In this document: positions 1 through 64,000 of the stretch, piece by piece
Numbering within the stretch: the stretch's first letter is position 1
Layout: every line of letters starts with the position of its first letter
Origin: Photobacterium profundum SS9
GTDB taxonomy: Bacteria; Pseudomonadota; Gammaproteobacteria; Enterobacterales; Vibrionaceae
Length of the DNA: 64,000 nt
Direction: 5' to 3'
Assembly: GCF_000196255.1 (NCBI RefSeq)
Contig: NC_006370.1
Location: 960,187-1,024,186, forward strand
The notes under the pieces: generated by a model
The model's input: only the letters and a program-made list of their open reading frames with translations
What the model was told of the DNA's origin: nothing
Database searches by the model: none
Program-made: the position numbers and the translations under genes

Positions 1-287
1 TCTCTAAGCTGATTTGAAAAACCGATAAAGCATGACATCAAGCTTTCAGCTTTTATTCCTCGAATAATACGCCCGATAGAGTGCCTTGTAGGAATACCGT
101 TGTTAAAATCTCGATATTGTCTTAACCAGACAAGTTGAGTATCACCAAATATCTTAATGCCTTTCCAGCCTCTAGCCCCGCAAAGCATTGCAGCTACCGT
201 CAGAAAAATAATATCAACCAGATCATACTCTTTATTCGCATCAACACGGTGATCTTCAATGTTTTCAATTTCTTGTAAAAATAGCAT
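1..287 (-). CDS. ISAs1-family transposase, N-terminal part (runs off the window)
   Basis: The minus strand is open from an ATG at 285-287 to the window edge, giving about 95 residues. The start reads MLFLQEIENIEDHRVDANK and continues with a stretch containing AAMLCGARGWKGIKIFGD and then TRHSIGRIIRG. This pattern (a short leader with E-DHRVD, then the CGA/WKxIKxFG segment) is that of the DDE_Tnp_1-associated N-terminal domain of ISAs1-family transposases. The catalytic DDE part would lie beyond position 1 and cannot be judged, so whether the element is intact is unknown. Identification rests on remembered family resemblance, not on a search. Confidence 0.75.
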   Translation of the reverse strand, partial: MLFLQEIENIEDHRVDANKEYDLVDIIFLTVAAMLCGARGWKGIKIFGDTQLVWLRQYRDFNNGIPTRHSIGRIIRGIKAESLMSCFIGFSNQLR

Positions 288-402
288 AGCTACTTCTTAT
301 TGGGATTATGATGCTGATCAGATCCTGTTTTATCAATAAAGTTCAAAATAAATTCAAATATTACCTGCTACGAAAATGCGTGTTCCCACCCTGGCCGGTG
401 TT

Positions 403-440
403 GTTTGAAAGCAACTTTACTTGCTTTCAAACGACTTGTT
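403..440. terminator. Hairpin with T-rich tail
   Basis: GTTTGAAAGCAA (403-414) and TTGCTTTCAAAC (421-432) form a perfect 12-bp stem around a 6-nt loop, followed by GACTTGTTTTT. It sits between the ISAs1-type transposase and the DUF2057 remnant, both on the minus strand. A terminator is the simplest reading, but an IS-end structure is also possible. Confidence 0.45.
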
Positions 441-469
441 TTTGGTTAGATTTATCCATATTTCCTCAC

Positions 470-694
470 TCAATATCCCCTGTCGCTTTGTTGAATTTGT
501 ACGATTGGTTCACATTGTTAAAGTTACGCCCTTCATCGTGTGTATTGATATTCGCAACTTTGACTTTTAGCTGAGTATTTTTGCCATCAAAATGAATAAT
601 GATAGGGACTGATTTATATTTGGTTTTTACACTGTCTGTTTCTCTGACAACTTTAGTAATACGGAAGGTAATCTGATTGGCTTCATCTGGTAAT
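470..694 (-). pseudogene. C-terminal fragment of a DUF2057 (YccT-like) periplasmic protein
   Basis: Read on the minus strand, 694 down to the TGA at 470-472 gives about 74 residues beginning LPDEANQITFRITKVV. It contains VPIIIHFDGKNTQLKVKVAN and ends NKATGDIE. The layout (NQxxFR, then P-x-I-x-x-F-D, then a hydrophobic strand) resembles the C-terminal half of DUF2057/YccT proteins. No start codon or signal peptide is present in frame, and the upstream codon is a stop. The missing N-terminal part appears at about 1824-1913, beyond the mosaic transposase region. Family assignment is from memory and moderate. Confidence 0.5.
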
Positions 695-711
695 TAATCA
701 TGGGTAAACCC

Positions 712-740
712 CCGGCTATGCCCTGGCTTTCCTACACAAA
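712..740. other. Possible left end of an IS200-type element
   Basis: The sequence from about 712 reads AAACCCCCGGCTATGCCCTG, a near-palindrome CCCCGGCTATGCCCTGG with one break. IS200/IS605 elements begin with a subterminal hairpin of this sort. The C-terminal part of an IS200 transposase lies 850 bp downstream, so this could be the other end of that element. Tentative. Confidence 0.3.
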
Positions 741-825
741 TCCTCCGATGAAAAGCGAAGGATTTTTTGAACTTTTGTCCGCTTGATTGATCTCAACTAT
801 AAATGGTGAATTGAGGTTAATGGTT

Positions 826-1818
826 ATGTTTTCATCAGATGCTGAACAATGGGCAAAAGACACTTTCCTCCATACTGATTTAGGCGATAATCGCCGAACC
901 CTCCGTTTAGTAAAGCTTGCCACTTCTCTCGCCAATAACTTAGGGCAATCCCTCGTGCAATCTTTAAAGTCTCCTGCCGACATTGAAGCGGCTTATCGTT
1001 TTACTCGAAATCAAGCCATTGATGCTCAAGCGATAGCTGAAGCGGGCTTTGCCGCAACCGCTGAACATGTGCAAGATTATGATTGTTTGCTTGCCTTAGA
1101 AGACACGACCTCTTTGGAATTTAAACACCATACAGTCCGTGACGAGGTGGGACATACCACATCAAATAAGCACTCACTAGGCATGCACGTACACTCAGTA
1201 CTGCTCTTTTCTCCTCAAGAACAACATGTTGTAGGACTCATTGAGCAAGAGCGTTGGACGCGGGATATTAAAAATCATGGACAAAATCGCCGTCATGCGA
1301 CGAGGCGTTATGAAGATAAAGAAAGTTATAAGTTGGAGCGGGCATCGAAAGCTATGGATCAGCGCCTTGGTGAGAATATGCGTAAGGTTGTCTCCGTCTG
1401 TGACCGAGAAGCTGACATCATCGAATACCTGACTTATAAAATGAATCGTCAGCAGCGTTTTATCGTCCGTTCTATGCAAAGCCGATGTATCGAGCAAGGA
1501 GCCGACAAACTTTATCAGAACAGTGAATCTCTAGAACCAGCAGGTCAAAGAACAGTTCAGGGTATCCCACCCAAATTGTCAGTTTCACATGTAGTTGGTT
1601 ACATGAAAGGGAAAAGTGCTATCTCGATAGCCAGAAATTTCAAAGGAAAACAGAGAAATTTCACAGGTGGGGCGTTTTGGGCGAGAGGTTATTTTGTCTC
1701 AACCGTTGGTCTTGATGAGGAAATGGTACGGGCGTACATCCGAAATCAAGAAGAGCAAGATTGCCACCGTGATCAGTTGAAGTTTGATGCGCCTTGGGCG
1801 CTTACTTTAGCCCTTTGA
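826..1818 (+). pseudogene. Mosaic ORF: IS4 (Tn5-like) transposase N-terminus fused to an IS200 TnpA C-terminus
   Basis: One open frame carries two unrelated transposases. From 826 to about 1555 it matches the IS50/Tn5 branch of the IS4 family. The DNA-binding part contains DLGDNRRTLRLVKLA and AAYRFTRN; the first acidic residue lies in LALEDTTSLEF and the second in SVCDREADIIEYL. The third acidic residue and the YREK box are missing. From about 1558 the frame continues as the end of an IS200-type HUH transposase: GYMKGKSAISIARNF, GGAFWARGYFVSTVG, and the helix AYIRNQEEQ with the expected nucleophilic tyrosine. The HxH motif of that enzyme is missing. Neither half should be catalytic. An in-frame TTG exists at 787, but ATG 826, preceded by GAGGTT, is the likelier original IS4 start. 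The junction is a deletion or recombination scar between nested elements. Confidence 0.8.
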
Positions 1819-1822
1819 GGGC
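1789..1822 (+). other. Right-end hairpins of the IS200-type remnant
   Basis: Two small hairpins with TTG loops follow each other: GCGCC/GGCGC (1789-1801) and GCCCT/AGGGC (1810-1822). Short-loop subterminal hairpins at the 3' side of tnpA are typical of IS200/IS605 right ends, here belonging to the C-terminal TnpA fragment. Confidence 0.5.
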
Positions 1823-1823
1823 G

Positions 1824-1913
1824 TCATGGAGTAACCGGCATTTTGGCCGTTAATCACTAAAAGTTGAATTCCCTTAGGTATTTCCAGTGTTACCTGCGCT
1901 GCTGCTGAACCTG
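1824..1913 (-). pseudogene. N-terminal fragment of the DUF2057 (YccT-like) protein
   Basis: On the minus strand this stretch encodes GSAAAQVTLEIPKGIQLLVI followed by NGQNAGY. That looks like the end of a signal peptide (AAA) and the first strand of a mature DUF2057 protein, whose usual form is a short strand, then LLVVxGxK. Upstream in-frame stops prevent a complete signal peptide, so the gene is also damaged at its 5' end. The reading continues logically into the fragment at 694-470, which suggests that the transposon mosaic lies inside one former gene. Moderate confidence, from memory of the family. Confidence 0.45.
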
Positions 1914-2622
1914 TTAGCGGCTGTCCCTGTGAAAGTTAATTCGTATAGCGATTTTACTTTGCCGGATGGGTATGAAAAGCTTATTTAGTCTCTCTATAGT
2001 CGTAATCAGAGCTCAGTCACATCCATGAATTTAATTGCCAGATTAGTTATACCTTATGGCTGTTTATGATAATTTGGGATATTTATCTGCAATTTAGCAT
2101 TTGCATCAGTTGTGTTTTCGATTTTTGATTTCAGAGTCTGTGATTAATCAATATTTGCTCAATACTACTTATTGTCATGTAAAAACAAGCTGAGAATCGA
2201 AGTAAGTTCATTAACCTGTTAAGTAAGTGTGAGTAAGGCCACGCTTTCGGTCAAAATAAATATAAATCAATCTCCAACCCTCTAAGAAACCCTCATTAAT
2301 TGGCTGACATTTGCCTGTATCGCACTCAATCTTGCGATTAAGTGCACAATAATGCATGTGTGCTGCGGTTTATGTTTTCTTATGTTTTTGTTATATTTCG
2401 TTGGTTTTCAAGGTTTTATTATTTTTTAGGGTTTGCTGGTTTGAAGGCCGTCATAGTTTTTTTTGTACTATCTTCACGCATCGAAAAAAGCTTGTAGTCT
2501 TGCTCCTGTTCAAAACAACGTTATATAAAAAACAACGTTATATAAATAACTTGTATGCAGACCTTCGGCGGCCAACTTAAGGATGCATACATATACAGCT
2601 ATTTTTTATTAGGAGTTATTCC
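1914..2622. other. Intergenic region upstream of the chitoporin gene
   Basis: About 700 bp with no convincing gene; a short open stretch at 2356-2580 has no homology-like features and no ribosome site. The notable element is an 18-bp tandem direct repeat, AAAACAACGTTATATAAA, at 2512-2529 and 2529-2546 (17-bp period). It lies about 80-110 bp before the chitoporin start and is a candidate regulator site or part of the promoter. Confidence 0.5.
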
Positions 2623-4014
2623 ATGGAAAAAATTTTTAAACGTTCAGTACTTAGTGCACTTGTTATTGGTATTGTGGCTGGCTCGGCGCTAACAGTTGCG
2701 CCGTCTGCCGAAGCGAGCGGCTTCTTTGAAGACTCGTCTATCAATGGTGCTCTTAATGTTTGGATGCGTGATCGTACACGTGGTGATGTCGATGCGAATG
2801 GCAACGACACATCAAAAGTACCAAATTTAGATCACGGTTCACTGTATCTATCTGTTGATTTTAACTCGGGCTACGTGGCTGATACTGTTGGTTTAGATCT
2901 TAACGTTTATTCAACGTTTGATTTGTGGCAAAACGCATCTCCGGATCACGAAATGAACTTCTGGGGGGTTGATAATCCATATGATATGGAACCAACCAAT
3001 AGAAGTGGTTGTGATAGTGCATGGGATTCAGGATGTAATGATAACGGAGCAGCATTCCAGACTGCTGCATTCAAATTTAAGTTTGGTGATACAGTAACGG
3101 CTAAATTAGGCTATTTCCAGCCATCGGTTCCGACTGCTATGGGCGTTAACTGGTCTTTCGCCGCAGGTACGTATACTGGTGGTGAAATTGGCGCAAATGT
3201 TGGTAACCTAGCATTAGGCCTAGTTGTTGCTGACGAATACCGTGCACCTTGGTTCAAAGACAGCTATGAGTTCCGTACTGGAACCGGTTCAAGTGCTGAA
3301 GATGCAGGCACTGCGTACTCATTAGGTGGCCGCTATACGTTTGATAATGGACTACTGTTAGATGCGGCTTATGCAGCGTTAACAGATGGCGATCGTAAAA
3401 ATGCTCACGTTAAAGTGAAGTACACAACAGCTGACGGTTGGTACCTTTCTCCACAGGTGTACGTAGTGGATGATGATAATCAATACGACTCGACAGCATA
3501 CCAATTGGCTTTCTTGAGTGCTAAATCATACGGACAATATTCTTTCCGTGCGGAAGCGACATATACTGCGGCAGATTCAAGCGATACTCGTGGCAACGTA
3601 GGCAACATGGCTTACCGCTTGACTGAAGTTTACGGTGGTTCAAACGGTGCTTACGATATTTGGTGGAATAACCGTTCTGACTTTAACCATGATGGTGAGA
3701 TAGGCTTCTTCGGCTCTGTTGCGCGTGACTTCTCTGACTTAGGTGCACAAGGCTTTAGTGCAGGTGTCAATGGCGTATATGCCTTTGGTGCTAAGTCTGA
3801 TCAAGCTGGCATTGATGAATTAGTAGAATACTCAGGCAGTGCATTCTTGAACTACGCGATTCAAGGTGGTGCATTGAAAGGGGCTAACTTCGGTATGTAC
3901 TACACATACTATGTTAACGACTCAAATGCTGGAAACTGGGCACCATACTCGAACGCATTCCAAGACGAAACAGACTTAAAAGTGACATTGACTATTCCAT
4001 TCTCAGTGAAATAA
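2623..4014 (+). CDS. chiP: Chitoporin, OprD-family outer-membrane porin
   Basis: A 463-residue precursor starts at ATG 2623 behind a good ribosome site (TTAGGAGTTATTCC). It has a signal peptide cut after about residue 31 (SAEA-SGFF). The mature part resembles the OprD-type chitoporin ChiP (YbfM) of enterobacteria: opening GFFEDSSINGALNVWMRDR, then WNNRSDFNHDGE where the family has W-NRSDFN, NAFQDETDLKV before the end, and a last strand finishing in IPFSVK. It would form an outer-membrane channel for chitin oligosaccharides. The next two small genes match the chiP-chiQ arrangement. It differs from the trimeric Gram-negative-porin type of chitoporin studied in Vibrio harveyi. A general OprD-type specificity for another sugar cannot be excluded. 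Confidence 0.75.
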   Translation: MEKIFKRSVLSALVIGIVAGSALTVAPSAEASGFFEDSSINGALNVWMRDRTRGDVDANGNDTSKVPNLDHGSLYLSVDFNSGYVADTVGLDLNVYSTFDLWQNASPDHEMNFWGVDNPYDMEPTNRSGCDSAWDSGCNDNGAAFQTAAFKFKFGDTVTAKLGYFQPSVPTAMGVNWSFAAGTYTGGEIGANVGNLALGLVVADEYRAPWFKDSYEFRTGTGSSAEDAGTAYSLGGRYTFDNGLLLDAAYAALTDGDRKNAHVKVKYTTADGWYLSPQVYVVDDDNQYDSTAYQLAFLSAKSYGQYSFRAEATYTAADSSDTRGNVGNMAYRLTEVYGGSNGAYDIWWNNRSDFNHDGEIGFFGSVARDFSDLGAQGFSAGVNGVYAFGAKSDQAGIDELVEYSGSAFLNYAIQGGALKGANFGMYYTYYVNDSNAGNWAPYSNAFQDETDLKVTLTIPFSVK

Positions 4015-4030
4015 TCAGCGTCTATATAGT

Positions 4031-4058
4031 GCCGGGTTCTTGTAACCCGGCTTTGTTG
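4031..4058 (+). terminator. Terminator after chiP
   Basis: GCCGGGTT / AACCCGGC with a 5-nt loop (CTTGT), followed by TTTGTTGTTT. It lies 17 bp beyond the chiP stop codon. Confidence 0.8.
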
Positions 4059-4170
4059 TTTATACGGAAGCTGGTATTTCTGATTCAATATTAAAAATAT
4101 GTTTATTTGCATGGAGTTTATAAAAAACTAAGCTAGAATTTTTGTGATGAAGATCAAAAAAAGGTGGCTT

Positions 4171-4359
4171 ATGAAACGTATTCTTACAGTAATAACATTA
4201 TTTATTGTGTCTTCGGTGCCTGCTTTCGCTGCGCAATCTGGCGGTGTTGGATCAATGCCTATCTATCGATGTGTGGTGACTATGGAAAGTGGTCAAACAG
4301 TTGAGAGTTGGGTTCCTCAAACAATCTGTGCTCAAAAGGGTGGTAAAACGCATTATTGA
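4171..4359 (+). CDS. Small secreted protein of unknown function
   Basis: From ATG 4171 the frame encodes 62 residues. The start MKRILTVITLFIVSSVPAFA is a clear signal peptide with an AFA cleavage site, leaving about 42 mature residues with two cysteines and the ending KGGKTHY. AAAAAGGTGGCTT before it could serve as a ribosome site. An upstream in-frame ATG at 4144 would add nine residues ahead of the signal peptide and is less likely. It lies between the chiP terminator and chiQ. I do not recognise the family; a periplasmic role linked to chitin uptake is a guess from position only. Confidence 0.55.
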   Translation: MKRILTVITLFIVSSVPAFAAQSGGVGSMPIYRCVVTMESGQTVESWVPQTICAQKGGKTHY

Positions 4360-4373
4360 ACCAGTTTGTTACT

Positions 4374-4404
4374 TTAATTAGGAGGTCGATGGCTTCCTAA
4401 TTAA
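4374..4404 (+). terminator. Hairpin between the small secreted protein and chiQ
   Basis: TTAATTAGGA and TCCTAATTAA form a perfect 10-bp stem around an 11-nt loop. There is no long T run, so termination is uncertain. Confidence 0.45.
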
Positions 4405-4448
4405 CTCCTTCCAGCTTCTGCTTCTGCTTATTCATATTAGAGGCTGTC

Positions 4449-4841
4449 ATTACGAAATTTTATATCGTAACTAACGCGTTTATTGTCATTTTCTCGCTGA
4501 TTATCAGTGGCTGCGCTGCTCAGTACACATCTACATCTTCACCTGAGTGGTCTGAGGTAGGTAAAAAAAATGCCATACAAGGCCAAGTAATGCAGACCGA
4601 AGCGGAATTAACCAAAGCGTATCAAGTTGATAAGCTAGAGAAAGAAAGTTACCAACAATATCAAGCGGGCTATGAAGACGGTATTAACACATTTTGTGAT
4701 GTGAACAAGGCGTTTGGTTATGGCGTTAAAGGGCTAAGATACCAAGATCAATGTAAAGGGCGACGGGATGAGCCACAATTTCGTTATGAATGGGATCGTG
4801 GATTTGATACTTACATGTATCCTAAAGGTCCACCGGGTTGA
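4449..4841 (+). CDS. chiQ: DUF2799 lipoprotein, ChiQ-like, with an apparent AUU start
   Basis: The open frame contains a lipoprotein signal before its first ATG (4590): residues FIVIFSLIISGC end in a lipobox (L-I-I-S-G-C) whose cysteine lies about 21 codons after ATT 4449. Nothing in frame upstream of the signal is ATG, GTG or TTG. The best start is ATT at 4449, which has AGAGG five bases before it. The mature part has WSEVGKKNAIQGQ, YQAGYEDGINTFCD and YEWDRGFDTYMYP. The repeated W/Y-x-x-G-x-x-x-G pattern is typical of DUF2799 proteins such as ChiQ (YbfN), the partner of the OprD-type chitoporin. Translation from ATG 4590 would drop the lipid anchor. A sequencing error or mutation of an ATG is the alternative to a true AUU start. 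Confidence 0.6.
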   Translation: MTKFYIVTNAFIVIFSLIISGCAAQYTSTSSPEWSEVGKKNAIQGQVMQTEAELTKAYQVDKLEKESYQQYQAGYEDGINTFCDVNKAFGYGVKGLRYQDQCKGRRDEPQFRYEWDRGFDTYMYPKGPPG

Positions 4842-4975
4842 TACGGATTTTGAATTACAGCCATTGAACGCATTACAGATGATTGTAGAATTACCTCACA
4901 GTGTTAAAATACCCCGCAATAATCTTAATGCAGTGGCTCTCACTGCCTGATCCTTTATTCATAAGGTAAATTTAC

Positions 4976-6400
4976 ATGACGGTTAAAACTCGCTTTGCAC
5001 CAAGCCCAACAGGCTTTCTGCACGTAGGTGGTGCTCGTACAGCACTGTATTCATGGTTATTTGCTAAGCATATGGGTGGCGAATTTGTACTTCGTATCGA
5101 AGATACTGACCTTGAACGCTCTACACAAGAAGCGATCGATGCCATTCTTGAAGGCATGGAATGGTTAGGAATGGATTGGGATGAAGGTCCTTATTACCAG
5201 ACTAAGCGTTTTGATCGTTATAATCAGTTAGTCGACCAATTATTAGCTGAAGATAAAGCGTATAAGTGCTATTGCCCGAAAGCGTTATTAGACGAACTTC
5301 GTGAAGAGCAAATGGCAGCTGGTGTTAAGCCTCGTTACGATGCTAATCATCCAAAAATTGTAGCAGCAAATGCAGCAGCAACAGAAGATAGCGCATTCTG
5401 TATTCGATTCCGTAACCCGAAAGAAGGTACGGTTGTATTTGAAGATAAAGTACGTGGTCGCATCGAAATTGCCAATAGCGAGCTTGATGATCTAATTATT
5501 CGTCGTACTGATGGCAGCCCAACATATAATTTCTGTGTTGTAATTGATGATTGGGATATGGGCATTACTCAGGTTGTTCGTGGTGAAGATCACATTAACA
5601 ATACCCCTCGTCAGATCAATATCTATAAGGCAATCGGCGCGCCAGTACCAGAATTCGCACACTGTGCAATGATTCTTGGTGATGACGGCGCTAAGTTGTC
5701 TAAGCGCCATGGTGCGGTTAGCGTGATGCAGTATCGTGATGAAGGTTATTTACCTCAAGCATTACTTAATTACCTGATCCGTTTAGGTTGGTCTCATGGT
5801 GATCAAGAGATCTTCTCTATGGAAGAGATGATTAACTTATTTAGCCTTGAATCAATCAGTAAATCAGCGTCTGCATTCAATACAGATAAGCTACTGTGGT
5901 TGAATAACCACTACATCAAGACTGCTGAACCTGAGTATGTTGCAAAATACCTGCAATGGCACCTTGAGCAAAAAGAAATTGATACAGCAAATGGCCCTAA
6001 AATTACCGATGTCATTGGGTTAGTTGGCGAGCGTTGTAATACGTTAATCGAACTAGCTGATCAATCGCGTTATTTCTACCAAGACTTTAGCGAGTTTGAA
6101 GCTGGCGCTGCGAAGAAGCACTTACGCCCTGTCGCAAAAGATGCATTAGCTTTAGTGTTATCTAAAGTTGAAGCACTTGAAGAATGGAATACTGAAAACC
6201 TGCATGTTGTAATTGCAGACACGTGTACTGAACTTGAAGTTGGTATGGGTAAAGTAGGTATGCCTTTACGTGTTGCTGTTACCGGTCAAGGCCAATCGCC
6301 TTCGGTTGATGCAACTATGATGCTGATTGGTAAAGAGCGTGTTGTTAATCGTATTACGATGGCACTGGCATTCATTGCAGAACGTGAAGCAAACGCATAA
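4976..6400 (+). CDS. gltX: Glutamyl-tRNA synthetase
   Basis: A 474-residue class I aminoacyl-tRNA synthetase, the usual bacterial length, which charges tRNA-Glu. The HIGH-type signature is [15 protein letters not shown] (residues 8-22) and the KMSKS-type loop is GAKLSKRHG (about residues 237-245). FYQDFSEF and the C-terminal anticodon-binding part with GKERVVNRI follow. ATG 4976 is preceded by ATAAGGTAAATTTAC. It stands alone between the chiQ gene and a tRNA gene. Housekeeping and intact. Confidence 0.97.
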
Positions 6401-6425
6401 TTATTGTGTTGTTAAACGTTCATTT

Positions 6426-6456
6426 AAAGGAAGAGGATTACCCCCTTCCTTTTTTT
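6426..6456 (+). terminator. Terminator after gltX
   Basis: AAAGGAAG / CTTCCTTT stem with an 11-nt loop running into a T8 tract, 26 bp after the gltX stop. Confidence 0.85.
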
Positions 6457-6548
6457 GATCAAATTCACAGAACTTGATTCTATATTTTGTACTTAGATTG
6501 ATTCTATTGACATGAAATGATTAAGTTTTTATGATTAGTAAACAATTT

Positions 6549-6624
6549 GGGGCTATAGCTCAGCTGGGAGAGCGCTTCGCTGGCAGCGAAGAGGTCTGCG
6601 GTTCGATCCCGCATAGCTCCACCA
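6549..6624 (+). tRNA. tRNA-Ala (anticodon GGC)
   Basis: A complete 76-nt cloverleaf. The acceptor GGGGCTA pairs with TAGCTCC (one G-T pair), the D arm is GCTCAGCTGGGAGAGC, the anticodon arm CTTCG-CTGGCAG-CGAAG carries GGC, the T arm contains GGTTCGATCCC, and the CCA end is encoded at 6622-6624. It follows gltX by 148 bp. Confidence 0.97.
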
Positions 6625-6676
6625 AATTAATTATCTATTTTTTATAATTGAAAAAATAGGTAAGCATGAAAACAAG

Positions 6677-6716
6677 AAACCTCGTTTGAAGATAAATACT
6701 TCGACGAGGTTTTTTT
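6677..6716 (+). terminator. Terminator after tRNA-Ala
   Basis: AAACCTCG / CGAGGTTT with an inner TTGAAG / CTTCGA extension and a T-rich tail (T8). It ends transcription of the tRNA unit before the porin gene. Confidence 0.85.
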
Positions 6717-6967
6717 GTATCTGCATTTTGTGATAATTAATGGAGTTGGTGTAACCAATATTACCGCCAAAATACAACGCTACAACCAGATTTATATGTG
6801 AGATAGGTGTTACTCGGTGGTGTGCGTCCGTTGCCTAATTGTTACCTCGCTGTGTTCTTGTGAAAAAACATAAAAAAACATCAATTACCAGTGGACGTCT
6901 AGAGTTCTATATGTCTTTGTGGCAGCATTCGAAATACATACACAATATCAAAGAATATTTAACAACA

Positions 6968-8053
6968 ATGAAAAAAGCATTATTACCTGTATTTATTTCT
7001 GCTGCTCTTCTATCTGGACAAGCTTTTGCACAGGTTATTTATCAGGATGACACTAATAAACTGGAGCTAGGCGGCGTAGCTGTTCTTGATGTGGCTGAGC
7101 CTATGTGGGCTGATGAAGCTGACTTAAGTTTGGGTCGTAGTATCTTCAATATTGCCGCTGAACGAAAAATGGCTAATGACTGGAGCATCGATTTCAAACT
7201 TGAGTGGGATCAGTTTGTTAATTCACCCAATTCGGATAGTAGTAATTTCCGAAATCGTCTTAGCTATATAACTATTAATAATGAAGATTTAGGTAATCTG
7301 CGTTTTGGTAAGCAGTGGTCTGCTTATCATGATGTTGCGCGTTACATGGATAATATGGTCATTATCGATCCTGATGCGACACCTATTTATTCAGAAGGTG
7401 CTGATGGTGGATTTGCGGCAACGGGTCGTGGTGACGAGTTGATTGCTTACCGTTACAGCCAGAATGGCTTGAATGTTTCGGCTCATTACGGTCTATCAAC
7501 GGATGGCTATAATGCAGAGTTAACTGGCGAAAAAGTCAGCCGTGATTATAACTACGCAGCTGCTGTAAGTTACGATTTCGATTTTGGTCTTAGCCTTGGT
7601 ACGACTTACCTTGAGAACAAAGTAAAAGTGGAATCAGGTTCAAGTAACATTGGCCTAAACGACGGTGATAGCCAGAAGGCATTAACGTTTGCGGGTAATT
7701 ATGAAGTTGATGGCCTTAAAGTTGCCGCTGCTTATACTCAAGGTACAAAAATTCATAAAGCAGGCTTATTTGGTCCTGACGGAAAGTGGGCTGATGCCAA
7801 CGCGTTTGATATTTACACTAGTTACCTAATGGACTTTGGTATTAAGCCATTTGCTTATTACTCAAGCATTGATTTCGATGACAACAGTGTAGGGGCGACA
7901 GGTAAGCGAGATATTATTGCTGGTGGTGTTTCTTATGCATTTGCAGCAGGTGTTATTGCTTCGGTAGAACTTCATAGCTATGAGTTGAGTGAGTTTGGTG
8001 GTGCTAAATCTACAGAAAACGGCGGCGGATTTAACTTAATTTATGCATTCTAA
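6968..8053 (+). CDS. Gram-negative porin (OmpC/OmpH/OmpL type)
   Basis: From ATG 6968 the product has 361 residues and begins with the signal peptide MKKALLPVFISAALLSGQAFA. The mature start QVIYQDDTNKLELGGVAVLD and the segment NEDLGNLRFGKQWSAYHDV (loop/strand with the eyelet-type FGKQ) are typical of trimeric beta-barrel porins. The chain ends with GGGFNLIYAF, a terminal phenylalanine as in outer-membrane barrels. An in-frame start at 6839 would place 43 residues before the signal peptide and is rejected. In Photobacterium profundum several such porins respond to pressure, but which one this is cannot be told here. Confidence 0.9.
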   Translation: MKKALLPVFISAALLSGQAFAQVIYQDDTNKLELGGVAVLDVAEPMWADEADLSLGRSIFNIAAERKMANDWSIDFKLEWDQFVNSPNSDSSNFRNRLSYITINNEDLGNLRFGKQWSAYHDVARYMDNMVIIDPDATPIYSEGADGGFAATGRGDELIAYRYSQNGLNVSAHYGLSTDGYNAELTGEKVSRDYNYAAAVSYDFDFGLSLGTTYLENKVKVESGSSNIGLNDGDSQKALTFAGNYEVDGLKVAAAYTQGTKIHKAGLFGPDGKWADANAFDIYTSYLMDFGIKPFAYYSSIDFDDNSVGATGKRDIIAGGVSYAFAAGVIASVELHSYELSEFGGAKSTENGGGFNLIYAF

Positions 8054-8080
8054 TGATTAATATCATTTTGGATAAGTAAA

Positions 8081-8109
8081 TGATCAGGTGCTTGTCTAGG
8101 TTGGTATAA
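8081..8109. repeat. Solo end of a dispersed intergenic repeat
   Basis: TGATCAGGTGCTTGTCTAGG followed by TTGGTATAA matches, with few changes, the reverse complement of the left end of the repeat at 44889-45075 (TGATCAGATACTTGTCTAGA then CTGGTATTA). Only this end is present, between the porin gene and the island boundary. Confidence 0.55.
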
Positions 8110-8148
8110 GTTGAAAGCATTCTTTTAACTCATAGTAAGATAAATGAA

Positions 8149-8180
8149 AAAGGCTTAGCAACGTAAATTGCTAAGCCTTT
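8149..8180 (-). terminator. Original terminator of tRNA-Arg, stranded at the island's left end
   Basis: AAAGGCTTAGC / GCTAAGCCTTT is a perfect 11-bp stem. The same arrangement, with a slightly different loop, lies beside the intact tRNA-Arg at 30865-30897. It lies outside the 48-bp attachment repeat and is most easily read as the chromosomal tRNA terminator left behind when the island inserted. It may also end porin transcription. Confidence 0.75.
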
Positions 8181-8188
8181 AAAATTTG

Positions 8189-8236
8189 TGGTGCCCCCTA
8201 CAAGAGTCGAACTTGTGGCCTTCCCCTTAGGAGGGG
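8189..8236. repeat. attL: duplicated 3' end of tRNA-Arg(CCT)
   Basis: These 48 bp match 30906-30953 with one difference (G at 8206, T at 30923). The right copy is the 3' part of the intact minus-strand tRNA-Arg, from the CCA end to the anticodon stem. The mismatch lies in the T loop (TTCGAA), which would harm a functional tRNA but not a relic. The 22,717-bp offset defines the island. Confidence 0.92.
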
Positions 8237-8349
8237 AAGGTTTTTCGAAGAAAAACAATCAATATATTTATAATTTTAAATATAAAACAATGATTTAAGG
8301 TGTTTTGTTGTTTCATCTTGCTTCAATTATGGCTATTGAATTACACTCT

Positions 8350-8376
8350 AACTACACCCACAACTACACCCATAAG
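8350..8376. promoter_or_regulatory. Direct repeats inside attL, probable integrase arm sites
   Basis: ACTACACCCA occurs twice (AACTACACCC-A-CAACTACACCCA). The same pair with an AA spacer lies at 30826-30850 just inside the right end. Paired direct repeats placed symmetrically inside both attachment sites are what arm-type sites of tyrosine recombinases look like. Confidence 0.6.
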
Positions 8377-8407
8377 TGCATAGGTATAGTTAGACAGGAT
8401 AAAAAGA

Positions 8408-9748
8408 GTGCTAACAACAACACACATAAAATCCCTCAAGCCAAGAAAATCTGCCTACAGCGAGTGGGAAAACACAAGAGATAGAAAATCCGGCAGGCTA
8501 GGAGTTAAAGTACAGCCTTCGGGATCAAAGTCTTTCTACTTTCGATATTATAAAGATCTGAAACCAGTTTTTATCTTAATTGGAAAGTTTCCAGCCGTAT
8601 CCCTCAGTGATGCAAGAGAGAAAGCAAAGATATACGGTGCCATGTGGAGTGATGGTAAAGATCCAAAAATTGAGTTACAAGCTGAGCGAGAACGAATTGA
8701 ACAAGAAACGGTTAAGCTGAAAGCTCAACAAGAAGCTGAAAAAAGGCAGGGATCAGTTGGTCAACTATTGGATTCATATATCAATGAATTAGTGTTGAGG
8801 GAAAAATCTTCGTTCAAACGTGTAGGTAAAGCGTTTGAGGCAGATGTATACGGAGTCATAAGTAAAGATACGAAAGCGAAAGATATCACCCCACAGGACA
8901 TCTCAATTGTACTTTCAAAGATCATTAAGCGAGGAGCAGAAGTTCAAAGTAATAAGGTGCGATCTTACCTTCACGCAGCATTTAATTTTGGCTTGCGACA
9001 TGATTATGATCCAAAAAACTTGGGGCAAGAAGTTTTCTTTAACTTATCTTTCAACCCAGTGTCATCAGTACCGAAACAACTAAATGCTGAAAATGTCGGC
9101 GATAACTGGCTTAAAATGGATGAAGTACGTTATTTAGTAAATGCTGATTGTAGTGAATATTTTTCTGAAGAACATTTATTACTTTTAAAGTTATGCTTGT
9201 ATCTTGGCGGCCAAAGGCCGTTTGATTTAGCCAATAGCTATTGGAGTGCTGTAGACTTTGCTGAACGTACCTTTGAAATGAGTATGAGAGCATCAAAAAC
9301 AGATAAGCCTAACTTGATACCACTAACCGAAACAGCGATTAAGTTATTAAAGCTGTTGAGAAAAATCCATCCCCCAAAAATTGGTCAAGAATGCTTTTTG
9401 TTTCCTGCAAAGACAGAATCTGGTCACTTAGATACAAATCGATTTGGTAAAGCTGTTAAAAGGTTTTGTGACGATACGAAGTTCAAAAAATTTACCCCAC
9501 GAGATCTGCGTAGAACTTTCAAAACTCTTGCGGGAGCGTTGGAAGTCTCGAAAGACATCAGAGATCGCATTCAAAATCACGCTCTGAATGATGTGAGTTC
9601 TAAACACTATGATCGCTATGAGTACATTAAGGAGAAACGAGAAGCGTTAGAGTTGTGGGAAACGAGCATTAATGAATATGATGCAAGTAAAATCGCCAAT
9701 TTTAGCGAACTTGTTGATGATTCGAATGAGCAATCCAATAGCGCTTGA
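8408..9748 (+). CDS. int: Tyrosine recombinase (P4-type, DUF4102 integrase)
   Basis: A 446-residue site-specific recombinase, 172 bp from attL. The N-terminal arm-binding domain (DUF4102) shows SGRLGVKVQPSGSKSFYFRY and VSLSDAREKAK. A central SAM-like domain follows, then the catalytic domain: arginine I in LGGQRPFDLA (about residue 269), PRDLRRTFKTLAG (about 365-377, arginine II, with R in place of the common H), and the nucleophile region HYDRYEY (about 399-405). It presumably catalyses integration and excision at the tRNA-Arg 3' end. Orientation and position next to attL with an AlpA-like gene downstream match P4-like islands. It looks intact. Confidence 0.93.
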   Translation: MLTTTHIKSLKPRKSAYSEWENTRDRKSGRLGVKVQPSGSKSFYFRYYKDLKPVFILIGKFPAVSLSDAREKAKIYGAMWSDGKDPKIELQAERERIEQETVKLKAQQEAEKRQGSVGQLLDSYINELVLREKSSFKRVGKAFEADVYGVISKDTKAKDITPQDISIVLSKIIKRGAEVQSNKVRSYLHAAFNFGLRHDYDPKNLGQEVFFNLSFNPVSSVPKQLNAENVGDNWLKMDEVRYLVNADCSEYFSEEHLLLLKLCLYLGGQRPFDLANSYWSAVDFAERTFEMSMRASKTDKPNLIPLTETAIKLLKLLRKIHPPKIGQECFLFPAKTESGHLDTNRFGKAVKRFCDDTKFKKFTPRDLRRTFKTLAGALEVSKDIRDRIQNHALNDVSSKHYDRYEYIKEKREALELWETSINEYDASKIANFSELVDDSNEQSNSA

Positions 9749-9945
9749 TTGATTCATTCTTGCGAAGCAAGGGTAGTGTAGGGGGCGTCAATTTCTATGG
9801 TTTAGTGGTGAAATCAATCGTTATCAAAAAAAGTCAAATAATTTTACAAATATTTAATTTTTTGAATTGATGCGTGTTTTTTTGCTGTGCTATCTTATTC
9901 GACGTTAAAGGAATTCTTGCCTAAAACTACAATAAAGAGAATAAG

Positions 9946-10143
9946 ATGAATACAAATCAAGTGATACTTCGCCCCAAAGATTTATCCAAAAAATTAGGAA
10001 TCAGTCTAACAACAATTTGGCGCTGGAGAAAAAACAAATCACTACCTGAGCCTATATATTTCACTGAAAAAACAATCGGTTGGCATGAGTCTACAATTGA
10101 TTCTTGGCTGTCCGATAAGATGCTTACAGCAAGTCAAAAGTGA
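9946..10143 (+). CDS. AlpA-like DNA-binding regulator / excisionase
   Basis: A 65-residue protein of the AlpA/MerR-like winged-helix type: ILRPKDLSKKLGISLTTIWR is the recognition helix region, WRWRKNKSLPEPIYF the following turn, and GWHESTIDSWLSDK the closing helix. AlpA activates integrase or excision functions in P4-like and CP4-57 elements. ATAAAGAGAATAAG provides a plausible ribosome site. It is 197 bp behind the integrase gene on the same strand. Confidence 0.88.
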   Translation: MNTNQVILRPKDLSKKLGISLTTIWRWRKNKSLPEPIYFTEKTIGWHESTIDSWLSDKMLTASQK

Positions 10144-10576
10144 CAGAAATCTATTGCGTTGTGCGCGAGAGAGAAGTGTGTACGACACAATGGTTGTTGT
10201 GTGACAGTTCTATGTAAGAGCTTAGTCATAAGGCGAGAAAGTTTAAACGCAATCTGTCATCTACACGATCTGAAATTTATCTTACCTGAAAGATTACTCT
10301 AACGAACTTATGCCTCATTGTGTTTTAGTTGCCCCTTTTGAATCAGCAAAGTTGTAGAGATTTACCCAAATTCAGCTAATACATAGTTTATTAACTTAAA
10401 CTGATGAGGATTAGTTAGCTTGTCCACAACCTAGCTCCATCGAGGCTGGTCGATTGTTGCAAAAAAACACAAAAGATAACGGCGTAAATAGCACTAGACT
10501 GAATTGCCCTAGTGCTATTTACACTAGGGCGGAATTGCCATATGATGCATTTAGTTAACTATCTAACGGTGGCAAA
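10144..10576. other. Intergenic region with overlapping hairpins before the three-gene cassette
   Basis: No gene seen. The last 90 bp hold the two mutually exclusive hairpins described at 10485-10540; the rest shows no further structure I can support. Confidence 0.6.
10485..10540 (+). promoter_or_regulatory. Two mutually exclusive hairpins (attenuator-like) in the leader of the cassette
   Basis: TAAATAGCACTAG (10485-10497) pairs perfectly with CTAGTGCTATTTA (10509-10521), 13 bp, 11-nt loop. GCCCTAGTG (10506-10514) pairs perfectly with CACTAGGGC (10522-10530), 9 bp, 7-nt loop. The two share 10509-10514, so only one can form in RNA at a time. GAATTGCC occurs at 10501-10508 and again inside 10531-10540. 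The first coding ATG is 37 bp downstream. On DNA the same symmetry could be operators. Confidence 0.6.
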
Positions 10577-10963
10577 ATGCAAATCTCGAAAATCCAAGAC
10601 AAACTGCACACTTCTTTTCATGGAATTTTCCAAGAACCAGACGGGCAATCTCTTCTCTCTTTCTTGCTAGAGCCTGAAAGTATACTTCGCTCAGAAACTG
10701 CGATTTACCTTGGCAAAGCACCATTAGATGCTCTTACTCCAGGACTCCTTCAGTTACCAATCTTTGCTAATCAACATGAAGATGATGAAACCAAGCAACG
10801 AATCGAGAGGCTTAAGCAGCTAGCTGGCTCACTGACTAGAATCATTATGGAAGAGAGAGGCTATGAACTGAATCCATCAAAACAGAAACTTAAGCCATCC
10901 ACTGAAGAAAAACCTCAATTATTTGTCAAGGTATCTACATATTCTAAGGCTAAAGCAAAATAA
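10577..10963 (+). CDS. Hypothetical protein, first gene of the cassette
   Basis: 128 residues, starting at ATG 10577 behind CGGTGGCAAA. Not recognised. The N-terminal half is mixed (FHGIFQEPDGQSLLSFLLEP); the middle has an acidic-basic helix (HEDDETKQRIERLKQLAGS) that could be a coiled coil, and the C-terminus is lysine-rich. No signal peptide or membrane segment. It is followed within about 12 bp by the next gene and shares its leader, so the three genes to 11960 very likely form one operon. Confidence 0.6.
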   Translation: MQISKIQDKLHTSFHGIFQEPDGQSLLSFLLEPESILRSETAIYLGKAPLDALTPGLLQLPIFANQHEDDETKQRIERLKQLAGSLTRIIMEERGYELNPSKQKLKPSTEEKPQLFVKVSTYSKAKAK

Positions 10964-10974
10964 GGGCTTAAGTG

Positions 10975-11259
10975 ATGTTAATGGTTACAATTGAACAACT
11001 CCCTTTACTAGGAAAAAGCTACCTTCGTAACGTACTCAGTAAAATGCGAAATAAAGATGAGGCCACTGTGCGTATTGGACTACTGGGTGACTTTAAAACT
11101 CCCAATTATCAGGTCAAGTTACCAAATGGTGTATATTTGACCTACCGAGGCGCTAACCATAACCGATTTGGAAAAGATAGCTTTGAATCAAGCCACTTGA
11201 GCGTATCTTTTACTTTCGCTCAAATTTCTTCAGCCTATGATAAAGCTAGCAGTGTTTAA
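10975..11259 (+). CDS. Hypothetical protein, second gene of the cassette
   Basis: About 94 residues from ATG 10975 (GTG 10972 and ATG 10981 are alternative starts), preceded by TAAGGGCTTAAGTG. Not recognised. Visible features are VRIGLLGDFKTPNYQVKLPN, a beta-rich middle, and a C-terminal AQISSAYDKASSV helix. It is soluble, with no cysteines. It is separated by 8 bp from the metallophosphoesterase gene, whose ribosome site (AAGGATAATT) overlaps the gap. Confidence 0.55.
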   Translation: MLMVTIEQLPLLGKSYLRNVLSKMRNKDEATVRIGLLGDFKTPNYQVKLPNGVYLTYRGANHNRFGKDSFESSHLSVSFTFAQISSAYDKASSV

Positions 11260-11267
11260 GGATAATT

Positions 11268-11960
11268 ATGGCGCAACCGTTAAAGATCCTTCACCTCAGC
11301 GATCTACACTTTAATACAGGAGTATGTGATTGGGTATTGCAGGGCGCTGATGCAGATATTATCTGTATTAGTGGCGACTTATTTGATGATAGCCGTCATT
11401 GCCGTTTAACTACTAAACAACAAATTGATTGGTATCTTCGTTGGCTTGACCAGATAACCGTACCCGTTTTTATCTGCTCTGGTAATCATGATGTGGAGGA
11501 AAATCTCTGTTTAGATGATGACTGGCTGTTAAATGATTTAACCGATCTAGATGAATTTACTGTCGACTTTCCTGAACCACCGATAAGGGTAAATTTGGTA
11601 TCGGAGTTATCATCAGATAATGTTTTTATTGATGGTAGTATCTCTGAATATAAAGGCTACAGGATAGGATGTGTCGGTTATGAAAGTCCGAATTTAAGGC
11701 CCTTCAAAGACTGTGATATCGTGTTACATCACGTCCCCCCAAGTAATACACCTGTAGCGAAACAAGGTGGTAGAGATTGGGGGTGTCATGAACTAAGAGC
11801 TGCGCTAGATTGTGGTGAGTTAGCGCCTAAAGTCTTGTTATGTGGGCACGTCCACAAGCCCCAAAAGTCTAAGGCGATTGTCAAAAGGACACAAGTGATT
11901 AACGGTGGTTCAAGCAATATAGAAAAACTTAATAATCAATCGCTAATTGTTTTAGTTTAA
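11268..11960 (+). CDS. Calcineurin-like metallophosphoesterase
   Basis: 230 residues, with the full set of metallophosphoesterase motifs in order: LHLSDLHF (residues 8-15, DxH), CISGDLFDD (GD), CSGNHDVEE (GNHD), VLHHVPPS (H) and LLCGHVHKPQ (GHxH). It should bind two metals and cleave a phosphodiester or phosphomonoester; substrate unknown. It is cytoplasmic, with no signal peptide. It is the last gene of a three-gene unit near the integrase end of the island, together with two unknown small proteins. A nuclease or nucleotide-phosphatase role in host defence is possible but only inferred from location. Confidence 0.88.
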   Translation: MAQPLKILHLSDLHFNTGVCDWVLQGADADIICISGDLFDDSRHCRLTTKQQIDWYLRWLDQITVPVFICSGNHDVEENLCLDDDWLLNDLTDLDEFTVDFPEPPIRVNLVSELSSDNVFIDGSISEYKGYRIGCVGYESPNLRPFKDCDIVLHHVPPSNTPVAKQGGRDWGCHELRAALDCGELAPKVLLCGHVHKPQKSKAIVKRTQVINGGSSNIEKLNNQSLIVLV

Positions 11961-12694
11961 CGAACGTTTCAGCTTTTGACATACTTTTTCTTATTTGAAC
12001 TAGCTAGTGATTAGTTGGTGCCGTAACTCATAAATGTCCCGAAATGATTTAGAGATGATCCATCTAAATCAGAATTGCCCCGAACCGTGTTAGCAGCATG
12101 GTGATTTGGTATGACACTTTAATACTTAGGAACGCTGTGAATTGGCAGAAAAATTGCTCTGAGTATGATTCTTTATTCCCTCTCCCACACATAGCGAAGA
12201 TTATTAGTTGAGTGTTCAATCTGGGAGCTGGTATGTTGGGACGACAAAGTCCCTCGGTAATTAGTCCATCAGTCTCCCTCGGTAATCACATCAGTACACA
12301 TAATGTTGTACTGATAAGGTATCAGAAGTGAAAACCTGAAATGGCTATGTTTCTTCTAAAATTTTCTGGTTTATTAAAATGGTTATTTTAATTTGTTTAT
12401 CATATAACTATTTTGGTTTTTATGACCCCTCTTTAGACCTTTGCCCGTATCGTTATAGTGAAGGCTTTAATAATAGTGGTAAACAAAAAACGCCCTCAAA
12501 GGCGATTTCAAAGGTATTACAATTAAATTTATCAAGCGCTACGCGCTTAACTAGTCAAACTTTCTCGCCCTTTTCTAAGTAGCTCTTGGCCAATATGTCA
12601 TTCGATATATTACCGTCAATCAAGTAAAATACCCCCAATAGCTCATTGCTTTCGCTCGTTTTTCGAACAGCTTACATTAAAAGAAGATAACTCA
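11961..12694. other. Non-coding stretch between the cassette and the restriction operon
   Basis: No credible gene; an open stretch at 12379-12582 lacks a ribosome site and protein-like composition. Small structures seen: CCCTCGGTAAT as a direct repeat at 12251-12261 and 12276-12286; an inverted repeat ATCAGTACA / TGTACTGAT at 12290-12298 and 12307-12315; and hairpins CGCCCTCAAAGGCG and AAGCGCTACGCGCTT at about 12490-12550. The end must hold the hsd promoter, but I cannot assign its elements. Confidence 0.5.
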
Positions 12695-12733
12695 ATGGAT
12701 CATACGGCTCATAACAAACTGGTTTCATTTATT
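12695..12733 (+). pseudogene. hsdM: First 13 codons of hsdM, cut off by an IS200-type element
   Basis: ATG 12695 opens MDHTAHNKLVSFI and the frame then enters the IS. Joining I (12731-12733) directly to the TGG codon at 13330 gives SFIWSIADDCLRDVYVRGKY, the normal beginning of HsdM proteins. AAAAGAAGATAACTCA before the ATG provides a weak ribosome site. Confidence 0.85.
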
Positions 12734-13329
12734 CGTCACCTAAAAGGTTAAAACCACCGACTTTAGTCGGTCAGCTTCAGCTATGATATTTTACGGTCAT
12801 CGATGATGTTGGAGCATGATTATGGATTATAGATATGGAAGTCATACAGTCTTCAAAATTCAGTACCATTTCGTTTTTGTAACGAAGTATCGTTATCAAG
12901 TTTTGACTGGTGATGTTGGCTTGAAAGCTCGAGAGCTAATCAGGCAAACATGTCATGCTTTTGAGATTGATATTTTGAAGGGGGTAATCAGTAAAGATCA
13001 TGTTCACTTGTTAGCTTCTGCACCACCCAATATGGCACCTAGCGAAATAATGCGAAGGATTAAAGGCCGTACATCGGCTAAGTTGTTCGAGAGTTATCCT
13101 GATTTAAAGAAGAAATACTGGGGACGTCATTTTTGGGCTAGAGGCTACTTTTGTGTGACATCTGGTGACCTAACGGAAGAAATGATAAAGGAATACCTTG
13201 ATCATCACTTTGAGCCCAAGGCTGAAGATAACTTCAGGACAGAAGGCTAACGAAAACGGGTCTTTGACCCGTATCCGGACTTTCAGTCCTTAATACTAAC
13301 CCACCTACTTTAGTAGGTGGTTGTTTAGT
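12734..13329 (+). mobile_element. IS200-type insertion sequence (tnpA only)
   Basis: About 596 bp. The left subterminal hairpin is ACCGAC-TTTA-GTCGGT (12756-12771). The right side has three short-loop hairpins: ACGGGTC/GACCCGT (13256-13272), GGACT/AGTCC (13277-13289) and CCACCTAC/GTAGGTGG (13301-13320). There are no terminal inverted repeats or target duplication, as expected for single-strand transposition. The ends were set from the reconstruction of hsdM; with T residues on both sides they are certain to a base or two only. No tnpB is present. Confidence 0.85.
12816..13250 (+). CDS. tnpA: IS200 transposase TnpA (HUH Y1 family)
   Basis: 144 residues, normal length for the family. The metal-binding HUH pair is DHVHLL (His62, His64), FHFVFVTK-like YHFVFVTKYR is the first strand, FWARGYF precedes the C-terminal helix, and the nucleophile is Tyr127 in EEMIKEYLDHH. 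It cuts and joins single-stranded ends at hairpins. All catalytic residues are present, so the element may still be active. ATG 12822 is an alternative start. It is transcribed in the same direction as the hsd operon. Confidence 0.93.
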   Translation: MIMDYRYGSHTVFKIQYHFVFVTKYRYQVLTGDVGLKARELIRQTCHAFEIDILKGVISKDHVHLLASAPPNMAPSEIMRRIKGRTSAKLFESYPDLKKKYWGRHFWARGYFCVTSGDLTEEMIKEYLDHHFEPKAEDNFRTEG

Positions 13330-15702
13330 TGGTCTATCGCAGATGACTGCCTTCGAGATGTTTACGTGCGTGGTAAGTACCGTGACGTTATCTTGCCTAT
13401 GGTCGTATTGCGTCGTTTAGATTCCCTGTTAGAAGCTACAAAAAAAGAAATTCTAGAAGAAGTAGCATTTCAGCGTGATGAAATGGAATCGACTGAATTC
13501 GACAGCGCTCCACTAGAAGCCATTACAGGCTATGTGTTCTACAACACCAGTAAGTGGACGCTCAAACAAATTACAGCGACAGCATCAAATAACCAACAGA
13601 TCCTACTTGCTAACGTTGAAGAATATTTGAATGGCTTTAGCGATAACGTAAAAGAAATCATCAAGTGCTTTAAGCTCCAATCACAAATCCGTCACATGGC
13701 AGAAAAAGACATACTGCTTGATGTACTAGAAAAGTTCACTTCGCCAAACATCAACTTAACTCCAAATGTAGTCGAAGACCCTGATGGCAATAAGCTACCT
13801 GCACTGTCTAACTTAGGTATGGGTTATGTGTTTGAAGAGCTAATCCGTAAATTTAACGAAGATAATAATGAAGAAGCTGGTGAACACTTTACCCCTCGTG
13901 AAGTAATCGAGTTAATGACTCACCTTGTCTTTGACCCACTAAAAGGTAACCTACCACCCGTTATTACCCTGTATGATCCCGCATGCGGAAGTGGCGGTAT
14001 GCTGACAGAAGCACAGAATTTCATCAAAGATCCAGAAGGTAAAATTAAAGCAACAAGTGATGTTTATCTTTTTGGTAAAGAGATAAATGATGAGACCTAC
14101 GCCATCTGTAAATCAGACATGATGATCAAAGGTGATAACCCTGAAAACATCCGTGTAGGCTCAACACTTTCTACCGATGAATTCGCAGGTAAAACCTTCC
14201 ACTACTGTCTTTCGAATCCACCTTACGGTAAGAGCTGGGCTAGTGAGCAGAAGTACATCAAAGATGGCAAAGAAGTCATCGACTCTCGCTTTAAAGTTAA
14301 ATTAAAAGATTACTGGGGGGTTGAAGATACCTATGAAGCTATACCTCGCTCCAGTGACGGCCAGTTGCTGTTCTTAATGGAAATGGTCAGCAAAATGAAA
14401 TCCGTTAACAATGGAGTTGAAGGTTCTCGTATTGCTTCCGTTCATAATGGGTCAAGCTTGTTCACCGGAGATGCAGGTGGCGGTGAAAGTAACATCCGTC
14501 GTTACATCATTGAAAACGACATGCTAGAAGCTATTGTTCAACTACCAAATAACCTATTCTACAACACCGGTATCACGACTTATATCTGGCTATTGTCTAA
14601 CAACAAATTAGACAAGCGTAAAGGACAAGTACAGCTAATTGATGCCAATCCACTTTACCGCAAGCTACGTAAAAACCTTGGTGATAAAAACTGTGAGTTC
14701 TCACCTGAGCACATTCGTGAAATAACCAAAACTTACCTAGATATGACAAAAGTGGAACGTACACTCGATGAGAAAGGCGATCCGCAAGGTATTTCAACTA
14801 AAGTATTTGATAATGATGATTTTGGTTACTATAAGGTCAACATCGAGTGTCCTGATCGTCGTAATGCACAATTCAGCAGTGAACGTATTGAAACATTACG
14901 TTTTGATAAAGCTCTGCGTGAGCCAATGGAATATATCTATAATACCTATGGTGAAGATGCTTATAAAGCCGAAATACTGGCCAAGGAGAGCAAGGCCATA
15001 CTTGCTTGGTGTGAAGAAAAAGAAATCAGCCTCAATACCAAGAACCGTAATAAGCTGTTAGACGTTGCGACTTGGACAAGATTGGGTGATTTGATTGATA
15101 TCGCTAACACGCTGATGAAAGCTATTGGTACAGACATTTATAACGATTACAATCAATTCAAGGCAACTGTCGATGCCGAGTTAAAATCGCGTAAGATCAA
15201 ACTTTCTGCCCCAGAAAAAAATGCCATTTTAAATGCTGTCAGTTGGTATCACGAAAATGCAGAAAAAGTTATCAAGAAGAAGCTCAAACTAACTGGTAGC
15301 AAGCTTGACGAACTATTAACAAGCTGCGATTGCGATGAACATGAATTAGGTGATTTTGGTTATTACCTTATTGCAAAAGAAGACGGCGGTAAAGCTGGTG
15401 AATACATCACATATGAATCAAATTCAGATCTGCGTGATGCCGAATCTATTCCTCTCAAACAAAGTATCTACCAGTACTTCCTTGATGAAGTGAAGCCACA
15501 CGTTTCCGATTCATGGATCAACATCGATAGCACTAAAATTGGTTACGAGATCAGCTTTAACAAGCATTTCTACCAGCATAAGCCGCTTCGCTCAATAGAT
15601 GATGTAGCCAAAGACATCATTGCACTAGAGCAAAAAGCAGAAGGATTGATGGCAGAAATTCTTGGCATTTCAGTATCAACACTGACTCATGAGGATGCGT
15701 AA
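13321..15702 (+). CDS. hsdM: Type I restriction-modification M subunit, 5' end displaced by IS200
   Basis: The adenine-N6 methyltransferase subunit of a type I system. HsdM N-terminal helices begin WSIADDCLRDVYVRGKYRDV. The SAM-binding motif DPACGSGGMLTEA lies at about residues 219-231 and the catalytic NPPYG at about 299-303. At about 790 residues it is much longer than the 500-residue classical form; the extension is mostly helical. Only codons 1-13 are separated by the IS. The frame reopens inside the IS right end with TTG 13321 (TTG TTT AGT TGG), and TAGGTGG just ahead could act as a ribosome site but is too close. ATG 13399 would lose 26 residues. Stop and the hsdS start are two bases apart. 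Function depends on whether TTG is used or the IS excises. Confidence 0.88.
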   Translation: MFSWSIADDCLRDVYVRGKYRDVILPMVVLRRLDSLLEATKKEILEEVAFQRDEMESTEFDSAPLEAITGYVFYNTSKWTLKQITATASNNQQILLANVEEYLNGFSDNVKEIIKCFKLQSQIRHMAEKDILLDVLEKFTSPNINLTPNVVEDPDGNKLPALSNLGMGYVFEELIRKFNEDNNEEAGEHFTPREVIELMTHLVFDPLKGNLPPVITLYDPACGSGGMLTEAQNFIKDPEGKIKATSDVYLFGKEINDETYAICKSDMMIKGDNPENIRVGSTLSTDEFAGKTFHYCLSNPPYGKSWASEQKYIKDGKEVIDSRFKVKLKDYWGVEDTYEAIPRSSDGQLLFLMEMVSKMKSVNNGVEGSRIASVHNGSSLFTGDAGGGESNIRRYIIENDMLEAIVQLPNNLFYNTGITTYIWLLSNNKLDKRKGQVQLIDANPLYRKLRKNLGDKNCEFSPEHIREITKTYLDMTKVERTLDEKGDPQGISTKVFDNDDFGYYKVNIECPDRRNAQFSSERIETLRFDKALREPMEYIYNTYGEDAYKAEILAKESKAILAWCEEKEISLNTKNRNKLLDVATWTRLGDLIDIANTLMKAIGTDIYNDYNQFKATVDAELKSRKIKLSAPEKNAILNAVSWYHENAEKVIKKKLKLTGSKLDELLTSCDCDEHELGDFGYYLIAKEDGGKAGEYITYESNSDLRDAESIPLKQSIYQYFLDEVKPHVSDSWINIDSTKIGYEISFNKHFYQHKPLRSIDDVAKDIIALEQKAEGLMAEILGISVSTLTHEDA

Positions 15703-15704
15703 TC

Positions 15705-17018
15705 ATGAGTAGTGTAGCTATGATGCCCAAGTATGAGGCTTATAATGAGTCTGGTGTTGAATGGATTGGTAATATTCCAGAGCATTGGAACATTACGAAA
15801 GCTAAATATTTATTTAATGAAGTTGATGAACGTTCGGTCACGGGACACGAAGAGCTTTTGTCTGTATCTCATATTACAGGCGTGACTCCACGTTCTGAAA
15901 AAAATGTCTCAATGTTTATGGCAGAGGACTACTCTGGCTCTAAAACCTGTCAAGCGGATGATATTGTTTTCAATACCATGTGGGCATGGATGGGAGCATT
16001 AGGTGTTTCAGAACGATCTGGTATAGTAAGTCCTTCTTATGGTGTTTTTAGGCAAAAATTTACCAATACCTTTAATGCAAAGTATCTAGAATATTTACTT
16101 AAGACTCCCAAATATATCGAGCATTACAATAAGGTTTCAACAGGTCTTCACTCTTCGCGTTTGCGTTTTTATGGTCACATGTTTTTTGACATGAAAATGG
16201 GCTATCCCCATATTGACGAACAAAATGGCATCATCAAGTTTTTAGATAATAAAACTAATAAAATTGATGAAGCTGCTGCTATTAAAGAAAAGCAAATCTC
16301 CCTGCTCAAAGAGCGTAAGCAGATCATCATTCAACAAGCTGTGACTCGTGGTTTAAACCCTGATGTACCAATGCGAGATTCTGGTGTTGATTGGATTGGC
16401 GAGATTCCTGATCATTGGTGCTCAGAGCCTATAAAGTATTCATTAAAGGGAATTATCGATTGTGAGCATAAAACAGCACCATTTGTTGATAAAAAAGAGT
16501 TTTTTGTAGTTCGAACTTCAAATGTCAAGCAAGGCAAGCTTGTTATAGAAGATGCAAAATATACAAATGAGTATGGTTATAAAGAGTGGACATCAAGAGG
16601 GGTTCCGTTTCCAGGAGATATATTACTTACACGTGAGGCTCCCGCAGGTGAAGCATGTCTTGTTCCTGATGATAGAAAGTTGTGTTTGGGACAAAGAATG
16701 GTTTGGTTAAAAGTAGACAGAACTAGGTTACTACCTGAATTCGCATTGTCATTAATCTATTCTTCAGTTGTGAGAACCTATATAGATTTTCTTTCAGCTG
16801 GCTCTACTGTTCTTCATTTTAATATGGCAGATATTAAAAATATACCTGTCATACTTCCACCGATAAATGAACAAGCTATATTAGTCACACATATTAAAAA
16901 GCACTCAGATAAAATTGATAAAGCCATTGAACTGGAACAGCAACAGATATCCAAGCTGAAAGAATATAAATCAATCCTAATCAACAGTGCTGTCACAGGT
17001 AAAATAAAGGTGGTTTAA
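15705..17018 (+). CDS. hsdS: Type I restriction-modification specificity subunit
   Basis: 437 residues with the two-fold layout of HsdS. The half-repeats begin SGVEWIGNIPEHWNITKAKY (about residue 11) and SGVDWIGEIPDHW (about 226), each followed by a variable target-recognition domain. Conserved helical spacers are KEKQISLLKERKQIIIQQAV and EQQQISKLKEYKSILINSAV. The two recognition domains differ, so the target should be a bipartite asymmetric sequence. It starts two bases after the hsdM stop and ends six bases before the next gene. No truncation. Confidence 0.93.
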   Translation: MSSVAMMPKYEAYNESGVEWIGNIPEHWNITKAKYLFNEVDERSVTGHEELLSVSHITGVTPRSEKNVSMFMAEDYSGSKTCQADDIVFNTMWAWMGALGVSERSGIVSPSYGVFRQKFTNTFNAKYLEYLLKTPKYIEHYNKVSTGLHSSRLRFYGHMFFDMKMGYPHIDEQNGIIKFLDNKTNKIDEAAAIKEKQISLLKERKQIIIQQAVTRGLNPDVPMRDSGVDWIGEIPDHWCSEPIKYSLKGIIDCEHKTAPFVDKKEFFVVRTSNVKQGKLVIEDAKYTNEYGYKEWTSRGVPFPGDILLTREAPAGEACLVPDDRKLCLGQRMVWLKVDRTRLLPEFALSLIYSSVVRTYIDFLSAGSTVLHFNMADIKNIPVILPPINEQAILVTHIKKHSDKIDKAIELEQQQISKLKEYKSILINSAVTGKIKVV

Positions 17019-17023
17019 TTTCT

Positions 17024-18493
17024 ATGTCGCAAGGCGAGATTAACGAGTTACAAGTCGTAAGCTGTGATGTTGATGCGCTATTTAGCAATAGCGCAATTTC
17101 AACTAAAAATGGCATTCTTGAAGGTCAACTTTTCATTCCTGAATATCAGCGCCCCTATACATGGGGAGAAAAGGAAGTAAATCGCTTGGTTGGTGATTTG
17201 ATTGCTTACTTTTCGAGTGAGAAGCCACCAGAGCATCAATACTACCTTGGCAGCGTGATTATTCATCAAAGTATCGTTGATGGCGTTACTCGCCTTAACG
17301 TGATTGATGGACAGCAACGCCTAACAACCTTAGCGATTCTTGCCTATGTGCTTGGCTTACCCAACCAGCCAAGAATCACCTACACATCACCCAGTTCGCA
17401 GCAACAAATTGCTGCGAATGTTCAGTGGTTAAAAACGTGGTTAGCTGATAATCGCGAAATAGAACATTGTGACCTAAAAGCACTCATCAAACTTGAACAA
17501 ATCAATATCACCCTTGTGATCACTGAGAGTGAAGATGATGCTTACCGATTTTTTGAAACCCAAAATACAGGCGGTGTTCGTTTAAATGGTGCGGATATTA
17601 TTAAGGCGCATCATCTAAGAGCGATTGAAGAAAAATATCAAGATAGCTATGCAAAACAATGGGAATCGCTTGGTGAGTTGACGCCGCTTATTGATGCCAT
17701 CATGAAGGTGCGTTATTGGCAAGCGTTTCGATTTAAGTCTCTACCCACACACCGCAAACCACACTTAGTCAAAACTGAAATCGTTAAAGAGTTAGCTGAA
17801 TCTTGCTTAAATCAACCCGTTAACGTTGCTTACCGTACGGTTCAGGTAACAAAACCGCATACGGGAGTGGCAACCAATAGCCTATCGGGCATTCAAATTA
17901 ACAATATCGATAACGGCTATGCCATGCGTCAGCCACTCAATTCAGGTATTAACACTATCGACTATCTGAGCTACTTTGCTCAACTACAACACGATCTGTT
18001 ACTAAATGAACGAACGCTAGCTAACTTAGACGCTTTCTATGATTTCTATTTTAATGACGTAATTCAAAAATTAGATGGTACAGCCTACCTGAAAAAGTTG
18101 TTTGATAGCACTTTACTTCTGTATGTGAGCCAATTTGGTTTAACTCAACTTCATGAAGCCGCGCTATGGCTGTTTCGGATGGTGTACTCGCCTCGGGTAA
18201 TCAATCAGAAAACCGTTAAAGAAAGCTCGATTCAAAGCTTTGCAAGAGACAACAAGTTATTTGATTTCATTGTTCTAAGTTATACCCATGAGCAACTTAT
18301 CGGCTGGTTAAAAGAGTATTCCTATACCTTTGAAGGCTCAAACCTTGATGATAAAAAAGTCAAAGGACGCTTCATTATTAGGCTTGAGAATTTCTTCAAA
18401 CCCAAGACGTTTACGCGAGAAACCATTCAAACCAGTTTCGATAAACAACTGTGCCAAGCCATACAGAGCAAAGTGAATGAGGCTCAAACATGA
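17024..18493 (+). CDS. DUF262 (ParB/GmrS-like) protein without a nuclease domain
   Basis: 489 residues. The DUF262 signatures are FIPEYQRPYTWGEKEVNRL (about residue 38), NVIDGQQRLTTLAIL (about 95) and FETQNTGGVRLNGADIIKAH (about 180). DGQQR is the nucleotide-binding motif of the GmrS/ParB-like fold. The C-terminal half is helical and lacks the DUF1524 His-Asn-His motif, unlike the next protein. Its reading frame overlaps that gene by four bases (ATGA), implying coupled translation and a shared function. In GmrSD and SspE systems such domains drive nucleotide-dependent attack on modified phage DNA. Here it sits inside a type I operon, where its role is unproven. Confidence 0.85.
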   Translation: MSQGEINELQVVSCDVDALFSNSAISTKNGILEGQLFIPEYQRPYTWGEKEVNRLVGDLIAYFSSEKPPEHQYYLGSVIIHQSIVDGVTRLNVIDGQQRLTTLAILAYVLGLPNQPRITYTSPSSQQQIAANVQWLKTWLADNREIEHCDLKALIKLEQINITLVITESEDDAYRFFETQNTGGVRLNGADIIKAHHLRAIEEKYQDSYAKQWESLGELTPLIDAIMKVRYWQAFRFKSLPTHRKPHLVKTEIVKELAESCLNQPVNVAYRTVQVTKPHTGVATNSLSGIQINNIDNGYAMRQPLNSGINTIDYLSYFAQLQHDLLLNERTLANLDAFYDFYFNDVIQKLDGTAYLKKLFDSTLLLYVSQFGLTQLHEAALWLFRMVYSPRVINQKTVKESSIQSFARDNKLFDFIVLSYTHEQLIGWLKEYSYTFEGSNLDDKKVKGRFIIRLENFFKPKTFTRETIQTSFDKQLCQAIQSKVNEAQT

Positions 18494-20529
18494 ATCAAGT
18501 AAAAACCTATTTAAGAACGCCTCAAAGACTGGTAGATGAGCAGGCATTGTTTACTATTCCAAGCTACCAACGCCCTTTTGTATGGTCTGATGAGGCGATC
18601 AAAAGCCTGTTTGATGACCTTTTTTCAGCATTTGAGAGTAAGCAGCCACACTATTATGTTGGCACTATTTTAACGGCTAAACGACCTGGACAAGTTTTAG
18701 AGTTAATTGATGGGCAGCAACGAACCACCAGTTTGATGCTATTCGCCCTTGCCTGTAAAAAGAAAGAAATTAATACCCAACTCACAAAGCTAATTTGTGC
18801 GGAGCATCTGCAAGAAGAGACACTACGTTTAAGTTTCAAAATTAGAACACAAGTGGAAGCTTATCTCGGACATATGGCGGGGCTGGAAAACTATGAAAAC
18901 CAGTATCCAAGCGATACTGAGATCGAAAACAATCCTTACCTGAAACGCTTAGCCGCTGGACTAGCTACGTTTGAAAATTTACTCGACCAAATCCCTTTTC
19001 CAGATAGCACAGATCAAGATGATACAGCTCAAGGTAACAATAACCGACGTTCATCTTTAACAGATAAGCAAGCTGCCTTTGCTGACTACGTATATTCATC
19101 AATGCATATGGTTGAAAACCGTATCCCTACGTCAACGGATTTGAATCAGCTGTTTGCCACAATGAATAATTCAGGGGTACAGCTAGAGCAAGCAGACATC
19201 TTAAAGTCGTTACTACTAAAGAACATCGAGACAGATAAAGCGACTTACAATACCATCTGGCAAGCATGTGAAAACATGGATAACTACTTCGAGCGGAATG
19301 TTCGTAAGGTTTTCCCAAACACTAATTGGGCAAAAATGCAAAACAGTGATTTTGCTCAATATGATGCTGGTATCTTCAACTTTGATAAAGCAGACGAAGA
19401 TGAGAAACCGCTCCAAGGTATGACTATCGCTGAAATTATGGCTTCTGTAGATAATCGAAGTGGTAGCCAAGCGAATAATAAATATCGCGATGTTGAGGAA
19501 GAAACCAGAGAAGTCTACTGTCATTCCATCATTAGTTTTCCTCAGTTATTGCTGCACACATATCGTATCTATTTGCAGAAATATGGTTTCGATGACTTCG
19601 TTCCTCGCTTTCATTCAGATCAACTCATTGCGACTTTTGAACCTCTCTTGAATAGTGATGAAGAACAGATAAAACAGTTCTTCCAACTACTGTGGCAAGT
19701 GCGTTTTGCGTTTGATCTATGGATAGTAAAATGGGTAGAAAAGGCAGATGAGGTTGAAGAACAACTGCTCCTTTGTAGCGTGAACGGCTCTTACTCAAAC
19801 AATAACTATTATTTCAGCCGCAGCCCACTTGAACACTCAAATATTTCGATGCTCCAAATGGTGAGGCATTTCACTGCGGATAGAAATGCACAGTATTGGT
19901 TAACGCCTTTCTTAGGATGGCTAGTTGAAAATAAACCAACGCAAGTTGAAAGAGCACAAGTAGTCAAACAACTTGAGTCGATCGATAATCAACTTTCATT
20001 AGCTATGGCGGAACAAAAACCAGCGAGCTTTAAGTTGCTATCAAGTTCATTGGGTACATCAGAGGTTCAAGCTTCAAGCTTTATCAAAAGCTACCTATCT
20101 GAAAAGAATGGCGTTAATTTTAGACATTATTGGTTTCAAAAATTGGAATACCTCTTGTGGAAACACAACAGTGATTACTTGAAAGATATCGATCAAAACA
20201 AATTTATGCGCTATCGCATTATCTCAAGAAACTCCGTGGAACATGTCCATCCTCAAAACGATGAGTATGGTAAACAGCTAGAAGACGGTTATTTAGATAG
20301 CTTTGGCAACTTAGCTTTGCTGAATGTGGGCCAAAACTCGGCCTACAGTAACCAATCCGTAGGCAAAAAACGCGAAGATTTTAATGCAAAACCTCAGTAT
20401 GACTCCTTAAAACTCAAGCACATATATGATTTAATGCAAACAGAGAATGGTTTATGGGATGAATCAAAAATTCACTCACATCAGAACCAGATGATCACAT
20501 TATTAAAAGCACATTATTGTCAGTTGTAG
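18490..20529 (+). CDS. DUF262-DUF1524 protein (GmrSD/SspE-like HNH nuclease)
   Basis: 679 residues. The N-terminal DUF262 domain shows TIPSYQRPFVWSDEAIKSL, ELIDGQQRTTSLMLF and TMNNSGVQLEQADILKSLLL. The C-terminal DUF1524 domain carries the HNH-like catalytic set: NSVEHVHPQND, then SFGNLALLNVGQNSAYSN, then KKREDF. Both GmrS-like and GmrD-like functions are therefore on one chain, as in SspE and many single-chain type IV enzymes that cut glucosylated or phosphorothioated DNA. It starts within the end of the preceding DUF262 gene. The pair between hsdS and hsdR suggests a modification-dependent nuclease working beside the type I enzyme. Confidence 0.88.
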   Translation: MNQVKTYLRTPQRLVDEQALFTIPSYQRPFVWSDEAIKSLFDDLFSAFESKQPHYYVGTILTAKRPGQVLELIDGQQRTTSLMLFALACKKKEINTQLTKLICAEHLQEETLRLSFKIRTQVEAYLGHMAGLENYENQYPSDTEIENNPYLKRLAAGLATFENLLDQIPFPDSTDQDDTAQGNNNRRSSLTDKQAAFADYVYSSMHMVENRIPTSTDLNQLFATMNNSGVQLEQADILKSLLLKNIETDKATYNTIWQACENMDNYFERNVRKVFPNTNWAKMQNSDFAQYDAGIFNFDKADEDEKPLQGMTIAEIMASVDNRSGSQANNKYRDVEEETREVYCHSIISFPQLLLHTYRIYLQKYGFDDFVPRFHSDQLIATFEPLLNSDEEQIKQFFQLLWQVRFAFDLWIVKWVEKADEVEEQLLLCSVNGSYSNNNYYFSRSPLEHSNISMLQMVRHFTADRNAQYWLTPFLGWLVENKPTQVERAQVVKQLESIDNQLSLAMAEQKPASFKLLSSSLGTSEVQASSFIKSYLSEKNGVNFRHYWFQKLEYLLWKHNSDYLKDIDQNKFMRYRIISRNSVEHVHPQNDEYGKQLEDGYLDSFGNLALLNVGQNSAYSNQSVGKKREDFNAKPQYDSLKLKHIYDLMQTENGLWDESKIHSHQNQMITLLKAHYCQL

Positions 20530-20543
20530 GTTGGAGTAACAAC

Positions 20544-23500
20544 ATGGTTAGTCAAACGAATGAAATGGCACTTGAAGCCGCTATCGAAAAAGCACTGGTT
20601 GGTATTACTACTGAAGAACGTAAGCAAGGTATTGCAGAGCCTTTTGCCGTTTATAGCAAAGATCATGCGTACAGTATTGGCTTTCCGAGTGACTTTGACG
20701 CCAAATATGCAATTGATAAAACCTACTTCTGGCAATTCCTAGAAGATACTCAACCAACTGAGTTGGAAAAGCTGCAAAGTAATAGCCCGAATGATTGGCA
20801 GCAAAAAGTACTTGAGCGTTTTGACCGTCTTATCCGAAAACATGGTGTGCTGCACCTGCTGAAAAAGGGACTTGCTGTAGATGATGCTCACTTGATGTTG
20901 ATGTACCCAGCACCTTTAGCCAGTAGTTCAGAATCGGTAACTAAGAACTTTAATGCCAATATCTTTAGTGTGACTCGCCAAGTCCGTTACTCTCAAGCGA
21001 ATCCATTACAAGAAATCGATATGGTTATCTTCATTAATGGTATTGCACTGGTAACGTTAGAATTAAAAAATCATTGGACGGGGCAAACTGCGCGTTATCA
21101 TGGTCAGAAGCAATACTGTAACGACCGAGATCAAACGCAACCTTTACTCAACTTTGCTCGTTGTTTGGTTCACATGGCAGTGGACACAGAAGAAGTCTAC
21201 ATGACCACCAAATTAGCAGGCAAAAAAACCTTTTTCCTACCTTTTAACAAGGGTAATAATCTAGGGAAAGGAAACCCACCCAATGCTAATGGGCATAAGA
21301 CAGCTTACTTATGGCAAGAGGTTTTCAGCCGTGAAAGCTTAGCCAATATTATTCAGCACTTTGTTCGCCTAGACGGTACATCTAAAGATCGTTTGGAGAA
21401 AAGAACGCTTTTCTTCCCTCGTTATCAACAGATGGACGTCGTTCGTAAACTGATTGCGGATGCTGAAAAAAATGGAGTTGGACAAACTTATTTGATCCAA
21501 CATTCAGCAGGCTCTGGTAAATCTAACTCCATTACATGGGCAGCCTATCAGCTTATTGAAGCTTACCCTGGTAACGAAACTGCCGCCGGAGGAAAGAGCT
21601 TAGAACAACCACTTTTTGATTCTGTTATTGTGGTTACCGACCGTCGAATTCTAGATAAACAGCTAAGAGAAAACATTCAGCAGTTCTCTGAAGTTAAAAA
21701 CATTATTGTGCCAGCTAATAAATCATCAGAGCTGAAGAGCGCGCTAGAACAAGGCAAAAAAATCATCATTACAACGATTCAGAAGTTCCCATTTATTATT
21801 GATGGTATTTCGGATCTGAGTGATAAACGTTTTGCCGTTATTATCGATGAGGCACACAGTTCCCAGTCAGGTTCGGCACATGACAACATGAACCGAGCGA
21901 TGGGTAATGTTGAAGAAGAGGCTGATGCTCAAGATAAAATCCTTGAAGCAATGAAGTCACGTAAGATGAGAGGCAATGCTTCCTATTTAGCTTTCACAGC
22001 AACACCGAAAAATACCACGTTAGAAAAATTTGGTCAGAAGCAACCTGATGGCAGTTATAAGCCATTTCACTTGTATTCAATGAAACAAGCGATTGAAGAA
22101 GACTTCATTTTGGATGTATTGGCAAGCTACAATACCTACAAAAGCTATTATGAGATTGAAAAATCAATCAGTGAAAATCCGCTGTTTAACAGTAAAAAGG
22201 CACAAAAAAAGCTAAAAGGTTTTGTTGAACGCCAACAGCAGACTATCAACATCAAAGCGGAGATCATGCTTGATCACTTCATCCCTCATGTAGTGAACCC
22301 TAAGCTTCTAAAAGGAAAGGCGAAAGGGATGGTGGTTACTCAGAACATTGAAACTGCTATTCGTTATTACAAGGCTATCTGCCGCCAGTTAAAAGAGCGA
22401 GGCAACCCATTCAAAGTTATTCTTGCGTTTTCTGGAGAGAAAACGGTAGACGGCATTGAGTACACTGAATCTGAAGTTAACGGTTTTGCTGATACCGAAA
22501 CCAAAGACAAATTTGATACCGATGAATATCGTTTATTGATTGTTGCGAATAAATACTTAACAGGTTTTGATCAACCGAAGCTTTCCGCTATGTATGTAGA
22601 TAAAAAGCTTCAAGGAGTTTTGGCTGTTCAGGCATTATCTCGATTAAATCGTTCTGCGCAAAAATTGGATAAACGAACCGAAGATCTATTCATTCTCGAT
22701 TTCTTTAACTCAACCGATGATATCAAGAAGTCGTTTGATGATTTCTATACTTCAACCAGCCTGTCTGAAGCCACAGACGTCAATGTTCTGCACGAAATTA
22801 AAGATGGTTTGGATGACGTTGGTGTTTATGAATGGAGTGAGGTCGAGGAGTTCACAAAACGCTACTTTGATGGTGACGATGCACAAGAACTAAGCATTTT
22901 ACTGGATGTCGCGGTTAATCGCTTTGAGCATGAATTACAACTTGAACAAGATGACCAAGCTGATTTTAAGATCAAAGCAAAGCAATTCGTGAAGATATAC
23001 GGTCAAATGGCTTCCATAATGCCTTATGAAGTGGTGGTTTGGGAGAAACTGTACTGGTTCCTTAAGTTCCTTATTCCGAAGCTTAAAATCGAAGACACGG
23101 ACGCTGACCAAATTGATGAGTTGTTAGAATCAGTGGATCTCTCTTCTTATGGTTTGCAACGAGTGAAACTCAATCATACTATCGAGCTTGATGATTCTGA
23201 AACAGAAGTAGATCCACAGAATCCAAATGTACGTGGTTCTCATGGTGGTGATGAGGAGTTTGATCCCCTAGATGACATCATTCGTAACTTTAACGAACGT
23301 TTCTTTGATGGTTGGAGTGCAACCCCAGAAGAGCAAAAAGTGAAGTTCGTCAATATCCAAGCCAACATACAAGATCATCCCGACTTCGAAGAAAAATATA
23401 AGAACAACCCAGATCCACATACACGTGAGCTAGCTTTTGAAAAAATCTTTAATGAAGTGATGTTGAAGCGCAGGCGTGAAGATATGGAACTGTACAAATT

Positions 23501-23567
23501 ACTAGCTAAAGATGCTTCAATGAAGAGTTCTGTTATTCATAGCATGCAGAGCCGAATAGGGTATTGA
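20544..23567 (+). CDS. hsdR: Type I restriction endonuclease R subunit
   Basis: About 1007 residues from ATG 20544, which has TTGGAGTAACAAC ahead of it; an in-frame TTG at 20517 would overlap the previous gene and is less likely. Nuclease motif: EIDMVIF (D near residue 158) and VTLELKNHW (ExK near 172). Translocase motifs: HSAGSGKSNSITW (Walker A, about 322), VIIDEAHSSQSG (DEAH, about 434), YLAFTATPKN (motif III) and LSRLNRS (motif VI). It cleaves unmethylated DNA after ATP-driven translocation when assembled with HsdM and HsdS. With the methylase damaged, an active HsdR would be expected to be idle, because it needs M2S to bind DNA. Confidence 0.94.
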   Translation: MVSQTNEMALEAAIEKALVGITTEERKQGIAEPFAVYSKDHAYSIGFPSDFDAKYAIDKTYFWQFLEDTQPTELEKLQSNSPNDWQQKVLERFDRLIRKHGVLHLLKKGLAVDDAHLMLMYPAPLASSSESVTKNFNANIFSVTRQVRYSQANPLQEIDMVIFINGIALVTLELKNHWTGQTARYHGQKQYCNDRDQTQPLLNFARCLVHMAVDTEEVYMTTKLAGKKTFFLPFNKGNNLGKGNPPNANGHKTAYLWQEVFSRESLANIIQHFVRLDGTSKDRLEKRTLFFPRYQQMDVVRKLIADAEKNGVGQTYLIQHSAGSGKSNSITWAAYQLIEAYPGNETAAGGKSLEQPLFDSVIVVTDRRILDKQLRENIQQFSEVKNIIVPANKSSELKSALEQGKKIIITTIQKFPFIIDGISDLSDKRFAVIIDEAHSSQSGSAHDNMNRAMGNVEEEADAQDKILEAMKSRKMRGNASYLAFTATPKNTTLEKFGQKQPDGSYKPFHLYSMKQAIEEDFILDVLASYNTYKSYYEIEKSISENPLFNSKKAQKKLKGFVERQQQTINIKAEIMLDHFIPHVVNPKLLKGKAKGMVVTQNIETAIRYYKAICRQLKERGNPFKVILAFSGEKTVDGIEYTESEVNGFADTETKDKFDTDEYRLLIVANKYLTGFDQPKLSAMYVDKKLQGVLAVQALSRLNRSAQKLDKRTEDLFILDFFNSTDDIKKSFDDFYTSTSLSEATDVNVLHEIKDGLDDVGVYEWSEVEEFTKRYFDGDDAQELSILLDVAVNRFEHELQLEQDDQADFKIKAKQFVKIYGQMASIMPYEVVVWEKLYWFLKFLIPKLKIEDTDADQIDELLESVDLSSYGLQRVKLNHTIELDDSETEVDPQNPNVRGSHGGDEEFDPLDDIIRNFNERFFDGWSATPEEQKVKFVNIQANIQDHPDFEEKYKNNPDPHTRELAFEKIFNEVMLKRRREDMELYKLLAKDASMKSSVIHSMQSRIGY

Positions 23568-23574
23568 GTAGATG

Positions 23575-23653
23575 ATGAAAGGTTACATTTAGAAAATTGA
23601 TTTATATCTGAAATCTATCCATGCGGAGATGAAATCAATTAGTAACCTTTCAT
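23575..23653 (+). terminator. Long stem structure after hsdR
   Basis: ATGAAAGGTTAC (23575-23586) pairs with GTAACCTTTCAT (23642-23653). Just inside, AATTGATTT...ATCT pairs with AGAT...AAATCAATT. The result is an extended, interrupted stem of about 25 bp starting eight bases after the hsdR stop. It could terminate transcription in both directions or mark the edge of the operon module. Confidence 0.55.
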
Positions 23654-23698
23654 TATTTAACTGTATTTAATGATATTAACGCTCCAAATAATGAATTT

Positions 23699-23812
23699 TT
23701 TGACAACAAGAAGGCTTTGTTGCTGTTAAAAATAGCAACAACCCCTAGAACAATACACAATGTGTATTGCCTTTAAATCAGTTACTTATGAATTATTAGC
23801 TTTGTTGTCAAA
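23699..23812. repeat. Nested palindromic unit, MITE-like
   Basis: Outer inverted repeats TTTGACAACAA (23699-23709) and TTGTTGTCAAA (23802-23812) bound 114 bp. Inside are TTGTTGCT / AGCAACAA (23717-23741) and the palindrome CAATACAC-AAT-GTGTATTG (23751-23769). Three coaxial hairpins with matching terminal repeats look like a miniature element or a remnant of an IS end. Confidence 0.45.
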
Positions 23813-24708
23813 TAGAGATTTCTGAGTTATTTGTTATTAAAGCAGATAAAAACCTCTTTGAGTCAAGATTTGAGTGAGGCTAGAACAAGGGCTTCCCTGC
23901 TCCGCAGGAATTGAGCTGAGGCTTATTCACCTAGATGTTTAATTTTTTATTATGCAGATCGCAAATCACTTCAACATATAGAGGTACATCTCTATTACCA
24001 TTTATCCATCGAGAGACCTATTCTTTTCTAAGCCTCTTACTTGAAGCTGAGACTCAATTGTCAGGAACTCAGTTTATAGTGGCACAATGAATTTGGTCAC
24101 CTGATTGCAGGAGACATAAATATAAGCTGCGTACGCCTTACTCCATACCGCACCGCTACAAAGGTTCATATGCTTTAATACTGAGACGCTCATCTCTGTG
24201 TCAGAGTTAGAAGAATATCTAGTTAAGTTTCGTGAGAAGCGTTCCGAACAGCACAGCAGCCAGGTAATAAAGATGACTTCCAGGTGCAACCTAGAACAAG
24301 CGTAATCTAGCATTATTAATGACAGACGGGATCGAAAAGCATCAGCCCAGCTCGCTAAGCGCTCTGCTGGAAGTATTCGACAGAAATATCCGCCGACGCT
24401 TGGCTGTTCCTTATTCAGAAATTCCAGAAAAGCGCCATAATCGTTATCACTCAAGTGAGGATGATCTTATTGAATTGGTTGGGAAGGGAGGATTTATTGT
24501 GAAGCAAATGAGCTGTTCAAGCCTTTCAAAATTGCTAAAGGCAAAAGTAACTTGGTTTTGAACTGCTTATACTTCTAGTAAATTTATTATCCACTAGAGG
24601 TTATCTGAAACAACAATAACACATTTGACAAAAAACAGATTATTTAATATAAACAACTAGTTATGGTTGTTTATTTTATCTGAAACCTTTTTTTTGATCA
24701 AATTTTAT

Positions 24709-24753
24709 GTTATAACTATTATAACGTTTATAACAATTATAAAGTTATATAAC
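24709..24753. promoter_or_regulatory. Cluster of TATAAC-type repeats
   Basis: GTTATAAC, ATTATAAC, TTTATAAC, ATTATAAA and GTTATATAAC follow one another within 45 bp at roughly 10-bp steps. This could be an iterated binding site. The only downstream start (ATG 24778, AGGAAG 17 bases before it) opens just 37 codons. Confidence 0.3.
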
Positions 24754-25113
24754 ACAGATAAGGAAGAACGTTGTTTCATGGCGCTCTTTTCGAATTACTC
24801 CGATATTGCGCTACTAAAAAATACTGCCATCTATGGCATTCCCTCTACCACCAGTGGCATTTTCGTTACCAACGGCTTGCTTAGCCCCTAAGTAAAATAG
24901 ATAGATGGTTACTATAGGTGAGAACAAAAAAAAATCAGGAAAATTCCCATATTTCTCGTTGGTGTTGTTCGAACATTTTTAGATTTACTTTGAAAGTGTT
25001 GGGATTGAACTGCTTTCTCAGAATAAAGCTATCCTGTGTAGGATTAACCAAATGATATGGATTAAACGCCACTCGTACGCTTCAGCCGCAGGCGGCTGGA
25101 AAATAGAACGATA

Positions 25114-25692
25114 TTATATTGTTTTATTCCAATGGCGTTTAACCGTCGCTATACCAATATTTAAGTGTTTGGCTGCTGAGCTTTGTGACATATCACCCAA
25201 TTTACAACTTTGTACAGCTCTGGTTGTTTCAATGGCTTTAGGCCGTCCTAGTTTTTTGCCTTCACTTTTAGCTCGGGCCAAACCCTCTTGGGTTCTTTCT
25301 CGAATTCTATTGCGCTCGAATTCTGCAAATGCACTAAACATTTGAAGCATTAACTTGCCTTCGGAGCTACTGAGATCTGAAACTGGTAAATCAAGACAAA
25401 TAATCTTTATTCCCTTCGTCGATAGCAGCTCTATTGTTTGCTGCACATCAATGTTATCTCTTCCTAGGCGATCTAACTTTAAAACGATTAATGAATCGCC
25501 TTTTTCTAGTTTATGCTCAACTAGATTTTTGAACTGCTGGCGTTCAAGAGCACGAGTACTTCCCGATACCGTTTCTGAAATAACACGGCTATCTAGTACT
25601 TCATAACCTGTGCTTCGAATTGCTAGAATTTGGTTCTGTGTGTTTTGTTCTGTTGTCGAAACTCGACAATAGGCGAAGATTCTACCTAACAT
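25114..25692 (-). CDS. Serine recombinase (Tn3-type resolvase/invertase)
   Basis: 192 residues. The N-terminal catalytic domain has FAYCRVSTTEQNTQ with the nucleophile Ser12, VLKLDRLGRDNIDV (the conserved Arg-Leu-Gly-Arg) and MFSAFAEFERNRIRERTQEG at the long E helix. The C-terminal helix-turn-helix is DMSQSSAAKHLNIGIATVKR. Resolvase length is normal. Immediately upstream of the start (25702-25818) lies a set of repeats resembling a res site. No transposase gene is nearby, so it may be a leftover of a Tn3-like unit or a resolution system for the island. Confidence 0.93.
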   Translation of the reverse strand: MLGRIFAYCRVSTTEQNTQNQILAIRSTGYEVLDSRVISETVSGSTRALERQQFKNLVEHKLEKGDSLIVLKLDRLGRDNIDVQQTIELLSTKGIKIICLDLPVSDLSSSEGKLMLQMFSAFAEFERNRIRERTQEGLARAKSEGKKLGRPKAIETTRAVQSCKLGDMSQSSAAKHLNIGIATVKRHWNKTI

Positions 25693-25701
25693 ATATTTTC
25701 C

Positions 25702-25818
25702 CGTATCATATAACCTGGTATCATTATTTCATCGGTATCATATAATTGAAAGTGTATTTTTATGATACCTCTACTGGTTATTTTATTTGGTATCATTTAA
25801 CGAGTGTTTTACGATACC
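25702..25818. promoter_or_regulatory. res-like site of the serine recombinase
   Basis: Half-sites GGTATCATTTAA-like recur six times. Pair 1: GGTATCATATAA with TTATGATACC facing, 25734-25769 (36 bp). Pair 2: GGTATCATTTAA with TTTTACGATACC facing, 25789-25818 (30 bp). A third, less regular pair is at 25702-25729 (CGTATCATATAA, GGTATCATTATT). Three two-half-site subsites next to tnpR are the standard res layout. Confidence 0.7.
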
Positions 25819-26322
25819 AGAAATATTTAGTAAATCTGAATTATTCAGCTGCGGCCGTTGAAAAATACTAACACTCATGATGCAACGAATGTATGGTGTT
25901 GTATAATAGATGTATTGCATTAGCCTATTCGTACGAGATCATAATGAAAATAGTTGAACGATGCTTAGAGCGTCTGTATCTAAATAAAGAACAGAGAAAA
26001 ACGAGTTTCTACTCAAAACATCAATCAGTAGAACGTATGAGAAATGATCCAAGATCAACTGAAAGTAAAAGGTTGAAACAAAAAGAATGATACGCCGCAA
26101 CTAGCAGTGATGATCTAAATTACAAGTCTACTGAAAATTATTCCAATAAAGTATGAAGGACGCTTGTCTTTGTGTTTTTCATAGTTGTAATTCCGGTTGT
26201 ATTCTTCATCAGTTCATATGTCCGATACATGATATTCAATAACTATTTATTCGCTATAGATTTAAACACTTACCGCAGCTGAAAAAATTAATTTTTTGTT
26301 GATATTTAAACTATCTTGAATA
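25819..26322. other. Intergenic stretch with one doubtful small ORF
   Basis: The plus-strand ATG 25944 opens 48 codons beginning MKIVERCLERLYLNKEQ and rich in Lys and Arg. There is no clear ribosome site and no recognisable family. Nothing else seen. Confidence 0.35.
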
Positions 26323-27084
26323 TTACTTAAATGGAATATTGCGGGAATCTGAATTTAGGGTATCTTCAATAAATATTTCAAATGTCATTGCATCATCCTC
26401 TTTAAGAAGCTGGAGCGGTGTGGCTGTTCGATATAATGATTGTTTAGCAGCTTGTTTACCAATCTCAATAACATCATCAATGTTTGTAGTTTGTAAATCG
26501 TTATCTATTTCAGCTCTTCGTATTAAAACTGTTCTTTTCTCATCTAGCCATAAGGCAATATCCCACCCGCTAAGCGACTGAAATAAAATAGGTAAATTTC
26601 TCTTTAATACGTTAAAGACGTTGGAATCTTTATCTAACTGAAAAAGCGGATACAGTCTTTTTTCGTCAAAATCTACAAATAGTATTTGTTGATCAGTGAT
26701 CATTTTTTCTAATTTAATGATATCGTTATCTTCATTCGTCAATCCAATTTTTTCCCTAAATTCTCCTATCGCCACAAAATCTTGTTCAAACATCATTCTA
26801 TCTCGACGTCTAATAAATCGATGTAAATTAACCAGTTGATCTTCAGTGATTGCTGAGAACATATCCATATTTGATATTTCTTTCATCAAAGAAAAGGCTA
26901 TTTTTTCATGCTTTTTATTAGCATTGAAAATGCTTCTAATGCATATTTCTAATGCGTCTTCATACATTATTTCGTTATCAGGAACACATAAAGTAAAATA
27001 TTGTGGGCTGGAGTCTTTAAAGTATCCATTTGACTGCAACTGTTCTATGAAATAATTACAGATTTCATTGACTGATTTCTTCAA
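26323..27084 (-). CDS. Hypothetical protein
   Basis: 253 residues, beginning MKKSVNEICNYFIEQLQSNG. Not firmly recognised. Predominantly helical and acidic, with no signal peptide or membrane segment. The segment RLYPLFQLDKDSNVFNVLKR followed by LSGWDIALWLDEKRTVLIRR loosely resembles the toxin-binding region (FQFD...W-x-x-A-x-WL) found in Xre/ParS-type proteins, but the usual following motif is missing, so this is a weak hint. A small GNAT-like gene lies 126 bp further right on the same strand and would be transcribed first. AT-rich surroundings suggest recent acquisition. Confidence 0.6.
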   Translation of the reverse strand: MKKSVNEICNYFIEQLQSNGYFKDSSPQYFTLCVPDNEIMYEDALEICIRSIFNANKKHEKIAFSLMKEISNMDMFSAITEDQLVNLHRFIRRRDRMMFEQDFVAIGEFREKIGLTNEDNDIIKLEKMITDQQILFVDFDEKRLYPLFQLDKDSNVFNVLKRNLPILFQSLSGWDIALWLDEKRTVLIRRAEIDNDLQTTNIDDVIEIGKQAAKQSLYRTATPLQLLKEDDAMTFEIFIEDTLNSDSRNIPFK

Positions 27085-27210
27085 GTTTAAATTCTCGATT
27101 GATACTAAAAGTCGTACATATATAAATAGCCATCATAATTTTAATTGAAATGATTATATGTTAAATTAATGATGGTTAGATGATATAAATTAACTTATGT
27201 GTGGTAATTT

Positions 27211-27675
27211 TTATTTATATAAAACGAAGGGTTTTTTGATTAATTTTTTGTATTTAATGAAATCTAGACATTCTGTTGTAAGAACTTGAGATAAATTCAA
27301 CATTCCAAGCTTCGTAAAGCCTAATTTATTGAAAGCATTAAAAGCACCATCTGTATAACCTAATTCTACAATTTTTACAGATAAGCCAGTTTCTCTCATA
27401 TGTCTGATGCATGCACTCAGGTGTCCTTTTTTCTGGTCACGTTTCATAAAAGCTGCATACATAACACTGTAAATATCACCGTCAGGTGTTTTAACTCTAT
27501 CGAAAAGAACACCACCGCGAATACCTTCGACAATAACTAGTTTTATTGATTGCGGTTTAGGTAGATTGAGTACTTCATTAAATGGAGCTTTTGAGTATTT
27601 ATTGTATATATTAACTATTTGCTCGGATTTTCCCAGAAAACCAGCATCTGTGTGCTCTAATATTCTAGTTTTCAT
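27211..27675 (-). CDS. Possible GNAT-fold protein
   Basis: 154 residues. A central strand pair YSVMYAAFMKRDQKKGHL, a helix, then KIVELGYTDGAFNAFNKLGF resemble the core of GNAT acetyltransferases (strand, pyrophosphate loop, helix, then a NxFNKLGF-like end). The usual Q/R-x-x-G-x-G/A loop is not clear (KKGHLSA), so the call is weak. It is alone or leads the gene at 26323-27084. Host range and substrate unknown. Confidence 0.5.
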   Translation of the reverse strand: MKTRILEHTDAGFLGKSEQIVNIYNKYSKAPFNEVLNLPKPQSIKLVIVEGIRGGVLFDRVKTPDGDIYSVMYAAFMKRDQKKGHLSACIRHMRETGLSVKIVELGYTDGAFNAFNKLGFTKLGMLNLSQVLTTECLDFIKYKKLIKKPFVLYK

Positions 27676-28092
27676 GTTTGTGTCATCCCTAAGGTTTTCA
27701 TTTTATTCGTCAGTTACGATTGGAGTAATTTTATATCAATATAAAATCTTTGTAAATCAGTGGCTTATGAGGTATCAAAAGTGCTGTAAAAAGTAAATAG
27801 CAAGAGTTTTATTTGAATTAAAAAACAGCCACTTAGTTTATGTCTTGAAAATAATATACATTTAAATGAAAGTTACCGATGAAATTTAAAATCATATAAA
27901 TCAACATGTTGAGTTGGGCTGATATATGGTTATGGCTATGTTTAAAAGGCTCTTTTGAGATCTTTATCGCAAAAATATTCATTTGGCTAGATGAGCATAA
28001 TTATTTAGTCTAGATAATGTAAATCGAAAAACGTATTTAAGTAATACATCTCATTAACATTTCTTTTGTTAGAGAAATAATAAATTCTATAT
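27676..28092. other. AT-rich intergenic stretch
   Basis: About 415 bp. No gene, hairpin or repeat that I can support. Confidence 0.5.
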
Positions 28093-28583
28093 AGCCAAAC
28101 AGTCCCTAAGTCTCTGACAGATAAATTTAACGAGATAGCCTCCATCACCGATCAGTTTTGTAGCAGTTTCTTAAACGACGAATATGAAGAAATTATTCGA
28201 AATGCTGTTGCATCTCTTTGTCGAAAGCGTCCTTCACCATTAACGAATGGAGAAGCGTCTTCGTGGGCATGCGTTATCACTCATGCCATAGGAATGGTCA
28301 ATTTTCTTTTTGATGCAAGCCAAACGCCGCATATCAGTGCTGGAAAGATGTATAAAGAATTTGGTGTAGCAGAAAGCACGGGGCAAGGGAAATCGAAACA
28401 AGTGAGAACTCTTCTAAAAATGAGGCAATTTGATCCAAAATGGTCATTAAGAAGCAAGTTGGTTCAAAACCCTATGGCATGGATGGTTTCAGTCGATGGT
28501 TATATTTAGCTATTCGTACCGCTTCAGTTGAATTGCAGCAAATGGCTTACGAGAAAGGTCTAATTCCATTTGTGCCCGAATAA
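28093..28583 (+). pseudogene. DUF6398-type protein, frameshifted near the 3' end
   Basis: From about 28093 the frame encodes ITDQFCSSFLNDEYEEII, then LCRKRPSPLTNGEASSWAC, AIGMVNFLFDASQTPHI and MAWMVSVDGYI. It hits TAG at 28507-28509. The family sequence resumes in another frame as IRTASVELQQMAYEKGLIPF to the TAA at 28581-28583. The order (FC...DEY, RKRPSP, NFLFD-x-SQ-PH, W-x-V-x-G, R-x-x-x-x-E-x-Q, GLIP) is that of DUF6398 proteins. A single lost base near 28504 explains the break. No ATG or GTG exists at the proper beginning, so the 5' end is damaged as well. Function unknown. Confidence 0.7.
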
Positions 28584-28987
28584 TGCGTGGGAAGAGGAAA
28601 AAGAATCTTGTAACACGTTCTCTGGTTAGCTTGATGCTTCACCTCATTAAGCTAGTCGATAATGGCAGGTTTAGGCTTGCCCCAATAATTGTTAGAGTCT
28701 TTGCTCATAACATATTTTTACCTAACCGTTTGGCCTAAAATTCCTAATGTTTGCAATATGAATTTTGGTGTAAGTCAGGCCAGTGGCTACTCTCTACGAT
28801 ATTTTTGTAGTTTTCTTCTGTGTAGTTGCCTTGATTATCATTTTTATATGCTACGTCATTCCAAATCCACCTAGTTTAATATATAAAACAACATGATATG
28901 TTGCTTTATGTCTGAGTTGTGTACGTTAACAATTCGGCATGAAAGTCAAAAATGACTATTTCGATATAAGTAAATACAGGGTGATAT
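28584..28987. other. Intergenic stretch upstream of the GTPase gene
   Basis: About 400 bp. No supported gene. The last bases hold ACAGGGTGATAT, the ribosome site of the GTPase gene. Confidence 0.5.
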
Positions 28988-30169
28988 ATGAAGCAAGCAG
29001 CTTATGATGATTATTTGGGAGACAGTTTTAACGCTAATACTGGTACTTTTGATGCCAATAAAGCAGAAGAACAAGTAGAAAACGCTAAGGATAGATTTAA
29101 CATTATCTTGCTTGGTGCTACGGGAGTTGGCAAAAGCTCGTTGGTAAACGCATTTTTTGGTGAGGACATTGTCAAGGCTGGTGTAGGTAAACCGATTACA
29201 CAACATCTTGAAAAAGTTGAATTGAAAAAGAAAGGTGTAGTGCTCTGGGATTCAAAAGGAATCGAATCAAAGAATTATGAAAAAACAGTTCAACAACTAA
29301 AAAAGGATATAGAAGTTAGCTTTGACAAAGCGGAAAATATTAACGACGTTCCTCATTTAGGTTGGCTTTGCATTGATGCATCAGGCGCAAGAATTGAACC
29401 CAGAGATATGGAACTAATCAATATACTAAAAGAGCGTCAGATTCCAATTGTCGTTGTGTTTACAAAAGTTTTGGGTAACTTAGCAGGTGCATTTGTCACC
29501 TCTGCGAAAGACGAAATCAATAAACATTACAATGTGTACGTAGCTGATCGTTTTGCTGAAGTTAACTCAGTTGAAGCAAAGATAACTGAGGATTTTGCTT
29601 TGCCTGTTGTGGGCTTAGAAAAGCTCTTAGATTTAAGTTTGGACTGTATGCCTGAAGGTAAAGGCAGTGCAAAATCGGCATTAAAAAAAGCTCAGCGCGT
29701 TAGAAATCAATTGAGGCTCGATGAAATGATTTCTAGCGCACAAAATAAAACACACATAGCGGCGGCAGCAGCAGGTACAGTTGGTGCGTCACCAATACCT
29801 GGCTCAGACGCTCCCTTAATTGCTGCGGTGCAAAGCAAACTTATTTATGAAATTAACAGTGAGTTTGAACTGGACTTCAACACATCAACGTCTACAAGTA
29901 TAGTGATTGGGATTTTGGGGGTTACTGCTGTAGCTCAGGTTGCTAAAGCTGTTGTTTCTAATCTTTTGAAGTTTGTCCCAGGAGCTGGAACCTTAGTCGG
30001 AGGGGCTATTTCTGCTTCTACAGCAATAGCTATTACTGAAGCTATTGGACACGCGTATATCAAGGTATTGGAACAGTATTACGATATGGATTCAGGAGTT
30101 GTTAAACTACCTGAAAGTACGGCGACAATACTTGATGTATTTAAAACTTACTTTTCCTTTAAGCGATAA
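28988..30169 (+). CDS. GTPase with DUF697-like membrane-associated tail
   Basis: 393 residues. The P-loop is LLGATGVGKSSLVNAFFG (about 41-58), a switch II-type motif is LWDSKGIES (DxxG), and FTKVLG stands where TKxD/NKxD is expected, so the G4 motif is altered. The C-terminal third (about 255-350) is small-residue-rich and hydrophobic (HIAAAAAGTVGASPIPGSDA and later GAGTLVGGAISASTAIAI), as in DUF697 domains that follow Era-like GTPases. It would be a membrane-linked regulatory or stress GTPase. It is a single gene near the right end of the island. Confidence 0.85.
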   Translation: MKQAAYDDYLGDSFNANTGTFDANKAEEQVENAKDRFNIILLGATGVGKSSLVNAFFGEDIVKAGVGKPITQHLEKVELKKKGVVLWDSKGIESKNYEKTVQQLKKDIEVSFDKAENINDVPHLGWLCIDASGARIEPRDMELINILKERQIPIVVVFTKVLGNLAGAFVTSAKDEINKHYNVYVADRFAEVNSVEAKITEDFALPVVGLEKLLDLSLDCMPEGKGSAKSALKKAQRVRNQLRLDEMISSAQNKTHIAAAAAGTVGASPIPGSDAPLIAAVQSKLIYEINSEFELDFNTSTSTSIVIGILGVTAVAQVAKAVVSNLLKFVPGAGTLVGGAISASTAIAITEAIGHAYIKVLEQYYDMDSGVVKLPESTATILDVFKTYFSFKR

Positions 30170-30825
30170 TGTCTTAGATGTAGCTGAAGCATAGAATAAA
30201 GGGGCCTCTTTCTTGAGAGTATCCTAAATTTTTGAATGGCTTCCATAATATGTTAACCAAGGTGACGTTTGAAACAGCTTCGAAAGCGTGGATTAGGCGA
30301 ACACCTTGGCTAGTAAAAGCACTAACACGAAATTGTTCTTTTTAAGGATGGATTCTTACGCTCACTTTTTCCTAACATGAGCATTAATCTGTCAGATTCA
30401 GTGATACCTAATTGAGACAACAGTCAGAACGAGTATGAGCTAGTCACTAATCCTCTTTTTTGCAGTCTAGCTTGGATGCGTTTACTAGATTGACGCAATG
30501 TCACACCTAGATTACTGAATCCATTTTTCTGCCAAAGCGGTTTTCGACAACCTTACGTTTCACATTTTTCATCAATCAACGATCTTATCCTTATTTGACT
30601 GCCTTCAATTTTACACCATTGAGTATGTTTTTAAACATACTTATAAATGCAACAAATTGCTGCGTGAAGGTAATGGATTGGAGCTTTGCAGTAGCCAAAA
30701 TCCAACAATGAGCTTATGTGTTGGCATAGATGTGAAATGAGAAAATAAGATTAAGTCAGATTCGATGAAGTATCTGAGGAATATGAATTATATGATTCAA
30801 AGTAGGAAAAGTTAGTTGCTTATAT
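30170..30825. other. Gene-less right shoulder of the island
   Basis: About 650 bp with no supported gene. CCAAGGTG (about 30258) and CACCTTGG (about 30301) form an inverted repeat around 35 bp. Minus-strand fragments around 30430-30580 look like decayed coding sequence but are broken by stops in every frame. Confidence 0.45.
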
Positions 30826-30850
30826 AACTACACCCAAAACTACACCCAAA
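30826..30850. promoter_or_regulatory. Direct repeats inside attR, probable integrase arm sites
   Basis: ACTACACCCA twice with an AA spacer, the same pair as at 8350-8376 beside attL. The orientation is the same in window coordinates. Confidence 0.6.
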
Positions 30851-30864
30851 TTAGTAGGAATGAA

Positions 30865-30897
30865 AAAGGCTTAGCGATAAGATATCGCTAAGCCTTT
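30865..30897 (-). terminator. Terminator of tRNA-Arg(CCT)
   Basis: AAAGGCTTAGCGAT / ATCGCTAAGCCTTT, a 14-bp perfect stem, directly downstream of the minus-strand tRNA. On the minus strand the stem is followed by TTCATT. The island supplied this copy. Confidence 0.85.
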
Positions 30898-30905
30898 GAA
30901 TTTGT

Positions 30906-30982
30906 TGGTGCCCCCTACAAGATTCGAACTTGTGGCCTTCCCCTTAGGAGGGGGACGCTCTATCCAGCTGAGCTAAGGGAGC
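30906..30982 (-). tRNA. tRNA-Arg (anticodon CCT), integration target
   Basis: A complete 77-nt cloverleaf on the minus strand. The acceptor GCTCCCT pairs with AGGGGGC, the D arm is GCTCAGCTGGATAGAGC, the anticodon loop CTCCTAA carries CCT, the T loop is TTCGAAT, and CCA is encoded at 30906-30908. Its 3' 48 bp (30906-30953) form attR and match 8189-8236. Confidence 0.97.
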
Positions 30983-31031
30983 ACTTGGCTACTATTATAC
31001 TCATATTTTTCAACTTTTTAAGTAATTAGTG

Positions 31032-32168
31032 CTATCGGTCGATTTGCTTGGTCAGTAAATCACCAGGTTGAATGCTGTTCGCAAGATTTGCTTGGTCCAC
31101 AGACAGTTCTGTTGATTTCTCGTAGATACGTTCAACCGTTAATGTGATGTCAGTTTGTACCATACGATTTCGAGCAATGCCCATTGGATCAATGAACCCA
31201 GCACTATGCCATAGCTGGAGCTGGTCACCACGGTTAACACCATGAATACGGCCTGCATTGATCTGCACAGTATTATTATGAACATTAATAACTTCAGGTA
31301 GGCTGGTTCGACAAGACAGTGCCGTTTCAAGATCTAGCATCATGTTACGGGTTATACGTTGTACTGCTTGGCCGTAAGTTGATTGCCAAAAGCGAGCGCT
31401 TTTCGTATCTACCTGGCTTGTTTTGGCAAAAGGCCATTCTGCAATCTCTCGGTAGTTATTTTGGAATAAAATATCCCCCGTTTTACCATCTAGAACCTGC
31501 AACGTCGCTGCAAACTGCCGATTGACTTGATCATCTTTAATGAATTTTTGATCGAGTGTCGAGGTAAGATCGGTAATTTGTCCATTCACTATATATTGTG
31601 CGTCGTTGTCTTCCGCTAGCATCGTCATTACCGTTGGTTGCCCTGGGCGTATGGGCACTTGGGTAACGCCCGATACGACAAAGCTTTGTGATTTCCTTTG
31701 GATCTGGCGTTGCAATAACGATGTGAAATCATCACCAATCTGATAAATACTGCCCATAGAAGCATGTTGTGGTGATATTAGGTCAAACTCACCTAGCAGT
31801 ATTCCTTTCTTGTATTGATTTTTGTGGCAACTATTTGCCGATGGATACACATCAATACGTGCCGTAACGTACATATTGCCGCTTTTTTTCTGCTGCTTTA
31901 ATACCATGACATGACGAATTGAATTTCCACTGAATTGGTATTCTTCTTTTTCAGTCGCTAAATAAGGTCTTATGTGATTAAAGCTGGCAATGTCAGCACC
32001 TGAATACAGCATGGCTTGATAGGTAGCATCTTCTAAAGCATTGATACGTGCGGTACTGTCGCTTTCTAGGATAGGGGCTTTCCCTGTGACTTCTAACCAA
32101 GCGGCATTCGCTTGAAATGCCATTAGTAAACACAAGCCACTTAAGCACTTAATTGTATTTTTTTTCAT
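31032..32168 (-). CDS. flgT: Flagellar H-ring protein FlgT
   Basis: 378 residues with the signal peptide MKKNTIKCLSGLCLLMAFQA(NA). The first domain has the pattern AWLEVTGKAPI...ALEDATYQAMLYSGADI typical of FlgT. Vibrio FlgT forms the H ring around the LP rings of the polar flagellar basal body and helps place the MotX/MotY T ring. It is transcribed away from flgO-flgP, a conserved Vibrionaceae arrangement. It marks the first gene of the flagellar locus, only 50 bp from the tRNA used by the island. Confidence 0.9.
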   Translation of the reverse strand: MKKNTIKCLSGLCLLMAFQANAAWLEVTGKAPILESDSTARINALEDATYQAMLYSGADIASFNHIRPYLATEKEEYQFSGNSIRHVMVLKQQKKSGNMYVTARIDVYPSANSCHKNQYKKGILLGEFDLISPQHASMGSIYQIGDDFTSLLQRQIQRKSQSFVVSGVTQVPIRPGQPTVMTMLAEDNDAQYIVNGQITDLTSTLDQKFIKDDQVNRQFAATLQVLDGKTGDILFQNNYREIAEWPFAKTSQVDTKSARFWQSTYGQAVQRITRNMMLDLETALSCRTSLPEVINVHNNTVQINAGRIHGVNRGDQLQLWHSAGFIDPMGIARNRMVQTDITLTVERIYEKSTELSVDQANLANSIQPGDLLTKQIDR

Positions 32169-32338
32169 GTCTCACTCAACTTGGGTATGAAATTTGCTTG
32201 TTAGCGATTAACTGAAGATAAAACTTCCCGTTTTTTATATTAAGTTAATGCTCAACTCTTTTATATGCTTTCTGTGCTAGGACGATATGCAAAGAGTGTT
32301 CCGAAAAGCATTTTTTATAAGATTTAGGAAATAATAGA

Positions 32339-32365
32339 TAAAGTTTTTCTTTAATCGAACGATAA
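32339..32365 (+). promoter_or_regulatory. Sigma-28 (FliA) promoter candidate for flgO-flgP
   Basis: TAAAGTTT, 11 bases, then AACGATAA; the consensus is TAAAGTTT-N11-GCCGATAA. It lies 37 bp upstream of the flgO start. Confidence 0.7.
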
Positions 32366-32402
32366 CAGGCTACAAGTTTCTTTTCATCCGGAGCTGGCTA
32401 GA

Positions 32403-33038
32403 ATGAATAAATGGATCGTCATACTACTATCAGTATTGACCACATCGTGTGCACAAACTCCGATTTATAACGGAAAAGAGCTTTATACGGGCAGTCCTTT
32501 TCTTTTGTCGGAAACACCACGCCATACCTTGGATTACTTTATTGAAGGGCTAACAGAGCAACTTATTGTTTCTAATCAGTATTTGACGGCAAAGACCCCG
32601 TTGGCGGTTACTTCTTTTGTTGATTTACAAGAGATGAATGAAACGAACTGGTTGGGTAACACGGTCAGTGAAAGTTTCATGTATCAGATGCAGCAACGCG
32701 GCTTTACGGTGGTCGATTATAAATCGACAGGGGCCATTAAAGTGACGCTTGACGGAGACTTCTCCCTAAGCCGTAACTGGAAAGAACTCGCAGGGCAGCA
32801 ACCTGTTGATTATGTGCTTACTGGCACTATGCTGCGCCAAGGGGCTGGTTTGTTAGTGAATGCACGTATTATAGGTATGCGTTCACGGGTTGTTATTGCT
32901 TCTGCTCAAGGTTTCTTACCCGCCGATCGGATTGGTCGTGATTTAGATTCTTTAAACAAAATGCGTATTCACAACGGCGTTATCATCCGTTCTGAAGCAA
33001 CAAGCATTGATCGAAATACGATAATATTAAAACCTTAG
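32403..33038 (+). CDS. flgO: Flagellar outer-membrane lipoprotein FlgO
   Basis: 211 residues. The lipoprotein signal MNKWIVILLSVLTTSC ends in a lipobox with Cys16. The FlgO domain shows LAVTSFVDLQEMNETNWLGN, MYQMQQRGFTVVDYKSTG and DYVLTGTMLRQGAGLLVNAR. In Vibrio cholerae FlgO and FlgP support flagellar stability and motility. The start ATG 32403 follows CATCCGGAGCTGGCTAGA. The next gene starts eight bases after the stop. Confidence 0.92.
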   Translation: MNKWIVILLSVLTTSCAQTPIYNGKELYTGSPFLLSETPRHTLDYFIEGLTEQLIVSNQYLTAKTPLAVTSFVDLQEMNETNWLGNTVSESFMYQMQQRGFTVVDYKSTGAIKVTLDGDFSLSRNWKELAGQQPVDYVLTGTMLRQGAGLLVNARIIGMRSRVVIASAQGFLPADRIGRDLDSLNKMRIHNGVIIRSEATSIDRNTIILKP

Positions 33039-33046
33039 GAGTTGTC

Positions 33047-33475
33047 ATGCATCGCTGGATTATTTTGAGCTTATTGCTGTTAGTCGGCTGTCAGCCATTA
33101 ACGCAAATGCGCAATAATAAAGACATAATCACTGCTGTTGGTTATGCCTCGATCAGTGAACAACGAGGTCGTACCAACGAAGAAAAACGCATACGTGCAA
33201 TGCGTGCATCTAAGATTGATGCTTACCGTGAATTAACCGAACAAGTGTACGGTATGCGCATTAGCGCCAGAGCGGAAATGGATGATCAGCAATTGGGTGT
33301 AGAAAGCACTGATGGGGCTGTTGATGGGATAATTCGAGGTGCGAAGGTAATTAGCAGCTACCCGGTGGGTGATAGCTATGTAACTGAAATGCAGCTTGAT
33401 TTAAAAGTTATGGATCGAATGAAGAAACATGGTGAGGTTTATCATGTCCCTACGAATCAAGAGACAATGTTTTAA
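33047..33475 (+). CDS. flgP: Flagellar outer-membrane lipoprotein FlgP
   Basis: 142 residues with the lipoprotein signal MHRWIILSLLLLVGC (Cys15). The body has AVGYASISEQRGRTNEEKRI and MRASKIDAYRELTEQVYGM, the LPP20-type fold of FlgP. It is needed with FlgO for motility in Vibrio. GGAGTTGTC precedes the ATG. Co-transcribed with flgO. Confidence 0.92.
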   Translation: MHRWIILSLLLLVGCQPLTQMRNNKDIITAVGYASISEQRGRTNEEKRIRAMRASKIDAYRELTEQVYGMRISARAEMDDQQLGVESTDGAVDGIIRGAKVISSYPVGDSYVTEMQLDLKVMDRMKKHGEVYHVPTNQETMF

Positions 33476-33490
33476 TTATTCGCTCTCCAA

Positions 33491-33919
33491 TTACGCCTTA
33501 ATATTCGTGCCTAGTGTGCGAATATTTTGCGCGACACCTTCACTATTATACGTCATCTGGCTTTTACCACGACTCTGCTGAAATAAATTGTTTAGCTTAT
33601 GAAAGCTAAGTTGAGCGCGTTGTAATGCTTCACCATTGACAGCATTGGCTGCTTTACAGCGTGCAACTATCGTTTTTATTTCCGTTACTTTCTGCATACA
33701 TTCTGTATTGTCAGTCAGTAATTGGCGTTGAGCATGACTTGCTATAAGGTGATCTTGTTGCTGAATTTTATTGAGTAAACTGAGTTTATCTTTGGCTATA
33801 CGATTAATTTCGACGGATTGACGATTAACAATTGCCCCTTTTTCTTGCTCTAATAGGCGAGAAAGGGATATCAATGTCGCGTGTTGAAGTTCTAGAAGTT
33901 GCTCAATAGTATCAGGCAT
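33491..33919 (-). CDS. flgN: Flagellar chaperone FlgN
   Basis: 142 residues, helical throughout: MPDTIEQLLELQHATLISLS, then VEINRIAKDKLSLLNKIQQQ. FlgN binds the hook-associated proteins FlgK and FlgL before export. It is the second gene after flgM on the minus strand, 46 bp away. Assignment is helped by position, as FlgN sequences diverge. Confidence 0.87.
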   Translation of the reverse strand: MPDTIEQLLELQHATLISLSRLLEQEKGAIVNRQSVEINRIAKDKLSLLNKIQQQDHLIASHAQRQLLTDNTECMQKVTEIKTIVARCKAANAVNGEALQRAQLSFHKLNNLFQQSRGKSQMTYNSEGVAQNIRTLGTNIKA

Positions 33920-33965
33920 AGTGTCACATCATTCTTAACGTTAGAAATAAGGCTAAGGGGCAAAA

Positions 33966-34280
33966 TTATAGCCCGCGTAGCTCATCTTCAAACTTCATCA
34001 TATTCGATGCGAGTTTATCTGCATCAACTACATAAGCGCCACTTGAAATAGCTTCTTTAATTGCCGCGACTTTTGCACTATCAAAGCTAGGTTCTGTGGC
34101 TAGTTGTTGGTGGATTTGACCAACAGCTTTACCTTGTGAACTTAACGAAACAGCATCTTGTCGCCCCAAGCTTGGTGCCGAAGTAGGTTGACTGCCTGAT
34201 GATGTTGTCGTTACTTTACTCTGATTATTCCGAGCGGTTGTCATCGGTTGACTGTTGCGCAGATGATCAATACTTGCCAT
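33966..34280 (-). CDS. flgM: Anti-sigma-28 factor FlgM
   Basis: 104 residues. The N-terminal part is disordered and Ser/Thr/Gln-rich. The C-terminal sigma-28-binding helices are AKVAAIKEAISSGAYVVDAD and DKLASNMMKFEDELRGL, a standard FlgM end. It holds FliA inactive until export through the finished hook. A sigma-28-type promoter lies upstream (34319-34345), giving negative feedback. Confidence 0.93.
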   Translation of the reverse strand: MASIDHLRNSQPMTTARNNQSKVTTTSSGSQPTSAPSLGRQDAVSLSSQGKAVGQIHQQLATEPSFDSAKVAAIKEAISSGAYVVDADKLASNMMKFEDELRGL

Positions 34281-34318
34281 AAATTAAGCCTTTGAACAAT
34301 AAACTGAATACGCTAACA

Positions 34319-34345
34319 CTATCGGCTGCATATAGAGTAACTTTA
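34319..34345 (-). promoter_or_regulatory. Sigma-28 (FliA) promoter of flgM-flgN
   Basis: On the minus strand TAAAGTTA, 11 bases, GCCGATAG: almost the consensus and with the correct spacer. It lies 39 bp before the flgM start. Confidence 0.82.
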
Positions 34346-34441
34346 GCACTTTTTACACATTCTATGCAGTTTATACCGTCGTAGATATTACTTAGTGTAA
34401 AAAGTGATTTCTAGTGATAGAAATACGCAGGTTTTGAGCTA

Positions 34442-35149
34442 TTAATAGTTAACGGTTACTTCGCCGACCGCACTTACAATGCCATCAATAATTCGTTTAG
34501 ATTTAGTATTCTGTACTCGGATTTGTTCACCCAGAGCGCCATCAGACAAGGCTGTTCCATTGGTGATAATGTTTAATCCACCGTTACCTGCTTTTATCAT
34601 TACGGCATCATTACGGCATACTAAGCAGATGTCGTTGCCTTGCACGGCTTCGCCTATATTGACGGTACGTTTTACTTTGGAGCCAATAATTTCTGCAGGC
34701 TGTTCAAAAACAATGCCACGCTGGAAACGACTTTCCACGAGCTTTACACTAAGATGTGATGCATTCAAAACAAGCCCACGGGCTAGAGGTGTTGCGGCCA
34801 CAACACGAGGTAGTAGCAATTGAACGCGAACAGGCACATAAACTTGCCAATTTTCAGGTGAACAACGGATAAGTACCGTTACGTTCCCAGTTAATGATTG
34901 CTTACCTGGTATGGTACTCTTTAAAGGTTCTGAGCACTCTGAAAGTCTTAACCGAGAATCTAACGAGGCGGCTGTAAGCTTAAGCTCACCCCGCTCTGGC
35001 ACGTTGATCAATTGTTCGACATGCCTTTCAGCTGTATGCTGTACTGTATCGAGTGTGATTTGCTTCGAAGCCCAAATATTAGTGCTAAAGAAAATCGATA
35101 TAAAGCCGATAAAGGCTACTAAGAGTTTTAAATGTGTTCTTTGGGTCAC
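34442..35149 (-). CDS. flgA: P-ring assembly chaperone FlgA
   Basis: 235 residues with a signal peptide (LLVAFIGFISIFFSTNIWAS). The SAF-type part begins LPRVVAATPLARGLVLNASH, and the C-terminal ChapFlgA segment has IKAGNGGLNIITNGTALSD and VSAVGEVTVNY. It is a periplasmic helper of FlgI. Monocistronic here, divergent from cheV. Confidence 0.93.
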   Translation of the reverse strand: MTQRTHLKLLVAFIGFISIFFSTNIWASKQITLDTVQHTAERHVEQLINVPERGELKLTAASLDSRLRLSECSEPLKSTIPGKQSLTGNVTVLIRCSPENWQVYVPVRVQLLLPRVVAATPLARGLVLNASHLSVKLVESRFQRGIVFEQPAEIIGSKVKRTVNIGEAVQGNDICLVCRNDAVMIKAGNGGLNIITNGTALSDGALGEQIRVQNTKSKRIIDGIVSAVGEVTVNY

Positions 35150-35278
35150 GATTCTGGCTCTTTGGTGATAGTTACGAAGGCTACGCTTGTTAGTCTTAAG
35201 ACCATAATATGTGATTACAGGCGAGATTACTCGTATTCACTTTCCAAATAGAAAAATATATAACATGGAGTCACCTTT

Positions 35279-36205
35279 ATGACGGGGATACTTGATTCAG
35301 TCAATCAGCGCACCCAACTTGTTGGTCAAAACCGATTAGAGCTTTTGACATTTAGGCTGAATAGACGCCAACGTTACGGGATTAACGTTTTTAAGGTGAA
35401 AGAGGTACTTCAGTGTCCAAAGCTGACGACCATGCCAAACTTGCATCCGTTGGTTAAAGGGATTGCACATATTCGCGGTCAAACTATTTCTGTTATCGAT
35501 ATGAGCCTAGCAACGGGTGGGCGACCTATTGAAGATTTAGATAATTGTTTTGTGATCATTTCTGAGTTTAACCGCTCAATTCAAGGTTTCTTGGTTTCTT
35601 CTGTTGAACGAATCATCAATATGAATTGGGAATTAATTTTGCCACCGCCACAGGGTGCTGGGCGAGCGAACTATTTGACAGCCGTCACCGAGATTGACGG
35701 TGAACTTGTTGAAATTTTAGATGTTGAAAAAATTCTTGATGAAATTTCGCCCGTTAATACGGATATTACAGGTTCAGTGCTTGAAGAATTAATTGATTCA
35801 TTACCTGAAAATCGCCGTGTATTAGTGGCTGATGATTCAAGTGTGGCTCGTAAGCAGGTTCAACGTGCTATTGAAGCCATTGGCTGTGAATGTGTTTTAG
35901 TTAAAGATGGTAAAGAAGCCATTAATAAACTAAAAGAAATGGCTAAAGAAGGCAGTATTTACGATCAATTGGCATTGGTTATTTCAGATATTGAAATGCC
36001 AGAAATGGATGGTTATACGCTGACTGCCGAGATTCGTAATAATCCTAATTTAAAAGATTTACATGTTATTCTGCACACTTCACTGAGTGGCGTTTTTAAT
36101 CAGGCAATGGTTGAGCGCGTAGGTGCAAATGCATTTATACCTAAATTTAACCCAGATGAGTTGGGTACTGCTGTTAAGGCTGCAATGCCTTCTAAGCAAC
36201 AATAA
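35279..36205 (+). CDS. cheV: Chemotaxis coupling protein CheV
   Basis: 308 residues: an N-terminal CheW domain (LLTFRLNRRQRYGINVFKVK, HIRGQTISVIDMSLA) and a C-terminal receiver domain (VLVADDSSVARKQV, with the phosphoacceptor Asp in VISDIEMPEMDGY at about residue 239). It links receptors to CheA and can be phosphorylated. It is followed at 39 bp by cheR; cheV-cheR ahead of flgB is the usual Vibrio order. ATG 35279 is preceded by ATGGAGTCACCTTT. Confidence 0.95.
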   Translation: MTGILDSVNQRTQLVGQNRLELLTFRLNRRQRYGINVFKVKEVLQCPKLTTMPNLHPLVKGIAHIRGQTISVIDMSLATGGRPIEDLDNCFVIISEFNRSIQGFLVSSVERIINMNWELILPPPQGAGRANYLTAVTEIDGELVEILDVEKILDEISPVNTDITGSVLEELIDSLPENRRVLVADDSSVARKQVQRAIEAIGCECVLVKDGKEAINKLKEMAKEGSIYDQLALVISDIEMPEMDGYTLTAEIRNNPNLKDLHVILHTSLSGVFNQAMVERVGANAFIPKFNPDELGTAVKAAMPSKQQ

Positions 36206-36244
36206 CAATAACAAACAAGAAGCAATAATTATAAAGAGTAGTAG

Positions 36245-37075
36245 ATGACAGCTATAACAATAAAAGACCAAGAATATCGAGATTTCTGCCGTTTTCTAGA
36301 AGCTCAATGCGGGATAGTACTTGGCGATAGTAAACAGTACTTAGTGCGTAGTCGCTTAAGTCCATTAGTCAGCAGATTTTCGCTTTCATCTCTATCTGAA
36401 TTACTCCAAGTTGTGATTAGTGGCCGTAATCGTGAGTTACGTGTTGCTGCCGTTGATGCGATGACAACCAATGAGACATTGTGGTTTCGTGATACTTATC
36501 CGTACACAGTACTTGCTGATAAGATCCTACCGGAAATGGCGACCAGTAAACGACCACTTAAAATTTGGTCTTCTGCAAGCTCATCAGGTCAAGAACCTTA
36601 TTCTATAGCGATGACGATATTGGAGCTGCAAAATCGTCGACCAGGTATGTTGGCATCGGGTGTTCAGATTACAGCAACAGATATATCACAAACGATGTTA
36701 GATACGTGTCGTGCTGGCGCGTATGACAATTTAGCGTTAAGCCGTGGTTTATCGCCTGAGCGTCGCCGTTTCTTTTTTGAGAACAATGGCGATGGCCGAA
36801 TGAAGGTGAATGACAAAGTAAAGCGTATGGTGAATTTCCGTCCGCAGAACTTAAAAGACAGTTATGCATTACTCGGAAAGTTTGACATCATTTTTTGTCG
36901 TAATGTATTGATTTACTTTGCGCCAGATATGAAAGCAAAAGTCTTGAATCAAATGGCGGCAAGCTTGAACCCTGGCGGCTATTTATTGTTAGGCGCGTCA
37001 GAATCCTTGACTGGGCTAACCGATAAGTTTGAAATGGTTCGATGCAACCCTGGTATCATCTACAAATTGAAGTGA
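36245..37075 (+). CDS. cheR: Chemotaxis protein methyltransferase CheR
   Basis: 276 residues. The N-terminal CheR helix bundle (DFCRFLEAQCGIVLGDSKQY), then MTTNETLWFRD, the SAM-binding site IWSSASSSGQEPYSIAM and FDIIFCRNVLIYF are all present. It methylates glutamates on chemoreceptors with SAM. Intact, with a terminator immediately downstream. Confidence 0.96.
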   Translation: MTAITIKDQEYRDFCRFLEAQCGIVLGDSKQYLVRSRLSPLVSRFSLSSLSELLQVVISGRNRELRVAAVDAMTTNETLWFRDTYPYTVLADKILPEMATSKRPLKIWSSASSSGQEPYSIAMTILELQNRRPGMLASGVQITATDISQTMLDTCRAGAYDNLALSRGLSPERRRFFFENNGDGRMKVNDKVKRMVNFRPQNLKDSYALLGKFDIIFCRNVLIYFAPDMKAKVLNQMAASLNPGGYLLLGASESLTGLTDKFEMVRCNPGIIYKLK

Positions 37076-37100
37076 TGACAGATTCAAATCATGAATAAAT

Positions 37101-37127
37101 AAAAAGCGGCTTTGGCCGCTTTTTGTT
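37101..37127 (+). terminator. Terminator after cheR
   Basis: AAAAAGCGGC-TTTG-GCCGCTTTTTG; a strong stem with a T5 tail 25 bp past the stop. Confidence 0.9.
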
Positions 37128-37166
37128 TATCTGTCCATTAGCCTGTTTATTTGCCATTTTAATACT

Positions 37167-37181
37167 TGGCATCCTATTTGC
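37167..37181 (+). promoter_or_regulatory. Sigma-54 promoter of the flgB operon
   Basis: TGGCAT-CCTAT-TTGC: -24 GG and -12 GC elements with exact spacing. It lies 33 bp upstream of the flgB ATG. Confidence 0.88.
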
Positions 37182-37213
37182 TATGTATACATCAAGTTAC
37201 TGTGGAGGCAACT

Positions 37214-37609
37214 ATGTCTATTTCTTTTGATAAAGCGTTGGGTATACATCAATACTCGGTTGGTGTGCGTGGTAAACGTGCTGAAATCCTTGCTAGCAAC
37301 ATTGCTAACGCTAATACGCCTGGTTATAAGGCCAAAGATATGGATTTTGGTCGCGCATTAAAAGCGGCAACATCAGGGGCAAATATTGGTCTGAGCCAAA
37401 CTAATGGGCGGCATATTTCTGCCTCTGCAAATATTATGGGTGAACAAATGTACCGTGTTCCTACTCAACCAGACACTGGTGATGGCAATACGGTTGATGC
37501 GCAACTGGAGCAGAACTTGTTCATGCAGAATTCACTGGAATATCAAGCATCGTTAGATTTCTTGGGTGCTAAGTTTAAGAATTTAAGCAAAGCCTTGAGA
37601 GGGGATTAA
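37214..37609 (+). CDS. flgB: Flagellar proximal rod protein FlgB
   Basis: 131 residues from ATG 37214, which has GTGGAGGCAACT ahead; an in-frame ATG at 37166 lies upstream of the sigma-54 promoter and is rejected. Rod-type N-terminal motif LASNIANANTPGYKAKDMDF and C-terminal heptad helix LEYQASLDFLGAKFKNLSKA. It opens the flgBCDE unit, three bases before flgC. Confidence 0.95.
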   Translation: MSISFDKALGIHQYSVGVRGKRAEILASNIANANTPGYKAKDMDFGRALKAATSGANIGLSQTNGRHISASANIMGEQMYRVPTQPDTGDGNTVDAQLEQNLFMQNSLEYQASLDFLGAKFKNLSKALRGD

Positions 37610-37612
37610 TAA

Positions 37613-38029
37613 ATGAGTTTATTTAATGTATTTAATGTAACGGGATCTGCGATGAGCGCAGAATCAGTCCGTTTGAATACCACCTCAAGTAACCTTGCTA
37701 ACGCCAATAGCGTCAGTAGTTCTGCAGAAGAAACCTATAGAGCGCGTCATCCGATTTTTGCCGCGGCACTAAACAGTGCAAGCTATCAGCGTGCTGAAAG
37801 TGTGCCTGTTCAGGTTAAAGGTATTGTTGAAAGTCAGAAGCCATTACGCGCGGAATACAATCCGCAGCATCCATTAGCGAATGATGAAGGCTATATTTAT
37901 AAGCCGAATGTTAACGTTATGGAAGAAATGGCAAACATGATTTCAGCGTCGCGTTCTTATCAAAGTAATGTACAAGTAGCAGATGCCAGTAAGCAGATGC
38001 TAATGAGTACATTGCAGATGGGCAAATAA
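37613..38029 (+). CDS. flgC: Flagellar proximal rod protein FlgC
   Basis: 138 residues. Typical NTTSSNLANANSVSSSAEET at the N-terminus, YKPNVNVMEEMANMISASRS and SKQMLMSTLQM at the C-terminus. Starts three bases after flgB. Confidence 0.96.
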   Translation: MSLFNVFNVTGSAMSAESVRLNTTSSNLANANSVSSSAEETYRARHPIFAAALNSASYQRAESVPVQVKGIVESQKPLRAEYNPQHPLANDEGYIYKPNVNVMEEMANMISASRSYQSNVQVADASKQMLMSTLQMGK

Positions 38030-38046
38030 GGTAAGGGGTCACTGTT

Positions 38047-38763
38047 ATGGCTGGTATTACAGGCGCAGGTCAAAGCAACTTGTCTTATCTTGATCAGCTC
38101 AAGGGGATGCAAGAGAAAAAGCTACAAGATACGCAATCAAAAGTAACGGGTCAAAATGAATTAAAACAAGATGACTTTTTATCGTTACTGACTAAACAAC
38201 TTGCCCAGCAAGACCCGTTTAAACCGGTTGGCAACGATCAGATGATTGCCCAAATGGCGTCATTTGCAACGGTTGATGGCATCAATCAAATGAATGAACA
38301 ATTTGGTAGCTTGAATTCAGCCATGACATCAAGCCAAGCACTGCAAGCCTCATCACTTGTGGGGCGTGATGTGTTAATCCCTGGTGCGACTGGTGTGAAA
38401 AAAGCAGAAGGTGGCATCACCGGGATGGTCAAGCTACCACAAGCCCTTGATAACATGATGGTACGTATTGAAAACGAGCAAGGGCAGTTAATCAAAACCT
38501 TCGATCTTGGTGCTAAGCCTCCAGGCGAACACCGCCTAGAATGGGATGGTACCGATGAAGATGGCAAACCGTTGCCAGAAGGTCGCTACCAAGTGAAAGC
38601 GTCAGGTATGGTGGGCGGGGAAAACCGAGAGTTTGAAGTATCTACTTATGCCAACGTTAACAGTGTATTACTGGGTAATGGTGACGGTAATGTTATGTTG
38701 AACCTAGCGGGTCACAATTCGCCATTCAAGTTAGCTGAAGTACTTGAAGTTGGCAAGGCCTGA
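38047..38763 (+). CDS. flgD: Hook-cap / hook scaffolding protein FlgD
   Basis: 238 residues. The conserved start DFLSLLTKQLAQQDPFKPVG (about residues 43-62) is followed by a FlgD Ig-like/tudor part with TFDLGAKPPGEHRLEWDGTD. It caps the growing hook and is not kept in the finished flagellum. 17 bp after flgC. Confidence 0.95.
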   Translation: MAGITGAGQSNLSYLDQLKGMQEKKLQDTQSKVTGQNELKQDDFLSLLTKQLAQQDPFKPVGNDQMIAQMASFATVDGINQMNEQFGSLNSAMTSSQALQASSLVGRDVLIPGATGVKKAEGGITGMVKLPQALDNMMVRIENEQGQLIKTFDLGAKPPGEHRLEWDGTDEDGKPLPEGRYQVKASGMVGGENREFEVSTYANVNSVLLGNGDGNVMLNLAGHNSPFKLAEVLEVGKA

Positions 38764-38832
38764 GCTGTTAACAGCAAACAGAATAAACAAATTAATGCGA
38801 AATTAATGCACAAGTATTAGGAGAGTCAGAAT

Positions 38833-40140
38833 ATGGGATTCAATATTTCGCTTAGTGGTATCGGCGCGTCTCAAAAAGACCTAAACACCACAAGTAATAA
38901 CATTGCAAACGCCAATACCTACGGATTTAAAGAATCTCGGGCCGAATTTGGGGATGTATATTCAAGTTCGATCTTTTCTAATGCCAAAACCACAACGGGT
39001 GGTGGTGTGCAAACGTCGGTTGTTGCTCAGCAATTCCATGAAGGGTCGAGTATTTATACCAATAACCCGATGGATCTGCGTATTTCAGGCAGTGGCTTCT
39101 TTGCTGTCGCAGACGATAAGCTGCAACCACAGAATAGTAACCTGACGCGTAACGGTGCATTCCATCTTAATAAAGACAATCAAATCGTTAACTCCGAAGG
39201 TCAGTACTTATTGGGTTATGGTGTTGATCAAGAAACTGATCAAGTAACGTCTTATGAACCACAAGCGATGAAAGTGCCTGATCAGTTCGGTCAGCCTCGC
39301 GCATCAACCAGTATTGATATTGGTGTTAACCTGCCAGCCTCTGCTGAGGCAAAAGATGCGACATTGTTCGATTTCAATGATAGTAATAGCTACGATAAAT
39401 CAACGTCTGTCAGTATGTATGATTCATTGGGGCAGCCATACAAGTTATCGACGTATTACGTAAAAGATAACTCAGCGCCGAACCGTTGGTCTGTTTATTA
39501 TACAGGCACAGATGCAACAGGTGAAAAACCGATTAATATCACTAACGGTGGTACAACGGCAGCGAATGGGCATCAAGGTAGTACGCTTGATTTCAATACT
39601 GATGGCTCTGTCGCTCAAATTAATAATGGTCAGCCAATTTTATCTGAAGCATTAGGGGCTGATGGAGCTGGCCTTGATCTAAATGGTGCAGATGAAACTC
39701 AGACACTAACCATGAATTTTGATTCTCCAACCCAGTATGCCGCACCGTTTGAAATTCGAAAGTTCAGTGAAAATGGCGCGACAACGGGTTACTTGGCTAA
39801 AGTTGATATTGATGCCAAAGGGTCAATCGTTGCTACGTACAGTAATGGTGAAAACGTCACACTAGGCCGTGTTGGTATGGTACGTGTTGCGAATGAGCAA
39901 GGTTTAGTATCGAAAGGCGGTACCCAATGGGCAACAGGTCAAGATTCTGGGGCTGCTATTTGGGGTGAAGCAAGCCAAGGCGCATTTGGGTCAGTGAAAA
40001 GCGGTACCCTTGAGCAGTCAAACATCGATATGACACAAGAGCTGGTTGATCTAATTACTGCGCAACGTAACTTCCAAGCTAACTCACGAGCGTTAGAAGT
40101 CGATAATCAGCTACAACAAACCATTCTACAGATTCGATAA
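38833..40140 (+). CDS. flgE: Flagellar hook protein FlgE
   Basis: 435 residues. N-terminal ISLSGIGASQKDLNTTSNNI and the shared rod/hook motif NTYGFKESRAEFGDVYSSSI. The middle variable domain carries FDFNDSNSYDKSTSVSMYDS. The C-terminus is ELVDLITAQRNFQANSRALE. AGGAGAGTCAGAAT precedes the ATG. Last gene of the flgB unit, followed by a strong hairpin. Confidence 0.96.
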   Translation: MGFNISLSGIGASQKDLNTTSNNIANANTYGFKESRAEFGDVYSSSIFSNAKTTTGGGVQTSVVAQQFHEGSSIYTNNPMDLRISGSGFFAVADDKLQPQNSNLTRNGAFHLNKDNQIVNSEGQYLLGYGVDQETDQVTSYEPQAMKVPDQFGQPRASTSIDIGVNLPASAEAKDATLFDFNDSNSYDKSTSVSMYDSLGQPYKLSTYYVKDNSAPNRWSVYYTGTDATGEKPINITNGGTTAANGHQGSTLDFNTDGSVAQINNGQPILSEALGADGAGLDLNGADETQTLTMNFDSPTQYAAPFEIRKFSENGATTGYLAKVDIDAKGSIVATYSNGENVTLGRVGMVRVANEQGLVSKGGTQWATGQDSGAAIWGEASQGAFGSVKSGTLEQSNIDMTQELVDLITAQRNFQANSRALEVDNQLQQTILQIR

Positions 40141-40163
40141 GATTCTTTCTTTAGCTTTATTTT

Positions 40164-40196
40164 AATATTGCCGCTTGTCTTTTAAGCGGCAATATT
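40164..40196 (+). terminator. Terminator after flgE
   Basis: AATATTGCCGCTT / AAGCGGCAATATT, a 13-bp perfect stem with a 7-nt loop, followed by TGTCTT. Confidence 0.85.
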
Positions 40197-40296
40197 TGTC
40201 TTAACCTGCCAAAAAAACGTCTTCTCATTTCTGCTTCATTATTATTACTCACGCTTTAATTAATCAACACCTTGATTTATAAGTAACTTATTTCAT

Positions 40297-40311
40297 TGGC
40301 ACACTTATTGC
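40297..40311 (+). promoter_or_regulatory. Sigma-54 promoter of the flgF operon
   Basis: TGGCAC-ACTTA-TTGC, a full match to the consensus. It lies 33 bp before the flgF start. Confidence 0.92.
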
Positions 40312-40344
40312 TTTAAATCATTTAGATGAGATGGGAGAGCAATT

Positions 40345-41094
40345 ATGGATCGTGCGCTTTATTTAGCTATGAGTGGTGCAAAGCAAGACATGTATGGTAT
40401 GCAAACACATGCCAACAACCTCGCTAACGTAAGAACGACCGGTTTCCGAGCTGACTTGGAACAAGCGCGCAGTATGCAAGCGTATGGTGAAGGTTTACCG
40501 TCTCGTGTTTTTGCCATGACAGAGCGCCCTGGGCAGGACTTTTCTCAAGGTTCAGTGATGACGACGGGCCGTGATCTTGATGTTGCAATAGAAGGTGACG
40601 GTTGGTTGGCTGTACTTGATGCCTCTGGTCAAGAAGCTTATACCCGTGCGGGTCATCTCAAAATTGATGAAACGGGTATGCTGCAAAACAGCAACGGTAA
40701 TTTAATGCTAGGTGAAAATGGCGGTCCAATATTTATCCCTCTTCCTATCAGTAAAATCCAAGTAGGCAATGACGGCACTATCTCAGTATTACCGCAGGGT
40801 GCGCCGCCAGAAGCAATGGAAATTGTCGACCGATTAAAGTTAGTACGCCCTGATAATCGTGATTTGTTCAAGGATGTTAACGGTTTATTTAAGTCGAAAA
40901 CACCTGGAGTAATTTACGATGCTGATGCAGGTGTCACCTTGTTAAAAGGCGCGTTAGAAGGCAGCAACGTTAATGCCGTCGGTGAAATGACAAGTATGAT
41001 TGATTTGCAGCGCCATTTTGAAATGCAAGTGAAAATCATGAAAACAGCAGAAGAAATGGATCAGGCATCTGCTTCACTGCTGCGTTTAGGCTAA
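40345..41094 (+). CDS. flgF: Flagellar proximal rod protein FlgF
   Basis: 249 residues. Starts MDRALYLAMSGAKQDMYGMQ, contains HANNLANVRTTGFRADLEQA, and ends with MIDLQRHFEMQVKIMKTAEE. First gene of the flgFGHIJ group. GGGAGAGCAATT precedes the ATG. Confidence 0.96.
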   Translation: MDRALYLAMSGAKQDMYGMQTHANNLANVRTTGFRADLEQARSMQAYGEGLPSRVFAMTERPGQDFSQGSVMTTGRDLDVAIEGDGWLAVLDASGQEAYTRAGHLKIDETGMLQNSNGNLMLGENGGPIFIPLPISKIQVGNDGTISVLPQGAPPEAMEIVDRLKLVRPDNRDLFKDVNGLFKSKTPGVIYDADAGVTLLKGALEGSNVNAVGEMTSMIDLQRHFEMQVKIMKTAEEMDQASASLLRLG

Positions 41095-41114
41095 TCCAAT
41101 AAAAGGTAATTAAC

Positions 41115-41903
41115 ATGCATCCAGCTTTATGGGTAAGTAAAACCGGTCTTGACGCTCAGCAGACAAATATATCAACTATTTCAAACAACTTGGCTAACGC
41201 CTCAACCATTGGTTTTAAGAAAAGCCGTGCTGTATTTGAAGATCTTTTTTATCAAAATATTAACCAACCGGGTGGTCAATCTTCTCAAGATACAGAATTA
41301 CCGTCGGGTTTAATGCTGGGTGCAGGTTCTAAAGTTGTCGCAACCCAAAAAGTGTTTACGCAGGGTAATACGCAAACCACCAATAACTCGATGGATATGA
41401 TGATCGAGGGAGAAGGCTTCTTCCAGATTTTACTGCCCGATGGCAATATTGGCTATACCCGTAATGGTCAATTTACCATTAACGGTGATGGTCAAATGGT
41501 AACGACGGGTTCTGGCTATGTGGTGCAACCAGAGATCGCTATCCCAGAAGATGCTGTCGGTATTACCGTGGGCAATGATGGCGAAGTATCGGCACGTATT
41601 CGTGGGCAGCAAGAAAATCAAGTACTGGGTCAGTTAACAACGGTTGGTTTTATTAATCCAGGCGGTTTAGAGCCTATTGGTCAGAACTTATTCTTACCAA
41701 CGGGCGCGAGTGGTGATGCCCAAGAAGGTGTACCGGGGCTTGACGGTCTAGGGGCAATTCGCCAATCGATGCTAGAAACATCGAACGTTAACGTAACAGA
41801 AGAATTGGTCAATATGATAGAAGCTCAGCGCGTATATGAAATGAACTCTAAAGTCATTTCAACCGTTGATCAGATGTTGAGCTACGTAAACCAACAGCTA
41901 TAA
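41115..41903 (+). CDS. flgG: Flagellar distal rod protein FlgG
   Basis: 262 residues, the standard length. [20 protein letters not shown] near the N-terminus, the distal-rod insert [20 protein letters not shown], and [20 protein letters not shown] at the C-terminus. Confidence 0.97.
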
Positions 41904-41920
41904 CGGGAAGTAAGTTAACA

Positions 41921-42691
41921 ATGAAAAAGGTACTTGCTGGTATTGTCATTCTTCTGTTGAACGGCTGTGCAATGGATCCAGACTTGGCTCCATCCGATAT
42001 AGAAAAAGCCACCACAACAGTTGATGCGGTTGAAGGGTCGACAGAGCAAGATTCAGGCTTAATCGATATGTTACGTCGCCGTGAAGATCCACAAGCTGGC
42101 GATCCAGCATGGAACCCTATACGCCCTCAAGCCAAACCCGAGCATTACGCGACAGCAACGGGATCACTATTTAGCTCGATACAAGCACAAGATTTATATG
42201 ATGACACTAAGCCTCGCGGTATCGGTGATATTGTGACCGTGATGCTGGAAGAGAAGACACAAGCTAAAAAAAGTGCCAGTTCAGATTTGGATAAGTCGAC
42301 CGATTTATCGATGGATCCACTAGTACTTGGTGGTAAGCCGCTTACCATTGGTGATCGCGATTTATCGTATGAAGTGGCGAATGCCAATAAATTCTCTGGT
42401 ACTACCTCTGCAGATCAGAGTAACAGTATTAAAGGCTCGATTTCCGTTGAAGTCATCGATGTGCTTGCCAATGGTAACCTGATGATACGGGGTGAAAAAT
42501 GGCTCACCTTGAATACGGGGGATGAATATATTCGTGTTAGTGGCACGATTCGTCCTGATGATATTAGTCAAGAAAACACCATTGAATCGACACGTATTAC
42601 CAATGCCCGCATTCAATATTCAGGTACTGGTAATCGCCAAGATGTACAAGAACAAGGCTGGCTAGCTAATTTCTTTAATGTCAGTTTATAA
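41921..42691 (+). CDS. flgH: Flagellar L-ring lipoprotein FlgH
   Basis: 256 residues with a lipoprotein signal ([16 protein letters not shown], Cys16). Conserved [40 protein letters not shown] and [20 protein letters not shown]. It forms the outer-membrane ring. Confidence 0.97.
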
Positions 42692-42757
42692 ATGACATAT
42701 ATACAGTATAAACAGTAGATTCCCGTTTTTGATTAATGAGTAACCCGGAGCAGTAGA

Positions 42758-43849
42758 GTGAAATTACGTACCTGTTGTATCAGCCTTATGCTACTGCTAG
42801 CGTTGCCACTGCAAGCAGCCCGAATTAAAGATGTCTCAGAAGTCGCTGGGGTACGTAGTAACCAACTAGTGGGTTATGGCCTAGTTGTTGGTTTGCCTGG
42901 TACGGGTGAAACAACGCCATTTACTGACCAAAGCTTTAATGCCATGTTGCAAAACTTTGGTATCCAATTACCTGCAGGTACTAAACCCAAAACAAAAAAT
43001 GTTGCTGCGGTTGCGGTTAATGCCACATTGCCCGCGTTTACAAAGCAAGGTCAAAAAATTGATATCACTGTTTCGTCTATTGGTTCTGCGAAAAGTTTGC
43101 GTGGTGGTACGTTATTGCAAACTTTTTTAAAGGGCTTAGACGGTAAAGTTTATGCGGTAGCACAAGGCAGTTTAGTGGTGGGTGGCTTCAGTGTAACTGG
43201 GGCAGATGGCTCAAAGCTCGTCGGTAACATTCCAACCGTAGGGCGTATCAGTAATGGCGCTATGGTTGAACAAGAAGTCCCGAACCCTTTTGGGCGGGGT
43301 GACTTTCTGACCTTTAACTTATTTGAGTCAGATTTTTCGACGGCGCAGCGTTTGGCTGATGCTGTGAATGAATTTCTTGGCCCTGAAATGGCAGCTGCGA
43401 TCGATGCAACCTCTGTACGAGTACGTGCGCCCAGAGATGTGAGTCAACGTGTTGCTTTTCTTGCTACCGTAGAGAATATTGAATTTGACCCTGCTGTCGG
43501 GGCGGCAAAAATCATCGTTAATTCACGTACTGGCACCATTGTGATTGGTCAGAATGTAAAATTAAAACCAGCGGCGATTACGCACGGTGGTATGACAGTT
43601 TCAATCAAAGAGAATTACCAAGTGAGTCAGCCTGCGCCTTTTTCAGGGGGAGAAACAGTTGTCGTACCTAACTCTGAGATTGAAGTCACAGAGAAAGACT
43701 CACGTATGTTTAAGTTTGAACCGGGCGTTACACTTGATGAATTAGTACGTGCGGTAAACCAAGTTGGGGCTGCGCCATCAGATTTAATGGCTATTTTACA
43801 AGCGTTAAAGCAAGCCGGTGCGATTGAAGGGCAGCTCATTATTATCTAA
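42758..43849 (+). CDS. flgI: Flagellar P-ring protein FlgI
   Basis: 363 residues from GTG 42758 (CCGGAGCAGTAGA before it). Signal peptide ends [29 protein letters not shown] (about residues 33-51) and the C-terminal [20 protein letters not shown] are diagnostic. It forms the periplasmic ring, assembled with FlgA. Confidence 0.97.
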
Positions 43850-43934
43850 CCTTAGCTGAGGTTATTTAAGTCGCCTTGATATCACGCGAATGTTACTCGT
43901 CACGACACTGAATTTACGGTAAAGAACTCATACA

Positions 43935-44888
43935 ATGAAAAGTATCGATCCTGGTTTTATACATGATATATCTAGCCTTGACCGCCTTCGAGCGGGTATT
44001 GGTGACGATGAAAGTGGATCGTTGCGTGCTGCTGCTCAGCAGTTTGAGGCTATTTTTACCCAGATGCTTTTTAAATCGATGCGTCAGGCAAATGAAGCGT
44101 TTGAATCTGATTTAACCAGCAATAGTAATTCAAAATTCTTTGAACAAATGCATGACGAGCAATTGGCCAGCGAGTTAAGTTCGAGAGGATCGTTAGGGCT
44201 TGCTGATCTTATTGTTCAGCAATTCAGTAGTGAAGAAGATAAAGTCTCTGAAAATGCGATTCGCACAGTCATGAACGATACAACTTTACGCTTACCCGTT
44301 AACCCTAACAGCCGTCAGCCTGATCAACAGATTATTAATCAAGCGACGGACGATGCATTAAAAGCCATGCAAGCAAGTACATTGAATACAGCCAAGCCGC
44401 CAATGGCGCGTTCGGTTGAAACCTTCGATACGCCAAAAGATTTTGTTACTCGCATGCGTCCGTATGCTGAAAAGGCAGCCAATGCGATTGGCACCGATCC
44501 TTCCGTGTTAATTGCGCAAGCAGCATTAGAGACGGGCTGGGGTAAAAAAGTGATAAAAAATGCGGTTGGTTCAAGTAATAACCTTTTTAATATTAAAGCT
44601 GATCCTCGTTGGTCTGGTAATAAAGTCGCAACCAATACACTCGAATTTCATAACGGTATTGCAGTACAAGAAAAAGCCGCGTTCCGTTCTTATGATAACT
44701 ACCAAGACAGCTTTAATGATTATGTGCGCTTTTTAAATGATAACCCTCGCTATTCTAAAGCACTTGAAAACCCGAAAGAGCCATCACAATTTATTCGTAA
44801 TATTCACAATGCTGGTTACGCGACGGATCCAAAATACACTGAAAAAGTATTGAGTGTGATGGATACCGTAAAGTCATTAATGAAGTAA
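43935..44888 (+). CDS. flgJ: Flagellar peptidoglycan hydrolase FlgJ
   Basis: 317 residues with two domains. The N-terminal rod-binding part is AAQQFEAIFTQMLFKSMRQA and FEQMHDEQLASELSSRGSLG. The C-terminal glucosaminidase starts near residue 165 with IAQAALETGWGKKVIKNAVG and SSNNLFNIKADPRWSG. The catalytic Glu is in ALETGWG. It bores the wall for the rod and acts as rod cap. 85 bp after flgI. Confidence 0.96.
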   Translation: MKSIDPGFIHDISSLDRLRAGIGDDESGSLRAAAQQFEAIFTQMLFKSMRQANEAFESDLTSNSNSKFFEQMHDEQLASELSSRGSLGLADLIVQQFSSEEDKVSENAIRTVMNDTTLRLPVNPNSRQPDQQIINQATDDALKAMQASTLNTAKPPMARSVETFDTPKDFVTRMRPYAEKAANAIGTDPSVLIAQAALETGWGKKVIKNAVGSSNNLFNIKADPRWSGNKVATNTLEFHNGIAVQEKAAFRSYDNYQDSFNDYVRFLNDNPRYSKALENPKEPSQFIRNIHNAGYATDPKYTEKVLSVMDTVKSLMK

Positions 44889-45075
44889 TATGGATACTAA
44901 TACCAGTCTAGACAAGTATCTGATCATCCTTGCTAGTTAAAATTGCTTATAACTGCGTTAGAAATTTGGTAATTAGAACCACTAGTTACTTCAATTTCTG
45001 CCTTGTTATTATCAATTTTCCTACGCAATTATCTGACCATTTACTTACCCAGAATGGTATAACTAGGATCAGCAC
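44889..45075. repeat. Dispersed Vibrionaceae-type intergenic repeat
   Basis: Imperfect terminal inverted repeats: ATACCAGTCTAGACAAGTAT then CTGATCA at the left, and at the right the reverse complement of ATACCATTCTGGGTAAGTAA then ATGGTCAGATAATTGC. The body carries AAATTGCTTATAACTGCGTT. A matching end lies alone at 8081-8109. No coding potential; it looks like a miniature non-autonomous element. It sits between flgJ and the flgK promoter. Confidence 0.6.
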
Positions 45076-45200
45076 TTAGCTTTTTGTACTATTTTCTCCT
45101 CTGAATATTTCACTGGCAAGCCTTTGCCTCTTCTTGTTTCTCTTCTGTGCGCCTCTTTAAAAAATCATATTAAATCAATAGAATAGCAGTAAATTAAAGT

Positions 45201-45215
45201 TGGAACGAATATTGC
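45201..45215 (+). promoter_or_regulatory. Sigma-54 promoter of flgK-flgL
   Basis: TGGAAC-GAATA-TTGC: GG and GC at the right distance. It lies 55 bp before flgK. Confidence 0.82.
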
Positions 45216-45270
45216 ATTCAATTCTGATAATTATTTGATTCGTAGAACTTTATGACTAACTGGAGGCGTA

Positions 45271-47151
45271 ATGGCATTTGATTTGCTCAATATGGGCTCT
45301 CAAGGTTTATTGACTGCACAACGACAGCTCAATACGACCAGCCATAACATTAATAATGTTAATACCGAAGGGTATAGCCGTCAGTCTGTGGTGCAGCAAA
45401 CCAATGATCCTATTTGGTGGGGCGGTAGCCAACATGGTACGGGCGTGCATGCGGCAGAAGTTCGCCGTGGCTACGATCAGTTTGCCACTAATGAATTAAA
45501 TCTAACCACCACAAATTTAAGTTATGCAACTGAACGAGAAGGGCAATTAGGACGGCTAGATAATATGCTGGCCAACAGTTCTAAGAAGATCCCTGAAGAT
45601 ATGAATCAGTGGTACGACGCAGTAAAAGCGATGGCCGATAGCCCGAATGATCTGGGTTCACGTAAAGTCGTGATAGAAAAAGCCAAGCTGGTGGCATCGG
45701 GATTAAATGACAGTTACGGCACATTAGCGAAGCAAAAAAATGAAGCGAACGAAGTGCTTTCAGGTACATTAAATCGGGTAAATGATATTGGTCGTGAGCT
45801 GGTAGATGTGCATAAAGCACTCGTTAAAACTCCGGCTTCAGGGGCTGATAATGACCTGATGGATCGCCATCAAAATTTGATCAATGAGTTATCCCAATAC
45901 ACCAAAGTGACGGTAACCCCAAAAAATAATGAAACGTTTAACGTCATGATCGGCAGTGGGCATACCTTGGTATCGGGTACTGAATCTAGCGAATTACGCA
46001 TGATTAATGGTAAGCCAGATCCACAGCAAACCCAGTTAGCGATTGTTGAAGGCAAAGCTTTAAAACCGATTCGTAATGACGATATTGGCGGCAAGCTTGC
46101 CGCTTTATTTCAATATCGTGATGAAACCTTATCTCAGGCGATGGATGAAATGGGGCGTATTGCTATCGGATTTTCTGATTCGGTTAATGAATTGCAATCG
46201 CAAGGTTTAGATTTAAACGGTGATGTAGGTGGCAACCTGTTTCATGATGTAAATGACCCTGCATCTGCCGCAGCACGTGCGCGTATTCCTGCTGGCTCGA
46301 CTGCTGATTTAAAAGTGTATATCGAAGACATTAACCAGTTAAAAGTGGGCGAATATGGGCTCACGTTTGACGGTAGCCAACACACGTTAACGTCACCAGA
46401 TGGATCACGTCAGAGCGTTGTACCCAGCGGAAACCCAGCAGCGTTTTCTGTAGATGGATTACGAATTCAGATGGATTCACCGATAGGCATTGGTGAGCGT
46501 ATTGCTATTCGTCCAACCCGCGATGGTGCGGGTAACATTAAAGCATTATTGGATGATCCTGCAAAAATTGCCGCTCAAAGTTATTTAAGCTCTGCGACAA
46601 AAACGAACGGTAAAGCGGACTTAGTAATTAACGGTACGGGTGGTCCGAATGAGTTTCAGGTAGCAGTGTCGCCTGATGCAAGCCAGTTTGCCGTACTCGA
46701 TATGAAAGGCAATATTTTGCAGGATCCGCAAGTATACCCGCCGAGTGGTGAGGTGAATGTGGGAGGCACGCGCTTTACCTTATCGTCAGGCGCGATGGGG
46801 GGAGATGTTTTTGCCGTTAACCTTAATGCGGCTGATGGTAACAATGGCAACCTGATTAAAATGCAAGATCTTCAAGCTCAGAAAATCATGAACGACGGAC
46901 GTTCTAGTGTGATTGATGTGTATGAAGGGCTGAATACTGAAATGGGTGTACAAAAAGCCTCGGCTTCACGATTAAAAGAAGTGGGCTTAGTTGAAAAAGA
47001 TGCCGCACAAAGTCGAGTGGCTGAAATTGGTGGCGTAAACATGGATGAGGAAGCGGCTAATATGATGAAGTTTCAACAAGCGTATATGGCATCGTCGCGC
47101 ATCATGTCTGTTGCGAATGACACCTTCGATACTTTGTTAAATATACGATAG
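45271..47151 (+). CDS. flgK: Hook-filament junction protein FlgK (HAP1)
   Basis: 626 residues. N-terminal LTAQRQLNTTSHNINNVNTE and YSRQSVVQQTN. C-terminal VNMDEEAANMMKFQQAYMAS and ANDTFDTLLNIR. CTGGAGGCGTA provides the ribosome site. flgL follows after 12 bp. Confidence 0.96.
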   Translation: MAFDLLNMGSQGLLTAQRQLNTTSHNINNVNTEGYSRQSVVQQTNDPIWWGGSQHGTGVHAAEVRRGYDQFATNELNLTTTNLSYATEREGQLGRLDNMLANSSKKIPEDMNQWYDAVKAMADSPNDLGSRKVVIEKAKLVASGLNDSYGTLAKQKNEANEVLSGTLNRVNDIGRELVDVHKALVKTPASGADNDLMDRHQNLINELSQYTKVTVTPKNNETFNVMIGSGHTLVSGTESSELRMINGKPDPQQTQLAIVEGKALKPIRNDDIGGKLAALFQYRDETLSQAMDEMGRIAIGFSDSVNELQSQGLDLNGDVGGNLFHDVNDPASAAARARIPAGSTADLKVYIEDINQLKVGEYGLTFDGSQHTLTSPDGSRQSVVPSGNPAAFSVDGLRIQMDSPIGIGERIAIRPTRDGAGNIKALLDDPAKIAAQSYLSSATKTNGKADLVINGTGGPNEFQVAVSPDASQFAVLDMKGNILQDPQVYPPSGEVNVGGTRFTLSSGAMGGDVFAVNLNAADGNNGNLIKMQDLQAQKIMNDGRSSVIDVYEGLNTEMGVQKASASRLKEVGLVEKDAAQSRVAEIGGVNMDEEAANMMKFQQAYMASSRIMSVANDTFDTLLNIR

Positions 47152-47163
47152 GAATGAACAGCC

Positions 47164-48354
47164 ATGATTAGTCGTATTGCCAATTTCCATCATTATAACG
47201 CTGTATCTAATGATATGAATCGCCAGCAAATAAAAGTGCAAGAAAACCAGCAGCAATTAGCGTCTGGTAAGCGCTTATTAACGGCGGGTGATGATCCTGT
47301 TGCGTCTATTTACATCCAGAATTTTGATCAGCAAAACACTCAGATCGACCAATCAGTAAAAAGCATTACCATGGCAAGAAATCGCCTAAATAATGAAGAA
47401 GCGGCAATCACTGAAGTCGAGAATCTACTTGATGATGCCAAACGTAAATCCATGATGATGGTAAACGGCTCATTATCTAGCGATGATCGTGTGGCCCATA
47501 AGCAAGATATGCAGGGGATATTTGATTCATTTATGAATTTGGTTAACTCCCGCGATGAATCTGGCAACTATGTTTTCGCGGGTACGCAATACAGCCAACA
47601 GCCTTTTTTTCGTGATAACAACGGTGATGTGGCTTATGTCGGCGATAGCTACCAACGAATGGCAAAAATTGCCCCATCAGTTGATGTGCCAATTAATGAC
47701 GCGGGTGACAAACTTTTCCTTGAAGTCGCTAATCCTTTTGGAGACTACCAGCCTGATTACGCGCTAGAAAGTGGTTCGCTATTACTGCTCTCGCAAGCTA
47801 AAAATGGCAATGATGCCGATCAATCTGAATATCGTGTCGATTTTTCAACGTCATCAGGCAGTACATCATATGAACTATATCAAGACGGAGCGTTAGTTAG
47901 CACCGCACCTTTTGACCCTCATAAAGGCATTCAGTGGAACACCTTACAGATTGATCTTAAAGGGGAAATTAAGAATGGCGATAGTATCGCATTAAACAGA
48001 CAAGAGAATGTCAGTGTCTTTGATGCTTTTAAGCGTGGTATCAATCTATCAGACAGCGATGTCTCAGATGCATCAGCGACAGCAGAGCTGCATCAGGTTG
48101 CTGAAGAATTAGCGCAAGGATTTAAGCACATTAACCGAGCAAGATCGGAAGTGGGCACCCGACTGCAAACGTTAGATCGCCAAGAAGATATGCACCAAGA
48201 TTTTAAAATTGTAATGAATGAAGCGCGCGGCACATTAGAAGATCTTGATTACGCCACCGCAGTGATTGAGTTGAATCAAAATATGATGGCACTTCAAGCA
48301 TCGCAGCAAGCGTTCGCAAAAACGAAAGATCTTAATTTATTTAATTATATCTAA
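47164..48354 (+). CDS. flgL: Hook-filament junction protein FlgL (HAP3)
   Basis: 396 residues. The flagellin-like N-terminal helix has MNRQQIKVQENQQQLASGKR and LTAGDDPVASIYIQNFDQQN. The C-terminal helix ends ALQASQQAFAKTKDLNLFNY. Co-transcribed with flgK. Confidence 0.95.
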   Translation: MISRIANFHHYNAVSNDMNRQQIKVQENQQQLASGKRLLTAGDDPVASIYIQNFDQQNTQIDQSVKSITMARNRLNNEEAAITEVENLLDDAKRKSMMMVNGSLSSDDRVAHKQDMQGIFDSFMNLVNSRDESGNYVFAGTQYSQQPFFRDNNGDVAYVGDSYQRMAKIAPSVDVPINDAGDKLFLEVANPFGDYQPDYALESGSLLLLSQAKNGNDADQSEYRVDFSTSSGSTSYELYQDGALVSTAPFDPHKGIQWNTLQIDLKGEIKNGDSIALNRQENVSVFDAFKRGINLSDSDVSDASATAELHQVAEELAQGFKHINRARSEVGTRLQTLDRQEDMHQDFKIVMNEARGTLEDLDYATAVIELNQNMMALQASQQAFAKTKDLNLFNYI

Positions 48355-48443
48355 AGGTTACGGGTAATAAACTTACTTTGATGACGTTAGGGTTAACTAA
48401 ATATATTTAAATTACGTACGTTTAATGCCGTAATGTTGATTGT

Positions 48444-48458
48444 TGGCATACAGTTTGC
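48444..48458 (+). promoter_or_regulatory. Sigma-54 promoter of the first flagellin
   Basis: TGGCAT-ACAGT-TTGC, exact spacing. It lies 130 bp upstream of the flagellin ATG, so the leader is long. In Vibrio cholerae only the essential flagellin flaA uses sigma-54. Confidence 0.85.
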
Positions 48459-48588
48459 TTTAAATGGACTAGTGGCAAAAAATTACCCATTAAATAACTT
48501 AATATGGCTGGTCCCACTTCACTGTCTGAAAGATTGACGTTGCGGGTAGTCTGTTTTACCTAAGAGTGAAAAGTCAAAGGAGAGCAAA

Positions 48589-49737
48589 ATGGCTGTAACT
48601 GTAAACACCAACGTGTCTGCCATGACTGCGCAGCGTTACCTGAACAAAGCATCTAACGATCTTAGTCAATCAATGGAACGCCTATCGACTGGTAGTAAGA
48701 TCAACAGCGCAAAAGATGATGCTGCAGGCCTACAAATTTCAAACCGTTTGGTTGCTCAGACTCGTGGTTTGAACGTCGCCATACGTAATGCGAATGATGG
48801 TATTTCGATTGCTCAAACGGCAGAAGGTGCATTACAAGAATCAACCAGTATTTTGCAGCGTATGCGAGATCTGTCATTGCAGTCAGCGAACGGTGCCAAC
48901 TCAAATGAAGATCGCGAGGCGATTCAACAAGAAGTGGGTGCCTTGCAAGATGAGCTGAACCGTATTGCAGAAACCACCTCGTTTGGTGGGCGCAAACTAC
49001 TAAACGGTCAGTTTGGCGAAGCGGCTTTTCAAATCGGCGCCGACTCTGGTGAAGCGATCATCATGGGTTTAACCAGTGTACGTGCCGATGATTCCCGTAT
49101 GGGCGGTCAAATGTTTCGTGCAAACGGTATGACTGATGCAAACTGGCAAGCCGGTGCCGGAGATAAAATTAGCATTAACGTTGCAGGTTTAGCTGATCCA
49201 ATTTCAGTCGACTTAATTGAAGGCGATGATATTGAAGAAGTGGCAACCCGTATTAACGGTCAGCAGTCTGGTGTTTCTGCTTCTGTACGTGACAATGGTG
49301 AGCTTCAGTTATTTTCCGATAACGGTGCGATCACGTTAGATTCGGCAAATACGCAGCTAGCGCAAGGTAAAGATGCTTCGGGTGCCCCTGTCGATTTATT
49401 TGCAGGCTCTACCAGCGAAGCGGTGACGGTACAGCAAATTAAAGTTACAAGTGTGGGTGGTGCACAAGAAGCCGTTGGCACTATCGATTCTGCATTAAAA
49501 TACATTGATAGCCAGCGTGCAGATTTAGGTGCGAAGCAAAACCGTTTAGGTCATACCATCAATAACCTAGCCAATACAGCTGAAAATGTATCGACCTCGA
49601 ATAGCCGCATCCGTGACACGGACTTTGCGAAAGAATCGACTGAAATGACTAAAAACCAGATTCTACAGCAGGCAAGTACGTCAATCTTGGCACAAGCTAA
49701 ACAGATCCCACAGGCTGCACTGACATTGCTGCAATAA
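48589..49737 (+). CDS. flaA: Flagellin, sigma-54-type (FlaA-like)
   Basis: 382 residues. The conserved N-terminal D0/D1 is [20 protein letters not shown], then [20 protein letters not shown] and [18 protein letters not shown] shorter variable centre carries [18 protein letters not shown], and C-terminal [20 protein letters not shown] is followed by [17 protein letters not shown]. It builds the sheathed polar filament. The name flaA follows from its sigma-54 promoter and its place directly after flgL; this is inference by analogy with V. cholerae. Highly similar at both ends to the next gene. Confidence 0.93.
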
Positions 49738-49802
49738 ACACAGCTACAGTAAATATTGCTGCAATAAACACGATAGCAAAACTGTTCAGTTTTATCTTTT
49801 AA

Positions 49803-49834
49803 AAACGGTAAGGGGCAACCTCTTGCCGTTTTTT
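49803..49834 (+). terminator. Terminator after the first flagellin gene
   Basis: AAACGGTAAGGGG...TCTTGCCGTT with a T6 tail. The stem includes one G-T pair. Confidence 0.85.
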
Positions 49835-49921
49835 ATTGCCTGATAATCCCTCAGCTATTCCTTATTACCCCCTTCTTGAGTCACACTTTTGTTTCTTTTT
49901 TTAAAAAACTTAAAAAAAGCT

Positions 49922-49948
49922 TAAAGGTTTTCTATTCCATGCCGTTAC
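49922..49948 (+). promoter_or_regulatory. Sigma-28 (FliA) promoter of the second flagellin
   Basis: TAAAGGTT, 11 bases, GCCGTTAC, close to the TAAAGTTT-N11-GCCGATAA consensus. It lies 77 bp before the ATG. Confidence 0.82.
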
Positions 49949-50025
49949 AACTCTTGAATAAAGATTATAGAGGTCTTGCCGGCTGGGCTGGTTAAGCCAT
50001 TAAGAATAATTAAGGAGATACAATT

Positions 50026-51207
50026 ATGGCAGTTACTGTAAATACTAACGTTTCTGCGATGACCGCTCAGCGTTACCTTGGCCAGGCAACCGAAGCTACA
50101 GGTAAATCAATGGAGCGCTTGTCTACGGGTAGCAAGATCAACAGTGCGAAAGATGATGCGGCTGGTCTGCAAATCTCTAACCGTTTGATGACCCAGAGCC
50201 GTGGTTTAGACGTTGCCGTACGTAACGCAAACGACGGTATCTCTATGGCACAAACAGCTGAAGGTTCCATGCAGGAAACAACGAGTATTCTGCAACGTAT
50301 GCGTGACTTGTCTCTACAGTCATCTAACGGTTCGAACTCATCAGATGACCGTAAGGCGATTCAACAAGAAGTTACGGCATTAAAAGATGAAATTAACCGT
50401 ATCGCAGAAACCACTTCTTTTGGTGGTACCAAACTGATGAACGGTACGTTTGGCAGCCGCTCTATCCAGGTCGGTGCCGATTCAGGTGAAGCGGTACAGC
50501 TTACTTTAACTGATACTCGTGCTGATGCGATGGGAAGTAAGGTTGTTCAAGGTGGTGGAGCCGCTGATGCGAACGGTTTGTTAGCTCCTGGGGCCGGGGC
50601 TGTTAAGTCTGATTGGACCGTTGAGAAAGGTGATAAACTCTCAATCAATGGTACAGACGTTAACGTTAAGACTGGTGATGACATTGAAGAGCTAGCCACC
50701 AAAATAAACGGTGCTGTTGATGGCATAAATGCTTCTGTCGCGACAGTTAATGTTAAAGGTGCTGACGGTAAGATTAGTGAGGAACGTGTCCTACAACTTG
50801 TCGCTGATTCGGGTGATAAAGGTATTACATTTGACGAAGGTTCGACCCTGCAGACGAAATTGGGTTTGGATAGTCCAGCAGCTTCAGGCAAAACAACCGT
50901 TCAGGATATCGATGTAACAAGTGTTGGTGGCTCACAGCAAGCAGTAGCCGTACTTGATAATGCGCTTAAGCAAATCGATTCAGACCGTGCAAACCTAGGT
51001 GCATCTCAGAACCGTCTTAGCCACACAATCAATAACTTAGAGAATGTTAACGAAAACGTATCTGCGTCTAACAGCCGTATTCGTGATACAGATTTCGCAA
51101 AAGAAACGACAGAAATGACAAAGAACCAGATTCTTTCTCAAGCTTCTAGCTCGATTCTTGCGCAAGCAAAACAAGCACCACAAGCTGCACTAAGTCTACT
51201 GGGTTAA
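50026..51207 (+). CDS. flaC: Flagellin, sigma-28-type (FlaC-like)
   Basis: 393 residues. The N-terminus is nearly that of the preceding flagellin ([40 protein letters not shown]). The variable centre is different and longer ([20 protein letters not shown]). The C-terminus is [20 protein letters not shown] and [18 protein letters not shown] tandem duplicate under a later-class promoter. AAGGAGATACAATT is a strong ribosome site. Name by analogy only. Confidence 0.92.
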
Positions 51208-51217
51208 TCCAGCTAAG

Positions 51218-51257
51218 AACGGCAAGGGTAATCACATTGCCCTTGCCGTTTTTTTAT
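51218..51257 (+). terminator. Terminator after the second flagellin gene
   Basis: AACGGCAAGGG / CCCTTGCCGTT, an 11-bp perfect stem with a T7 tail. Confidence 0.93.
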
Positions 51258-51316
51258 GCCTTTTTTCTATCGTTCGTTAATCTTGTATTAGCGCATTTTG
51301 CAATATATAAAGGTGA

Positions 51317-51757
51317 ATGGTTATGGATGTAAAACCGATAGCAAGCTCATCCCCCTTAGTACAGACTAGTAATTCTGGCACAAAATTTGCTTCATCTTCT
51401 GCTAGTTCTCAAGATTTGCCGCCGATCTCCGATAAACTGAATCACAGTAATATTCAGCAAAGTAGTGATAAAGGGCAAACGGATATTCGCCGTGTTGAAC
51501 AAACAGCATCGGCCGAGAAGCAAAGTGAAATGCAGCGTCAACAACTTGAAAAAGTGGTTGAACAGCTTGAAGAGTTTGTCGGCACCTTAAATAAAGGGCT
51601 CGCATTTCGTATTGATGAAGAATCAGGCCGCAGCATTGTCACTATTTACGATAAGAGCAGTGGTGAGATTGTTAGACAGATTCCAGACGAAGATATTTTA
51701 ACGCTATCCCGCCAGATTGCATCACACTCTGGGGGGTTAGTAACAACGCAAGTGTAA
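51317..51757 (+). CDS. flaG: FlaG protein
   Basis: 146 residues. A disordered Ser/Gln-rich N-terminal half, then the FlaG core: VEQLEEFVGTLNKGLAFRID and SGRSIVTIYDKSSGEIVRQI then PDEDILTLSRQI. FlaG influences filament length. No sigma-28 or sigma-54 element is evident in the 60 bp upstream. fliD follows after 25 bp, so flaG-fliD-flaI-fliS look co-transcribed. Confidence 0.93.
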   Translation: MVMDVKPIASSSPLVQTSNSGTKFASSSASSQDLPPISDKLNHSNIQQSSDKGQTDIRRVEQTASAEKQSEMQRQQLEKVVEQLEEFVGTLNKGLAFRIDEESGRSIVTIYDKSSGEIVRQIPDEDILTLSRQIASHSGGLVTTQV

Positions 51758-51782
51758 TTGTTGTCATCATTTGAGGTGGTTA

Positions 51783-53156
51783 ATGAATATAGGCGCAGCG
51801 GGTACCGCTTCCGGTCTTGATATTAACAGCATGGTAAAAAGCATTGTCGATGCTGAACGAACACCCAAAGAATCGCGTATTAATCAACAACGTGATCAGG
51901 TTGATGTGAGCTTAAGTGCTTACGGAAAACTAAAAGGCTCGTTAGATACCATGAAAAATTTGATGGCAGATTTTCGTCGTAATGACGTGATGTCTGCACG
52001 CAGCGTATCGATTGACAACGATGAGGTTTTGGCTGCCAACGTTTCTTCTGAAGCTATTCCTGGTAAATACACCGTTAATGTTCAGCAGCTTGCTCAATCT
52101 CATAAAATTGTCTCCAGTTCTTTTGATGAAAAAGAGAAAATAGGAGCGGGTAAATTATCAATGGCGTTAGGCGGCAAGCCGTTTACCGTTGATATTCCAG
52201 CAGATGAAAGCAAAATTCTTGATGTTGTTCGGCTGATTAACCGAGCACCAGACAACCCCGGTGTTATGGCCTCTGTTATCAAAGATGATAATGGCGCTCG
52301 CCTTGTGCTGGCTTCAGATAAAACCGGTGAGCAAAACAGTATTAAAGTAAACATTGATGCACCTGCATTCAGCACATTGCAAAAATTTGGTTTTAACATT
52401 AATAACGATGCTAACTCGATGAGGGAAATGCAGCCTGCTGTAGATTCACGAGTGTTAATTGATGGTCTAGCATCTGTAACCAGCAGCACGAACAGCATTG
52501 AAGATGCGATTAATGGTGTTGATATTGATCTTAAAAAGCTGACTGATGGCGTCGAGACGCCTGATGTTGTGGTCAATGTGGGCTACGATCGCAATCAAGT
52601 TGGCGGTTCGATAGAACAGTTCGTCAATGCTTATAATCAGTTCTTCGATGTAAGCCAGGAATTAGGGCGATTTGATCCAGAATCAAAAGAAAAAGGCCCA
52701 TTAGTGGGCGACAGTATTATTCGCTCTATTACGAATCAACTTCGAGGAGCATTCGCTAACCCTGTTGAAGGTGCTCCAGAATCCATTCAAACGCTGAGTG
52801 AACTGGGTATTACAACGACTATGGGGGGGCGCTTAGAAGTCGATTACGACATATTCGATAAGCAACTTGATCAGAACTTTAATGATGTGGGTGAATTCTT
52901 TGGTGATCAAAATGGCTTTGCTCGCCGCATTGAAGATTTGATCCACTCTTATACTGGCATCACTGGCAGTATTAAAGGCCGTGAAAATAGCTTGAATGAT
53001 CAAGTGATGCGATTGAATACAGATCAAACGAATTTAGATCGTCGTATGGAGGGCGTAAAGCAACGTACGCACGATCAATTTGTCGCGATGGATGCAGCCA
53101 TGGGGCAAATGAAAGGGCAGTTAAGCTCGATGATGAGCATGATGCCACAGTTTTAA
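51783..53156 (+). CDS. fliD: Filament cap protein FliD (HAP2)
   Basis: 457 residues from ATG 51783, preceded by TTGAGGTGGTTA; the in-frame ATG 51771 is inside that ribosome site. N-terminal AAGTASGLDINSMVKSIVDA. C-terminal YTGITGSIKGRENSLNDQVM and the final helix MDAAMGQMKGQLSSMMSM. It caps the growing filament. Confidence 0.95.
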   Translation: MNIGAAGTASGLDINSMVKSIVDAERTPKESRINQQRDQVDVSLSAYGKLKGSLDTMKNLMADFRRNDVMSARSVSIDNDEVLAANVSSEAIPGKYTVNVQQLAQSHKIVSSSFDEKEKIGAGKLSMALGGKPFTVDIPADESKILDVVRLINRAPDNPGVMASVIKDDNGARLVLASDKTGEQNSIKVNIDAPAFSTLQKFGFNINNDANSMREMQPAVDSRVLIDGLASVTSSTNSIEDAINGVDIDLKKLTDGVETPDVVVNVGYDRNQVGGSIEQFVNAYNQFFDVSQELGRFDPESKEKGPLVGDSIIRSITNQLRGAFANPVEGAPESIQTLSELGITTTMGGRLEVDYDIFDKQLDQNFNDVGEFFGDQNGFARRIEDLIHSYTGITGSIKGRENSLNDQVMRLNTDQTNLDRRMEGVKQRTHDQFVAMDAAMGQMKGQLSSMMSMMPQF

Positions 53157-53263
53157 TGGCATGCTTTTAATAACATGCTTTTAGTGGCATGGATTTTACG
53201 CTAAATAAGTCGTAAATACAGTCGCTGATAAAGCGAAAAACGAATACATAAAGAGAGCTTAAC

Positions 53264-53548
53264 ATGCACCGTTTGAATGAATTAGATAACCAGCTAGAGT
53301 CGCTACTTGCGGTCAATAGTGATGTAGCCTCTGATTTATTGCAAGGTTTGCTGCAACAGCGTGAACAGCTTCTTCAACAGTTAATGGCTGCGCCTGAATG
53401 CTTGAATAAAGCAGAATGGCAAACAGCCGTTGAACGTACAACAAGTATACTTGCTCGAATTCGTCACCATAGAGATAACTCGGCAGGTCAATTACAACGG
53501 TTTCAGCGCGGGCAGCGCTCGATGCAGGCTTATAATAAATTTCGGTAA
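53264..53548 (+). CDS. flaI: FlaI, small flagellar protein (FliT position)
   Basis: 94 residues, entirely helical (LNELDNQLESLLAVNSDVAS, LLQQREQLLQQLMAAPECLN). Position between fliD and fliS equals that of flaI in Vibrio and of the FliD chaperone fliT in enterobacteria. A chaperone role is inferred from position and helical character. Confidence 0.8.
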   Translation: MHRLNELDNQLESLLAVNSDVASDLLQGLLQQREQLLQQLMAAPECLNKAEWQTAVERTTSILARIRHHRDNSAGQLQRFQRGQRSMQAYNKFR

Positions 53549-53557
53549 GGTAATAAC

Positions 53558-53968
53558 ATGGCAATGAGAGGATCTCTACAGGCTTACAAACGAGTCTCTG
53601 TTGATAGTCAGCTAACATCAGCATCACCACACCGTGTGATCCAGATGTTAATGGCAGGCGCAATCGAACGCCTTATTCAGGGCAAAGCGTCAATGGAGCA
53701 AGGTAACATTGCTGTTAAAGGCGAACGTTTAGGGAAAGCGCTAGACATTATTATTAGTTTGCGCAGTTGTTTATCGATGGAAGATGGCGGTGATATCGCA
53801 ACTAATCTTGATGCGCTATACGATTTTATGATCCATCAAATCTATAAGGCAAACCAAGAAAACATCTCTGAGCCAATTGATGACGTCATTGATATGTTGC
53901 GTGAGATTAAATCAGCTTGGGAGCAAATTCCGACTGAATTTCACAACATTACTCAGCTTGAAAGGTAG
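53558..53968 (+). CDS. fliS: Flagellin export chaperone FliS
   Basis: 136 residues. LQAYKRVSVDSQLTSASPHR and VIQMLMAGAIERLIQGKASM are the FliS signature. DALYDFMIHQIYKANQENIS follows. It binds the C-terminal helices of flagellin. Nine bases after flaI. Confidence 0.96.
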   Translation: MAMRGSLQAYKRVSVDSQLTSASPHRVIQMLMAGAIERLIQGKASMEQGNIAVKGERLGKALDIIISLRSCLSMEDGGDIATNLDALYDFMIHQIYKANQENISEPIDDVIDMLREIKSAWEQIPTEFHNITQLER

Positions 53969-53983
53969 TGAAACAATTGTTTT

Positions 53984-54020
53984 CGATTATCTCTGGTGTG
54001 TAGCGAGAGATAATCGTTTT
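53984..54020 (+). terminator. Terminator after fliS
   Basis: CGATTATCTCT / AGAGATAATCG, an 11-bp perfect stem with an 11-nt loop, then TTTTC. Confidence 0.8.
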
Positions 54021-54310
54021 CATTAAAAATAAATAATTTGGTTATTATATGAAAAAGAAAACCCACTAATTCTTTATCGTTTAATAAGATATATTCATTT
54101 TTGAGCTTCAATAACACACCTGTTTAGATTGTTTTTTACTATTTTTTGTCTCGATTTTCATTTTACCTTGTACTGGTATCACAGCTTTTGTCTGTCTCTA
54201 GTTGCCTTATGCTGTGCATTTATTACAATAGCAGCATACCTCTGGTTGCTGTTCCTCTCGAATACACCACAAAATAGAACATTATCTTAAAGGCAGGCAA
54301 TATCAATTTT

Positions 54311-55768
54311 ATGCAAGGTTTAGCAAAGACCCTCGTTATTGATGACGATCTGCAGCATCGTCATGACTTAAGTATCATTCTTAATTTTGTTGGTGAACAG
54401 CATGAAGCCGTTTCAACAAATGAAGTTGATAGCTCTCTTTTGGAGAAGGCTTGGGGCGCCTGTCTGTTGGGGAAAATAAACTCCGGTAAATCATTGAATA
54501 AAATTCTCGATTTTTTAAGCATTCATCATCATATTCCAGTGATTGCACTATCAAACCATGATCATGAATTAGCGGGTTTATCTAATTATGTGGGGGAGTT
54601 ATCACTGCCACTTAATTACAGCCAGTTAACTGATGCGCTTCGTCATTGTCAGGAATTTCTTGGCAAACAGACATTGCATGTTCCACAGTTAGGAAGAAAA
54701 AATACATTATTCCGAAGTATGGTGGGTCGCAGTGATAGCATTAGTCAGGTTCGACGATTAATTGAGCAAGTAGCATCAACTGATGCGAGTGTGTTGATTC
54801 TTGGTGAGTCGGGCACTGGTAAAGAGGTTGTCGCACGTAATATTCATTACCACTCTTCACGTGGTAAAGGGCCTTTTGTGCCAGTTAACTGCGGTGCAAT
54901 TCCTCCTGATTTATTAGAAAGTGAGCTTTTTGGTCACGAGAAGGGCGCATTTACGGGCGCTATTTCATCCCGTAAAGGGCGTTTTGAATTAGCTGATGGT
55001 GGCACATTATTTCTTGATGAGATCGGCGATATGCCGATGTCAATGCAAGTTAAATTATTACGCGTTTTACAAGAACGTAGTTTTGAGCGTGTTGGTGGGA
55101 ATAATACAATCAAAGTCAATGTGCGTATTGTTGCGGCAACGCATCGTAACCTTGATGAAATGATAGCTGCTAATACATTCCGCGAAGATCTTTACTATCG
55201 CCTGAATGTGTTCCCAATCGAAATGCCAGCATTGCGTGAACGTGTTGAAGACATTCCATTATTGCTTCAAGAATTATTAGCAAGAATGGAAGCTGAAGGA
55301 GCGAAACTTATTCATTTCACTCCTCGTGCGATTACATCGCTGATGGAGCATGAGTGGGCGGGCAATGTTCGTGAATTAGCCAATTTGGTTGAGCGCTTAA
55401 TTATTCTTTATCCTGGTGAAATGGTTGATGTGAACCATTTACCAATGAAATATCGCTATAGCCACATTCCTGATTTTCAACCGGAAGACAACTTCTTATC
55501 AACAGAAGAGCAAGAACAATCTGCATTGGCTGATATGTTTGCCTCTACGTATGTTGAAGAAGAGGATCCGGCGGGTTTGAATGATTTACCACCTGAAGGC
55601 TTAAATCTAAAAGAGATGTTAGCCGAGCTAGAAGTGGAAATGATTCGTCAAGCATTAGAAGCTCAAGCGGGGGTGGTTTCTCGTGCCGCTGATATGCTGG
55701 GCATGCGTCGTACTACCTTGGTTGAAAAAATGCGGAAATACGGATTGAGCAAAGAAGACATTCGTTAA
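54311..55768 (+). CDS. flrA: Flagellar master regulator FlrA (sigma-54 activator)
   Basis: 485 residues. An N-terminal FleQ-type degenerate receiver ([20 protein letters not shown]). The AAA+ domain begins [20 protein letters not shown], with Walker [12 protein letters not shown] (about 165), the sigma-54 contact loop GAFTGA (about 212) and the FRED box [19 protein letters not shown]. The C-terminal Fis-type helix-turn-helix is [20 protein letters not shown]. It switches on class II flagellar genes. It has its own terminator and, in this genome, an IS-bearing repeat separates it from flrB. No sigma-54 site is visible upstream, as expected for class I. Confidence 0.95.
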
Positions 55769-55794
55769 TACCAACACCGCTTTTGATATATTAC

Positions 55795-55829
55795 AAACAG
55801 CTCTTATTTGAAAAAATAAGGGCTGTTTG
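55795..55829 (+). terminator. Terminator after flrA
   Basis: AAACAGCTCTTATTT-GAAA-AAATAAGGGCTGTTT with one mismatch, 27 bp past the stop. Confidence 0.88.
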
Positions 55830-56106
55830 TATATTGGTGGTTTTATACCCAAGTTACCTCAAGATGCTCGTTTCAGCGAGAATTTGTTGGGCTCTAGGCA
55901 AGGCACTTATTTATAGACCTAGCGTTCTACGTTGAAAATAAGTAACACCGCATAGAGCCCAACAAAACTCGCCCTTCGGGAGTGATTCAGCGTATCTACT
56001 TCTGTGTCAAATGTGTTTGAAAGGGAAAGCCATTCCTACACACATTTTCCTTGAATTAAACACGCTGAGATCACTCTGAATCCTGCATCTTGAGGTAGCT
56101 TGGGTA

Positions 56107-57463
56107 CTGAGGGATCCCCACAAAATATTCATCATAGTAGATCCTCCATGCTAACTGCTAGCTCTGATAAATGAGCTAGCACGTAAACATATTCATCTAT
56201 CGTTATGGTATATCTGCCGTCTTTTACAACTTCTCGACCAATGTAAATCGTGGATAATACTGCCCGATATTTAAGTGAATTAGCTTGTAGTGAATAATGA
56301 ATTTTTTTCATTACCGCGGCTCTTCCAACGCACCAGATGATAAATAAGATCAACCCTGCAATAAGAAGTAAATTGTCAAACCTTTCCACTGATTCTGAAT
56401 TTGCATATTCTAAACTTATGCCCAGCTTGCCATTTTTAGTATCTCTAAAATTCTCTTCTATCTGCATTCGTTGACGGTACAGTGATACCGCGATGTTTGC
56501 GTTATTTTTGTATCTCGGAGGGAGCTTGAAAACCAGTAACCATGCTTCATTAGCGTCTTTTTCATGCGTTTTATCGGTTGTTCTTTGCGAAACCCCACCT
56601 CGCTTTTTTTTAGCACTACGCCCCTTTTTATTCCGCTTAAATAATACGCCTTCACACTTAAATTTAGCGACCTTACCGTAGTAAAGTACACCAAGATGCT
56701 CAGCTTTGTTTACCTTCGCGGCCTTGAACCATTGATAGCTTGTGTACCAGGTTTCCTTATCTTGAGATAGTGAGACTTGCCCTCGTACTCGGCCAATCCA
56801 ATACCAACCTTTTAACTCTACGGCTTTAAACCAAGGTGACCGATAGATAGCATCTGTTGTGATGACGGGCTGGCATCCTTCAGGCAGCACTTGCTCTAAC
56901 TCATCTAAGAAACTCTGGTGGGCTTTTTCTGTGTTGAGTTCACTTTCATGGAATGTTTTTTCATATAAAACTAACCCTCTCCGCATTGGAATGCTCGCCC
57001 TCAAGAGTTGATAGATTTCCTGACCATTAATTGGAGACCAATCGATTAAAATAATAGGGTGCTTTTCTCTTCCAATTAATTGCTCGGTCATATACTCGTA
57101 GTAGTCATGACGCTCACAGTGTAAGTGTGCATTACCAATAAGGCGATCGGCTCGCTTAATGTCATGTTTTTTTGTGGTCACAGAGCCTGACTCTAAGCCT
57201 CGACCTAGATAAGTCACTGATACTCTTTGGTCTTTAATCCCAGACTCAATAAAAGTACAAAGTGTCTTTAACCGTGAGGAGTGAATTTGAGGGTAGTATG
57301 AACGAAGATCTTGGTATAGAATTTCAGTTGCTTTCATGGCTATGCAAATTTGACGTTTGTGGTGAATGTTCTGATCTCAATTAGCCATGAAAGTTTCATT
57401 TCACCTAAAAAAACTCACTTATCTTCTTATTGAAAACTCATCAATTTCGTGGGGATTCGTCAG
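56107..57463 (-). mobile_element. IS10-like insertion sequence (IS4 family)
   Basis: 1357 bp. The left end CTGAGGGATCCCCACAAAAT and the right end (reverse complement) CTGACGAATCCCCACGAAAT are inverted repeats close to IS10's CTGAGAGATCCCC. A perfect 9-bp target duplication GCTTGGGTA flanks it (56098-56106 and 57464-57472). It is a complete, recent insertion. Confidence 0.95.
56132..57337 (-). CDS. IS10-like transposase (IS4 family)
   Basis: 401 residues, as in IS10. The DDE triad is likely D in ILIDWSPI, D in VITTDAIYRSPW, and E in the YREK-type box YRQRMQIEENFRDTK. All motifs are present and the frame is open, so it is probably active. Confidence 0.95.
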   Translation of the reverse strand: MKATEILYQDLRSYYPQIHSSRLKTLCTFIESGIKDQRVSVTYLGRGLESGSVTTKKHDIKRADRLIGNAHLHCERHDYYEYMTEQLIGREKHPIILIDWSPINGQEIYQLLRASIPMRRGLVLYEKTFHESELNTEKAHQSFLDELEQVLPEGCQPVITTDAIYRSPWFKAVELKGWYWIGRVRGQVSLSQDKETWYTSYQWFKAAKVNKAEHLGVLYYGKVAKFKCEGVLFKRNKKGRSAKKKRGGVSQRTTDKTHEKDANEAWLLVFKLPPRYKNNANIAVSLYRQRMQIEENFRDTKNGKLGISLEYANSESVERFDNLLLIAGLILFIIWCVGRAAVMKKIHYSLQANSLKYRAVLSTIYIGREVVKDGRYTITIDEYVYVLAHLSELAVSMEDLL

Positions 57464-57587
57464 GCTTGGGTATAATTATTGTTTTTCCGTTGTAGTTTTT
57501 GACTGTTCATATTTTCACCTGTCATTTTTTTGACTTTACGTTTTATATTTATTGCTTTATAACTAACTGATATCATTTGTTATATTT

Positions 57588-57602
57588 TGGCATGAAAAAT
57601 GC
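57588..57602 (+). promoter_or_regulatory. Sigma-54 promoter of flrB-flrC
   Basis: TGGCAT-GAAAA-ATGC: GG and GC with correct spacing; only the first T of TTGC differs. The start point would be near 57614, 25 bp before ATG 57639. It lies 114 bp beyond the IS and the repeat, so it survives the insertion. Confidence 0.78.
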
Positions 57603-57638
57603 TTTATATGGTTTTTGTGCGCTATTATTCGGTGTGAA

Positions 57639-58733
57639 ATGGACGAGATGGAATCCCCGCTGGGAACGCTGAGCCAACAAGTCAGTCGTTATAAACAAGT
57701 ATTGGAAGTTATGCCTTCAGGTATGATTTTGCTTGATCCTATGGGCTGTGTCTGCGAAGCCAATCCTGAGGCACACCGTTTACTCGGGGCACCGTTAGAA
57801 GGAGAGCGATGGTTTGCGGTTATTCAGCGTGCTTTTGCGCCGCAAGACGACGATGGACATGAGGTATCATTGCGCAGTGGGCGTAAAGTAAAGCTAGCTA
57901 TTTCTGCTTCTGATGCTGGGCAATTGATTTTTATCACCGATATGACAGAAACCCGTCTTTTGCAATCACGTATCAGTGAAATGCAACGTTTATCATCGTT
58001 AGGTAAAATGGTTGCGTCATTAGCGCATCAAGTTAGAACCCCATTATCTAGCGCCATGTTATATGCCGCTAACTTATCTAGCCCGAATTTAAACCCTCAA
58101 ACACGCGATCGTTTTCAAACCAAGTTGGTTGACCGATTGCATGATTTGGAAAAACAAGTCAATGATATGTTGTTGTTCGCCAAAGGTGGTGATAACAAAG
58201 TTATAAGCCGCTTTAGCATCGAAAGTTTACTCAATGAATTAGAAAGCATGGTCGAAGCGCAAGTTCTGACAAATAAGGTTGATTTTAGCATTGATTGTGA
58301 TGATGAAAGCGTGATGATCTTAGGCAACGAAAATGCACTGGCTAGTGCATTAAGTAATTTGATTACAAATGCGATTCAAGTGTCAGAGTATGTTGAGACA
58401 AGCTGTAAAATTGCAATCACTTGTGAAGTACAAGGTGACAATATACGTTTATCTGTTTTCGATAATGGTCCCGGTATTGCGCCAGATATGCAGGCCAAAA
58501 TTTTAGAACCCTTTTATACCACACGACAACAAGGTACAGGGCTTGGCCTCGCAGTTGTTCAAATGGTCGCGAATGCGCATGACGGTAAACTGTCATTGAT
58601 ATCAGAACTAGGGCAGGGCGCTTGCTTTAGTATCACTATGCCTTTAGCGCAAGAACAAATGCCTTTAGCACAAGATCAAATGCCGTTAGCGACAGAAGCG
58701 AGTACTGAAGCCGTAAAGCTAGCATCACAATGA
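57639..58733 (+). CDS. flrB: Flagellar sensor histidine kinase FlrB
   Basis: 364 residues from ATG 57639; the in-frame TTG 57615 lies at the predicted transcription start and is rejected, while ATG 57648 is another option. An N-terminal PAS-like part (YKQVLEVMPSGMILLDPMG) precedes the H box SLAHQVRTPLSSAMLY (His130), the N box NALASALSNLITNAIQV, and the G boxes FDNGPGIAPDM and GTGLGLAVV. It is soluble, with no membrane segment, as in FlrB/FleS. It phosphorylates FlrC. The C-terminus has a threefold 21-bp tandem repeat. Confidence 0.94.
   Translation: MDEMESPLGTLSQQVSRYKQVLEVMPSGMILLDPMGCVCEANPEAHRLLGAPLEGERWFAVIQRAFAPQDDDGHEVSLRSGRKVKLAISASDAGQLIFITDMTETRLLQSRISEMQRLSSLGKMVASLAHQVRTPLSSAMLYAANLSSPNLNPQTRDRFQTKLVDRLHDLEKQVNDMLLFAKGGDNKVISRFSIESLLNELESMVEAQVLTNKVDFSIDCDDESVMILGNENALASALSNLITNAIQVSEYVETSCKIAITCEVQGDNIRLSVFDNGPGIAPDMQAKILEPFYTTRQQGTGLGLAVVQMVANAHDGKLSLISELGQGACFSITMPLAQEQMPLAQDQMPLATEASTEAVKLASQ
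58638..58696 (+). repeat. 21-bp tandem repeat inside flrB
   Basis: Three units with 21-bp period (ATG at 58638, 58659, 58680) encode MPLAQEQ, MPLAQDQ and MPLATEA. The first two differ at two or three bases. It lies beyond the kinase domain. Confidence 0.85.
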
Positions 58734-58763
58734 ATAATAAAAATAAGCGATAAGGGAATTTTG

Positions 58764-60164
58764 ATGAATCAAAGCCGCGTATTAGTTGTCGAGGATGACA
58801 AAGGTCTTCGTGAAGCATTAGTTGATACATTAGCATTAGCGGGTTACCAATGGTTAGAAGCTGATAGTGCTGAGAAAGCATTGCTTATTTTAAAATCAGA
58901 ACCCGTTGACATTGTGGTTTCGGATGTACAAATGGCAGGCATGGATGGATTAGGCTTATTGCGTAATATTAAGAAAAACTGGCCTAAAACCCCGGTTTTG
59001 TTGATGACTGCTTACGCGAATATTGAAGATGCCGTCTCTGCCATGAAAGAAGGGGCTATTGATTACATGGCGAAGCCGTTTGCACCTGAAGTATTACTTA
59101 ATATGGTGAGTCGTTATGCTCCTACTCGCAGTGCCTCAAGCCAAGCTATTGTTGCTGATGAAAAAAGTCTAAAATTACTCGCTTTAGCCGAAAAAGTCGC
59201 CAAAACAGATGCCAATGTCATGGTGCTTGGGCCTAGTGGTTCAGGTAAAGAAGTCATGTCACGGTATATTCATGATCACTCTACCCGTAGTGATGGGCCT
59301 TTTGTTGCCATTAACTGTGCGGCAATTCCAGATAACATGCTGGAAGCAACATTATTTGGTTATGAAAAAGGGGCATTTACGGGGGCCATTCAAGCTTGTC
59401 CGGGTAAGTTTGAACAAGCACAAGGTGGGACAATTTTACTGGATGAAATCAGTGAAATGGATATGAGCTTACAAGCCAAATTATTACGCGTATTACAAGA
59501 GCGGGAAGTTGAACGTTTAGGCAGCCGAAAAAGCATTAAGCTGAATGTTCGAGTACTTGCAACCAGTAATCGCGATCTCAAGCAATACGTTGCACAGGGG
59601 CATTTCCGAGAAGATCTGTATTACCGTTTAAATGTATTCCCATTAGTGTGGCCTGCATTGTCTGAGCGTATAGGTGACATAATCCCGTTAGCCCGCTTTT
59701 TTGTAGAACGCCATTGCATGAACCAAGGTTTACCGGTGTTGGTAATTAGCGCGAGTGCAGAAGCAAAACTACAGCAATATGATTGGCCGGGTAATGTAAG
59801 AGAGCTTGATAATGTTATTCAACGCGCACTGATTTTATGTGATAGCCGTAGCATTGAAAGTGAGCACATTTTGCTTGAAGGGCTAGATTGGCTAGATGCT
59901 ATTAGTTTACAAAATGCCGTTGAGTCAGAATTAAATACAGGCAGTAAACCTGTTGTTCCCGACATTGAACCGTTACAAACTGTGTCTGCACGTGATGGAC
60001 TTGGCAGTGAGTTACGCGAACAAGAATTTATTATTATTATCGAAACCATAAAAGCATGTGAAGGCCGTCGAAAAGACGTTGCTGAACAGCTAGGAATCAG
60101 CCCGCGAACACTGCGCTATAAATTAGCCAAAATGCGCGATGCCGGAATAGAGATCCCACTCTGA
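58764..60164 (+). CDS. flrC: Flagellar response regulator FlrC (sigma-54 activator)
   Basis: 466 residues from ATG 58764 (AAGGGAATTTTG before it). The receiver has RVLVVEDDKGLREALVDTLA, Asp in VVSDVQMAGMDG (about 54) and MAKPFAPEVLL. AAA+: GPSGSGKEVM (about 154), GAFTGA (about 202), [14 protein letters not shown]. Helix-turn-helix: GRRKDVAEQLGISPRTLRYK. It activates class III genes (basal body, hook and the first flagellin). 30 bp after flrB. Confidence 0.96.
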   Translation: MNQSRVLVVEDDKGLREALVDTLALAGYQWLEADSAEKALLILKSEPVDIVVSDVQMAGMDGLGLLRNIKKNWPKTPVLLMTAYANIEDAVSAMKEGAIDYMAKPFAPEVLLNMVSRYAPTRSASSQAIVADEKSLKLLALAEKVAKTDANVMVLGPSGSGKEVMSRYIHDHSTRSDGPFVAINCAAIPDNMLEATLFGYEKGAFTGAIQACPGKFEQAQGGTILLDEISEMDMSLQAKLLRVLQEREVERLGSRKSIKLNVRVLATSNRDLKQYVAQGHFREDLYYRLNVFPLVWPALSERIGDIIPLARFFVERHCMNQGLPVLVISASAEAKLQQYDWPGNVRELDNVIQRALILCDSRSIESEHILLEGLDWLDAISLQNAVESELNTGSKPVVPDIEPLQTVSARDGLGSELREQEFIIIIETIKACEGRRKDVAEQLGISPRTLRYKLAKMRDAGIEIPL

Positions 60165-60205
60165 TTAATAAATAATGATCACTTAATACGATTATTGCTT
60201 AAAAC

Positions 60206-60220
60206 AGGCGTTAAGCTTGC
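60206..60220 (+). promoter_or_regulatory. Possible sigma-54 promoter of fliE
   Basis: AGGCGT-TAAGC-TTGC: spacing and both GG and GC are right, but the first T of TGGC is A. It lies 66 bp before fliE, where Vibrio has an FlrA-dependent promoter. Confidence 0.6.
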
Positions 60221-60285
60221 AGTTTTAGGGCTTAAGCGGTGATAATCGATACAAACGTCAATATGCTGACTTTGCGAGGAATAGA

Positions 60286-60597
60286 ATGAACGTCAATGGA
60301 CTACAAGCAGAGATGCAAGCGATGGGCTTGGAGGCTCAAAATACTTCTCGTCCAGCAACTGGGCAGCAAGTCAGTGCCGATTTTGGTGCTTTGTTTAACG
60401 ATGCGGTTAAATCTGTGAATCAGTTACAAAGTCAATCGAGCGATTTAAGTACCCGTTTTGATCAAGGCGATCACAGTGTATCGTTATCTGATGTCATGAT
60501 TGCCCGTAATAAGTCGAGCGTGGCTTTTGAAGCGACGGTACAGGTACGCAACAAGATGGTTGAAGCGTACAAACAATTAATGAATATGCCCGTATAA
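60286..60597 (+). CDS. fliE: MS-ring/rod junction protein FliE
   Basis: 103 residues. ADFGALFNDAVKSVNQLQSQ, VSLSDVMIARNKSSVAFEAT and VQVRNKMVEAYKQLMNMPV match FliE. GCGAGGAATAGA precedes the ATG. fliF starts 17 bp on. Confidence 0.96.
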   Translation: MNVNGLQAEMQAMGLEAQNTSRPATGQQVSADFGALFNDAVKSVNQLQSQSSDLSTRFDQGDHSVSLSDVMIARNKSSVAFEATVQVRNKMVEAYKQLMNMPV

Positions 60598-60613
60598 TGC
60601 AGGAAGTTAGTTA

Positions 60614-62356
60614 GTGTCGGAACAAAACCGCGAATTAGCTGTTGCAGGCAATGATGCATCAACTCAAATGGTCACAGACAATGATCTTGAATTGCAGAAT
60701 CCTGATGCAGAAGAAAAAAGTGCCACACGCGTCGACGGTGTACTCGGAAACTTAGACTTATTACGTCAGGTTATTCTTGTGCTGTCTGTCTCTATTTGCG
60801 TAGCGTTAATCGTGATGATGGTGATGTGGATTAAAGAACCCGAAATGCGTCCTTTGGGTACTTATGATACGGCTGAACTTATTTCGATTCTTGACCATTT
60901 TGACCAAACAAAAGTTCAGTACGAATTAGATGGCAACACGATTCGCGTACCTGCAGATGATTTTTCTTCGATTCAATTAGGGCTCACCCGCGCAGGTTTG
61001 AACAACTCCGTTGCCGAAGGCGATGACATCTTATTACAAGACATGGGTTTTGGTGTTTCTCAACGCCTAGAAGGCGAACGCCTAAAATTAAGTCGAGAGC
61101 GGCAACTTGCGCGTGCTATTGAGCAAATTCGTCAAGTACGCAAAGCGCAGGTGCTATTGGCGCTGCCGAAGCAAAGTGTTTTTGTACGTCATAACCAAGA
61201 AGCGTCAGCCACGGTATTTTTAACGTTAGGTACCAATGGCTCTTTGAAGCAGCAAGAAGTTGATTCAATTGTTGATATGGTGGCCAGCGCAGTACCCAGT
61301 TTGAAACCCAACAGGGTAACAGTGACGGATCAACATGGTCGCTTACTTAGCTCTGGTACCGAAGACCCATCAGCGACTGCACAGCGAAAAGAATACGAAT
61401 TAGAGCGTAAGCAAGAACAAGGGATGCGCGAAAAAATTGATTCGATTTTAATTCCGATATTGGGTTTTGGTAATTATACCTCGCAAGTTGATGTCACAAT
61501 GGATTTCAGCGCCCAAGAAGAAACTCGCAAACGTTTTGACCCATCGACACCGTCAACCCGAAGTGAATACACGGTTGAGAATTACAATAACGGTAATATT
61601 GTTGCTGGTATTCCGGGTGCCCTGAGTAATCAGCCTCCGGCAGATGCATCTATCCCTCAAGACATTGCTGACATGCAATCAGGTCGAGGTTCTAGCAATG
61701 GCGCATCTCACCGTGAAGCAACCCGTAATTTTGAGCTTGATACTGTAATCAGTCATCGACGTGCTCAAACTGGCACGGTAAGCCGTCAAACGGTTTCGGT
61801 CGCGGTTGATTATAAATCACTCACGAACCCTGAAACGGGTGAAGTAACACGAGTACCAGTAAGCGAAGCCGAGTTGCTTAAAATTCGTCGTTTGTTGATG
61901 GGCGGTGTCGGTTTCTCTGAAGCCCGTGGCGATATGTTAGAAGTTATCGCGATGCCATTTGCTTTACCAACACAAGAATTGATTGCTGAGTTACCAATTT
62001 GGGAAAACCCTAATTTCAACACATGGATACGTTGGCTTGCCGCTGCATTGGTTATTATTGTTATCGTGGTTGTGTTGATACGCCCTGCAATGAAAAAACT
62101 GCTATATCCACATCAAGCCGCAGACGGTACACCATTAGATAAGAACGGTTTGCCAATCTTATCGTCTGGTGATGATATTGATCTTATTGGCTCTGAATTA
62201 GACAGTGTTGATGGCTTTGAATTAAGCAGCAGTAATTTAGATTTACCGAATTTGCATAAAGATGAAGATTTATTAAAAGCAGTCAGAGCACTGGTTGCCA
62301 ACGAGCCTGATTTAGCGGCTCAAGTTGTGAAAAATTGGGTGAATGAAGATGGCTAA
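60614..62356 (+). CDS. fliF: Flagellar MS-ring protein FliF
   Basis: 580 residues from GTG 60614 (AGGAAGTTAGTTA before it). Membrane segment 1 at about residues 54-74 (QVILVLSVSICVALIVMMVM); membrane segment 2 near residue 475-495 (WLAAALVIIVIVVVLIRPAM). Ring-building motifs LTRAGLNNSVAEGDDILLQD and LARAIEQIRQVRKAQVLLAL. The C-terminal tail binds FliG. Its end overlaps the fliG start. Confidence 0.96.
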   Translation: MSEQNRELAVAGNDASTQMVTDNDLELQNPDAEEKSATRVDGVLGNLDLLRQVILVLSVSICVALIVMMVMWIKEPEMRPLGTYDTAELISILDHFDQTKVQYELDGNTIRVPADDFSSIQLGLTRAGLNNSVAEGDDILLQDMGFGVSQRLEGERLKLSRERQLARAIEQIRQVRKAQVLLALPKQSVFVRHNQEASATVFLTLGTNGSLKQQEVDSIVDMVASAVPSLKPNRVTVTDQHGRLLSSGTEDPSATAQRKEYELERKQEQGMREKIDSILIPILGFGNYTSQVDVTMDFSAQEETRKRFDPSTPSTRSEYTVENYNNGNIVAGIPGALSNQPPADASIPQDIADMQSGRGSSNGASHREATRNFELDTVISHRRAQTGTVSRQTVSVAVDYKSLTNPETGEVTRVPVSEAELLKIRRLLMGGVGFSEARGDMLEVIAMPFALPTQELIAELPIWENPNFNTWIRWLAAALVIIVIVVVLIRPAMKKLLYPHQAADGTPLDKNGLPILSSGDDIDLIGSELDSVDGFELSSSNLDLPNLHKDEDLLKAVRALVANEPDLAAQVVKNWVNEDG

Positions 62357-63392
62357 TGAAGTTGCTACAGCAGAAGAAAAAAAGTTTGATGCCAACTCGT
62401 TATCAGGTATTGAAAAAGCAGCCATTCTGTTATTAAGCCTAAGTGAACAAGATGCCGCGACTATTATTCGCCACCTAGAACCCAAGCAAGTGCAGCGGGT
62501 GGGTGGTTCGATGGCAAGCATGTCAGATTTAAGCCAAGATAAAGTGTCAGCAGTTCATCGACATTTTCTTGAAGATATTCAGAAGTACACCAGCATTGGT
62601 ATGGGCAGCGAAGACTTTGTTCGTAATACATTAATTGCAGCGTTAGGTGAAGATAAAGCCAACAACTTGGTTGATCAAATCTTGATGGGCAGTGGCTCTC
62701 GTGGTCTAGATTCGTTGAAATGGATGGATCCTCGTCAGGTTGCGAGCATCATTTTGAATGAACACCCGCAGATCCAAACCATTGTATTATCGTATTTAGA
62801 ACCTGAGCAATCAGCTGAAATACTGGCACAGTTCCCTGAGCGTGTACGACTCGACTTAATGATGCGTATTGCTAATTTAGAAGAAGTACAACCAGCCGCT
62901 CTACATGAATTGAATGACATCATGGAGAAACAGTTTGCTGGTCAAGCGGGTGCTCAAGCGGCGAAAATTGGCGGCATGAAGGCGGCGGCAGAAATCATGA
63001 ACTACCTCGATAACAGTGTTGAAGGTATGTTGATGGATCAAATTCGTGAGAACGATGAAGATACCGCCACACAAATTCAAGATCTGATGTTCGTGTTCGA
63101 AAACCTTGCTGAAGTGGATGATCGTGGTATTCAGGTTATCTTACGTGATGTGCCACAAGACCTATTACAAAAAGCCCTTAAAGGTGCTGATGATATGCTG
63201 CGTGAGAAAATTTTACGTAATATGTCTAAACGTGCAGCTGAAATGCTACAAGATGATCTAGAAGCCATGGGGCCAATTCGTGTTGCTGATGTTGAAATGG
63301 CACAAAAAGAAATTCTATCGGTAGCTCGTCGTTTAGCTGATGCTGGTGAAATTATGTTGACAGGTAACGGCGGTGCTGATGAGTTCTTATAA
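62349..63392 (+). CDS. fliG: Flagellar motor switch protein FliG
   Basis: 347 residues from ATG 62349 (ATG 62343 would add two). N-terminal SGIEKAAILLLSLSEQDAAT; middle EHPQTIV-type segment LNEHPQIQTIVLSYLEPEQS; C-terminal torque helix region KALKGADDMLREKILRNMSK with its charged residues. Overlaps fliF by eight bases. Confidence 0.97.
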   Translation: MANEVATAEEKKFDANSLSGIEKAAILLLSLSEQDAATIIRHLEPKQVQRVGGSMASMSDLSQDKVSAVHRHFLEDIQKYTSIGMGSEDFVRNTLIAALGEDKANNLVDQILMGSGSRGLDSLKWMDPRQVASIILNEHPQIQTIVLSYLEPEQSAEILAQFPERVRLDLMMRIANLEEVQPAALHELNDIMEKQFAGQAGAQAAKIGGMKAAAEIMNYLDNSVEGMLMDQIRENDEDTATQIQDLMFVFENLAEVDDRGIQVILRDVPQDLLQKALKGADDMLREKILRNMSKRAAEMLQDDLEAMGPIRVADVEMAQKEILSVARRLADAGEIMLTGNGGADEFL

Positions 63393-63426
63393 TCCATTTT
63401 TCGCAAATTTATAGCAGGGTGTTGTT

Positions 63427-64000
63427 ATGAATGATGATCGTCGCCGTGGTTTTTTGCGTGTATCTGAGCATCAAGCAGAAGAGCTTGAACGCTGGGCATA
63501 CCCAGATTACAGCAAGATACAAGAAGCACCACGTGATAACGCCTTAAACTATGATCCTCTTTGGCAACCACAAGAGTTAGAAGAGGAAGAAGAGCAGGGG
63601 CCGCCGCCCCTTACGGCTGCCGATCTGGAACATATTCGCCAGTCTGCGAGTGATGAAGGTTTTAATGAAGGCAAAGTCACAGGTCACACTGAAGGCTTCG
63701 ATGTCGGTAAAATTGAAGGTCTTGAAGCAGGGCATGCTGAAGGTCTTGAACAGGGTTTAGCGCAAGGGCTAGAGCAGGGGCAGGCACAAATAACCGAGCA
63801 TGTGTCGCACCTTACTCAATTAGTCGAGAAGTTAGCAAATCCACTGAAACAGCTTGATGCAGAAGTGGAAAGCCAAGTGCTAACTTTAGTCACTAGCTTA
63901 ACGCGTGAACTGATTCGAGTTGAAGTCCAAACCAACCCGCAAGTGATGTTGAACACCATTCGTGAAGTGATTGCGACATTGCCTATTGCTGAACGCCAAA
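63427..64000 (+). CDS. fliH: Flagellar export regulator FliH (5' part, runs off the window)
   Basis: 191 codons are in the window. The start MNDDRRRGFLRVSEHQAEEL is followed by an acidic-proline stretch (ELEEEEEQGPPPLTAADLEH). Then comes a run of small-xxx-small repeats (EGFNEGKVTGHTEGFDVGKI and EGLEQGLAQGLEQG), the GxxxG hallmark of FliH/YscL. The C-terminal FliI-binding domain begins (TLVTSLTRELIRVEVQTNP). GTTGTT before the ATG is weak as a ribosome site. It controls the export ATPase FliI. Confidence 0.94.
   Translation, partial: MNDDRRRGFLRVSEHQAEELERWAYPDYSKIQEAPRDNALNYDPLWQPQELEEEEEQGPPPLTAADLEHIRQSASDEGFNEGKVTGHTEGFDVGKIEGLEAGHAEGLEQGLAQGLEQGQAQITEHVSHLTQLVEKLANPLKQLDAEVESQVLTLVTSLTRELIRVEVQTNPQVMLNTIREVIATLPIAERQ

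Follow-up and report, generated by a model that had tools for sequence, protein, structure and literature searches.

The two adjacent DUF262 genes located between hsdS and hsdR in a type I restriction-modification operon of Photobacterium profundum SS9 most likely encode a TgvAB-like pair, carried as cargo on a tRNA-Arg island and acting in parallel with the type I enzyme, not by way of it (rough probability 0.85). This reading builds on the protein domains, the motifs, the gene order, the adjacency of the two genes and an insertion in hsdM, all observed in the window, which is the whole stretch of 64,000 nucleotides analysed here. By analogy with characterized systems, the probable role of the pair is the destruction of phage DNA whose bases are chemically modified.

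Operon layout and interruption of hsdM

The operon sits on an island integrated at a tRNA-Arg (cct) gene (positions 30906-30982, reverse strand), which marks its right end. At the left end, an att-like repeat of the 3' part of the tRNA gene (8189-8236; 47 of 48 positions identical to 30906-30953) precedes a forward-strand gene coding for a tyrosine integrase with Phage_integrase and Arm-DNA-bind_3 domains (8408-9748). The operon genes, all on the forward strand, are ordered hsdM, hsdS, a DUF262-DUF7834 gene, a DUF262-DUF1524 gene and hsdR, the flanking products being recognized as HsdM, HsdS and HsdR by Pfam. The specificity subunit gene hsdS (15705-17018; Methylase_S, 6.7e-13, in Pfam; Specificity_I, 5.3e-120, in PADLOC) is followed by the tgvA-like gene (17024-18493), whose product has a DUF262 domain (GmrSD_N/DUF262, 1.4e-30) and a carboxyl-terminal DUF7834 (6.2e-40). 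The tgvB-like gene (18490-20529) codes for a DUF262 domain (GmrSD_N, 3.4e-31) joined to a DUF1524 His-Me nuclease (GmrSD_C/DUF1524, 1e-20). The initial annotation had thus correctly delimited and framed two DUF262 genes between hsdS and hsdR, and the ATGA overlap it described is read at 18490-18493, but the first protein, taken there for a DUF262-only polypeptide, carries DUF7834 as well. For the hsdR gene (20544-23567; HSDR_N and SWI2/SNF2 domains), ATG 20544 is a more probable start than TTG 20517, since sequences of close relatives align from residues 8-10, mostly 10, of the longer frame; this start leaves 14 nt between the pair and hsdR.

The gene order agrees with the single type I operon proposed at first, but the operon is not intact: hsdM is split, so that the window lacks a type I set with hsdM, hsdS and hsdR all uninterrupted. 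The 5' end of hsdM (12695-12733, forward strand) reads MDHTAHNKLVSFI from ATG 12695, resembling the amino terminus of 17 relatives, and is separated from the remainder of the gene (13330-15702, forward strand; N6_Mtase and HsdM_N domains) by an element spanning 12728-13329 on the same strand, which the initial annotation had overlooked. The native start of this remainder is lost; an in-frame TTG at 13321, within the edge of the element, precedes it. The element encodes a Y1 transposase (TnpA, 12816-13250; Y1_Tnp PF01797, 2.1e-42) and has 29 matches in the genome, including the window copy. Sequence conservation is complete from 12728 up to 13329, and ends outside, in 28 of the 29 copies read. 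A Y1 transposase, many near-identical copies and fixed ends identify an IS200-type element; its fixed target site may account for the initial 6 nt. A consensus scan of positions 12000-24500 found 22 promoter-like sites, an uninformative number against the 31.7 expected, and 17 terminator-like sites, against 9.4 expected; a terminator-like hairpin lies at 13301-13320 in the inserted element.

With hsdM interrupted, the type I enzyme of the window may be weak or off, and the insertion could lower downstream expression. One might then view the operon as a decaying remnant in which the insertion, having removed the native hsdM start, blocks expression and leaves neither the type I enzyme nor the pair working in this strain. 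We hold this to be unlikely, though deserving of attention: hsdS, both pair genes and hsdR are open frames of about the length found in relatives, with intact motifs, and elements of the IS200 type would not necessarily block transcription. What still works in the operon of this genome may instead be chiefly or solely the pair. The initial annotation had also envisaged that the type I enzyme and the pair would jointly cover phages escaping either one. A modification-dependent GmrSD-type pair within a type I operon, complementing it, is indeed described in the TgvAB report (PMC11411939), but such joint cover is doubtful in this strain because of the interruption of hsdM.

Relation to TgvAB and other GmrSD-type systems

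TgvAB, published in 2024, is encoded by VC1767-VC1766 of V. cholerae VPI-2, where genes VC1769 to VC1765 are ordered hsdM, hsdS, tgvA, tgvB, hsdR (PMC11411939). The window shares with it this order, the two adjacent genes, a DUF262 first protein and a DUF262-DUF1524 second protein, the motifs YQR, DGQQR and FxxxN in both proteins, and the nuclease H-to-N spacing of 31. In the first and second proteins of the window, DGQQR starts at residues 95 and 74, and FxxxN reads FETQN and FATMN, respectively; the His-Me residues of the second protein are H585, N607 and N616, with the 31-residue spacing measured between 585 and 616. The catalytic residues of VC1766 are H571 and N602 (PMC11411939), and the nuclease H and N are found at exactly 571 and 602 in the same-family relatives L076-L078. 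The published case of an insertion is an IS256 in hsdS of strain DRC193A (PMC11411939), the window having an IS200-type element in hsdM. According to that report, both genes are needed for TgvAB to stop phages with modified cytosines, restricting Tevenvirinae; mutation of DGQQR in either protein, or H571A/N602A, abolishes activity, and phages without glucosylation escape (PMC11411939). These experiments support the GmrSD-type attack on modified DNA that had been proposed for the window pair from its domains.

The motifs are widely kept. DGQQR and YQR are present in 44/44 first proteins and 44/44 second proteins, as would follow from a requirement for both NTPase sites, and the nuclease motif in 43/44 second proteins, the exception being L128, which is truncated but included in the DGQQR count. 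One plasmid (L047, the same as L112) enters these counts twice; the order-reversed L081 is left out of both, the single-gene L087 out of the first-protein count, and the frame-broken first protein of L075 out of the count and the alignments, its second protein being counted. Within its own type I lineage, the first window protein is 40-45% identical to seven relatives and the second 43-45% identical to eight, suggesting that the substrate of the window pair may differ. We regard the pair as a putative divergent member of the TgvAB kind, likened to it by published gene order, domains and motifs rather than by alignment.

This divergence bears on the possibility that the pair senses phosphorothioate, like SspE, or 7-deazaguanine, like GrwAB, rather than sugar-modified hydroxymethylcytosine. 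SspE models match both proteins and SspE chains match their profiles; the PADLOC matches are partial, with Orf5, HEC-06, SspE and mREase_IV among the best 25 of 31 and 25 of 29, while a search of NCBIfam gave no match to either pair protein. The best SspE matches, however, span only the shared DUF262 amino terminus. GmrSD, BrxU and SspE have the DUF262 NTPase and DUF1524 nuclease of the second window protein but act as one protein, whereas the window adds an adjoining DUF262-DUF7834 protein. GrwAB, from VSP-II of WASA V. cholerae, is also a two-gene GmrSD-like restriction system needing both genes, a sister system of wider range (PMC12137116); its DUF1524 protein, GrwA, comes first and its partner GrwB has a long, different carboxyl terminus, an arrangement that the window pair does not show. 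Recognition of another DNA mark appears accordingly a doubtful proposition.

The hsdS-hsdR slot and the distribution of the pair

Among 17 loci of the type I lineage of the window, with HsdR 66-77% identical to that of the window, the slot between hsdS and hsdR holds the pair in eight, other genes in six and nothing in three. Its contents include TgvAB-type and GrwAB-like pairs (L081 has the DUF1524 gene first), a reverse transcriptase-ATPase cassette, Fic, RhuM, DUF4268, or none. The hsdS-hsdR gap has been suggested to be a collecting site for defence genes (PMC12255303), which our survey supports by finding different cargo within one backbone. Accessory genes in this position are also known from Campylobacter, where RloF is a single DUF262 gene (as cited in PMC4619093), and from EPEC, where DarTG2 is a toxin-antitoxin pair (PMC12255303). 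We venture, as a long shot, that the slot is a standing loading bay for exchangeable second-layer defences, with TgvAB kept for its own sake, as in the window with its interrupted methylase gene, and the hsdM element serving as a switch uncoupling cargo from backbone. Either faster evolution or exchange can account for the large divergence of TgvA and TgvB. The TgvAB tree groups L046, L051 and L052 without a resolved order (L046 and L051 joined at 72/74). The HsdM+HsdR tree, distorted by two long outgroups, rejects an L051+L052 clade (p-AU 4.75e-05 in a test picked after inspecting the identities); the clade being also unsupported in the TgvAB tree, this rejection reveals no conflict.

A neighbourhood survey, suggested with the initial annotation, covered 329 genomes of the same family and found 25 pair loci, the plasmid recorded as both L047 and L112 counting once. 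The two genes adjoin in 25/25, the gap between them ranging from -23 to +2 nt when start codons are assigned mechanically, a conservation that excludes chance adjacency. Type I genes lie beside the pair in 19 loci; the other six have none within the 15-20 kb fetched. A draw at the order level gave nine other loci (not counting L064, which is cut by a contig end), five of them without adjoining type I genes, including L057 and L049, where a contig ends just upstream and just downstream, respectively. A class-level draw fetched 7 of 47 other matching genomes. The free-standing pair L110, with no type I genes near, is 92% and 95% identical to the embedded L052 proteins, a likeness that is the one clear sign of pair movement. 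In the related embedded locus L075 the first gene is frame-broken, indicating that the pair can decay in place.

Beyond these groups, E. coli genomes searched with the DNA of the pair gave no match, and phage records gave one weak DUF262 match. The first protein matches 1,010 plasmid records, 909 of them from Klebsiella, nearly all weakly or partially; three matches reach at least 80% coverage in one place, and three records were opened. Each scan of viral contigs returned at least 79 loci; five different contigs carry an adjacent pair among the ten loci read, with best identities of 44% and 42%.

A rival reading, close to the initial suggestion that the first protein might regulate the nuclease or sense the methylation state, is that it reads the methylation state set by the type I enzyme and restrains the nuclease, making the pair a functional extension of that enzyme; the common operon, the short or overlapping gaps and the 19 family loci beside type I genes accord with this, but it is very improbable given the loci of both draws without type I genes in view, the near identity of the free-standing pair L110 to the embedded L052, the interrupted hsdM and, in the TgvAB report (PMC11411939), a pair that protects alone (10- to 100-fold less than the whole cluster against several phages), a similar protection pattern with HsdR K172A, the HsdR nuclease being dispensable, and the escape of non-glucosylated phages.

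Proposed mode of action and significance

We favour the reading of a TgvAB-like pair acting beside the type I enzyme, and infer its activity, substrate, complex and co-transcription by analogy with TgvAB, BrxU and SspE. The DUF262 domains of both proteins would bind and hydrolyse NTP and jointly recognize DNA with bulky modified cytosines, upon which the second protein would be licensed to cut it through its DUF1524 His-Me nuclease. Its obligate partner, the first protein, would most likely serve as a co-sensor or as an assembly subunit and not as an independent nuclease. Co-transcription of the pair with the type I genes would give shared expression and transfer.

The window pair adds a divergent branch to the TgvAB kind, and another type I operon of this genome is followed by a second, distant pair. 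As a consequence of the hsdM insertion, the window pair may be obliged to function in the absence of its host operon, a direct natural test of whether it and the type I enzyme are functionally joined.

Genomic setting of the DUF262 gene pair

The plus strand of the window encodes, in order, hsdM (remainder 13330-15702), hsdS (15705-17018), a DUF262-DUF7834 gene (17024-18493), a DUF262-DUF1524 gene (18490-20529) and hsdR (20544-23567). The first protein of the pair had initially been described as carrying DUF262 only, a description that the DUF7834 part corrects. The pair is separated from hsdS by 5 nt and its genes are joined by the ATGA overlap (18490-18493) that had been proposed to couple them translationally and is present in the window sequence. 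Alignments with close relatives begin at residues 8-10, in most cases 10, of the longer TTG frame of hsdR; the gene therefore probably starts at ATG 20544, 14 nt downstream of the pair. A resolvase-type recombinase gene (25114-25692) lies downstream of hsdR.

The operon is carried by an island of ~22.7 kb (8189-30953) flanked by two copies (8189-8236 and 30906-30953) of a 48-nt sequence from the 3' part of tRNA-Arg(cct), identical at 47 positions. The island encodes a tyrosine integrase (8408-9748), and flagellar genes lie beyond its right end. The genome (6.40 Mb, three contigs) has a second, distant pair at C2:2071-2073 kb (L058), 24-27% identical to the first. This second pair follows another type I operon, hsdR-hsdM-hsdS, and is separated from its hsdS by an AAA ATPase gene (L058 7800-19030).

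Gene order agrees with the initial annotation, which placed the pair between hsdS and hsdR in one type I operon, but an insertion that breaks hsdM was overlooked there. An IS200-type element of 602 nt (12728-13329), encoding a Y1 (IS200-type) transposase, splits hsdM after about codon 13. The 13 residues encoded from ATG 12695 resemble, with small changes, the N-terminus of 17/17 relatives compared (M-[acidic or N]-H-x-x-HNKL-x-SFI, x being variable), and the frame resumes at WSIADD beyond the inserted sequence. The element has 29 matches of 99-100% in the genome, its own copy counted. In the 28 of these 29 copies with readable edges, the sequence is uniform inside the 12728 and 13329 boundaries and varies beyond them, except that 22 of the 28 share a T at 13330. 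TTG 13321, the hsdM start obtained by mechanical ORF calling, falls inside the edge of the element. Relatives have uninterrupted hsdM copies. Since the methylase gene is interrupted in this genome, the idea that the type I enzyme and the pair jointly cover phages escaping either one cannot be assumed here.

Relationship to TgvAB

In V. cholerae VPI-2, tgvA and tgvB occupy the gap between hsdS and hsdR; this five-gene arrangement is already published, and complementary cover by type I and TgvAB is already stated in the same article (PMC11411939). According to that work, TgvAB restricts Tevenvirinae, both genes are required for protection, and protection is abolished by DGQQR mutants of either protein and by TgvB H571A or N602A. 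The protection pattern stays similar in an HsdR K172A cluster, and the pair alone is 10- to 100-fold weaker than the whole cluster against several phages, which its authors suggest may reflect expression (PMC11411939). A review citing a second study reports that glucosylation is lost in T2 escape mutants (PMC12409362), and GrwAB is described as a sister system (PMC12137116).

Judged by motifs and residue numbers, the window pair carries the defining sequence features of TgvAB as given in PMC11411939. YQR, DGQQR and FxxxN are found in both proteins. The nuclease residues of the second protein are H585, N607 and N616, keeping the 31-residue H-to-N spacing of VC1766 (H571/N602). In three relatives (L076, L077, L078) the nuclease H and N carry the published numbers, 571 and 602, suggesting that these proteins are close to VC1766. 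DGQQR and YQR occur in 44/44 first and 44/44 second proteins. The EHxxPQ nuclease motif is present in all second proteins but one, which is truncated (43/44); in these counts one plasmid enters twice, L081 is left out of both, and L087 and the frame-broken L075 are left out of that of first proteins. Profile comparison aligns the first with the second protein mainly over DUF262 (columns 38-266 of 492 of the first), thus most of the DUF7834 part does not resemble the nuclease protein at the sensitivity of this comparison.

Association with type I operons and content of the hsdS-hsdR slot

In the neighbourhood survey proposed as a check by the initial annotation, searching 329 genomes of the family with the first protein (E <= 1e-15) led to 25 places in 23 genomes, 18 of them distant (25-40% identity across the matched stretch). 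The second gene directly follows the first in all 25 (gap of -23 to +2 nt, starts chosen mechanically). Nineteen are preceded by hsdS and hsdM in the same orientation: 6 pairs are embedded between hsdS and hsdR and 13 stand behind an operon ending in hsdM-hsdS, with hsdR ahead of the operon in 12 and none seen in L117. Other sequence of 1.2-2.1 kb separates hsdS from the pair in L058, L111 and L075. The remaining 6/25 have no type I genes within the 15-20 kb fetched, as called with purpose-built hsd profiles that may miss remote kinds. The order draw (394 genomes, E <= 1e-20) added 9 other genomes with a match, 4 of them beside type I; among the rest, the sequences of L057 and L049 end near the pair. 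Of 47 further matching genomes in the class draw (369 genomes), 7 were fetched; one locus is cut, and 3/6 of the others adjoin type I. By these counts the type I link is strong in the family, yet not obligatory. The published survey of 41,142 genomes gives 79 five-gene clusters, some of them from Shewanella, Acinetobacter and Pseudoalteromonas, and 1,341 cases of the pair alone (PMC11411939).

The pair most similar to that of the window (L005; 58% and 66% identity) lies on a 5.9-kb contig that shows no hsd genes. A calcineurin-like phosphoesterase gene is found upstream of it and another upstream of the window operon (11268-11960). A pair is also present on V. aerogenes plasmid pLMG19650, and its proteins are identical to those of a pair on a contig from a genome of the family. 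An adjacent pair with 44% and 42% identity is found on a viral-collection contig (L129 5893-9371). L049 (13056-19337) has a cytidine-deaminase gene, then a DUF4268 gene, then the pair, with no adjoining hsdS.

The slot between hsdS and hsdR has a variable content among all 17 places whose HsdR is at least 66% identical to that of the window. The pair is alone in four (window, L076, L077, L078) and accompanied by a 387-aa gene in three (L051, L052, L075; Pfam DUF4268 checked for L051), the first pair gene being frame-broken in L075. In L079 the pair shares the slot with an adjacent retron-like cassette (9641-12884) of genes for a reverse transcriptase, an AAA ATPase and a protein of 222 aa. A 387-391-aa gene stands alone in three slots (L073, L074, L080), the place of TgvAB is taken in L081 (8976-12880) by two other DUF262 genes whose order is GrwAB-like, and single slots hold a Fic gene (L082, at a contig end, hsdS not seen) or a RhuM gene (L086). 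Three slots (about 140 nt long in L083, 15 nt in L084 and 100 nt in L085) have no gene-sized frame on the operon strand. In L085 a 487-aa gene (8499-9962) lies between hsdM and hsdS rather than between hsdS and hsdR. E. coli plasmid pLAO4 (L046) carries a 187-aa shortened copy of the 387-aa gene together with the pair, and DUF4268 is annotated as frameshifted in one E. coli record (L089) and intact in another (L090). RloF, a DUF262 gene (PMC4619093), and DarTG2 have been reported in the same slot, termed a "potential recombination hotspot" (PMC12255303). Relative to its embedded relatives, the window operon shows 70-72% identity in HsdM and 74-77% in HsdR, 40-45% in the first (n=7) and 43-45% in the second (n=8) pair protein, and 28-55% in HsdS, the most variable component.

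Proposed mode of action

The window pair belongs to a divergent branch, whose substrate may differ from that of its relatives. Its best reading, resting on the published tests of relatives, is that the DUF262 domains of both proteins would sense modified cytosines in an NTP-dependent manner and that this sensing would allow the second protein's nuclease to act, with the first protein as an obligate partner. The pair would work beside the type I enzyme.
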